A DNA stretch of 27,118 nucleotides from a virus. The translations under genes and the position numbers were made by a program. The DNA is taken from IMG/VR virus record IMGVR_UViG_3300044678_001758, positions 1 through 27,118 of that record. The stretch is one strand, 5' to 3'. Under the pieces are notes generated by a model. The model saw only the letters and a list, made by a program, of their open reading frames with translations, ran no database searches and was not told where the DNA came from. Positions 1-27,118 of the stretch are shown here, in pieces. Every line of letters begins with the position of its first letter. Positions within the stretch are counted from its first letter, which is position 1.

Positions 1-32
1 GTTAGTGCGCTCTTGAGCGAAGGGAGAGTCGG

Positions 33-158
33 ATGGGCCAGCAGCAACTCCCCTTCATGCCGCCGGTCGCCCGCTGCAACCGATGCAACGACCGGAAGCA
101 CAGCAACGGGCCATGCCCACGCTGCGGCTGCCCTGAGTTCCGGCTGGCTAAGAGTTGA
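33..158 (+). CDS. small zinc-ribbon peptide (41 aa)
   Basis: This short reading frame starts at an ATG preceded by a purine-rich ribosome site (gggagag, about 4 bases upstream). It encodes 41 residues with two CxxC knuckles, C15-C18 and C28-C31, plus C33. That spacing is the arrangement of a zinc ribbon. Between the knuckles the chain is basic and polar, as expected for a nucleic-acid or protein docking module. It lies just upstream of the head-tail closure genes. I do not recognise a named family. Function is unknown; structural zinc binding is inferred from the cysteines only. Confidence 0.6.
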   Translation: MGQQQLPFMPPVARCNRCNDRKHSNGPCPRCGCPEFRLAKS

Positions 159-261
159 CCAAGTGCGCTACAGCGGCGAGAGACGCCCGCCACCCCCTCA
201 CTCGCGACCGCCGGCCGTGCCATTCTGCTAGGGAATCCCCCAACGGTTCCCGAGCAGGCCA

Positions 262-723
262 ATGCCGTCCTACCTTCGCGAAATTGCCGACGCTCTTGCG
301 GCCAGCCTCAATACCGTGTCGTGGGAACTTTCGCCGATCACGATCGAGCGAAAGAACTGGGTCACGGTCGACATCGAGGGCATGGCGAACCCCGTGATTT
401 ACGTCACGCCGGGCAACGCCGACGTGCAACGCATCGGTCGCCAGCAGAGCCAGATCGACTACACGGCCCACATCTTCATCGGCCGCCACGTCTCGACCGA
501 CCAAGAGGTCGACCAGATGATCGACCTGGCCGGCGAGGTGCTGCTCCAGATCCGGGCGCATCAGTGGGTCGACGCGGACGACTGGCCCGGTGGCGTCACG
601 AGCCCCGAGAGCTCGAATATCGAAATCAACCCAGACGACGCTCTCAACGACCGCAACGTCTGGCGGGCAGTCATCACGGCTACCTACCGGGTGCTTGAGA
701 GCGACAATCTCCCGGTGGGGTGA
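262..723 (+). CDS. putative tail terminator / head-tail closure protein
   Basis: A 153-residue protein with a compact alpha/beta pattern: an N-terminal helix (residues 3-16), then alternating beta strands and a long helix around residues 77-93. The start is the first ATG after an in-frame stop at 229-231. The size, the strand-helix pattern ending in an 'ITATYRV' strand, and its place directly before an HK97-gp10-like gene and the tail-tube genes fit the tail terminator or neck proteins that close the tail tube in siphoviruses. The specific role is inferred mainly from gene order. No catalytic motif is visible. Confidence 0.5.
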   Translation: MPSYLREIADALAASLNTVSWELSPITIERKNWVTVDIEGMANPVIYVTPGNADVQRIGRQQSQIDYTAHIFIGRHVSTDQEVDQMIDLAGEVLLQIRAHQWVDADDWPGGVTSPESSNIEINPDDALNDRNVWRAVITATYRVLESDNLPVG

Positions 724-726
724 CGC

Positions 727-1545
727 ATGGCTAGGGCGAGCCGAGCGTTTATCCGCCCCGGCATGATCGGCGGCAATCGCCGTGAGTTGTCGGCTGGCAG
801 TCGGGGAGAGCTCGCCTTCCGCGTGAAGGTTCGCGGCAACTTCTTTGACCGTCCGAAGATTCGCCGCATGGTCGACGATATGACCTATCGGTCGCTCTAC
901 AACGCCGGGTACGCCGTGAAGCAGGCGGCAAAGAAGGGCATCGGCAGTGCGGCCCCCAAACAGACCAAGGCCGGAAACAAGGCTGTCGGCTCCGGGTCCG
1001 TCGTCGAGTTCCACGGCGGTCTCTACCGCGACCTGACCATGTTATCGAGCGGCAAGCCTCGTCCGCCTGGGAAGCCAGCGAAGTCGTGGGCTCCGAAGCG
1101 GTGGCTCTACTACAGCGTTGTCGACACGATGAATCGGGGAATGTTCGGGATGCCTACCGTCGTGATCGGCACCCAGCGCACGCCGTGGCTGGCCCGGCTC
1201 CACGAGTTCGGCGGCACGCTCCAGTTGACCGCCTACCGAATCGGCGTTGGGGCGGCGCGGAACGCCTACCTGCGGCGATCTGCCGGGAGCAGCGGGGCCG
1301 GGCGTGATTCCAAGGGGCGGTTTACCAAGGGCGTGAGCCTCGGGCCGCAAAAGAATCAGTACGAATACGGCGCTCTGATGTGGGCCAACAAGCGGCCTAG
1401 GTTCAGCCGCAACTGGGAGCGGACGACCATCACGAAGGCCGCCCGCTACCCAGCCCGCCCGTTCATGCAGGGGGCAGCCGGGGTACAGAAGGCGGTCGCC
1501 AAGGCGAACGTGAAGTTTCGCAATATGCTGCGCCGGGCAGGGTAG
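727..1545 (+). CDS. HK97-gp10-like head-tail/minor tail protein
   Basis: A 272-residue basic protein. It carries the two short signatures usual in the HK97 gp10 / virion morphogenesis group: 'LHEFGGT' in the middle (about residue 157) and 'ARPFMQ' near the C-terminus (about residue 246). The N-terminal third is rich in Arg and Lys and has an 'AAKKGIGSAAPKQT' segment typical of these neck proteins. It starts 3 bases after the previous stop, so the two are probably co-translated. It is longer than the usual 120-170 residues of gp10, because of an N-terminal extension and an inserted Gly/Ser-rich stretch around residues 178-200. It probably helps join head and tail. Confidence 0.6.
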   Translation: MARASRAFIRPGMIGGNRRELSAGSRGELAFRVKVRGNFFDRPKIRRMVDDMTYRSLYNAGYAVKQAAKKGIGSAAPKQTKAGNKAVGSGSVVEFHGGLYRDLTMLSSGKPRPPGKPAKSWAPKRWLYYSVVDTMNRGMFGMPTVVIGTQRTPWLARLHEFGGTLQLTAYRIGVGAARNAYLRRSAGSSGAGRDSKGRFTKGVSLGPQKNQYEYGALMWANKRPRFSRNWERTTITKAARYPARPFMQGAAGVQKAVAKANVKFRNMLRRAG

Positions 1546-1582
1546 ACCCCCTACGGTCGCCGCCCAGCCGCTCCTAGTTTGA

Positions 1583-1610
1583 GCGTATCGCCGCACGCAG
1601 GCGACTACGC
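1583..1610 (+). other. hairpin before the tail-tube genes
   Basis: In the 83-base gap between the neck gene and the first tail-tube gene there is an inverted repeat: GCGTA TCGCC, a 7-base loop, then GGCGA (C) TACGC. It makes a 10-bp stem with a single bulged C. No U-run follows, so it is not a classical terminator. It sits about 18 bases upstream of a strong ribosome site (aggaggg) and could be an RNA processing or stabilising element for a highly expressed structural gene. Confidence 0.45.
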
Positions 1611-1628
1611 ACACATAGGAGGGCAGAA

Positions 1629-1961
1629 ATGTCCGGCTCGTTCACCATCGTCCTCGGCAAAGACGTGACGCTCACCGGCATCACCGGGGCTCGCAGTTGC
1701 ACCGTCTCGTCGTCTGCCAGCGAAATCGACACCACCACGCTCGGCGGGCTGACGCATCGTCGATTCTCTAAGGGTCTGGCCGAGCAGACCATCGAGATTG
1801 AGTGCATCGACACCCCCGGCTGTGCGGCTGGCGACACGATCACCATCGGCGGCACCGAGACCGGCAATGCCGCGTACATCGTGACGAGCGTCGCCCAGGC
1901 CGAGCCCATCGACGGCATCATCACCTACACCGTTTCCGGCACCCGCGCCCCAGCCACCTGA
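1629..1961 (+). CDS. tail-tube-like protein, copy 1 of 3
   Basis: A 110-residue beta-rich protein with a strong upstream ribosome site (aggagggc). It has 'VLGKDVTLTG' near the N-terminus, an 'IEIECID' strand in the middle and a C-terminal 'DGIITYTVSG' strand. The same three elements recur in the next two genes, so the three are tandem paralogues. Their position, after neck genes and before the tail chaperone and tape measure, is where major tail (tube) proteins lie in siphoviruses. Short beta proteins of this kind commonly polymerise into the tube. Which of the three is the main tube subunit cannot be told from sequence. Confidence 0.55.
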   Translation: MSGSFTIVLGKDVTLTGITGARSCTVSSSASEIDTTTLGGLTHRRFSKGLAEQTIEIECIDTPGCAAGDTITIGGTETGNAAYIVTSVAQAEPIDGIITYTVSGTRAPAT

Positions 1962-1980
1962 TCACTAGGAGCCAATACAC

Positions 1981-2292
1981 ATGGCAGTCACCCTCGGCCG
2001 CAGCGGATCGCTTTCCGCGCCTTACGGCGGCAACATCATCAGCGTCACCAAGACCGTCGAGTCGGAGGCGGTCGACATCTCCAACCGCTCCAACACTTCG
2101 GCCGGCTACCGGGTCTCGCGGGCTGGCTTCAAGGCCGTGACCTGGGAGATCGAGTGCCACGACCCAGGCACGGCGATGACGGACCTGCTGGACGCCAACG
2201 CCGACAACGGGGCCACCGTGACCAGCGTCACCGAGAACATCAGCGTCGACGGTGCCGTGACGTTTACGATCACGGTCAGGGGCGGAACCTGA
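1981..2292 (+). CDS. tail-tube-like protein, copy 2 of 3
   Basis: A 103-residue beta-rich protein starting at ATG 1981, preceded by 'aggag' about 11 bases upstream. It shares with its neighbours the N-terminal 'TLGRSGSL' start, the central 'TWEIECHD' strand and the C-terminal 'VTSVTENISVDGAVTFTI' strand pair. The last element is closest to copy 3, which suggests that copies 2 and 3 diverged more recently. It is a structural tail protein by context. No signal peptide or enzymatic motif is present. Confidence 0.55.
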   Translation: MAVTLGRSGSLSAPYGGNIISVTKTVESEAVDISNRSNTSAGYRVSRAGFKAVTWEIECHDPGTAMTDLLDANADNGATVTSVTENISVDGAVTFTITVRGGT

Positions 2293-2295
2293 CCC

Positions 2296-2646
2296 GTGGC
2301 GATCACGCTGGGGAAGGACTGCTCGATCTCTTTGGGCGGCAACATCGCCAGCGCGCGGAGCGTCACCCTTACGGAGACGGCCCGCACGATCGACGTTGAG
2401 GCGTTCGGGTCGCGTCTGGTCGAGGTTTACAACACCGGCTACGACGCGACCGTTTCGGTCGAACTGAACGACGCCAGCGACATCAACTTCGATCTGCTTG
2501 AAAACGGATCGACGATCACTGTGTCGGGTGGCTCTGGCGGTTGGTCGTTCCCGGCGGTCGTGACAGGCATCTCGGAAACCTTTTCCGTTGACGGGGTCGC
2601 TACGTTCTCTGTTGAGTGCAAGATGACCCGCACAGGACTGAGGTAG
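2296..2646 (+). CDS. tail-tube-like protein, copy 3 of 3
   Basis: A 116-residue protein with a GTG start three bases after the stop of copy 2, so translational coupling is likely. Near its N-terminus it has 'TLGKDCSISLGGN', then a 'VSVELND' strand and a C-terminal 'ISETFSVDGVATFSVEC' pair. It aligns by eye with copies 1 and 2 along its whole length. It could be a tube subunit, a tube-decorating protein or a tail-completion variant. The small size and tandem arrangement make structural use of all three plausible. Confidence 0.55.
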   Translation: MAITLGKDCSISLGGNIASARSVTLTETARTIDVEAFGSRLVEVYNTGYDATVSVELNDASDINFDLLENGSTITVSGGSGGWSFPAVVTGISETFSVDGVATFSVECKMTRTGLR

Positions 2647-2649
2647 CCA

Positions 2650-3204
2650 ATGCGTGAGTTCAAAGATGACGAAGGTCGCCCGTGGCGTCTGGCGTTGACC
2701 GTGGCGTCGGCGCTACGCGTCAAGGACATGGTGTCGGTCGACGTGACCGATGAGGACGGCACCAGGCGGACGGTGCCGTTTGACCTGGTCGACGCCGCCT
2801 CGATCTCGCAGACGTTCCAGGTGCTCCGCACCCAGTACGCCAAGATCGGCGAAGTGCTCTACGCCATCCTAGTGAAGCAGGTCGCGGAGAAGGGGCTCGA
2901 CAAGGAGTCGTTTCTCGAAGGGCTGCGGGGCGATGCTCTCGACGCGGGCGTCAAAGCGTTGGAGGCCGAGCTTGTCGATTTTTTCCCGCCGCGCCTCCGC
3001 AAGATGATCGGGCTTCTCGCCGCCAAGATGGACGAAGTGGCAGGCGAGATGCTGACGAAAGCGGAGGCGGGTCTGGAAGCCGCGAGCGCGGAGACGCTGA
3101 TCGCACAGTCTGGGACACCATCTGGGAAGCCGCAGGAATCCTCGGCGTCCACCCCGGCAGGTGGACCCTCCGACAACTCCTCCTCGCTAGAGACAGCCGC
3201 CTAG
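2650..3204 (+). CDS. tail assembly chaperone, short (G-like) product
   Basis: A 184-residue acidic, mostly helical protein between the tube genes and the tape measure, which is the usual place of the siphovirus tail assembly chaperone (lambda G-type). The last 40 residues are Ser/Pro/Thr-rich and look like filler. In the -1 frame the same DNA encodes a well-formed second domain ending at 3392. A T TTT TTC slippery heptamer, correctly phased, lies at 2979-2985 (codons 110-112). So this entry is the product made when ribosomes do not shift. It should coat or stabilise the tape measure before tube polymerisation. Confidence 0.65.
   Translation: MREFKDDEGRPWRLALTVASALRVKDMVSVDVTDEDGTRRTVPFDLVDAASISQTFQVLRTQYAKIGEVLYAILVKQVAEKGLDKESFLEGLRGDALDAGVKALEAELVDFFPPRLRKMIGLLAAKMDEVAGEMLTKAEAGLEAASAETLIAQSGTPSGKPQESSASTPAGGPSDNSSSLETAA
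2961..2985 (+). promoter_or_regulatory. programmed -1 frameshift site
   Basis: The heptamer TTTTTTC at 2979-2985 is read as ..T TTT TTC in the frame of the upstream gene, the canonical X XXY YYZ form. A Shine-Dalgarno-like GGAGG lies at 2961-2965, 13 bases upstream. This is close to the 10-14 base spacing at which internal SD elements stimulate -1 shifting, as in E. coli dnaX. I could not fold the downstream RNA, so a stimulatory structure is untested. Confidence 0.65.
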
Positions 3205-3392
3205 AGCATCAGTGGTGGCACACCGCCAACCTCATCGCCCAGCAAGCCAACATTCACCGAGATAAGCACAGCCCTAAGGCAGACCCGAGAAAGTTCAACC
3301 CGTTCGCAAAGAAGACGCGACCCAAGGCGCGAGAGGCAACTCCCGAGGATCTTGAGCGGCTCTTCGGCAAAGACTGGGCCAAATACGCATGA
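2985..3392 (+). CDS. -1 frameshift extension of tail chaperone (GT-like)
   Basis: This open frame is -1 relative to the 2650 gene. It runs open from about 2784 to the TGA at 3390-3392 with no ATG, GTG or TTG usable as a start, so it needs a frameshift. After the shift at TTTTTTC the fused protein would have 112 + 135 = 247 residues. The distal part is clearly protein-like: 'WDTIWEAAGILGVHPGRW', then 'TLRQLLLARDSRLEHQWW', then 'HTANLIAQQANIHRDK', ending in an 'FNPF' motif. This is the pattern of T-type chaperone domains (W, TLreL, hqW.hTA.LiA...N). The stop overlaps the tape-measure start as ATGA. Confidence 0.7.
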   Translation, partial: PAAPPQDDRASRRQDGRSGRRDADESGGGSGSRERGDADRTVWDTIWEAAGILGVHPGRWTLRQLLLARDSRLEHQWWHTANLIAQQANIHRDKHSPKADPRKFNPFAKKTRPKAREATPEDLERLFGKDWAKYA

Positions 3393-6205
3393 GCAACGCT
3401 GGAGCAATCAAAGGCGGCGGCGTATTCGTCGAGATCGGGGCTGACCCTCGCAAGTTCTTCGCCACGTTGAACAAGGTCAACAAGGCGATGGGCGATATGG
3501 GTCGCTCGCTCGCCGGGGCGGGGGCGAAGATCGGCGGCATCGGCGTGGCGACACTCGCGCCGTTTGCGGCTGCGGTGAATCAGGGAGCCGGCTTCCAGTC
3601 GACTCTTCTTGGCATTCAGGCGGCTACCGGAGCGACGGCCCAGGAGCTCGACCGGCTCAGGGCGGCGTCGATGCAGATGTCGCAGGCGATGGGCGTTGGG
3701 CCGACGCAGGTCGCCAACTCGTTCATGGATCTGCTCAAGGCTGGCATGAGCGTTGAGCAGGTTCTCGGAGGGGCTGGGCAGGCTGCGATTGAGTTTGCGA
3801 CTGTCGGTCAGATGGCGGTCGGCGACGCTGCGGTGGTGATGTCTGATGCCATGAAGGTCTTTGGCGTGACCGCTGACGTGGCGGCTAATGCAATCTCGTC
3901 GGCGGCAGATGCTTCGAGCACTTCGATTGAGGGTCTGTCGCAGGCGTTCTCGCAGGTGTCGAACGTCGCCGCCTTGGCGAATCAGTCAATCGGAAGCACC
4001 TCGGCAGCCCTTGCGATCCTCGCCAACGCTGGCGTGAAGGGAAGCGACGCCGGCACTTCGCTCAAGACGATGCTCCTGCGGCTCATGGCCCCGGCAGACG
4101 AGGCGGTCGGGGCTCTCAAGTCAATCAATCTCTCAGTTGACAGTTTCCGCACGGCCGATGGAAAGATGCGTCCGCTCGTTGAGATCATTGGCACTCTCAA
4201 TAAGGCGATGGGCAATCTCAACCAAGCTGCAAAAGACGATTTATTCCGGCAGATTTTCGGGTCAGATGCGATCCGTGCGGCTGCTGTTTTGACGAGCACC
4301 GGCGTCCAGGGTTTCAACGACATGACAGCCGCCATGGGCGGGGCCATGTCGGTGGGCGACAAATTCAAGACGATGATGAGCGGCCTGGCTGGCGCGGGCG
4401 GAACGGTGCTCGCTGCCATGGAGCGGGCCGCGATTGCCATTAGCGACGCTGTCGGGCCAGCATTGATGGAGTTCGGCAAGCAAGTCGCAGGTGCCTTGGA
4501 CTGGCTGGCCCAGTTCGCTCGCGAGAACCCGGCCGTTGTCGCATCAATCGCAAAAATGGCTGCCGGTGCGATCGTTGCCGGCTCGGCGTTCACGACGCTC
4601 GGGCTGTCGCTCCAGGCGATGAGCTTTGCGGCTGGCGGGTTCCTGAAGCTAGGCAGCCTCATCATCTCGCCGCTCACGGCCACGGCGGCGGTCGCAAGCT
4701 CGCTCGGCCAAGCGTTCACCGCTGCCTCCGTTCGGGTCAGCCTCTTCGCATCTCGCGGCATTGCTGCTGTCGCACAGTTCGCGGCAGAGGCGACGGCGAA
4801 GATGGCGATCTCGGCCGCGCAGACCGGGGCGGTGGCGACCAACTATTTCGCCGGGACGATCTCGATCATGTCTGCCACGGTGGCCCGCGCCGCCGAAGGC
4901 AATTTGCGTGCGGCTGCAATCGGCGTGCAGGCGATGGCAAAGATCGGTGCTTCCGGGGCGTCGAGCGCTCTGATCGCTGGGGCTCAGATTGCGAGGCTGT
5001 CGACGCAGGGCGGGACGCAGCTTCTTCGTCTTGGCGTGCAGGGCTCAACCGCACTGGCGACCATCGGCACGCAGGCCACGGCGACGGGGGCTTTGACCGT
5101 GGCGTCGTTCGCCAAGTCGCTGGCCTCGATGGCGGCCTACACGGCATCGTCAATCGCCTCGGCCGGTGCGACTGCGTTGGCCTGGGCGGCCGCAAACACG
5201 CCGCTCCTAGCGTTGGCTGGCGTGGTCGGCGGTGCGATTGTCGTCGTTTCGCAGTTGTCGACTCTGGTGTTTGATCTCGGCTCTAGCGTCAGGGAGAGTT
5301 TCAACAAGGCTGTCTCTGAATCCGTCGTCGTGTTCAACGATCTGAAACAGATCGCCATGACAACCTTTGGCGCGGTGTCTGACGCTCTCGCGGCCGGAGA
5401 CATGGAACTGGCGATGAAGGCTGCGATGGAAGGCGTGGTCGCCGCCTTCGCTCGCGGGGCAGGGGCGTTGATGTCAAAGGTCGACGGTCTGAGTGCCGAC
5501 ATCCTGAACACGCTCGATGCGTTCGCAACCTTCGCCGCCAACCCGACTCTCGGTCTGCAAATGGCGCTCGGCGAAAACCCGGCGATTCTCGCCAAAGACC
5601 CGACGCTAAAAGCACTCAATGCCAGGCAAGACGCTCGTCTCGGCAAGGTCACAGAGAACGACGCAGCGAGAGCAGCCAGTCAGCGAGTGGCCGACCAGAA
5701 GGTGCTGGACATCGCAGCCCTTGCCGCTGCGAGGCGGGCAGAGAAGGAAGCTGGTCCGCCGATGTGGATGGACCCGAAGAAGATCGCTGCCATGAGGCTC
5801 GGTGCGGGTGCTGCCGCCGGGCCGGATGCCACGATGCTTGCTGGCGTCGCCGGCCTTGAAGGCGTCGGCCCAAATGGCATGGGTGGTCAGGTTGGCGACC
5901 TCATGAAAAGCATCAACCGCGCTGGCTCTGAGAGCGCTCTCGACGATGCCATAGGCGAATTCAAGGCACTCAAGCAGTTTGGCCGCATTACTGGAGAGCA
6001 AGAGTCGGATCTGATGTTCGCCTTGGAGAATGCGGTTGGTCGTATGCAGCAGTCCAGCCAAGGTGAAGTGGCTGGGTCATTCTCGGCGTCTGCCCTCGGC
6101 GGAATGGGCGTTGGCGGTTCGCTGGCATCGAAGCAGTTGGATGAGCAGAAGGAAACCAACCGCATTCTGAAAGACAAGCTCGGGCTCGGGGAGGTCGCCG
6201 CCTAA
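3389..6205 (+). CDS. tail tape measure protein (TP901 type)
   Basis: A 938-residue Ala/Gly-rich, largely helical protein, the longest in the window. Residues of about 75-325 match the TP901-type tape measure core: 'TGATAQELDRLRAASMQMSQ', the 'ANSFMDLLKAGMSVEQVL' helix, 'NAGVKGSDAGTSLKTMLLRL' and 'LFRQIFGSDAIRAAAVL'. Hydrophobic segments follow around residues 385-430 and 600-625, as is common for the part that enters the host membrane. The C-terminus is charged and coiled. It sets tail length; at roughly 0.15 nm per residue the tail would be about 140 nm. The start overlaps the chaperone stop. Confidence 0.9.
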   Translation: MSNAGAIKGGGVFVEIGADPRKFFATLNKVNKAMGDMGRSLAGAGAKIGGIGVATLAPFAAAVNQGAGFQSTLLGIQAATGATAQELDRLRAASMQMSQAMGVGPTQVANSFMDLLKAGMSVEQVLGGAGQAAIEFATVGQMAVGDAAVVMSDAMKVFGVTADVAANAISSAADASSTSIEGLSQAFSQVSNVAALANQSIGSTSAALAILANAGVKGSDAGTSLKTMLLRLMAPADEAVGALKSINLSVDSFRTADGKMRPLVEIIGTLNKAMGNLNQAAKDDLFRQIFGSDAIRAAAVLTSTGVQGFNDMTAAMGGAMSVGDKFKTMMSGLAGAGGTVLAAMERAAIAISDAVGPALMEFGKQVAGALDWLAQFARENPAVVASIAKMAAGAIVAGSAFTTLGLSLQAMSFAAGGFLKLGSLIISPLTATAAVASSLGQAFTAASVRVSLFASRGIAAVAQFAAEATAKMAISAAQTGAVATNYFAGTISIMSATVARAAEGNLRAAAIGVQAMAKIGASGASSALIAGAQIARLSTQGGTQLLRLGVQGSTALATIGTQATATGALTVASFAKSLASMAAYTASSIASAGATALAWAAANTPLLALAGVVGGAIVVVSQLSTLVFDLGSSVRESFNKAVSESVVVFNDLKQIAMTTFGAVSDALAAGDMELAMKAAMEGVVAAFARGAGALMSKVDGLSADILNTLDAFATFAANPTLGLQMALGENPAILAKDPTLKALNARQDARLGKVTENDAARAASQRVADQKVLDIAALAAARRAEKEAGPPMWMDPKKIAAMRLGAGAAAGPDATMLAGVAGLEGVGPNGMGGQVGDLMKSINRAGSESALDDAIGEFKALKQFGRITGEQESDLMFALENAVGRMQQSSQGEVAGSFSASALGGMGVGGSLASKQLDEQKETNRILKDKLGLGEVAA

Positions 6206-7098
6206 TGGCAACGTGGGTCGAAGATAACGCCAGCCGCTCCGCGACGATCTACCGTCTCGGGAAGAAGGCCACGTCCACGATGACGCGGTCGTACAAGGTC
6301 TTCGGCCACGCCGACGACGTTGCGTTGCACTCGGACTGCAATCAGCGGATCAGCGGGCAGCTTCAATATTGGCAGTACCCAGGTGCCGACGTACAACTGC
6401 GGGCCGAGTCGTACAGCGTCGACTACCTCGGCGATGACGCCTGGCACGTCGACATCCAATACGAGAAGGTCGGCGCTGACGCGCAAGAGCCAGACCCGCT
6501 GCGACGTTCGCGGTCGTTTGACACGAGCGGCGGCACGTCCCACATCACGCAGGCGGACGGCGGAAAGATCACGTCGAACGGAAGCACGACCACGCGAAGC
6601 GGAACGGAGCGGCGTTTTCCTTCAACCGCCCCGAGCATGGACTCCGCAATCGGCGTCGATGACAACGGCGTGCAGGGCGTCGACATCGTCGTTCCCGCCT
6701 TGACGTGGACTGAAACCTATGACGTTAAGAGCACCTACGTCACCAGCGCCTACATCAAGAGCGTGGCGGCCCTGACCGGCACGACCAACGGCTCGGCGTT
6801 CAGGACGTTCGAGGCTGGCGAGGTGCTCTTCTTAGGGGCGAGCGGCTCGCAGGAGTGGGACTCACAGAAGGGCGACGGCCCCTGGACGTTAAGTTTCAAG
6901 TTCGTGGCGTCCAAGAACCTGACAGGGCAGACGATCGGCTCAATCACCGGCATCGAGAAGAAGGGCCACGAATACCTCTGGGTGCGATACGAAAGCTCTG
7001 TGAGCGGCAGTGACTTGGTGAAAAAGCCGAAGTACGTCTACGTCAACACGGTCTACCGCGAGGGCGACTTCTCGGGCCTCGGCATCGGGACTTCGTAA
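6205..7098 (+). CDS. putative distal tail / baseplate structural protein
   Basis: A 297-residue beta-rich protein whose ATG overlaps the tape-measure stop (TAATG). The gene after the tape measure normally encodes a distal tail or baseplate hub component. No domain is recognised with certainty. The N-terminal 100 residues have alternating strands ('TIYRLGKKATSTMTRSYKVF', 'YSVDYLGDDAWHVDIQYEKV'), then a low-complexity Gly/Ser/Thr segment around residues 108-135, and a second beta domain to the C-terminus. A tail role rests on position and composition. Confidence 0.45.
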   Translation: MATWVEDNASRSATIYRLGKKATSTMTRSYKVFGHADDVALHSDCNQRISGQLQYWQYPGADVQLRAESYSVDYLGDDAWHVDIQYEKVGADAQEPDPLRRSRSFDTSGGTSHITQADGGKITSNGSTTTRSGTERRFPSTAPSMDSAIGVDDNGVQGVDIVVPALTWTETYDVKSTYVTSAYIKSVAALTGTTNGSAFRTFEAGEVLFLGASGSQEWDSQKGDGPWTLSFKFVASKNLTGQTIGSITGIEKKGHEYLWVRYESSVSGSDLVKKPKYVYVNTVYREGDFSGLGIGTS

Positions 7099-7865
7099 TG
7101 GCCCGCAACGACGGAAGAATTGAGGCTGGGCAGAAGCTCGCCGGGGCGATCTCGGCGCGGGCGTGGAACCGCGCGCAGGACGCAGCGGATCGCGTGCTCG
7201 GGGCTGGCACTGGTTTCGGTGCAGGTGGAACGCAAGACGGGTCCGCCCCGTACACGTTCGTCTACGCGAAAAACTCGACCGGAAGCACTGTCGCCCGCTG
7301 GGGGATCATGTCGATTACTGGCGTCGAGATCACGCCCACCAGCACGAGCGGCGGGGCGACCGCTCAGTTTGAGCAAATGCCCGTGCTGACGGGCGGCACG
7401 CCGTCTGCGACCACGACTGCCTGGTGCGTGGCCGTGGAGCCGATTGAGAGCAACAAGGTCGGTCGCGTGGCCGTGGCTGGGGTCGTGCAATGCAAGCTCG
7501 ACGTGACGGCGGCCGGAGACGGATTCGCTGCCTGCAAGGCGTCAGTTTCTGAGTTGAAGACGGGCGGCGGTGGCGATGCGTGTGTGCTCTGGAAAGAGAG
7601 TGGGACTGGCGCTGGGAAATGGGGTCTCGTGCGGCTTGGCGGCAATTCTGGCGGCGGCGTCCGACTTGGCACGATCTCCGCAACGTGGGCCAAGGGCGCA
7701 ACCGCCACCGTCACTGAGCAAAACGGCGACGGGTCTGCCAAGAGCCCGACGACAACATTCACGGCGAAGAACTATTTCGCGGCCGTCGCGGTCACGAGCG
7801 GCACGAAACGCGTGGCCTGTGCGAAGGTCGATGACACTTGGCTCCTCATCGCTGCGGAGTGCTGA
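7098..7865 (+). CDS. putative tail-associated protein
   Basis: A 255-residue protein starting in a TAATG overlap with the previous gene. The first 35 residues are helical and basic. The rest is beta-rich with many Gly, Thr and Ser, including Gly-rich turns around residues 190-195 and a C-terminal repeat-like sandwich (about residues 196-255). It contains a few spaced cysteines. I do not recognise a family. It is probably a tail-tip or fibre component made with the neighbouring large gene. Confidence 0.4.
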   Translation: MARNDGRIEAGQKLAGAISARAWNRAQDAADRVLGAGTGFGAGGTQDGSAPYTFVYAKNSTGSTVARWGIMSITGVEITPTSTSGGATAQFEQMPVLTGGTPSATTTAWCVAVEPIESNKVGRVAVAGVVQCKLDVTAAGDGFAACKASVSELKTGGGGDACVLWKESGTGAGKWGLVRLGGNSGGGVRLGTISATWAKGATATVTEQNGDGSAKSPTTTFTAKNYFAAVAVTSGTKRVACAKVDDTWLLIAAEC

Positions 7866-10387
7866 TGCTAGACCTCCTCGCCGCCATCGTCTCGTCCGAT
7901 CCTCCCGCCCTCTTGGCGTGGCTCATCCTCGCGTTCGCGGCGGGCATGTACCCGGTTGGCATCATGCTCGGCTCAAGTTGCTCGCCGTGCTGCAACTCCA
8001 ATCCATGCACCCAATGCACCCAAGGCGAATTACCCGAAACGCTCACGGTGACATTCAACGGCCTCCAGGACCGCACCCCCGGCCCTGACTTGTGCCTCCT
8101 CACCTTTTCGGCACCCTACGGCAGCGGCGCGGCTGGCAAGGTCACGGCCCCAGGCGGCGACCCGGCGACCGACAAGGGGCCGATCTCTGCCGTGTCGCTG
8201 ACGAGCGGCGGCAGCGGTTACGCGAAGCTGGGCCGCGTTGCCCCGACGATCACGGCATCGGGAGGAAGCGGCACCGGCGCGACGTTCACCGTGAGCAAGA
8301 CCTCGGCGAACGACGCCAACGGGATCCCGTCGTGGAGCGTGACGGGCGTCACGTTCACCGGCACGACGAGCGGATACGTTGACGGCGATCAGATCACATT
8401 CAACGTCGCAACGGGCGACACCGTGGAGCAAGGGGCGGCGGCGACGATCCGCACGGTGCGGACGGCACCCACCGTCACGGCGTCGGCATCCGGCGGCAGC
8501 GGTGCGACGTTCGGCGTGACGATTGCGCCAAACGGCACGACGCCGCAAACCTGGAGCGTGACGGGCGTCACCGTGACGAACGGCGGCACCGGCTACCCGG
8601 CGAGCGGATACTTGAATTTCGACGTAGCCAGCGGCGATACGGAGGAGCAATCTGCCGATGTCGTCTTCTACTCTGGCCGCGTGGCCCCGACTGTTTCGGC
8701 GAGCGCTGGCGGTTCGGGGAGCGGCGCAGTCGTGTCGGTGTCGCTGGCATCGACGACAGGCTATGACGGGCGAACCTACTGGTACGTCACCGGCATTTCC
8801 GTGACCAACGGCGGCACCGGCTACGCGGAGTACGATCCCGTGGCCGTGACCGTGACGGACGGCGAAGGCTACGGCGCGTATGCCGAGGTTTCGTCCGTGG
8901 ACGGGAGCGGTGCCATTACCGGCATCGCGGTCTATTGGGGCGGTGAGTATTTCAAGTCGAACGGGATCATCCAAAGCGTCGAGTTTGGGTGGGGTGGCGG
9001 CGGCACCTACTACCGCGACGCGGGCGAGATTTCGAGCATCAGCGTAGAGGCGGCCGGGAAGTATTACCGCGAGGACGCGAGCGTGTCTCCATACGTCGCC
9101 ACGGTCACGGTGGGCGTGTCGCAGACGGCACCGAGCAACGGCACTGGGGCAACGCTGACGGCCACCGTCGAAAGCAGCACCAGTAGCGCCAACTTCGGCA
9201 AGATCACGGGCGTGTCGATTGGCAGCGGCGGCAACAACTACTTGGCGTGGCAGTGGCGGAATACGAAGTGTTGCGGCTGGTACTGGAACGGAAAGCCGGT
9301 AGTTCTCAAGCGATTGAACTACGGCAGCGGCGACGCGTGCTACTACCAGCACCGCATGTGCGGGGGGTGGAATAATCACGGTGCGAAAGGCCTTGTGGCC
9401 CTTCAATACAACGGGCCGAACGCTCCTCCGACGCTAAGCCTGCTCACGGAGCTGTCGCCCGAGCTAAACCCGGCACAGCAGTGTAACACGTCGTTCGCTG
9501 CAAGCGGCAACGTCACCAACTGTAGCGATTGGTCTGGCGTCTCGTTCTCCGCGAGCGGCGGCGCTACGGCGACTGTCTCGGCTGGCGGCGAGTACGACAC
9601 GCTCTACAAAGCAAACAACTCTTGCCACCCGTGCTGCCAAGGAGAGGAGGACGTACCACAGGAGATAGAGGCCCAATTGCAGTGGTCTTCTGGACAGGCG
9701 GAACTTCCACCAGACGGAACGTACGTCTTGAGTAGGTTTGGTGCTGGGTTGGGTTGGGCGTATGGTCAAAGCATTTCTGTGACACTTGGTCTATGCAGCG
9801 AAGACTGCGACCAGTGCATCAAAAAGTGCGAGACTCTTGTCTATCTCTACGATCTGGCTGACCAGAGGACTTGCGGAACGTCGAGCCAATGCGTGCGATG
9901 CACTGTAGATGCGCCGTCGTGCGCGCCGTCAGGGGAGTTCCACTTCGACAGACCTCTGGAAAGGCAGGTCACTATGAACCAGCTTGGAGGCGGGTCCATA
10001 CCGCTTCATATCGGCTCTCCGCCTCAATCAATGTTTTTGGAATGGAAGCAGCAGCAGGCCGGAGTTGACCCGTGCCAAGCCGAGAATACGTACTGGTCTT
10101 GGGTGCGGGAGCATATTCCGTACGACGGCCCCTGCAACAGCTATAGAGACTTTGTTGCAGGCCGGTGCGGAGGCACGCCGAGCGGAATGTTTTTTTGGGG
10201 AGGGGAATACGTCTGGTTGAACTATTACAAGTTCTTCTCTGAGCATGAGTCCGCCCCGGCCGACTGGACTGACCCGAATACTCCTCTTGGAACAGAGGCA
10301 GATTATCAATTCTATCGCAATGGTGTGTTGCAACGTTGGACAGATCGCCCGTGGAAGGGCATAGCGACCATCACGATCAACCCATGA
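7865..10387 (+). CDS. large cysteine-rich repeat protein, probable tail tip/adhesin
   Basis: An 840-residue protein. I chose the ATG at 7865 because it overlaps the upstream stop (TGATG). The N-terminus has a hydrophobic helix (about residues 16-38) followed by a cysteine cluster (CxxCC....CxxC). Residues of about 100-420 hold repeated beta modules ending in 'GGTGY/GGSGY' turns, with a period of about 73 residues. The C-terminal half has many paired cysteines (about 26 in all) and aromatic residues. Size, repeats and position at the end of the tail operon suggest a host-recognition tip. The N-terminal hydrophobic helix is unusual for a virion fibre. The function is inferred. Confidence 0.5.
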   Translation: MLDLLAAIVSSDPPALLAWLILAFAAGMYPVGIMLGSSCSPCCNSNPCTQCTQGELPETLTVTFNGLQDRTPGPDLCLLTFSAPYGSGAAGKVTAPGGDPATDKGPISAVSLTSGGSGYAKLGRVAPTITASGGSGTGATFTVSKTSANDANGIPSWSVTGVTFTGTTSGYVDGDQITFNVATGDTVEQGAAATIRTVRTAPTVTASASGGSGATFGVTIAPNGTTPQTWSVTGVTVTNGGTGYPASGYLNFDVASGDTEEQSADVVFYSGRVAPTVSASAGGSGSGAVVSVSLASTTGYDGRTYWYVTGISVTNGGTGYAEYDPVAVTVTDGEGYGAYAEVSSVDGSGAITGIAVYWGGEYFKSNGIIQSVEFGWGGGGTYYRDAGEISSISVEAAGKYYREDASVSPYVATVTVGVSQTAPSNGTGATLTATVESSTSSANFGKITGVSIGSGGNNYLAWQWRNTKCCGWYWNGKPVVLKRLNYGSGDACYYQHRMCGGWNNHGAKGLVALQYNGPNAPPTLSLLTELSPELNPAQQCNTSFAASGNVTNCSDWSGVSFSASGGATATVSAGGEYDTLYKANNSCHPCCQGEEDVPQEIEAQLQWSSGQAELPPDGTYVLSRFGAGLGWAYGQSISVTLGLCSEDCDQCIKKCETLVYLYDLADQRTCGTSSQCVRCTVDAPSCAPSGEFHFDRPLERQVTMNQLGGGSIPLHIGSPPQSMFLEWKQQQAGVDPCQAENTYWSWVREHIPYDGPCNSYRDFVAGRCGGTPSGMFFWGGEYVWLNYYKFFSEHESAPADWTDPNTPLGTEADYQFYRNGVLQRWTDRPWKGIATITINP
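8333..8824 (+). repeat. direct repeats inside the cysteine-rich tail gene
   Basis: A 20-base perfect repeat, TGGAGCGTGACGGGCGTCAC, occurs at 8333-8352 and 8552-8571, 219 bases apart (73 codons). An 18-base perfect repeat, AACGGCGGCACCGGCTAC, occurs at 8579-8596 and 8807-8824. Both keep the reading frame (spacings of 219 and 228) and encode the repeated beta modules. Confidence 0.8.
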
Positions 10388-10710
10388 CATCTCTCTGCGA
10401 CTTCAACAACCCGGCGATGACCTGCCCGACCTGCGGCTACGTCGCGAAGCGTCTCCCGACGTACCGCGAGTGTCGCCCCGTGCCGGAGCAGGCCTGGCGG
10501 CCCATCCCGATCGGCGACCTCGTAGAACGGGGGCTCACGGCTATCGGCATTACGAAGGAGCGGGTCGAGAAGTTGACCCGCACGGAAGGCAAGCCCGGTG
10601 GGTGTGGCTGCGCCGGGCGGCAGAAGTGGTTGAACGAGGTCGGGAATAAGGTGCAGACGGACGCGCGGAACGCGCTGATCGCGGCGAAGCGGTTTTACGT
10701 TGGCGAGTGA
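10384..10710 (+). CDS. small cysteine-motif protein after the tail tip gene
   Basis: A 108-residue protein whose ATG overlaps the preceding stop (ATGA). It has a CPTCGY knuckle at residues 13-16 and a second cluster 'GGCGCAGRQKWLN' near residues 73-85. The CxC....R...LN pattern is familiar from small phage proteins next to tail genes, but I cannot name a family with confidence. It may bind zinc through the four main cysteines. Tight coupling with the 840-residue gene suggests a partner or assembly factor for it. Confidence 0.45.
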   Translation: MTSLCDFNNPAMTCPTCGYVAKRLPTYRECRPVPEQAWRPIPIGDLVERGLTAIGITKERVEKLTRTEGKPGGCGCAGRQKWLNEVGNKVQTDARNALIAAKRFYVGE

Positions 10711-10753
10711 CGACCCCCTGTGGGAAACGATCACGCACTCATAGCATGAAGAC

Positions 10754-11113
10754 ATGCCAGACGAGTTGACGCAGATTCCGATCAATTTCCCGCTGCAATT
10801 TGTTCGCGGCGACGACGTTGTTTTTTCTCGCGTCTTTGCAAACGTCGACCTTACTGGCTTCACCGTCACGGCTGCTGTCTACAGCGGCTTCGGCTCGACC
10901 GCCACGAACACGCCTGTCGCTACGCCGACTGTCGCCGTGACGATTGCGACCACGGGCGGCGTTACGTCGAGCACCGTCCAGGTCAGCATGACCGAGACGC
11001 AGACGATGGCGATTTCACCAACCGGCATAAGTCGCTGGTATCTCCGTTGGGTGTCGGCCGGCGGCGTCACGACGACCGCCCTCGCTGGCAACGTCACGGC
11101 GCAGAACCCCTGA
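10754..11113 (+). CDS. putative baseplate/fibre Ig-like protein
   Basis: A 119-residue beta protein. The N-terminal pattern 'FVRGDDVVFSRVF...VDLTGFTVTAAVY' matches the 'DLTGyt..a.v' opening of small Ig-like baseplate or neck-fibre domains seen in many siphoviruses. It ends with a 'GISRWYLRWVSAGGVTTTALAGNVT' strand series. It is the last gene that looks structural. The ribosome site is weak. The assignment to a structural role is by pattern and position. Confidence 0.45.
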   Translation: MPDELTQIPINFPLQFVRGDDVVFSRVFANVDLTGFTVTAAVYSGFGSTATNTPVATPTVAVTIATTGGVTSSTVQVSMTETQTMAISPTGISRWYLRWVSAGGVTTTALAGNVTAQNP

Positions 11114-11153
11114 CGCCCTGCCCGCCCGTTGACCCTCGCTCTACGCTGGCGAT

Positions 11154-11441
11154 ATGCCCCGCAGGAAGCGCCAACGCCGCACCGTCTACGTCGGCGACCA
11201 ACGCTGGAAGATCGAGCGTTCGCAGCTTCGCGGCATCGACGGCGATTGCAACTACACGCTCCATCGCATCCGCATCGACGCCCGGCTCCGGGGCGTTGAC
11301 CTACTGGATACGTTGATTCACGAGCTCATACACGCCCGCTGGCCCGACCTGTCTGAAGATGCCGTAGTCGAGTTTTCGGAGACGCTTTCGGGCGTGCTCG
11401 ACGCCGAAGGATTCCGCCACCGTGACGACGAGGAGGACTGA
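11154..11441 (+). CDS. small HExxH zincin-like protein
   Basis: A 95-residue basic protein with a zinc-peptidase signature, HELIH at residues 56-60, in an amphipathic helix ('LLDTLIHELIHARW'). An acidic helix follows with candidate third ligands E73 or E76. This is the minimal core seen in SprT-like and other small phage zincins. It may be a protease or only a metal-stabilised binding domain. It overlaps the next gene by one base (TGATG). It is much shorter than full SprT proteins and has no zinc-ribbon tail. Confidence 0.55.
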   Translation: MPRRKRQRRTVYVGDQRWKIERSQLRGIDGDCNYTLHRIRIDARLRGVDLLDTLIHELIHARWPDLSEDAVVEFSETLSGVLDAEGFRHRDDEED

Positions 11442-11704
11442 TGGCGAAGGGGAAGGCGAAGGCATTGAGCCTGCTCGACGACGTTCTCTCGCGGACGCGC
11501 AACCGCAGCCCTGGATTCGGGACGTGGTTTGAAAGGTTGCCAGTCGAGGCACAGGCGGAACTGGAAACGGTGCGGGCGTCGTTCGATCACTCCAAGCACC
11601 AAAAGGCTGCGTTCGCCCGCGCGATCATGGAGGCCGCACGCGAGCGCGGCTGGAAGACAAGCGGACTCCAGGGAATCATTCAGTGGTTAAACGGAAAACG
11701 CTAG
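11441..11704 (+). CDS. small helical protein, HTH-like C-terminus
   Basis: An 87-residue basic, helical protein whose start overlaps the HExxH gene's stop. The C-terminal half has a helix, a turn and a second helix ending in 'GLQGIIQWLNGKR', in the manner of a small DNA-binding module, but no definite family match is visible. It overlaps the metallophosphoesterase start by 22 bases, so the three genes 11154-12858 are translated as a unit. The role is unknown. Confidence 0.5.
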   Translation: MAKGKAKALSLLDDVLSRTRNRSPGFGTWFERLPVEAQAELETVRASFDHSKHQKAAFARAIMEAARERGWKTSGLQGIIQWLNGKR

Positions 11705-12858
11705 CGGCAGACGTGGCGTCCAAGTTGCCGCCCCCGAAACCGTCCGCCGATGCCGAGCAGGTGACGCAGTCGCAAAGCGGCGACACGCTCGAAGCCCGCT
11801 CGACAAGCCGACGCATCAAGACGGTCGAGGATCTGCTCGCCCATATCGAAGCCGATATGACCCGCTTCGAAGTCGCCGCCAGCGAGGCGACGAAATGGGA
11901 GTGCGGCGACGGAGAAGGCGGGAGTATTGAACTTCACCGGGTCTTCGTGAGGCTCAAGCCACGGGGCGGGCCGACGACGCTGGAATGCGTGGCGTCCATG
12001 ATCGACGCGGCGAAGAAGGAGATTCGGCGTATACCAAAAAAGGTATATCGCCAGCCGAAGCGGGACGGTCTCTGGCAGGTGCTAGTAATCAGCGACACCC
12101 ACTACGGAGCTTACTCCTGGAGCAAGACCACGGGCGGCAGCGACTATGACCTCGACCTGGCCGAGCAACTCGTCGGCAAGGCCGGTGCGGAACTGGTTGA
12201 AGTGGGAGATTCCCACAAGCCCACTCGTCGCACGATCGCGTTTCTCGGCGACCTGTTCCACTACGACACGCCCAGCGGCACGACAACCGGCGGCACGCCG
12301 CTAGAGCGTGACGGCAGATTGCAGAAGATGATCAAGGTCGGATGCGACTCTCTGCTCCGCATCGTCGAGCGGTCGGCGGCCACGGCCCCCACCGACGTTG
12401 TGATCGTGAACGGCAACCACGACGAGGTGTTGACGTGGGCCTTTCAGCGGATCCTCGTGGAGCGGTTCCGTGGCTCAAAGGCGGTGACGATCAAGCCCGA
12501 TTTCCTGTCGCGGCAATACCTCACGCACGGGCGCAACCTGCTCGGCTTCACTCACGGCCACAAGGCGAAGCGGAAGCTCCCGCAGATCATGGCCCTAGAG
12601 CAACGCGAGGCGTGGAGCCACAGTACCTATCGCGAGTGGCATACGGGCCACCTGCACCACCAGGCGGCCGAGCACAACAAGCCGCTCGACACACTCGACG
12701 GCGTGATCGTGCGAACGGCCCCGACGATCTGCCCGCCCGACGATTGGCATTCAGCCAACGGATTCATCGGCGCTAGGCAGGCGTGCGAGACGTTCATCTA
12801 CGAGCCAGACGGCGGGCTCTCGTCGATGCACGTTGCGTCACCGAGGGCGAAGGCTTGA
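11683..12858 (+). CDS. calcineurin-like metallophosphoesterase
   Basis: A 391-residue protein with every core motif of the calcineurin-like phosphoesterase fold in order: SDTHYG (D138, H140), GDLFH (D190), GNHDE (N245, H246, D247), HGH (H291, H293) and GHLHH (H323, H325). These bind a two-metal centre that hydrolyses phosphodiesters or phosphomonoesters. An N-terminal helical extension of about 120 residues precedes it. The GTG start overlaps the previous gene and has 'aggga' upstream. In phages such enzymes can be nucleases (Mre11/SbcD type) or cyclic-nucleotide phosphodiesterases. There is no SbcC partner here, so the substrate is open. Confidence 0.85.
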   Translation: MVKRKTLAADVASKLPPPKPSADAEQVTQSQSGDTLEARSTSRRIKTVEDLLAHIEADMTRFEVAASEATKWECGDGEGGSIELHRVFVRLKPRGGPTTLECVASMIDAAKKEIRRIPKKVYRQPKRDGLWQVLVISDTHYGAYSWSKTTGGSDYDLDLAEQLVGKAGAELVEVGDSHKPTRRTIAFLGDLFHYDTPSGTTTGGTPLERDGRLQKMIKVGCDSLLRIVERSAATAPTDVVIVNGNHDEVLTWAFQRILVERFRGSKAVTIKPDFLSRQYLTHGRNLLGFTHGHKAKRKLPQIMALEQREAWSHSTYREWHTGHLHHQAAEHNKPLDTLDGVIVRTAPTICPPDDWHSANGFIGARQACETFIYEPDGGLSSMHVASPRAKA

Positions 12859-13595
12859 CGCTCTCCGCAGATTATCTCCGAGAGGCAGAGTATCGCGCTC
12901 GCCGCTTCTCCGGCGCTTACACCGGCACGAGCGGCACGCTCGCCGCAGACGTTCTCAGACTCATCAAGGAAAGGGCAACCATGACCGCAGCGTTTGACCA
13001 ACTCGAAGCCGAGAACCGAGCCCTTCGCGAAGCCGTCGCCGCTCGCATGGACGCGACGCCAGAGGACGATCCGAAGAAGCGTGGCTACTCCCCGATGGCT
13101 GCGTCGCTCGCCGGTTGCAAGCCTGCCCAGGAGGCCGCTGCCCGCTGCTTCGACACGACCGAGCAGGAGTCGCCGACCGAGATAGCTGACGCCGACGTGC
13201 CGTCGATCCCGGTGGACTGGATCCTCCAAGGGGAGCGGGAACTGAAGGGCGAGAAGGAACGCGAGCCGGTTGACATACGTCATACCGGAGACGGGCTGCT
13301 CGCGCCGCAGGATGACGAGACGCCAGCCGAGCGGTTGCTGCGAGACGCGATCGACGTAATCCGCGACCGTCGTCCGAAGTACGGCGGGCCGCTCCACCAC
13401 TTCGCCCGCACGGTGGGCATGATCAACGCCGCATTCGCGGACGTGCTCAAGCGTCCGTTGACCCCCGCCGACTGGGCAGTCGTGATGACGCTCGACAAGG
13501 TCGCCAGGCACATGGGGCCGAGCAAAACGACCGACACGCCGATCGACCTGGCTGGCTACGCCGCCTGTCTGGCCGAGTGCGAAACGCTGCCATAG
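12855..13595 (+). CDS. DUF6378/MazG-like protein with coiled N-terminus
   Basis: A 246-residue protein. I place the start at a TTG overlapping the previous stop, with 'gaagg' just upstream. An ATG at 12981 with a better ribosome site (ggaaaggg) could give a 204-residue form. Residues of about 15-65 are helical and coiled. The C-terminal 85 residues show the DUF6378 pattern: 'RLLRDAIDVIRDRRPKYGGP', 'LTPADWAVVMTLDKVARHM' and 'DTPIDLAGYAACLAE'. This family resembles all-alpha MazG-type nucleotide pyrophosphohydrolases and is common in phages. Activity is presumed, not shown. Confidence 0.65.
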   Translation: MTLSADYLREAEYRARRFSGAYTGTSGTLAADVLRLIKERATMTAAFDQLEAENRALREAVAARMDATPEDDPKKRGYSPMAASLAGCKPAQEAAARCFDTTEQESPTEIADADVPSIPVDWILQGERELKGEKEREPVDIRHTGDGLLAPQDDETPAERLLRDAIDVIRDRRPKYGGPLHHFARTVGMINAAFADVLKRPLTPADWAVVMTLDKVARHMGPSKTTDTPIDLAGYAACLAECETLP

Positions 13596-13646
13596 CCCCT
13601 ACGGTCACGCCCGTTTTTCGACCAATCTGAACGGTCGGAGGCTGAC

Positions 13647-13883
13647 GTGATCGCTGCGGCTCACTGGCGTCGAGGCGGACCTGACGGGCGCGAACCCATC
13701 GCGGCTGCCGGTGAGGTTGTGTCGCTCGCCCAGCACTACACGCCGCAGCAGCAGTATTGGGGCAAGGTGACAAGCTCGCGGCCCGCGCCGCTGACAGCCT
13801 CGCATGTGCAACTGGTCGCGTTCCGCCTCGGCTGCTCTCTCGATTCCGCCCGCCGGGCAATCCTCATGGGGCTCGTGAAATGA
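13647..13883 (+). CDS. small hypothetical protein
   Basis: A 78-residue protein with a GTG start and a good ribosome site (cggagg, 6 bases upstream). The C-terminal half ('SHVQLVAFRLGCSLDSARRA') looks like a short helical domain. No family is recognised. Its last codons overlap the start of the holin-like gene (ATGA), which ties it to the lysis module. The 51-base gap upstream holds a T-rich tract and no clear promoter. Confidence 0.45.
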   Translation: MIAAAHWRRGGPDGREPIAAAGEVVSLAQHYTPQQQYWGKVTSSRPAPLTASHVQLVAFRLGCSLDSARRAILMGLVK

Positions 13884-14257
13884 TCTCCTCCGCTCCGCTG
13901 CAAGCCGCCTACGACCTCGTGTCGCTCGCCGAGAAGGTTCGGGCGTTCGTCGCCACCGCGAAGGTCAAAGCCGCTGGCGGGATCACGCTCGCGGAGTTTG
14001 GCGAGCTCGCCGTCGCCCTCATGCGGGTGGCGATTGAAGCGGCCGACGCGATCCCGGTCGACGGGGCCGAGCGAAAGCAGTTCGTGCTCAACGCTATCGC
14101 TCTCCTGTTCGACACCGTTGCAGACCGGGCGATCCCCGCGCTCGCGTGGCCCGTCTGGATCATCCTGAAACCGGCCGCCCGCCAACTGCTGCTATTGGTC
14201 GCCAGCGGTGCCATCGAATCGCTCTTGCCCCTTGTGAGGAAAGCCCACGACGCATGA
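13880..14257 (+). CDS. putative holin-like membrane protein
   Basis: A 125-residue protein. An amphipathic N-terminal half (residues 35-82, 'GITLAEFGELAVALMRVAIE') is followed by a hydrophobic stretch at residues 84-115 ('IPALAWPVWIILKP' and 'QLLLLVASGAIESLL') and a short charged tail. Size, hydrophobic C-terminal part and position just before other membrane proteins and a membrane-anchored peptidase fit a holin or holin-like pore protein. Holins share little sequence, so the call is by context. It overlaps its neighbours on both sides by ATGA junctions. Confidence 0.4.
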   Translation: MISSAPLQAAYDLVSLAEKVRAFVATAKVKAAGGITLAEFGELAVALMRVAIEAADAIPVDGAERKQFVLNAIALLFDTVADRAIPALAWPVWIILKPAARQLLLLVASGAIESLLPLVRKAHDA

Positions 14258-14505
14258 TCTACGTCCTCCTGTTGGGCGGCGCTGCCGCTCTCCTCGTTGG
14301 CCCGATGCTCGCCCGCCGGGCTGCCCCGTCGCTCGGCCCAGAGCCGGCACCACCGCCGCACCTCGCCCCGACCTACCAGTCGGCAATCGCTGACCTCGCC
14401 CACGTCCGCTTGCGTCTGCTCCAGACGGAGAGCCTGGCGGAAGCGGAGAAGAAGGCGATCGACACGCTGACGCTCGCCCTGGTCGCCGGGAGCGACAAGC
14501 CATGA
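14254..14505 (+). CDS. small single-span membrane protein
   Basis: An 83-residue protein with a hydrophobic N-terminal helix (residues 2-20), a Pro/Ala-rich linker (residues 24-40) and a C-terminal amphipathic helix ('AHVRLRLLQTESLAEAEKKA'). That layout, with an N-terminal anchor plus an extracytoplasmic coiled helix, is typical of small phage lysis accessories such as spanin-type proteins, but no family is recognised. The start overlaps the previous stop. Confidence 0.5.
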   Translation: MIYVLLLGGAAALLVGPMLARRAAPSLGPEPAPPPHLAPTYQSAIADLAHVRLRLLQTESLAEAEKKAIDTLTLALVAGSDKP

Positions 14506-14954
14506 CAGACCGCGCCCGCTACACGCTCGCCTCGGCCCTGGTGCTCGGCTGCCTGCTTGCGTGGGCGTTGGAGAGCAGGCCCGCCCCGGCACCGGCCCCC
14601 GGCGGCGCTCTCGTCTTGCGTGGCAAGTTCATCGGCCCGACCGCTGCGGCCGACGCCGCGACGCTCGCAGCCTTTGCCGACGAGCTCGCCATTGAGATCG
14701 AGCACGACGCCGCCCAGGGCGAGCCGTTCTTCAAGACCGGCACGCAGTACGACGAGCTTCGCACGCGGGCGAGGATCCTGCGTTGCCGTGGCGAAAGCAT
14801 CGGCGAGCGGCAGCCAAAGGTCAGGGATGCCATCGAGGCGTTTCTCGACGGGGCAGTCGGCAAGAGCGGTGGCCCGGTGAGCAAGTCGCAGCGTGAGGCG
14901 TGGGCGGCAGCGTATCGCGAGATCGGAAGGGCTGCCGGTGAAGCGACCCGCTGA
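14502..14954 (+). CDS. membrane-anchored or exported protein of lysis region
   Basis: A 150-residue protein with an N-terminal hydrophobic segment (residues 7-24), a Pro/Ala linker ('RPAPAPAPGG') and a soluble helical domain with two charged halves. It is likely anchored in the inner membrane with the domain outside. No enzyme motif is seen. It overlaps the genes on both sides: ATGA with 14254-14505, and 17 bases with the cysteine peptidase. It may be a partner of that peptidase. Confidence 0.5.
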   Translation: MTDRARYTLASALVLGCLLAWALESRPAPAPAPGGALVLRGKFIGPTAAADAATLAAFADELAIEIEHDAAQGEPFFKTGTQYDELRTRARILRCRGESIGERQPKVRDAIEAFLDGAVGKSGGPVSKSQREAWAAAYREIGRAAGEATR

Positions 14955-16047
14955 CGAGATTCGAGCCTGGCAGTTTGTCGGCGCGGCGGCGTTGCTATTC
15001 ATCGCCGTCTACCTCGCCGTTTCGCAGCGGCACACGCCGTCAGGGTCGCAGTTTGGATACGCCCCAAACCCCGAGGGCGTAAAAGAGTTTCTGGCCGAGC
15101 TCGACCAGCCGCTCTTTCGTGACGCTGGGGCCGAGACGATCGCCAAGGCGAAGGGCGTCGACACGTTCCTCTATCGCTCTGCGTACAAGGCTCACGCATC
15201 CCGCTACGGCAAGCCTTGGGTTTGCGGCCGGCAGGGAATCGGCGACTGCGTTTCGTGGGCCTGGGGCGAGCACGCCGTCTGGATCGCTCAATGCGTCGAC
15301 TGGGAGACGGGGCGGCTCGCCGATCCTCCGCTCCGCGTGAGTTCCGAAAGTTGTTACGGCGGCTCGCGCGTCGAGGCCCGCAATAAGCCCGAGGGCGGTG
15401 GCGGGTGGAGCGATGGCTCCTACGGCGGCGCGGCTGCCCGCTGGTTTCGCGACTGGGGCGTCATCTATCGCCAGCCCTACGACGGCGTCGACCTGACGGA
15501 CTATTCCGCCGACCGGGCGAAGCAGTGGGGCAACTGGGGCAACGGCGGCCAGGGCGACAAGGGCAAGCTCGACGCGGTCGCAAAGAAGCATCCGACGAAA
15601 CATGTCGCCCTCGTCCGCAACTTCGACGAGGCGGCTGCCGCTATCGAGGCGGGGTTCCCGGTCGCCGTCTGTTCGATGGTCGGCTTCGAGAATGTCAGAG
15701 GACCGGATGCGTTCGCCGCCGCGCGTGGGCAATGGGCTCATGCGATGTGCTTCCACTCGGTGCGCTACGCGAAGAACGGCTCGCCCCGCGACGGGCTGTT
15801 GTGTCAAAACTCATGGGGGCCGTCGTGGATCAGTGGCCCGAAGTGGCCCGCCGATATGCCCGAAGGGAGTTTCTGGGTCGATCGCCAGACGGTCGACCGG
15901 ATGCTTGCCGGGCTCGATAGTTTCGCCGTGGGCTCTGTCGCCGGTTTCGGCTGGCGCGACCTCCATCACGGCAACTGGCTCATGCCCGCCGTCAACACGC
16001 TCACTCGCAAGCCCAACCCATTCCTCGATTACCAACTCGCCCCATGA
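14938..16047 (+). CDS. membrane-anchored papain-like (C1) cysteine peptidase
   Basis: A 369-residue protein from a GTG with 'ggaagg' upstream. A hydrophobic helix at residues 11-29 should anchor it with the rest outside the cytoplasm. The catalytic set of the papain family is visible in order: oxyanion Gln99 and nucleophile Cys104 in 'GRQGIGDCVSWAWGE', His268 in 'GQWAHAMCFHSVRY', and Asn291 in 'CQNSWGPSW', as in papain's NSWG motif. Extra cysteines could form disulfides. It sits in the middle of a run of membrane proteins where an endolysin would be expected, and no muramidase, amidase or transglycosylase is seen. I infer a proteolytic lysis or envelope-opening enzyme. A role in modifying the host surface is the alternative. 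Confidence 0.8.
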   Translation: MKRPADEIRAWQFVGAAALLFIAVYLAVSQRHTPSGSQFGYAPNPEGVKEFLAELDQPLFRDAGAETIAKAKGVDTFLYRSAYKAHASRYGKPWVCGRQGIGDCVSWAWGEHAVWIAQCVDWETGRLADPPLRVSSESCYGGSRVEARNKPEGGGGWSDGSYGGAAARWFRDWGVIYRQPYDGVDLTDYSADRAKQWGNWGNGGQGDKGKLDAVAKKHPTKHVALVRNFDEAAAAIEAGFPVAVCSMVGFENVRGPDAFAAARGQWAHAMCFHSVRYAKNGSPRDGLLCQNSWGPSWISGPKWPADMPEGSFWVDRQTVDRMLAGLDSFAVGSVAGFGWRDLHHGNWLMPAVNTLTRKPNPFLDYQLAP

Positions 16048-16307
16048 TCCAACTCACCAACAAGCAACTCGCCATTGTCTGCCTCGTCTGCATGTCTGCC
16101 GGATGGTGGCTCTCATCGTCGCCCTCATCGCCGGTCAACCCGACGCCCGCGAACGACCGCCCCGTGCTCCGGTGGATCGCCAAGGCGGCGAAGAATCTTC
16201 TCTGGATCGCCCTCATCGCGGAGCAGCCGCCGAAGGAATCCCGCCTCGTGCAGCACCAGGTCGGCGAGGACGGGCATCCCGTGATCGACCACGCCAGGAG
16301 TTTCTAG
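16044..16307 (+). CDS. small membrane protein
   Basis: An 87-residue protein with one hydrophobic helix at residues 8-24 ('LAIVCLVCMSAGWWLSS'), a Ser/Pro linker and a second moderately hydrophobic helix around residues 41-58 ('VLRWIAKAAKNLLWIALIAE'). The end is polar. The ATGA overlap with the cysteine peptidase gene suggests coupled expression. It may be a spanin-like or regulatory membrane subunit. No family is recognised. Confidence 0.5.
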   Translation: MIQLTNKQLAIVCLVCMSAGWWLSSSPSSPVNPTPANDRPVLRWIAKAAKNLLWIALIAEQPPKESRLVQHQVGEDGHPVIDHARSF

Positions 16308-16309
16308 CC

Positions 16310-16627
16310 ATGTGGGAATGGATCCTGGCGACGCTCGCCGCCCTGTCGGCTGACCCCGTGTCGGCAAGCCTCGAACACCCGAGGGCTGCCGCTGCGGTCG
16401 CCGCTGCACGGGCCAGCATGGTCGCCGGGGATGCCGCCCCCACGCCGACGCCCGCCGAGTGCGTCTGCGGCCGGACGTGCGTTAACGGCGTCTGGAAGCC
16501 GGACGGGCGAGTGGAGCAGCGATGCACCTGCACCTGTGAGCGGTGCAAGAAAAAGCCCGGCTGCCCAGACGGAAAGTGCCGCGTGCCGGGAGCGTCGCCC
16601 GCGTCTGGTTCACCGGCCATGCCTTGA
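16310..16627 (+). CDS. exported nine-cysteine protein
   Basis: A 105-residue protein from ATG 16310, two bases after the previous stop. The first 19 residues look like a short signal peptide ending in 'DPVSA'. An Ala-rich helix follows, and then a compact cysteine domain with nine cysteines (C51, C53, C57, C72, C74, C76, C79, C85, C90), lysines and prolines. The pattern could be a disulfide knot or a metal-binding domain outside the cytoplasm. It is the last gene of the membrane/exported run. It matches no family I know. Confidence 0.5.
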   Translation: MWEWILATLAALSADPVSASLEHPRAAAAVAAARASMVAGDAAPTPTPAECVCGRTCVNGVWKPDGRVEQRCTCTCERCKKKPGCPDGKCRVPGASPASGSPAMP

Positions 16628-16640
16628 TGCTGGAGGTGCG

Positions 16641-17039
16641 GTGGGCGACGCTCTCGATACGCTGACGCTTCGTGAATTGTGCGACGCCGTGCGCGAGCAA
16701 ATCGGGCCACGCGCCGCCGAGCTTGAGCACACCTGCGACGTGATCGTTACGGAAATCTGCCGCTGCTGGCCGGAGCGGACGATGGCGGAGATCGCTGGCA
16801 AACTCTCCTGTGCGAGAGCCGCCGACGACGTGCTCGACGCGATCGCCGTCACGACCGCGAAGGTGCGGGAGAACATTGAGGCCCGCTGGGGATGCAAGCC
16901 CTCGCACAAGGCGGCCCTCGACCTCGTGCTCCGAGCCTGCGTCGTTGAGTTTGCAAACCTCTGGTTCAGTTGCCCCGAAGCCCGCATCGGCATCCGAGCC
17001 GTCATCGCCATCGTGCGTCACAATCCCCGCGCCGCTTGA
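16641..17039 (+). CDS. hypothetical helical protein
   Basis: A 132-residue protein. The GTG start at 16641 is chosen because 'ggagg' lies about 5 bases upstream; the longer open frame before it overlaps the cysteine-rich gene and has no such site. The protein is helical and contains seven cysteines ('EHTCDVIVTEICRCWPERT', 'KLSCARAADDVLDAI', 'LVLRACVVEFANLWFSCPEA'). It has no signal peptide. I do not recognise a family. Confidence 0.5.
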   Translation: MGDALDTLTLRELCDAVREQIGPRAAELEHTCDVIVTEICRCWPERTMAEIAGKLSCARAADDVLDAIAVTTAKVRENIEARWGCKPSHKAALDLVLRACVVEFANLWFSCPEARIGIRAVIAIVRHNPRAA

Positions 17040-17065
17040 CGACTAAGCGAAAATCGCCCGCCATC

Positions 17066-17524
17066 ATGTCTGACGTTCAGCGGACATTTTTCGGGCAGGA
17101 CAAACCCAAGGCCGCCCCATGCCCAAACGCAAAGCCAAGAAAAAAACCGCCCGCCGAAAAGGAGACGATCCGAAGATCGGTCCCGGTGAAGGTCCGCGAC
17201 TGGCTGACCCGGCTGACGCGCATCCACGCACACGCGAGATATACCGTCCGGCTCTTCGCTCATCCTGAGACGGCAGGCGGGCAGTCCCTAGAGGGCGAGA
17301 CCTACGCGGCCCGCGCCGCCCGCTGCGATCAGACGCTCATCCACGACGCCTCCATGCTGATTCGAGACGAGGCGGACGCTATCGTCGCCGAGGTTCAGGC
17401 GGCAATGGACGCAGCCCCGAAGACGGCCGCGCTCCCCGGCACCAAGGCGAAGGTCGCCGAGATGGAAGCCAGGGCGAGGCGCGGGCAAAGTATCTTCGTT
17501 GACCAGGATGCTAAACACGCCTGA
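17066..17524 (+). CDS. hypothetical basic/helical protein
   Basis: A 152-residue protein from ATG 17066. The N-terminal third is very basic and Pro/Lys-rich ('KPRKKPPAEKETIRR'), followed by a helical domain with a 'VKVRDWLTRLTRIHAHARYT' segment and a C-terminal coiled helix. Upstream sequence offers only a weak ribosome site. It is the last gene of the rightward late group and is followed by a hairpin and the convergent integrase. Function is unknown; the charged N-terminus would suit nucleic-acid binding. Confidence 0.5.
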   Translation: MSDVQRTFFGQDKPKAAPCPNAKPRKKPPAEKETIRRSVPVKVRDWLTRLTRIHAHARYTVRLFAHPETAGGQSLEGETYAARAARCDQTLIHDASMLIRDEADAIVAEVQAAMDAAPKTAALPGTKAKVAEMEARARRGQSIFVDQDAKHA

Positions 17525-17533
17525 CGGCGCGTC

Positions 17534-17571
17534 GCGAGGCGGTCGGTTTCGTCCTTTCCCGGCCGCCTCGC
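17534..17571. terminator. hairpin between convergent late operon and integrase
   Basis: A perfect 9-bp inverted repeat, GCGAGGCGG (17534-17542) and CCGCCTCGC (17563-17571), extends inward by four more pairs (one G-U) to a 12-base loop. It lies in the 52-base gap between two converging genes, where a bidirectional terminator is expected. No U-run follows on either strand, so termination is inferred from position. Confidence 0.45.
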
Positions 17572-17576
17572 CGCCG

Positions 17577-18491
17577 TCATTCACCTTGACGATTCTGGTC
17601 AAGGTCTAGCTTCGGCAACGCGCTCAGGCTGATCTCCTCCTCTGGGCAGATCGTCGGGTCGACGTAGATCTTCTGGAGGTTCGGGTCTGCGTGATCGAGC
17701 AGGTGCGTTGCGGCTGCCCGTCCGCCGGCTAGGGCTGCATAAGACGCCGCCGTCCGCCGGAAGCCGTGGAAGCCTCTGTATTTCACGCCTGCGAGGCGAC
17801 AGAGCAGACGCAGGCTCGCCCATTGGCTGCGGCTCTTGCGGTCCCAGGCCCACACCAGAGCGTCAGGCGGGCCTTTCTCACGCCGCAGCATCTCGGCAAG
17901 GTCTTCCGTGATCTCACGCTCGATGTCGCGCGTGCTGCCTTTGCGAGTCTCCCCAAGGAATACGACGCGCCGCCGCTCCAGATCGACCTGCCCCCAGCGG
18001 AGCGATGTCAGGGCGGTGAACCGCTCGCCCGTGCAGTACGCGGTGTATATCAGCGTCGGCCACCACCAGGCGGCACGCTTTCCGCCGACCGATCCTTGCC
18101 GACGCTTCGCCCGCACGATGAGTTTCGCCACGTCCTCCGCCGTGTAGGCCCGCCCTGTAGGCAGCCTCGCCGGAACGCGGATCTTCGGGAGCTCGGGGAA
18201 GTCAGCCGCCCAACGCTTGCGGGCGGCGAGGTTCCACGCCGCCTGTAGCATCACCTTGTCCTTCTGGACACTCGCGGCCGATGGCACCCGCCCCTTGTAG
18301 CCAGGCGTCGTGGCCCGCCAGCGCAGGTATCTCGCGATCACGAGGTCGTCGAGGTCCGCAAGCGTCGGCTCGTGGCCGAGGAAGTTCGTCAGCCTGTCGC
18401 CTAATTGGTTGTACAGCGACGCCGTGTTGCCCTTGAGATTCCGAAGCGTGACGTACCGCTCGAACAGTTCCTTCAAAGTCATCGTTTCCAT
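17577..18491 (-). CDS. int: tyrosine recombinase (phage integrase)
   Basis: A 304-residue protein. I choose the ATG at 18491 over an in-frame start 29 codons upstream because 'gggag' lies 7 bases before it and the probable promoter overlaps the upstream part. Residues 1-110 form the SAM-like core-binding domain. The catalytic domain has the complete set R157 ('TGERF'), K184 ('RKGSTRD'), H242-R245 ('HGFRRT'), H267 ('LLDHADP') and nucleophile Y276 ('KIYVDP'). It should integrate and excise the element at an att site. It is divergent from the excisionase-like gene and is the only minus-strand gene in the window. Confidence 0.92.
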   Translation of the reverse strand: METMTLKELFERYVTLRNLKGNTASLYNQLGDRLTNFLGHEPTLADLDDLVIARYLRWRATTPGYKGRVPSAASVQKDKVMLQAAWNLAARKRWAADFPELPKIRVPARLPTGRAYTAEDVAKLIVRAKRRQGSVGGKRAAWWWPTLIYTAYCTGERFTALTSLRWGQVDLERRRVVFLGETRKGSTRDIEREITEDLAEMLRREKGPPDALVWAWDRKSRSQWASLRLLCRLAGVKYRGFHGFRRTAASYAALAGGRAAATHLLDHADPNLQKIYVDPTICPEEEISLSALPKLDLDQNRQGE

Positions 18492-18513
18492 GTTGTTTCT
18501 CCCGGTGTGATGG

Positions 18514-18544
18514 CTGTTATACCCACTACTGTACAACAGTCCAA
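18514..18544 (-). promoter_or_regulatory. integrase promoter with overlapping inverted-repeat operator
   Basis: On the minus strand, TTGGAC (18544-18539), a 17-base spacer and TATAAC (18521-18516) form a sigma70-type promoter, 25 bases before the integrase ATG. An inverted repeat, CTGTTATAC, 8 bases, GTACAACAG (18514-18539, one mismatch), covers the whole promoter. This looks like an operator for a dimeric repressor. Confidence 0.65.
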
Positions 18545-18613
18545 CTCCCCTCGCCTCCACTAGACATTTGCCCGACACCCCAACTTTAGGGCCGGGCCGG
18601 GACGGAGTCCAAT

Positions 18614-18641
18614 TTGACTAAGTTCCGCTAGACGGTACTTT
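18614..18641 (+). promoter_or_regulatory. promoter P1 of the excisionase-like gene
   Basis: TTGACT (18614-18619), a 16-base spacer containing TTCCGCTAGAC, and TACTTT (18636-18641). The expected start of transcription, about 18648-18651, falls at the first ATG, so the mRNA may be leaderless. The spacer motif recurs in the promoters at 18964 and 19464. Confidence 0.65.
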
Positions 18642-18650
18642 TGTAGGGAC

Positions 18651-18917
18651 ATGGTCACGATGGCATACAACATCGACGGCGTCGACTACCTCACGATCTC
18701 CGAGGCGGTCGAATTCATGGGCTGCACGGACGGCTGGGTTCGCGCCCTGTGCCGGGACGGCAAGCTGTCGAGCCGGATGCTGGGGAAACGGCTGCGTCTC
18801 GTGGAAAAGCGGTCAGCCGCCGAAGTCCGCGACTCCCTCACCACCAGGGCGGTCGGGAAAAAGCACCTCGCCAAGCGTCCAGCCGCCAAGCGGAAGAAGG
18901 CGAAGCGGAAGAAGTAG
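18651..18917 (+). CDS. xis: excisionase-like HTH protein
   Basis: An 88-residue protein with a MerR/excisionase-type winged helix-turn-helix at about residues 12-60: 'YLTISEAVEFMGCTDGWVRA', then 'LCRDGKLSSRMLGKRLRLVE'. The last 20 residues are almost all Lys, Arg and Ala, a basic DNA-clamping tail. It lies head-to-head with the integrase, the standard place for Xis, where it would bend att DNA and direct excision; it could also regulate transcription. The first ATG at 18651 would be leaderless from promoter P1. An ATG at 18660 gives an 85-residue form. Confidence 0.7.
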   Translation: MVTMAYNIDGVDYLTISEAVEFMGCTDGWVRALCRDGKLSSRMLGKRLRLVEKRSAAEVRDSLTTRAVGKKHLAKRPAAKRKKAKRKK

Positions 18918-18938
18918 CGTTTTCCCCGCAGAAAACGC
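18917..18938 (+). terminator. hairpin after the excisionase-like gene
   Basis: A perfect 8-bp stem, GCGTTTTC and GAAAACGC, with a 6-base loop, begins at the last base of the stop codon. An A-run rather than a T-run follows, so it is not a textbook terminator on this strand. It may still end or trim the short xis message ahead of the next promoter. Confidence 0.4.
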
Positions 18939-18963
18939 CCCTAAAAAAATCCGATTCATGCCC

Positions 18964-18992
18964 TTGACGCCCAACTACCGATAGACTACAGT
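18964..18992 (+). promoter_or_regulatory. promoter P2 with shared spacer motif
   Basis: TTGACG (18964-18969), a 17-base spacer ending in CTACCGATAGAC, then TACAGT (18987-18992). Transcription would begin near 18999. There a 7-bp inverted repeat, CGTCAGG (18999-19005) and CCTGACG (19015-19021), starts the 5' leader of the 19045 gene and could be an operator or an mRNA 5' hairpin. Confidence 0.7.
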
Positions 18993-19044
18993 AACGCACG
19001 TCAGGCAAATGAGACCTGACGAGACGCCAGCCGGGAGATGAACG

Positions 19045-19248
19045 ATGGAAACGATCACGCTCAACAATCGGACGTACAAGGTTGCTGAGGAGCTCGGCGT
19101 TGGCGTGAACGTCGCCCGCGAACTTGGCATCATCCGCCAGTGCATCATTGAGGGCGTCAAGGGCTCCACGCTTCTGTTTCAGGTCTTCGCTGACGGCACC
19201 CGCCGCACGATCAACGCGGTCGGCAACCGAGTGACCTACTACCGCTGA
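19045..19248 (+). CDS. small hypothetical protein behind P2
   Basis: A 67-residue protein with a clear ribosome site (gggagatg, about 5 bases before the ATG). It starts with 'METITLNNRTYKVAEELGVG', has a helix at about residues 24-36 and ends in beta-like 'TLLFQVFADGTRRTINAVG'. No family is recognised. It has its own promoter and is followed by an intrinsic terminator, so it forms an independent unit next to the integration genes. A regulatory role is a guess from position. Confidence 0.6.
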   Translation: METITLNNRTYKVAEELGVGVNVARELGIIRQCIIEGVKGSTLLFQVFADGTRRTINAVGNRVTYYR

Positions 19249-19265
19249 CCAACGCACAAGGTGGG

Positions 19266-19308
19266 GCCACCCGGCCAGCCGACAGCCGCGAAACGGGTGG
19301 CACTTTTT
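19266..19308 (+). terminator. intrinsic terminator / possible attenuator
   Basis: A perfect 8-bp stem, GCCACCCG (19266-19273) and CGGGTGGC (19294-19301), with a 20-base loop is followed by AC and TTTTT (19304-19308). It comes 18 bases after the stop of the 19045 gene and 18 bases before the ATG of the next, so readthrough here would set expression of that gene. Confidence 0.7.
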
Positions 19309-19326
19309 CAAGCCAAGGAGGGCAAT

Positions 19327-19467
19327 ATGAAAATCGACTGGGACTCAATGATCCGCTCGCTCGTTCTCGTTCGACTGGGCCAGGAGCTCGGCTACGACTC
19401 GCCGCTTGCCCGAATGGTCCACGACTCGATCACGCTCGTTCTCACGATGATCGGAATACTGTCTTGA
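19327..19467 (+). CDS. 46-residue peptide with hydrophobic C-terminus
   Basis: The ATG at 19327 has a very strong ribosome site (aaggaggg). The 46-residue product is amphipathic at first ('DWDSMIRSLVLVRLGQELG') and ends in a hydrophobic helix ('SITLVLTMIGILS'), so membrane association is possible. It follows the terminator at 19266-19308 closely and overlaps promoter P3 at its 3' end. No family is recognised. Small hydrophobic peptides in lysogeny regions are sometimes exclusion or regulatory factors, but nothing here shows that. Confidence 0.5.
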   Translation: MKIDWDSMIRSLVLVRLGQELGYDSPLARMVHDSITLVLTMIGILS

Positions 19468-19491
19468 CGAACTACCGCTAGACCATAGCCT
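19464..19491 (+). promoter_or_regulatory. promoter P3 with two copies of the shared motif
   Basis: TTGACG (19464-19469), a 16-base spacer and TAGCCT (19486-19491). CTACCGCTAGAC fills the spacer at 19472-19483, and an exact second copy lies at 19494-19505 over the expected start site, 22 bases (about two helical turns) downstream. The -10 is the weakest of the set. Confidence 0.6.
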
Positions 19492-19569
19492 ATCTACCGC
19501 TAGACGAACCGTCACCACTCGCCTTGCTGAACAAACTTTTCACTCCCCAACAACTTGATACCTGGACGC

Positions 19570-19597
19570 TTGACGACTACCGGAACGCCCGTACATT
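19570..19597 (+). promoter_or_regulatory. promoter P4 before the 19626 gene
   Basis: TTGACG (19570-19575), a 16-base spacer beginning ACTACCGG, and TACATT (19592-19597). Only the first half of the shared motif (ACTACCG) is kept. The start site near 19604 leaves a short leader containing 'aggag' (19611-19615) before ATG 19626, which argues against the longer frame from TTG 19524. Confidence 0.65.
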
Positions 19598-19625
19598 ACC
19601 GCACCCAACTAGGAGACCCCCTCAC

Positions 19626-19844
19626 ATGAACGCCCACGACAACGAGTATCTCGCCGCCGCGACCTACCTTTCCGACCAGACGCCCGCCCCTCGCCAGACG
19701 CATTTCGCCATCGGCGATTTCGTCAGCGGCACCTCTGGCGGCAAGCAGTGGAGCGGTCGCATCTGGGACATCGACGGCGACCGGCTCTCAATCGAAATCG
19801 ACGGCGGCTGGCTGGCTGTCTCTGCCAAGGACGTGACGCACTAG
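19626..19844 (+). CDS. small hypothetical protein behind P4
   Basis: A 72-residue protein. I take ATG 19626, because a promoter with near-consensus boxes and a ribosome site lie immediately upstream, inside the region a longer frame would need to code for. The N-terminus is polar; the C-terminal 45 residues form a small beta barrel-like pattern ('FAIGDFVSG', 'QWSGRIWDIDGDRLSIEID', 'GWLAVSAKDVTH') that resembles SH3-like or KOW-type folds. It may head the early operon that continues into the RecT-like gene. No family is assigned. Confidence 0.6.
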   Translation: MNAHDNEYLAAATYLSDQTPAPRQTHFAIGDFVSGTSGGKQWSGRIWDIDGDRLSIEIDGGWLAVSAKDVTH

Positions 19845-19936
19845 GAAACCCCCGGAGGATCCGGGCGCAGGAGGTTGATTTGCCGCAGACCTAGGACGGG
19901 CGAGCGGCTGTTTTTCACACGCAGAAAGGACGCGAT

Positions 19937-20785
19937 ATGTCGACGGAAATCAGCACAAACACGGCACCAGCGAGAGGGTTGGCTCTCGCCTCGCACGAGG
20001 AACCGTCGTTCGATTCTCTCGTCAGCATGGGCGATGCCCTGCGGCGCACCGGCTTTTTGCCGAGCCACATCAAAGACGGCGTTTCGTTCGCTGCGATTGT
20101 CTTGATGGGCCGCGAGCTCGGCATGGGGACGATGGCTGCCTGCCGAAAGCTCCAGGTCATCAAAGGCACTGTCACGGAGCGGGCCGATTCGCAGTTGGCG
20201 CGGTTTAAGTCGTGCGGCGGACGGGCTCAGTTCAAGGAACTGTCTGAAGGCAAGGCGGTCGTCTGGCTGCGGCACCCCAACGGCGACGAGCACGTCGAGA
20301 CGTTCACGATGGAGGACGCGAAGCGGGCTGGCCTGGCGTCGAATGACAACTACGCCAAGCACCCGAAGGCAATGCTTCGCAGCCGGGCGATCACGGCGGG
20401 GCTCAAGAGCCTCGGCTGGGAAGGCTCGGTCGGCATCTACGACCCAGACGAGATTTCGGACGCCACGCCCGAGCCGGCCCCAGCGGTCAAGGTGACGCAG
20501 CCCGAGCCCGTCGTCGTTCGCCCGAAGTTCAACGACACGCTCGCGACGGAAACGCCGCTGGGCAAGGCTCGCATCCTCGTCAGCAAGGCCACCACGGTCG
20601 AGCGGCTGGAGAAGCTCCGCAGCACGGCAGACGAGCGGCTGGGCGACGGCACCTTCACCCGTGACGAGCACAAGAGCCTGTGCGATCTCATCCACGGCAA
20701 GCTCGACATCCTGCTCAACGCCCAGGACAGCGGCACCGAGCACTTCGACGGCAACGAGGTCGAAGCGGAGGCCAACGCCCGATGA
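19937..20785 (+). CDS. RecT-like single-strand annealing protein
   Basis: A 282-residue protein with 'aaagga' upstream of the ATG. Residues of about 30-180 show the RecT pattern: a helix with 'FAAIVLMGRELGMGTMAACR', a strand 'KLQVIKGTVTERAD', a charged beta region with 'VVWLRHPNGDEHVETFTMED', 'AKRAGL', and then 'NYAKHPKAMLRSRAITAGLK', the counterpart of RecT's 'kyPr.Ml..RA'. The C-terminal third is a flexible linker plus a helical tail. RecT proteins anneal complementary single strands in phage recombination. No RecE or YqaJ exonuclease is adjacent; the nucleases at 22081 or 25964 could supply ends. Confidence 0.75.
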   Translation: MSTEISTNTAPARGLALASHEEPSFDSLVSMGDALRRTGFLPSHIKDGVSFAAIVLMGRELGMGTMAACRKLQVIKGTVTERADSQLARFKSCGGRAQFKELSEGKAVVWLRHPNGDEHVETFTMEDAKRAGLASNDNYAKHPKAMLRSRAITAGLKSLGWEGSVGIYDPDEISDATPEPAPAVKVTQPEPVVVRPKFNDTLATETPLGKARILVSKATTVERLEKLRSTADERLGDGTFTRDEHKSLCDLIHGKLDILLNAQDSGTEHFDGNEVEAEANAR

Positions 20786-21186
20786 GTTACATCAGCACCT
20801 TCGCCTACATCGAGGAAGAGGCGCGCCGCGAGGAGTCGGACATTCGCATGGGCGACCGTCCGCCGATCCGGATGCCGTCACGGGTCAGCAACGGCGGATT
20901 CCAGCCGATGCCGATGGCGACTCTCACCCCCGAGCAGGCGAGGGCTGCTGGCTGGGAGCTCTACAAGGCACTCGTGGCTGTCGACCAGGTGCTCGCGGAG
21001 CGCGGGCAACTGACCGACGCGATCGTCGTCAACGTCTGGGGCAGTGCGAGAGCCACCGTTAGACGGGCAAGCAAAGTCGAGGCAGTCGCAGCCTCAGAGC
21101 CGGAAGACGGCAGCGACCCGCAGCGGGAGTCGGAAACCACCGCAGCCGAGGCGACCCGAAACAACTCGACATCTCCAGGGGCGTGA
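20782..21186 (+). CDS. hypothetical protein in the recombination operon
   Basis: A 134-residue acidic protein whose ATG overlaps the RecT-like stop (ATGA). It has a charged N-terminal helix ('YIEEEARREESDIRMG'), a central helical segment with 'GWELYKALVAVDQVLAERG', and a disordered Ser/Thr/Glu-rich tail of about 40 residues. No family is recognised. Coupled translation suggests that it works with the RecT-like protein or the recombinase that follows. Confidence 0.5.
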   Translation: MSYISTFAYIEEEARREESDIRMGDRPPIRMPSRVSNGGFQPMPMATLTPEQARAAGWELYKALVAVDQVLAERGQLTDAIVVNVWGSARATVRRASKVEAVAASEPEDGSDPQRESETTAAEATRNNSTSPGA

Positions 21187-21236
21187 CTCGACGGTCTGCC
21201 CCACCAGACGGGGCCAATACACAAGGACGTAGATCA

Positions 21237-22064
21237 ATGAAAAAGCCAGCCATCATGACATTCGGACGCATCGCCAAGGCGTACCTCGCCGAGCGGATCG
21301 TCTCCAAGCACTACGCCGAGAACGTCGAGCGGATCTCCCTGCGTTGCTGCGAGGTCAGCGTCAAGCGGGTCAACGAATACCTGCGGACGATCTCTTCGGA
21401 GAAGGCCAGCACCACCGTCAGGGCAGAGCGGACGATCCTGCTCACGCTCTACCGCTATGCGTTCGAGACCGGGATGATCGACGAAGCCCCGCGCGGCGTG
21501 ATGAAGATCAAGGCCCGCAAGAGCCCGACGAAGGCTTGGACTGTCGAGCAACTTCGCGGGCTGATTGCCGCCACGAAAGCCCACGACGGCAAGCGGCTCC
21601 GATCCGGTGCCAACCTCGGCAAGTTCCTCCGGTGCTGGGTGCTGCTCGCCTACGAGTGCGGGGCTCGCTTCGGCGACGTGATGTCGTTCACTCGCGAGCA
21701 CCTGGACGGCGACACGCTGTCTTGGACGCAGAGCAAGACCGGCGATCCGTTGGTCCGACCGCTGACGCCAGCCTGCCTGACAGCCATCGACGAAATGCTC
21801 GCCGTGTCGCCAGACGGCCGGATCCTCGGCTGGGTCTGCAAGCGTCGGATGGCAATGCGGCACATGCGGATCCTGCTCGACAGCGTCGGCATGGGCGGGA
21901 GCTCGAAGTGGCTGCGTCGCAGCGGCGCGACCCATTGCGAGATGGAAAAGCCTGGGGCTGGCCGGCTCCACCTGGGCCACCGATCGCCCGCGCTCTTTGA
22001 GCAGGCTTATTGCGACTGGTCACAACTTCGGCAGCGGACGCCGAAGACGCCGGCACTGGTCTAA
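21237..22064 (+). CDS. second tyrosine recombinase
   Basis: A 275-residue protein. I prefer ATG 21237, with 'aagga' upstream; a GTG at 21183 overlapping the previous stop is possible. Residues 1-95 form a core-binding domain. The catalytic domain has R144 ('CGARFGDV'), K167 ('SKTGDPL'), K224-R227 (the HxxR box with Lys instead of His, 'KWLRRSGATH'), H248 ('LGHRSP') and Y258 ('FEQAYCD'). The set is complete, so it is probably active. It is only distantly similar to the integrase at 17577. Sitting within an early operon behind RecT, it may resolve replication products or act as an alternative integrase. Confidence 0.88.
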   Translation: MKKPAIMTFGRIAKAYLAERIVSKHYAENVERISLRCCEVSVKRVNEYLRTISSEKASTTVRAERTILLTLYRYAFETGMIDEAPRGVMKIKARKSPTKAWTVEQLRGLIAATKAHDGKRLRSGANLGKFLRCWVLLAYECGARFGDVMSFTREHLDGDTLSWTQSKTGDPLVRPLTPACLTAIDEMLAVSPDGRILGWVCKRRMAMRHMRILLDSVGMGGSSKWLRRSGATHCEMEKPGAGRLHLGHRSPALFEQAYCDWSQLRQRTPKTPALV

Positions 22065-22080
22065 CACGGAGGGCTCACGG

Positions 22081-22554
22081 ATGAGCGCTGATGTGACTTT
22101 GAGTTGGTACGAGGCGGCTATGGCTTCGCACGTCGGATGGATGCGCCAACTGAAAGCAATGATGGCCGGAAAACAAGACTCCCACGGGTACGACGGCGAG
22201 GGGTGGAGCGAGCACATTGAGGGCGCGTGCGGCGAAATGGCGGTCGCCAAGCTGCTCGGGATTTTCTGGGACGGCAGCGTCAACACATGGAAAGCAAACG
22301 ACCTGCCCGGCCTGCAAGTGCGAACCCGCAGCCGGCACGACTACGACCTCATCGTCAGACCAGGCGACGACGACGAATCAACGTGGGTTCTCATCACCGG
22401 CAGATGTCCAGCGTATTGCGTGCGCGGCTGGATTGAAGGCCGGAACGCGAAGCGGCCCGAATGGCTGGCGAATCACGCAGGGCGACCGCCCGCGTACTTC
22501 GTGCCTGCGAATCAACTGAACCCGATGGACGAATTGCCGCGACTGCCCCGCTAG
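22081..22554 (+). CDS. nuclease-fold-like phage protein
   Basis: A 157-residue protein with a good ribosome site (ggaggg). It has the layout of a small PD-(D/E)XK-like domain: 'EGACGEMAVAKLLG' (E52 in the first helix), 'NDLPGLQVRTR' (D74 and QVR 79-81 where nucleases have ExK), and a beta core 'YDLIVRPGDDDESTWVLITG', followed by a 'GWIEGRNAKRPEW' segment. This pattern is frequent in phages. The ExK position reads QVR, so it may be a degenerate or non-catalytic member. It may process DNA with the recombination genes around it. Confidence 0.55.
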   Translation: MSADVTLSWYEAAMASHVGWMRQLKAMMAGKQDSHGYDGEGWSEHIEGACGEMAVAKLLGIFWDGSVNTWKANDLPGLQVRTRSRHDYDLIVRPGDDDESTWVLITGRCPAYCVRGWIEGRNAKRPEWLANHAGRPPAYFVPANQLNPMDELPRLPR

Positions 22555-22581
22555 GTGCGGCGGAAGGTAAGGGAGGCCAAC

Positions 22582-23400
22582 ATGGCCGGTGACTGGCTCA
22601 AAATGCGGCACGACCTGGCTGACGACCCGGCCGTTATCCGGCTGGCGTCGATCTGCGGGCTCGAAGAGGACGCCGTGATCGGCAAGCTCTTCCGGCTTTG
22701 GTCGTGGGCAGACCGCCATAGCAAAGACGGCCAGGTCGAAGGTGTCGATCTGGCGTGGGTTGATCGTTTGGCTCGGCGTGATGGGTACGGTGCCGCCCTT
22801 GTCAGGGTGGGCTGGCTTGTCGAAACAGGCGAGGGGCTGAGTTTCCCGCGTTTCGACCGGCATTGCAGCGACACCGCGAAGACCCGTGCGCTCGGGAAAA
22901 ATAGGGTCGAAACGCACCGTAACGCTACCAGCGTTACACGGCCCGACGATCCTGTAACGCTCGATGCGTTACCAGAGAAGAGAAGAGAAGAACTTCCTCC
23001 TCTACCGCGCGAGGGATTTGACAAGGCGGCATGGCAGACGCTTCGCCGGGCTTGGAACGCCGGCAAGGGGAAAGCGTGGAAGCCGGTCAATCCACACCCG
23101 AAGGCAGTGGAGCGGCTGTCGGAGCCCGGTTGGCTCGGCGAGGCTCTCAAAGCCATCGAGCGGCTGGGCCGGTGCCAGTTCTTTCGGACTGCCGTGTCGC
23201 TAGGGCAGTTTTGCGGGCCGGACTTCGTGACGCTCTGCAACGGCGGGGAGTACGACGACCGGAACGACACGAAGAAGGGGCGTGACTTCGGAGAAGCACC
23301 GCCACCCAAGGCTTTCACGGGACCAGATGCCGAGGCTTTCGAGCGGACCCGTCGTGCGCTTGCAGCCAAGGCGAAAACAGAAGCGAAAGGAATCGCATGA
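22582..23400 (+). CDS. replication initiator-like protein
   Basis: A 272-residue protein; ATG 22582 has 'gggagg' 6 bases upstream. The first 115 residues follow the N-terminal winged-helix pattern of phage replication proteins: 'WLKMRHDLADDPAVIRLA', 'AVIGKLFRLWSWADRHSKDG', 'ALVRVGWLVETGEGLSFPRF' and 'HCSDTAKTRALGKNR'. A charged linker follows, then a second helical domain (residues of about 150-235), plausibly for partner binding. By analogy with lambda O-type proteins it should bind the phage origin and recruit the host helicase. The origin itself is not identified. It overlaps the next gene by ATGA. Confidence 0.65.
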   Translation: MAGDWLKMRHDLADDPAVIRLASICGLEEDAVIGKLFRLWSWADRHSKDGQVEGVDLAWVDRLARRDGYGAALVRVGWLVETGEGLSFPRFDRHCSDTAKTRALGKNRVETHRNATSVTRPDDPVTLDALPEKRREELPPLPREGFDKAAWQTLRRAWNAGKGKAWKPVNPHPKAVERLSEPGWLGEALKAIERLGRCQFFRTAVSLGQFCGPDFVTLCNGGEYDDRNDTKKGRDFGEAPPPKAFTGPDAEAFERTRRALAAKAKTEAKGIA

Positions 23401-23642
23401 CAAAGACCGCCCCCAGCCCACCCGAGCCGATCACCGACGCCGCGCGCCGCGTGTACGACGCCATCGTCGACTACATCGACTCCCACGGATACGCCCCTAC
23501 CGTCCGCGAGCTTTGCGGGCTGCTCGACATCGCCTCGCCTAACGGCGTGGAGTGCCACCTGAAGACGCTAGAGCGGCGCGGCTGGATCGTCCGCACCGAG
23601 CGTCAGGCTCGCACCATTCGCCCGATTGGGGGTCAGCGATGA
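23397..23642 (+). CDS. LexA-type DNA-binding domain without peptidase
   Basis: An 81-residue protein matching the N-terminal winged helix of LexA: 'RRVYDAIVDYIDSHGYAPTV' then 'REL' (to residue 39), 'SPNGVECHLKTLERRGWI' (47-64) and a final 'RTIRP'. LexA is about 200 residues and has a self-cleaving Ser-Lys domain, which is absent here. So it could bind DNA but could not be inactivated by RecA-stimulated self-cleavage. It could compete with the host LexA or act as an early repressor. It overlaps genes on both sides by ATGA. Confidence 0.8.
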   Translation: MTKTAPSPPEPITDAARRVYDAIVDYIDSHGYAPTVRELCGLLDIASPNGVECHLKTLERRGWIVRTERQARTIRPIGGQR

Positions 23643-23860
23643 GCAACGCTGGCAGTGGTTCTAAGTGCATCCGGCACTACAAGGACAACGAGCCGTGCGG
23701 TGGTCATTCGTGCTGCGCCTGCAATCGGATTTTTTTCTGCGGCACAAAGCATGTGTGCACTCCAAGACCAGAAAGAACGGAGACAGGAATCGTAAGGCGG
23801 CAGACTTTTGCAGAGCGGCTTTCTGACGGGATGAAGATGCTTTCGCGGGACAACAACTAG
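23639..23860 (+). CDS. small cysteine-rich protein
   Basis: A 73-residue protein overlapping the LexA-like gene's stop. Seven cysteines in the first 40 residues (C10, C20, C25, C26, C28, C34, C40) with several His suggest a zinc-binding domain; the C-terminal half is charged. No signal peptide, so it should be cytoplasmic. No family is recognised. Confidence 0.5.
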   Translation: MSNAGSGSKCIRHYKDNEPCGGHSCCACNRIFFCGTKHVCTPRPERTETGIVRRQTFAERLSDGMKMLSRDNN

Positions 23861-23902
23861 AACGCCAGCGATCAACGGCATTGAACACAGGAGATTGAAA
23901 AC

Positions 23903-24094
23903 ATGAGCGACGGACTACCAGAGCTCCCCGCGCCGATGGTCGTGGCCGATATGTGCGCGATGCACGCCTGGCTAGACCACATCGACGACGACAGCCGGCT
24001 CTTGCATGAGCAGGCCGCAGACACGATCCGGCTTCTGATGCGGCGTTGCATCACGCTGGCACAGTCAATCGAACGCATGGAGGCGGCCCGGTGA
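23903..24094 (+). CDS. small helical protein
   Basis: A 63-residue protein with a strong ribosome site (aggag). It is acidic at first and then forms a long helix ('SRLLHEQAADTIRLLMRRCI') with a C-terminal coiled part. It overlaps the next start by 4 bases. No function can be assigned. Confidence 0.5.
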   Translation: MSDGLPELPAPMVVADMCAMHAWLDHIDDDSRLLHEQAADTIRLLMRRCITLAQSIERMEAAR

Positions 24095-24348
24095 CGATCC
24101 ACGACATCACGGCCCTCTCGTTTTTCGGCATGGCCCAGGCGGTGACGTTCGCCGCTGGGCTGGTGGTTGGTTTGAAACTCTCGCGAAAGGATGTGCGAAA
24201 TGACGACAGCGACAAAGACCCGACGAAAGACCCAGAGTGGTGGCATACAGTTGGCGGCGAGCGACCTCGCTGCCGGGCTGCGAGCAGTGGCGGCGGCTGT
24301 CCCCACCAGAAGCCCGAAGCCGATTCTCGCCAACGTGCTGATCGCTGA
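24091..24348 (+). CDS. small membrane protein overlapping the clamp gene
   Basis: From a GTG with 'ggagg' 7 bases upstream, 85 residues. Residues 8-30 form a hydrophobic helix ('ALSFFGMAQAVTFAAGLVVG'), followed by a charged stretch. The frame continues 149 bases into the sliding-clamp gene in another frame before its stop. Until about 24190 it fills the gap between genes and has a proper start. The second half ('RPRCRAASSGGGCPHQKPE') looks like read-through of the clamp coding DNA, so the tail may not be under selection. Moderate confidence. Confidence 0.4.
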   Translation: MTIHDITALSFFGMAQAVTFAAGLVVGLKLSRKDVRNDDSDKDPTKDPEWWHTVGGERPRCRAASSGGGCPHQKPEADSRQRADR

Positions 24349-25348
24349 CGGCACGATCACGGCGACGGATCTCGAACTGCGGATCACGGCACCGCTGCCC
24401 GGCGCGGATGGCCCGCCGATCCTGCTGCCGTTCCAACGGCTCTCGTCGATCGTCAACAGCCTCGTCGGCTCTGACGAGGTGACGCTGACGGTCGACGGCT
24501 CGTGTTGTGTCGTCCAAGGCGGCAGCGGCACCTGGCGGCTCCCGGTCGAGGACGCAAAAGAATATCCCCCAGGGGACTATGCGGCGTCGAGGTCGATCGC
24601 GCGCCTGCCCGCTGACCAGTTCGTTTCGCTCGTCTCCACCGTGAAGGGTGCGACTGACAACGAGAGCAGCCGCTTCGCTCTCGGCGCGGTGCTGATGGAG
24701 TTCTCACGCCCGAAGGACAAAGAGGAGCCCTACGGGACGTTGACGTTCGTCGGCACTGACGGCCGGCGGCTCTGCGCTGCGTCGTGCGAGGTCGAGCAAG
24801 ACTGCGACGACTCGCAGACGCTTGCCCCTCGGGCTGCGGTCGACACGCTCGTCAGGCTCGCTAAGGGGGCCGAGGCGGTGCAATTGGAGACGACGGGCCG
24901 CGAGCTCGTTGCCACAGTGGACGGGACGATCGTTCGCTCCAGGCTCATCGAAGGGCGATTCCCACGCTGGCGAGACGTGGAAGTCGATCACGGCGTCACG
25001 CCGTCGCTCGTCGTCGCTGGGGCTCTGTCTCACGCCTGCGAAATGGCGAGCATCTGCGCGAGCGAAAGCTCGAAGGGGACGGAATTCGTGTTCACGAAGG
25101 ACGGGCTTTTCCTGTCGGCCCGATCGTCTGAATACGGCGAGTCGTCGGCGACGTGCGACCTGGTCGAAGTCGGCCACGCCTGCACGGTGAAGCTCGACCC
25201 GCGATTCGTCTTGTCGTGGCTTCGCTGCGGAAGCATCGACCCGGCCGAGACGATCACGATTGAGGCGAAGGATGGCGACTCTGCGGTCATCCTGCGAGCC
25301 GGTGAAGGCGTTCGGACAGTCATCATGCCGCTAGCAAAGGACGGCTGA
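24200..25348 (+). CDS. dnaN: DNA polymerase III sliding clamp (beta subunit-like)
   Basis: A 382-residue protein, close to the usual 366-380 of bacterial DnaN. Starts at 24191 and 24200 are both possible; 24200 has 'aaagga' at good spacing. Clamp hallmarks: 'PILANVLIADGTITATDLEL' near residue 40-60, 'SSRFALGAVL' (R158), 'FVGTDGRRLC' (D187), 'LIEGRFPRW' (E251) and a C-terminal 'VIMPL' before the end. It should form a dimeric ring of three-domain subunits that tethers polymerase to DNA. No phage polymerase is in the window, so it probably loads on, or competes for, the host replisome. Confidence 0.85.
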   Translation: MTTATKTRRKTQSGGIQLAASDLAAGLRAVAAAVPTRSPKPILANVLIADGTITATDLELRITAPLPGADGPPILLPFQRLSSIVNSLVGSDEVTLTVDGSCCVVQGGSGTWRLPVEDAKEYPPGDYAASRSIARLPADQFVSLVSTVKGATDNESSRFALGAVLMEFSRPKDKEEPYGTLTFVGTDGRRLCAASCEVEQDCDDSQTLAPRAAVDTLVRLAKGAEAVQLETTGRELVATVDGTIVRSRLIEGRFPRWRDVEVDHGVTPSLVVAGALSHACEMASICASESSKGTEFVFTKDGLFLSARSSEYGESSATCDLVEVGHACTVKLDPRFVLSWLRCGSIDPAETITIEAKDGDSAVILRAGEGVRTVIMPLAKDG

Positions 25349-25602
25349 TGGAGCGTCGCTATTACCACATCACCGAGGGCGAACTGAAACGGCTCTGGGA
25401 GTCGCGGATGCTGGCGAAAGACATCGCGCGGCATTTCAACGTCTCTCGCGAGTTGATTTACGCCGCTCGGAAGTTTTTCGGATTGCCCGACCGCGATCCG
25501 GTTCGTGCAGATGAAGTGCCAGATCCCACGCCCGAAGAGATTCGAGCCCGCAAGCGGGAAGTGCGACGAAAGCACTTCGCCTCGAAGCGGTCCGAGGCTT
25601 GA
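25348..25602 (+). CDS. small GcrA-like HTH protein
   Basis: An 84-residue protein whose ATG overlaps the clamp stop (TGATG). Residues 10-48 read like a GcrA or resolvase-type helix-turn-helix: 'LKRLWESRMLAKDIARHFNV', 'SRELIYAARKFFGLPDRD'. The C-terminal part is highly charged. It may be a transcription regulator or DNA-binding helper for replication. It lacks the C-terminal parts of full GcrA. Confidence 0.55.
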   Translation: MERRYYHITEGELKRLWESRMLAKDIARHFNVSRELIYAARKFFGLPDRDPVRADEVPDPTPEEIRARKREVRRKHFASKRSEA

Positions 25603-25663
25603 CGGCCAAACGATGATGGCGAGCGGAAAAAGACCCACCCCCACCCCTGAAGGAGGTTCATGG

Positions 25664-25960
25664 ATGAGAAGTTTTTTCCTGGCGGTTGCGATGATTTGCG
25701 GCGGCGTTGCCCTGGCTGACCAGTTCGTCGTCACGACGACGATCACGACGGCACAGGAGGACGCCGAGACGATGGCTCGCACGGGCATCCTGCGTCACTG
25801 TGGACGCTCTGGCGGTCGCAGGGAGGGTATCGGTGTGGGACCGACCCCGCAGGCGGCAGAGCGAAACTGTTGCTTCTACGGACGCTACAGGATCGTCGAG
25901 AAGGGCGTCGCGTGGTCGCCCGTGAAGCGGGCCTACTTCGCGGTGATCCGCTACGAGTGA
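25664..25960 (+). CDS. exported four-cysteine protein
   Basis: A 98-residue protein; ATG 25664 follows an excellent ribosome site (aaggagg). Residues 1-18 are a signal peptide ('MRSFFLAVAMICGGVALA'). The mature part has C46 ('LRHCG'), an 'EGIGVGPTPQAAERNCC' segment (C69, C70) and 'AYFAVIRYE' at the end. I recognise this pattern from small secreted proteins of planctomycetes, so it may come from the host lineage. Function is unknown. Its place within early genes is odd for an exported protein; it could be a lysogenic accessory or an envelope-acting factor. Confidence 0.55.
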   Translation: MRSFFLAVAMICGGVALADQFVVTTTITTAQEDAETMARTGILRHCGRSGGRREGIGVGPTPQAAERNCCFYGRYRIVEKGVAWSPVKRAYFAVIRYE

Positions 25961-25963
25961 CGC

Positions 25964-26311
25964 ATGGGACGCATGAGCCGAAACAAAGGCAAGCGCGGCG
26001 AGCGCGAGGCAGCAGCCGAGTTGGGAAACCTTCTCGGCTGCGCCTCACGCCGTGGCGTCCAGTACCAGGGCGGCCCTGACTCGCCCGATGTCGTGCTCGA
26101 AGGCGTCAACATCCACGTCGAATGCAAGCGGACGGAGACGCTCAACGTCTACAAGGCGATTGAGCAGGCGAAAAACGACGCCCCCCCCGGTCATGTGCCG
26201 GTCGTCTGGCATCGAAGAAATGGGCGGGAGAGCGTGCTGATTGTCGAGACGAGCAGGCTGATGGATTTGGCTCGCGAGATCACGAAGGAGCAGACGCAAT
26301 GCGATTCGTGA
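25964..26311 (+). CDS. PD-(D/E)XK nuclease, resolvase-like
   Basis: A 115-residue protein with a complete minimal nuclease core: 'KRGEREAAAEL' (E13), 'GPDSPDVVLEG' (D42) and 'HVECKRTE' (E53, K55). Such small proteins include Holliday-junction resolvases (Hjc-like) and phage recombination nucleases. It would act on replication or recombination intermediates or help packaging. It starts three bases after the preceding stop and overlaps the next gene by 13 bases. Junction-specificity is inferred from the family only. Confidence 0.7.
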   Translation: MGRMSRNKGKRGEREAAAELGNLLGCASRRGVQYQGGPDSPDVVLEGVNIHVECKRTETLNVYKAIEQAKNDAPPGHVPVVWHRRNGRESVLIVETSRLMDLAREITKEQTQCDS

Positions 26312-26892
26312 CCGTGACGCTCACTGCCGCAGATAACGGCGGACGGCTGACGCTTTACGACGCCAACGGCAGGAAGGTCGGAAGCGTGCCGAGCGATTTG
26401 GCACGACAGGCGGACACAACCCGACTCAACGACATTCTGTGGGATCGAAAACTTAATGCGATGTGCATTGTCAACCTCAAGGCAAAAGAGCACGCAGGAA
26501 GAGAGTACGGCGATTGGGGAACAAAGATCGACACTTGGATCAAGGCGATTCGACTTCGCCAGATTGACCGAAGACGGCCGAGAGAAGGACGGCGCTACTT
26601 TTCGAGTGACAGCCGGCCCGACTGGAAGTCCGCGATCAAGTGTATGCAGTTTGCACACAGAAACAGGCTCAAGCGGAAGCAGCGTCATTCAGCCGATCCT
26701 TGGCTCGTCTGGGCTGAGACGTGCTCAAAAAACCACAACAGGAAGGAGCGGAGTCGTGTCGCACAAAGGCGAGAAGAGCGTCCTGAAGGAAGGTCGTGTC
26801 TCATCAACCCAACTCAGGCAACTCTTGGAGGACCAATGCTACAGATGTGCATTGACTGGGATGGAGTTGACGCCTCGTCTGTCGTCGCTTGA
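26299..26892 (+). CDS. hypothetical early protein overlapping HNH gene
   Basis: A 197-residue basic protein. The N-terminus is beta-like ('VTLTAADNGGRLTLYDANGR'), the middle is charged, and residues of about 114-155 have a 'W..AI.CM....R' and 'DPWLVWAETCSKNHNRKE' pattern that I associate with small phage proteins. The last 45 codons overlap the HNH gene in another frame. Function is unknown. Confidence 0.5.
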   Translation: MRFVTVTLTAADNGGRLTLYDANGRKVGSVPSDLARQADTTRLNDILWDRKLNAMCIVNLKAKEHAGREYGDWGTKIDTWIKAIRLRQIDRRRPREGRRYFSSDSRPDWKSAIKCMQFAHRNRLKRKQRHSADPWLVWAETCSKNHNRKERSRVAQRREERPEGRSCLINPTQATLGGPMLQMCIDWDGVDASSVVA

Positions 26893-27097
26893 CCACAAGA
26901 CTCCGATCGAGTCTGGAGGAGCGAATGACATCAGCAACCTGCAAATCGTTCATCCGCTCGCGAACTTTGCAAAGGCGCGGATGACGCAGTCGCAATTCGT
27001 GAATATGTGCCACTTGGTAGCGAAAAGCCACGAAAACACAGGCGACGAATCTTGGTATGCGATGCCCCCTAGGGACGGCTCAGAATCAGGGTCCTAA
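26756..27097 (+). CDS. HNH endonuclease
   Basis: A 113-residue protein from a GTG with 'ggaaggag' upstream. It has a zinc knuckle (C28, C31, 'CYRCALTG'), the catalytic 'SLDHKTPIESGGAND' (D46-H47), N61 and 'IVHPLANFAKA', which together form the beta-beta-alpha metal site of HNH nucleases. The second CxxC of many HNH proteins is missing. HNH proteins of this size sit next to terminase genes in many tailed phages and assist genome packaging, which fits the end of the early region here. Confidence 0.75.
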   Translation: MSHKGEKSVLKEGRVSSTQLRQLLEDQCYRCALTGMELTPRLSSLDHKTPIESGGANDISNLQIVHPLANFAKARMTQSQFVNMCHLVAKSHENTGDESWYAMPPRDGSESGS

Positions 27098-27118
27098 CTG
27101 GGAAATCGACGGGAAGCC

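Follow-up and report, generated by a model that had tools for sequence, protein, structure and literature searches.

Six consecutive genes on the plus strand of a viral record (IMG/VR IMGVR_UViG_3300044678_001758, analysed here as a single window of 27,118 nucleotides) lie at positions 13880-16627 and centre on a peptidase with a predicted papain fold and an N-terminal membrane anchor. We propose, with a probability of about one half, that this module is a late host-lysis cassette of Planctomycetota tailed phages, many of them temperate, in which the anchored peptidase cuts peptide bonds of the envelope. The proposal draws on what the computations show, namely the predicted fold, the catalytic residues, the anchor, the linkage of the genes, their position and the lack of any muralytic family in the part scanned. 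The lysis role itself is plausible and as yet unproven.

The six genes and the small partner proteins

An ORF check found the six genes to be genuine and grouped. Gene 1 (P0002; 13880..14257, 125 aa) has three moderately hydrophobic stretches, is the holin candidate and was found in 78 of 90 loci. Gene 2 (P0003; 14254..14505, 83 aa), which combines a hydrophobic N-terminal segment with a helix-like tail, is the variable slot of the module (30/90 loci), and gene 3 (P0004; 14502..14954, 150 aa), an N-terminal helix and a helical bundle, is the constant partner of the peptidase (85/90). The peptidase is encoded by gene 4 (14938..16047, 369 aa, GTG start), followed by gene 5 (P0005; 16044..16307, 87 aa; 79/90), with a hydrophobic N-terminal stretch, and by gene 6 (P0006; 16310..16627, 105 aa; 75/90), with an Ala-rich N-terminus and a Cys-rich C-terminus. 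Directly downstream, outside the module, an integrase gene is read from the minus strand (17577..18578; phrog_1, E 7.1e-29).

For all six genes dN was lower than dS per site in every comparison made; comparing the peptidase with four relatives gave dN of 0.00-0.39 and dS of 0.07-1.31, the larger dS values being near saturation. The first-pass annotation had described six consecutive coupled genes, and the confirmed ORFs with dN below dS throughout bear this out. It had also counted four ATGA junctions, all of which exist (13880, 14254, 14502 and 16044), but the one at 13880 couples gene 1 to an upstream ORF of 54 or 78 aa, depending on the start, so that among the six genes themselves three boundaries are ATGA junctions and the other two are an overlap of 17 nt (14938-14954) and a gap of 2 nt.

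The description of gene 1 as holin-like could not be confirmed, as its best hydropathy windows reach 1.54, 1.46 and 1.28 and it has no Pfam or PHROG match; of its family, 41 of 60 members reach 1.6 in one or more windows. The remaining small proteins had been described as membrane-anchored or exported, a description that holds clearly for gene 2 (hydropathy 2.15) and moderately for genes 3 and 5 (1.57 and 1.46), whereas anchoring of the gene 6 product is poorly supported (1.07). The AF2 model of P0004 has a pLDDT of 91.1 and no Foldseek match in the PDB at E <= 0.001. Its best Z, 7.2, is to a designed helical bundle, which maybe reflects only a common arrangement, and function was not read from it. 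The window's P0004 contains a VLGC string that suggested a lipoprotein, but this reading was rejected because the family does not keep that Cys as an invariant or nearly invariant position.

A thioredoxin-like protein stands in for gene 6 in B. marina and in some relatives. A scan for the WC..C pattern flagged seven ORFs, of which those of L102, L104, L331 and L352 were kept; L330 has the same sequence as L104 and was counted once, and the candidates of L029 and L351 were discarded as methyltransferase-like by eye. The by-eye reading of ORFs covered L332 and L339 in part and left out L333.

The peptidase and its known relatives

The papain order of Gln99, Cys104, His268 and Asn291, read from the window protein by the first-pass annotation, holds across the family. 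Gln99 and Cys104 are conserved in 81/81 sequences and His268 and Asn291 in 80/80 where covered; all four are invariant in the 53 rows of a diverse set, and in a wider alignment Cys and His are found in 67 of 67 and Gln and Asn in 66 of 67. The diverse set likewise carries an NSW motif throughout (53/53), followed by Gly in 50 of the 53. Four residues separate the Gln from the Cys, five in L105 and L109, whereas papain has five. The residues C245, C271 and C289 of the peptidase frequently, though not strictly, co-occur.

The AF2 model of the peptidase (pLDDT 78.5) finds as its best solved-structure match xylellain, 3ois (E 8e-9; Z 19.1 with 3ois_B over 226 residues at 3.0 A), and cathepsins, falcipains and Der p 1 score Z of about 16-17. 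Based on the model and the residues, the protein is a predicted papain-like fold enzyme of clan CA with Gln, Cys, His and Asn in order. As to a glycosidase domain, the matches of the model are papain-type enzymes, in a search that cannot exclude folds missing from its match list. A C1 profile search had been suggested together with fold prediction; the latter returned the papain fold, whereas none of the 29 members searched was matched by Pfam Peptidase_C1 at E up to 1, their hits being confined to five weak and unrelated families, nor was the B. marina peptidase at E up to 0.01. Searched against PDB sequences, the family profile gave no match at E up to 1 and the peptidase sequence gave 3u8e alone, at E 0.18.

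The N-terminal anchor noted earlier is well supported, with a 19-residue hydropathy of 2.04 in the window peptidase and a hydrophobic N-terminal segment (1.79-2.75) in all 30 representatives of the first scan. In the model the anchor helix spans residues 5-31 and the peptidase domain 48-335; of the 369 residues these leave too few for a further catalytic or wall-binding domain, and no match to a further domain was found in 29 members.

With the C1A enzymes xylellain, cathepsin B and papain the phage peptidase has in common the predicted fold, the Gln-Cys-His-Asn order and the NSW motif; it differs in having no Pfam Peptidase_C1 match, in the four-residue spacing, in being anchored and in being phage-borne. 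Among phage lysis enzymes, a cysteine peptidase domain of the papain family, N5, is described for mycobacteriophage Lysin A, whose usual three domains are the peptidase, a glycosidase or amidase and one that binds the wall (PMC3314691). The present protein, unlike Lysin A, consists of a single peptidase domain and an anchor, and Foldseek did return Lysin A of Mycobacterium phage MOOREtheMARYer (E 1.8e-4), with a low TM-score of 0.20. Viral Peptidase_C1 proteins of uncultured Caudovirales have a similar predicted fold (A0A6J5TCZ4, E 4.8e-9) at 13% identity, and we know of no such module or lysis role for them. An N-terminal membrane anchor is also found in the SAR endolysins, lysis enzymes such as P1 Lyz and R of phage 21, which to our knowledge are glycosidases, and we do not class the peptidase among them. 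The catalytic Cys of P1 Lyz is under redox control, for which the Cys-rich or thioredoxin-like gene 6 may offer a parallel.

Linkage, position and distribution of the module

The survey of related contigs suggested by the first-pass annotation showed that the gene set stays together, although the loci partly share contigs and many are near-identical. P0004 lies beside the peptidase in 85 of 90 loci; of the other five, two begin inside the peptidase, two are from Mucilaginibacter and one is from a distant MAG. A scan with P0004 found the peptidase in 75/78 loci, the three misses having 148, 0 and 1 nt left, and a scan with P0002 found it in 41/50 (the L302 copy in broken pieces), while at the nine others the sequence ended at most 667 nt beyond P0002. 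No phage was seen to pair P0002 or P0004 with a lysozyme instead of the peptidase, every peptidase-less locus in both scans having run out of sequence. In a distant scan P0004 accompanied the peptidase in 61 of 62 loci. A tail-gene anchor reached P0002 in 28 of 80 loci and the peptidase without P0002 in five more; it was dropped as a linkage test, being too far from the module to inform.

At least two phage architectures contain the module, that of the window and that of B. marina, with the terminase downstream; the copy in Blastopirellula marina DSM 3645 is a prophage. Sequence extends for 4 kb or more beyond the peptidase in 61 distinct ORFs (a low count, since of identical ORFs the first was kept and L417 and L418 were lost to shorter copies); within that distance downstream, 20 have an opposite-strand integrase and 5 a same-strand terminase. 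Phages, lambda for comparison, often keep their lysis genes at such positions, which are thus occupied in 25 of the 61 loci, neither landmark being present in 36. The window module reads in the same direction as the tail genes. The L415 peptidase gene is placed between those for capsid and connector, which is unusual for lysis, and in RI_54 (L102) the module is at the contig end with neighbours that do not appear phage-like. Genes of L102, L104, L107-L109, L331 and L412-L418 were called crudely, with uncertain starts and perhaps some genes overlooked; in L413 the gene caller did not pick up the frame of the peptidase.

One scan of IMG/VR returned 396 related stretches, and a search of 296 B. 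marina-order genomes found peptidase relatives in 27. Neither the peptidase nor P0004 had a match among 50,697 GenBank phage records, and the plasmid collection gave none. As the portal protein of the relative G017 matched 450 GenBank phage records, all under 60% identity, these empty phage results are not a search failure as such. The module is absent from 9 of 20 loci fetched from B. marina-order genomes. Host chromosomal homologues away from phages had been named as evidence against the proposal, and some exist: by their neighbours, peptidase relatives in two Mucilaginibacter genomes, seemingly chromosomal, and in L413 and L414 of the B. marina order lie apart from phage genes. All four are without the module and fall outside a 55-row clade that contains the module-bearing rows, several on long branches.

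The proposed lysis role and the alternative readings

A muralytic endolysin elsewhere in the genome had likewise been named as counter-evidence. In three relatives judged near-complete by gene content, no muralytic Pfam family was among the best 25 matches listed for each: G001 (60/61 genes; unlisted matches at E > 0.0037), G003 (63/63; E > 1.4e-5) and G017 (64/65; E > 2.2e-5). The same was true of all 17 families found when 23 genes were scanned in the B. marina region. The PHROG tables, holding the best 25 of 159 and the best 25 of 164 families, say little. Single-family searches, which left out GH19, GH108, M15 and M23, were negative for PF00959 and PF01510 (each 0/11 and 0/12 records), for PF00877 and PF01464 (0/11 each) and for PF05257 (0/19). 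For the window itself, the statement that no muralytic motif is visible agrees with the scans run, which covered 16 of its 42 called genes (the six of the module and ten others).

The premise that planctomycete walls depend on protein conflicts with published evidence of peptidoglycan: Jeske et al. report diaminopimelate in four planctomycetes and damage of the same four by lysozyme, B. marina not being included (Jeske et al. 2015, PMC4432640). The contrast implied by "instead of a muralytic enzyme" may accordingly be a false one, and cutting peptidoglycan peptides could be the task of the peptidase itself. By the same evidence the usual lysozyme would work on such walls, and its absence needs explaining. 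What stands of the original idea of a lysis cassette around an anchored papain-like peptidase is thus the fold, the anchor, the linkage, the position and the lack of a listed muralytic family, and what does not are the protein wall and the holin.

We suggest that the peptidase would be exported, its N-terminal anchor keeping it in the inner membrane and its papain-type domain lying in the periplasm, and would be switched on at the end of infection, perhaps after gene 1 disrupts the membrane. Gene 3 and the Cys-rich or thioredoxin-like product of gene 6 perhaps help to activate it, and its targets may be the stem or cross-link peptides of peptidoglycan or proteins on which the cohesion of the envelope depends. 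That the anchored peptidase is the sole envelope-cutting enzyme, activated with gene 3 and a redox gene 6 across Planctomycetota phage architectures and replacing lysozymes and amidases, is a more tentative proposal, with the odds somewhat against it.

It is conceivable, though unlikely, that the module serves lysogenic conversion or superinfection exclusion, the anchored protease trimming surface proteins of the lysogen and thereby blocking phages or altering the surface. The integrase near 20 of the 61 loci with room, the apparent prophage remnants L417 and L418, which by eye keep the module and little more than a terminase, and the relatives apart from phage genes would fit such a role; yet in all 20 loci the module and the integrase point in opposite directions, and in the window the module runs with the tail genes. 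Accessory genes of this type are usually patchy, whereas the peptidase is present at every P0002 or P0004 locus that has room for it, and the reading leaves these phages without a known lysis enzyme. We regard as rather improbable an accessory, spanin-like module, in which the protease would sever the proteins linking outer membrane to wall and leave the main work to a wall hydrolase that is encoded elsewhere and has escaped recognition. Several small proteins with a single hydrophobic N-terminal segment lie alongside, many genes of the module phages match no family, so that a hydrolase could hide among them, and G003 and G017 have a SprT-like metallopeptidase family. However, no candidate hydrolase is among the matches listed for G001, G003 and G017 or in the B. 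marina region, where a small prophage has the module and, in the 23 scanned genes, nothing known as a hydrolase.

Least expected, and in our view very improbable, is a virion-assembly protease or a packaged and injected protein. The L415 gene lies inside a head operon, and L409, L410, L412 and the Mucilaginibacter relatives are, by reading, without the anchor; the family around the window, in contrast, has it, a Peptidase_S78 prohead protease of the L412/L415/L416 set was assigned to L415, and the capsid protein of G001 matches head-maturation-protease families.

No description of how phages open planctomycete cells was found in the literature searched, as far as its accessible text goes, and the lysis reading of this widespread module offers a testable answer. 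A cultured strain can be used to address it, namely B. marina DSM 3645, which has the module in a prophage. Should peptidoglycan peptides prove to be the substrate, the peptidase would be a new enzyme type in phage lysis, and should it cut proteins, it would reveal what holds the planctomycete envelope together.

The six-gene module and its neighbours

The six consecutive open reading frames proposed by the first-pass annotation are present on the plus strand at 13880-16627, together with the four ATGA junctions claimed for them (13880, 14254, 14502 and 16044). The 369-residue peptidase, gene 4 (14938-16047), has a GTG start codon at 14938, inside gene 3, and two bases separate gene 5 from the start of gene 6. 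As amino-acid-changing changes per site were fewer than synonymous changes per site for all six genes in every comparison, the reading frames are real genes and not chance frames. The order in the window runs from the tape measure through tail genes and other genes to the module and then the integrase; two integrase-like genes are found in this fragment, at 17577-18578 (minus strand) and 21237-22064 (plus strand).

Among 90 loci, counting the copy in the window along with a dozen nearly identical to it, gene 1 was found in 78, gene 2 in 30, gene 3 in 85, gene 5 in 79 and gene 6 in 75. In further scans, which share contigs so that their locus counts are not independent, gene 3 yielded 80 loci, 78 of them not previously in the set, and the peptidase was present in 75 of the 78, the sequence of the other three stopping 148, 0 and 1 bases past gene 3. 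Gene 1 yielded 52 loci, 50 not previously in the set, with the peptidase in 41 (in L302 as broken pieces) and at most 667 bases remaining in the other nine. A scan for divergent peptidases gave 396 related stretches, of which 80 were kept; of the 62 loci that this added to the set, 61 have gene 3 next to the peptidase, and the sequence of the single exception begins inside the peptidase.

Phage lysis genes usually lie beside the integrase or, as in lambda, upstream of the terminase. There were 61 distinct peptidase ORFs followed by 4 kb or more of sequence. An integrase on the opposite strand was located within 4 kb downstream of 20 of them and a terminase on the same strand within that distance of five; the queries used detected neither for 36, two being from Mucilaginibacter. 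Both landmarks fit the usual lysis positions. Tail or tape-measure relatives were located within 12 kb upstream of 23 of the 207 distinct ORFs; most loci do not extend far enough to decide the matter.

A predicted papain-like fold with conserved catalytic residues

The first peptidase scan of viral contigs gave 98 related stretches, 80 of which were kept. Gln99 and Cys104 are invariant in all 81 aligned proteins, and His268 and Asn291 in all 80 that cover those positions. The Gln-Cys-His-Asn set held equally in a diverse set, where these residues, and also Ser292 and Trp293, were each conserved in 53 of 53 rows (52 representatives below 85% identity and the window protein, identical to one of them over the compared part). 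When distant relatives from host genomes are added, to give a wider set of 67 proteins, Cys and His hold in all and Gln and Asn in 66; the Gln exception, L403, may be an alignment matter, as another Gln lies one or two residues off with papain-like spacing.

The proposed N-terminal anchor was borne out by a hydrophobic segment in all 30 representatives taken from the first scan. A fold prediction, suggested in the first-pass annotation as a check, gave a model (pLDDT 78.5) that resembles papain-type enzymes, the best structural match being xylellain 3ois (Foldseek 8e-9; Z 19.1 over 226 residues, 3.0 A). The assignment to family C1 did not hold: with E values of up to 1 allowed, the Pfam papain family matched none of 29 members, and we therefore name the peptidase papain-like and keep it out of C1.

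Relatives in host genomes

Nine peptidase relatives lie in genome contigs. Five records carry planctomycete titles (L101, L103, L105, L109 and L104, Blastopirellula marina DSM 3645), RI_54 is a MAG titled 'bacterium' only, two are Mucilaginibacter (L107, L108), and L106, which shares about 70% identity with the window protein, is a MAG titled Alphaproteobacteria, a label that we guess reflects misbinning. Terminase, portal and capsid genes follow downstream of the B. marina peptidase, and IMG/VR lists a 25,482-bp provirus with a peptidase 100% identical to it; the B. marina module copy is very probably within this provirus. Across the order of B. marina, 27 of 296 genomes have a peptidase match, and in 20 fetched loci, among which are B. 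marina and, it appears, some MAGs from the nine relatives, gene 3 was beside the peptidase in 11 and absent in nine.

Read by eye, and with Pfam scans of 49 genes from L412, L415 and L416, the context of L415 is an HK97-type head operon and those of L412 and L416 are otherwise phage-like; L413 and L414 appear host-like by eye. The L415 relative (8784-9842) belongs to an HK97-type prophage and is flanked by capsid and head-tail connector genes; in the alignment the oxyanion Gln of this protein is out of register, and its spacing to Cys resembles that in papain. In L416, also in the order of B. marina, the phage-like region (3420-11469) codes for six or more small proteins that by eye have an alike N-terminal leader, as if it were a common targeting or packaging tag. 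Two host genomes (L417:7298-11736 and L418:7258-12051) keep the module and terminase beside host-like genes, as apparent prophage remnants by eye. Of the planctomycete relatives, L109 is the most distant; there (1231-4480) a peptidase whose start resembles a signal peptide comes after four small proteins, each hydrophobic over an N-terminal stretch (both by eye); the module layout may thus be older than the recognisable sequences of its genes.

Host chromosomal homologues away from phages had been named in advance as telling against a lysis role. By their neighbours, such homologues appear to exist in Mucilaginibacter and in the host-like L413 and L414, where the module is absent. In two Mucilaginibacter species (L107:10112-11026, L108:9860-10786) the relative is unanchored and apparently stands alone in the chromosome, with upstream neighbours that the two species have in common. 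The tree groups the rows that bear the module into a single 55-row clade (support 97/91), beside which the Mucilaginibacter and two other host-genome proteins are placed by long-branch joins that, by the program's warning, are possibly false.

A proposed lysis role and its alternatives

Read most simply, the module would be a lysis cassette, with the anchored peptidase as the envelope-cutting enzyme and gene 1 as a candidate holin. The main rival is a role in conversion or exclusion. Peptidase relatives without the module, the RI_54 module at a contig end with neighbours that do not appear phage-like, and the one phage with a relative inside its head operon all count against lysis.

Because the record behind the window is a fragment of 27 kb, other lysis enzymes were surveyed in the genomes of relatives. 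G001 (43.6 kb) has capsid, tail, integrase and terminase families and the module, G003 (43.1 kb) begins with the terminase and has portal and capsid, and G017 (44.0 kb) begins in early genes (RecT) and has terminase, portal, capsid, tail and integrase; since these contigs break at different places, we judge their union near-complete from gene content. No muralytic family was among the best 25 of 33 Pfam families in G001 (remainder E above 0.0037), the best 25 of 57 in G003 (above 1.4e-5), the best 25 of 31 in G017 (above 2.2e-5) or the 17 of the B. marina region. PHROG scans, seen for the best 25 of 159 (G001) and of 164 (G003), say little. Targeted searches with PF00959, PF01510, PF00877 and PF01464 each matched none of 11 records, CHAP none of 19, and PF00959 and PF01510 none of 12 additional records, whereas cellular control genomes gave matches in 3 to 9 of 14. 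The claim that these phages lack a muralytic enzyme is thus supported by the searches, though not proven by them. G001 and G017 also carry DNA polymerase III beta-clamp, RecT and LexA-type families, and G003 and G017 an SprT-like family.

The lysis cassette had been rationalised by a host envelope dependent on protein. In passages of Jeske et al. (PMC4432640), diaminopimelate was detected in four planctomycetes, all four were harmed by lysozyme, and lysozyme-sensitive sacculi were isolated from two, which conflicts with that premise and makes the rationale unnecessary; the putative activity of the peptidase may be to cut peptidoglycan peptides. The gene 6 slot of B. marina (L104:11361-11930) and RI_54 (L102) holds instead a thioredoxin-family protein (PF13899), a thioredoxin-type motif occupies the slot alike in L331 and L352 (by motif only), and gene 6 is Cys-rich elsewhere, which suggests to us that the catalytic Cys, or disulfides in the envelope, may be under redox control.

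With tblastn at E up to 0.01, none of 50,697 phage records matched the window peptidase, the B. marina peptidase or gene 3; as a control, the portal protein from this phage group matched 450 of the records. Literature searches on planctomycete phage lysis and on phage papain-type lysis, covering mostly non-subscription papers, gave no listing in which the module is named. We regard it as a phage module whose anchored papain-type peptidase stands in a lysis-like setting.

Follow-up and report, generated by a model that had tools for sequence, protein, structure and literature searches.

The stretch of DNA analysed here (hereafter the window) is the 27,118-bp IMG/VR virus record IMGVR_UViG_3300044678_001758, which is possibly an incomplete genome. 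It contains a tyrosine integrase gene and, to its right, a divergently oriented small regulator gene (the P1 protein) followed by two further promoters, P2 and P3, in the same orientation as P1 (Table 1). A near-palindrome, ACTGTACAACAGT, lies at 18528-18540 in the likely promoter region of the integrase. Farther to the right, a second tyrosine-integrase-like gene is located in the early region (21183-22064; phrog_1, E=1.9e-20), followed by the gene of an 81-aa protein with a LexA DNA-binding domain, too short to include the peptidase domain (23397-23642), and by a phage homologue of the DNA polymerase III beta sliding clamp (24191-25348).

Table 1. Genes, promoters and putative operators at the regulatory locus (positions in the window).
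Feature	Position	Strand	Remarks
Tyrosine integrase gene	17577..18491	-	divergent from the regulator gene; conserved neighbour, unlinked to operator class
Exchanged cassette, P1 to P3	18600..19518	.	begins near 18600 and ends shortly after P3
P1 promoter	18614..18641	+	TTGACT-16-TACTTT; drives the regulator gene; architecture common to more than 100 relatives
P1 operator GTTCCGCTAGACGGTAC	18622..18638	+	imperfect CTACCG-N5-CGGTAG
Regulator gene (P1 protein)	18651..18917	+	88 aa, HTH_17, predicted excisionase-family winged helix; proposed binder of all operators
P2 promoter	18964..18992	+	TTGACG-17-TACAGT; precedes a small gene of no known function
P2 operator CTACCGATAGACTACAG	18975..18991	+	half-sites form an 11-bp direct repeat in the CCG class
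Small gene of no known function	19045..19248	+	variable accessory slot behind P2
P3 promoter	19464..19491	+	TTGACG-16-TAGCCT; towards the early operon, genes leading into a RecT-like protein
P3 operator a CTACCGCTAGACCATAG	19472..19488	+	
P3 operator b CTACCGCTAGACGAACC	19494..19510	+	exactly 22 bp from operator a
P4	19570		TTGACG-16-TACATT with ACTACCG

A preliminary description of this DNA had placed TTGAC-type -35 boxes with a common spacer motif at P1, P2 and P3, the first half of that motif (ACTACCG) at P4, and a second exact copy of it 22 bases downstream at P3. The -35 boxes were found at these places, with plausible -10 boxes at a distance of 16-17 bp. The exact 12-mer CTACCGCTAGAC occurs twice in the window, at 19472 and 19494, which bears out the tandem copies at P3. 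P2 carries a copy with one mismatch (CTACCGATAGAC at 18975) and P1 only one with two mismatches (GTTCCGCTAGAC at 18622). These copies are situated in the spacer, or just behind the -10 box, of the TTGAC-type promoters within the 1 kb right of the integrase. Allowing one mismatch, the 27-kb window holds 3 sites compared to 0.09 expected, a number reached by none of 100 shuffles, and all three fall within 18975-19505; allowing three mismatches, 36 sites compare to 17.3 expected.

Each copy of the motif forms one half of the operator CTACCG-N5-CGGTAG; P1 and P2 have one such site each and P3 has two. Among the relatives, the clearest sites are inverted repeats, either CTACCG-N5-CGGTAG, as exemplified by the P1 site CTACCGACTATCGGTAG of L112, or GTAACG/CTAACG-N4-CGTTAC/CGTTAG. 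For the CCG, GTAACG and CTAACG classes the mean dyad score at P1 and P3 is 4.35-5.17 of 6, versus 1.0-1.5 for other gaps. The P2 sites of the CCG class are closer to an 11-bp direct repeat (4.37 of 6) than to a palindrome, and the GACG class displays little dyad symmetry. A clear P1 half-site is present in 16 of 28 CCG-class phages, the autoregulatory P1 sites often being weak or absent. Wherever a P3 pair was detected in the CCG class (19 loci), its spacing is 22 bp, as it is in the GACG (6 loci) and TGCA (14 loci) classes; in the GTAACG (14 loci) and CTAACG (8 loci) classes the tandem sites are 29-30 bp apart. Both spacings approximate whole helical turns, which would fit cooperative binding on one face of the DNA.

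A search with the integrase resulted in 72 loci, and the ten with a 95-100% identical integrase that were read fall, with the window, into three types of the same promoter architecture. Type A (window, L026, L030) carries CTACCG[CA]TAGAC. In type B (L027, L028, L029, L034), P1 carries GTAACGCTGACGTTAC, P2 GTAACGATAACGCTAC and P3 two GTAACG sites, corresponding to a GTAACG-N4-CGTTAC operator, and type C (L024, L025, L031, L033) has ATGCA..GATC-like sites. The integrases are 95-100% identical, yet the operators at P1, P2 and P3 have all changed along with the P1 protein. Conversely, relatives with a similar P1 protein and a far less similar integrase keep the window's operator; in L101, the integrase is 43% identical, the P1-region DNA 92% identical and the operators are the same. 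By this double dissociation the half-site at P2 and P3 goes with the P1 protein, independent of integrase identity. In the orthologous promoters the motif is hence either kept or replaced in all its copies together, in step with the P1 protein, and operator type and one regulator gene change together between similar phages, as in an immunity cassette. P4 takes no part in this exchange. Its boxes and the heptamer ACTACCG are present, but types A, B and C, including relatives with a different P1-P3 motif, have an identical or almost identical stretch here (TTGACGACTACCGGAACGCCCGTACATT), so this ACTACCG is no shared operator; the common motif applies to P1, P2 and P3, and the membership proposed for P4 had to be dropped.

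A Blastn comparison of the window to L216 showed 99.9% identity over 1,601 bp (17000-18600), placing the left border of the exchange at about 18600. Beyond it, the two sequences cannot be aligned before 19250 and 19518, where short stretches are conserved. Inside the cassette, conservation is confined to 19250-19302 and parts of 19327-19467. The gene right behind P2 differs between the window, L152, L154, L216 and L220 despite 98-100% identical integrases, and the distance between P2 and P3 varies widely; this slot may be a promoter-controlled site for accessory genes. Between the P2 gene and P3, at 19260-19301, a conserved GGTGGGGCCACCC...GGGTGG is found in 46 of 144 loci. It permits pairing of GCCACCCG with CGGGTGGC ahead of a T-rich tail, and L152 contains a paired-looking change (CCCA/TGGG). 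Folded alone, this stretch was not stronger than its shuffles; in all, neither of the two conserved stretches that were folded did better than shuffled sequence, and an Rfam search of the region yielded nothing near the gathering score. To the right of the cassette, 74 bp (19841-19914) match L097 with 98.6% identity between flanking genes that are replaced, possibly representing a recombination anchor or a regulatory element.

Four proteins had been proposed as binders of the motif, those encoded at 18651, 19045, 23397 and 25348, and only the first, the P1 protein, fits. Type A phages encode a P1 protein 99% identical to the window's, type B phages one that is 41% identical, and type C gave no match. 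Across the same types the integrase is 98-100%, the LexA-like 23397 protein 91-96% and the clamp-like 24191 protein 94-98% identical, and the HTH protein from 25348 is 96-99% identical in L097, L154 and L216 (38% in L153). The LexA-like and 25348 proteins were therefore rejected as binders, as they stay near-constant while the operator changes in most comparisons, and so was the P2 product (19045), which is replaced within one operator type, differing between the type B phages L027 and L028. Searches with the P1 proteins yielded 57 (type A), 64 (type B) and 23 (type C) loci, and in 137 of the 144 a divergent integrase is located 150-400 bp upstream of the P1 gene. When operator class was mapped onto trees of 84 phages, the P1-protein tree required 4 changes (minimum 3) and the integrase tree 19, versus 35-48 when the classes are shuffled (38-48 on the P1-protein tree); a careful tree of 68 P1 proteins again required 4 changes. 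The LexA-like tree (34 phages with the gene) required 11 changes versus 3, and the clamp tree (25 phages with the gene) 10 versus 3. When P3 was located by a criterion blind to motif class, it agreed with the class of P2 in 64 of 71 phages. That P1, P2 and P3 share an operator read by one regulator, as the preliminary description had suggested for all four promoters, is thus strongly supported by sequence comparison.

Family match and modelled fold place the P1 protein among the winged-helix excisionase-family proteins. It matches PF12728 (28.0 bits, cut-off 27) and scores just below the cut-off for TIGR01764 (27.1 versus 28.8 bits), which matches in 56 of 57 of its relatives (best 1.2e-9). 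The AF2 model (pLDDT 83.5) has the order strand-HTH-wing. Its closest solved folds are Xis of mycobacteriophage Pukovnik (PDB 4j2n), also the sole sequence match in the PDB, and BldC of Streptomyces (PDB 6ama). The former superimposes with an rmsd of 1.0 over 47 columns and a TM of 0.77-0.80 by target, at a Foldseek E-value of only 0.025. The type C P1 protein, unrelated by BLAST, has the same two fold neighbours with weaker confidence. As far as its citation in PMC7498355 goes, Pukovnik Xis is an excisionase that bends att DNA through head-to-tail binding; it does not represent a repressor cassette, and BldC is a cellular regulator outside any phage cassette.

Two residues appear to track the operator class, which is suggestive of a role in recognition. 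Residue 32 lies in the predicted recognition helix and is the column of the protein most informative on operator class (1.82 of 1.88 bits): it is Arg in 19 of 19 GTAACG proteins, mostly Leu in CTAACG and Thr in GACG proteins, and L183, the sole CTAACG phage in the GTAACG clade, has lost Arg32 and carries Gln. Residue 35 is Arg in 25 of 25 CCG-class proteins and in 0 of 43 others. Arg31 is invariant, and so is the CG closing these half-sites. This correlation is confounded by descent, as the classes correspond to few clades and leave two independent pairs (sign test p = 0.5), too few for the Arg35 test to be informative.

Based on these comparisons, the locus probably constitutes an autoregulated repressor/operator cassette of the immunity type built on an excisionase-family protein. 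The repeated motif would be the operator half-site of the P1 protein. Acting as a dimer, this protein would contact half-sites separated by one turn of the helix, between the -35 and -10 boxes of P1 (for its own gene), P2 (for the accessory genes) and P3 (for the early operon), with two bound units side by side at P3. Spacers of 16-17 bp are those of ordinary promoters that a bound protein would block. The P1 protein would exclude RNA polymerase and so repress, rather than activate, both its own gene and the early genes, keeping the prophage quiet. Recombination of regulator and operators as one cassette into near-identical backbones would then generate different immunity types. Among 29 related contigs, which are possibly incomplete, none encodes an S24 domain and only one an HTH_3 (CI-type) protein above the cut-off, which makes the P1 protein the leading candidate for the repressor of lysogeny; given that these contigs are perhaps incomplete, they could lack a further repressor from a family not recognised here. 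Transcription of the lysogenic repressor leads away from the early operon in many temperate phages. Here, the P1 gene precedes this operon in the same direction, which counts against a function as repressor.

An alternative which we consider rather unlikely is that the P1 protein is an early lytic regulator and excision factor resembling Cox and Apl. Made early, it would lower its own and neighbouring promoters and aid excision, and the maintenance of lysogeny would fall to a different protein that escaped recognition. Apl (186), Cox (P2) and XisF4 (Pf4) are dual excisionases and regulators (PMC7498355, PMC7379572). They share with the P1 protein its small size, the excisionase-type DNA-binding domain, a position where the early genes begin, the half-sites one turn apart and the presence of sites at several promoters (PMC7498355, PMC7379572); as with Apl and its relatives, the P1 gene is first in the rightward transcript (PMC7498355), and the nearby divergent integrase also fits. 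In contrast to these proteins, which bind direct repeats beside a separate repressor (CI or C), the half-sites here are mostly inverted and lie within three consecutive promoters at a distance from the integrase, and a CI-type HTH_3 or S24 gene is missing in nearly all relatives checked. Recombination directionality factors use head-to-tail direct repeats 10-11 bp apart at att; the half-sites here have the one-turn spacing but, apart from P2 of the CCG class, a mostly inverted orientation, and attP was not located in this analysis. Furthermore, Apl binding is of low specificity (PMC7498355), whereas specificity here is fine-grained. A P2/186-type switch has opposed lytic and lysogenic promoters in addition to its separate CI/C repressor, while P1-P3 are co-oriented.

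Activation of P2 and P3 by a MerR-like distortion of the spacer seems improbable: MerR-like winged-helix proteins were among the neighbours in the fold search and the operator lies within the spacer, but the spacers are near the optimum with 16-17 bp instead of the 19-20 bp of MerR-type promoters with their dyad operators, and the second P3 site lies past the -10 box. It is very improbable that the motif is bound by another phage protein, a host regulator or a sigma factor. The 23397 and 25348 proteins do have DNA-binding domains, and the case for the P1 protein is one of sequence evidence; however, both are 91-99% identical in most comparisons while the operator changes, the LexA-like tree disagrees with the operator classes, and near-identical phages carry different motifs with the same integrase and thus presumably in the same host. 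Chance or inherited promoter sequence without a regulator can practically be dismissed. The initial evidence was three or four sites, and P4 shows that ACTACCG may be present without meaning; against this reading stand the excess over expectation, the concerted replacement of all sites, the fixed 22-bp pair in unrelated backbones and, barring artefact, the class-blind P3 test.

The proposed immunity cassette resembles other known systems only in part. In lambdoid phages the immunity block is exchanged as a unit, much like the cassette here. Such phages (lambda, 434) also have homologous circuits with different repressor/operator specificities (PMC6550527); unlike there, the locus described here has no CI/Cro pair, no divergent repressor promoter and an excisionase-family fold instead of HTH_3. 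In cluster A mycobacteriophages (L5, Bxb1, Trixie), the binding site diverges with the repressor and gives rise to immunity types (PMC6550527). Shared with the present locus are the single repressor (a putative one here) without an evident Cro partner and the joint divergence of repressor and site (PMC6550527), but cluster A phages have 20-30 asymmetric sites genome-wide, in contrast to four partly palindromic sites in three promoters. A stoperator array was rejected, as near-exact sites occur nowhere else in the 27-kb window (possibly an incomplete genome).

A search of 50,697 phage records matched the integrase and the regulator only in part and distantly, and no characterised lysogeny switch was found for the lineage; literature searches on planctomycete prophages or temperate-phage regulation listed nothing on this system, as judged by title or abstract. 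A GTDB scan pointed to MAGs of Planctomycetota (L240) and of Thermoguttaceae (L241, a distant homologue) and to one labelled Proteobacteria (L239). In 294 genomes of the phylum of L240 the only match was in its own genome, and the integrase family occurred in 3 of 72 genomes of its family with 39-43% identity. The matches being mixed, and sparse in phylum and family, Planctomycetota can only tentatively be named, on the basis of MAG contigs, as host of this uncultured temperate lineage. A bacterial genome from the same family as that of L240 (L246) has, upstream of an integrase, a divergent HTH gene and further on a TTCTTACGATGGCGTAAGAA palindrome, perhaps another operator class.

More speculatively, and with somewhat more doubt than belief, it may be that this lineage lacks CI-type repressors altogether and that one excisionase-family protein serves as the only immunity repressor and as excision factor, with residues 32 and 35 setting the immunity type and exchange of the cassette of about 1 kb, carrying the accessory slot along, reshuffling the types. 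The joint exchange of protein and sites among near-identical relatives has the look of interchangeable phage immunity types. Approximately 100 natural pairs of putative repressor and operator are at hand; they cover no fewer than five specificities, and one of the swaps adjoins DNA that is 99.9% identical. With small proteins and short DNA, this natural series allows direct tests of how heteroimmunity evolves and of a recognition code linking residues to bases.
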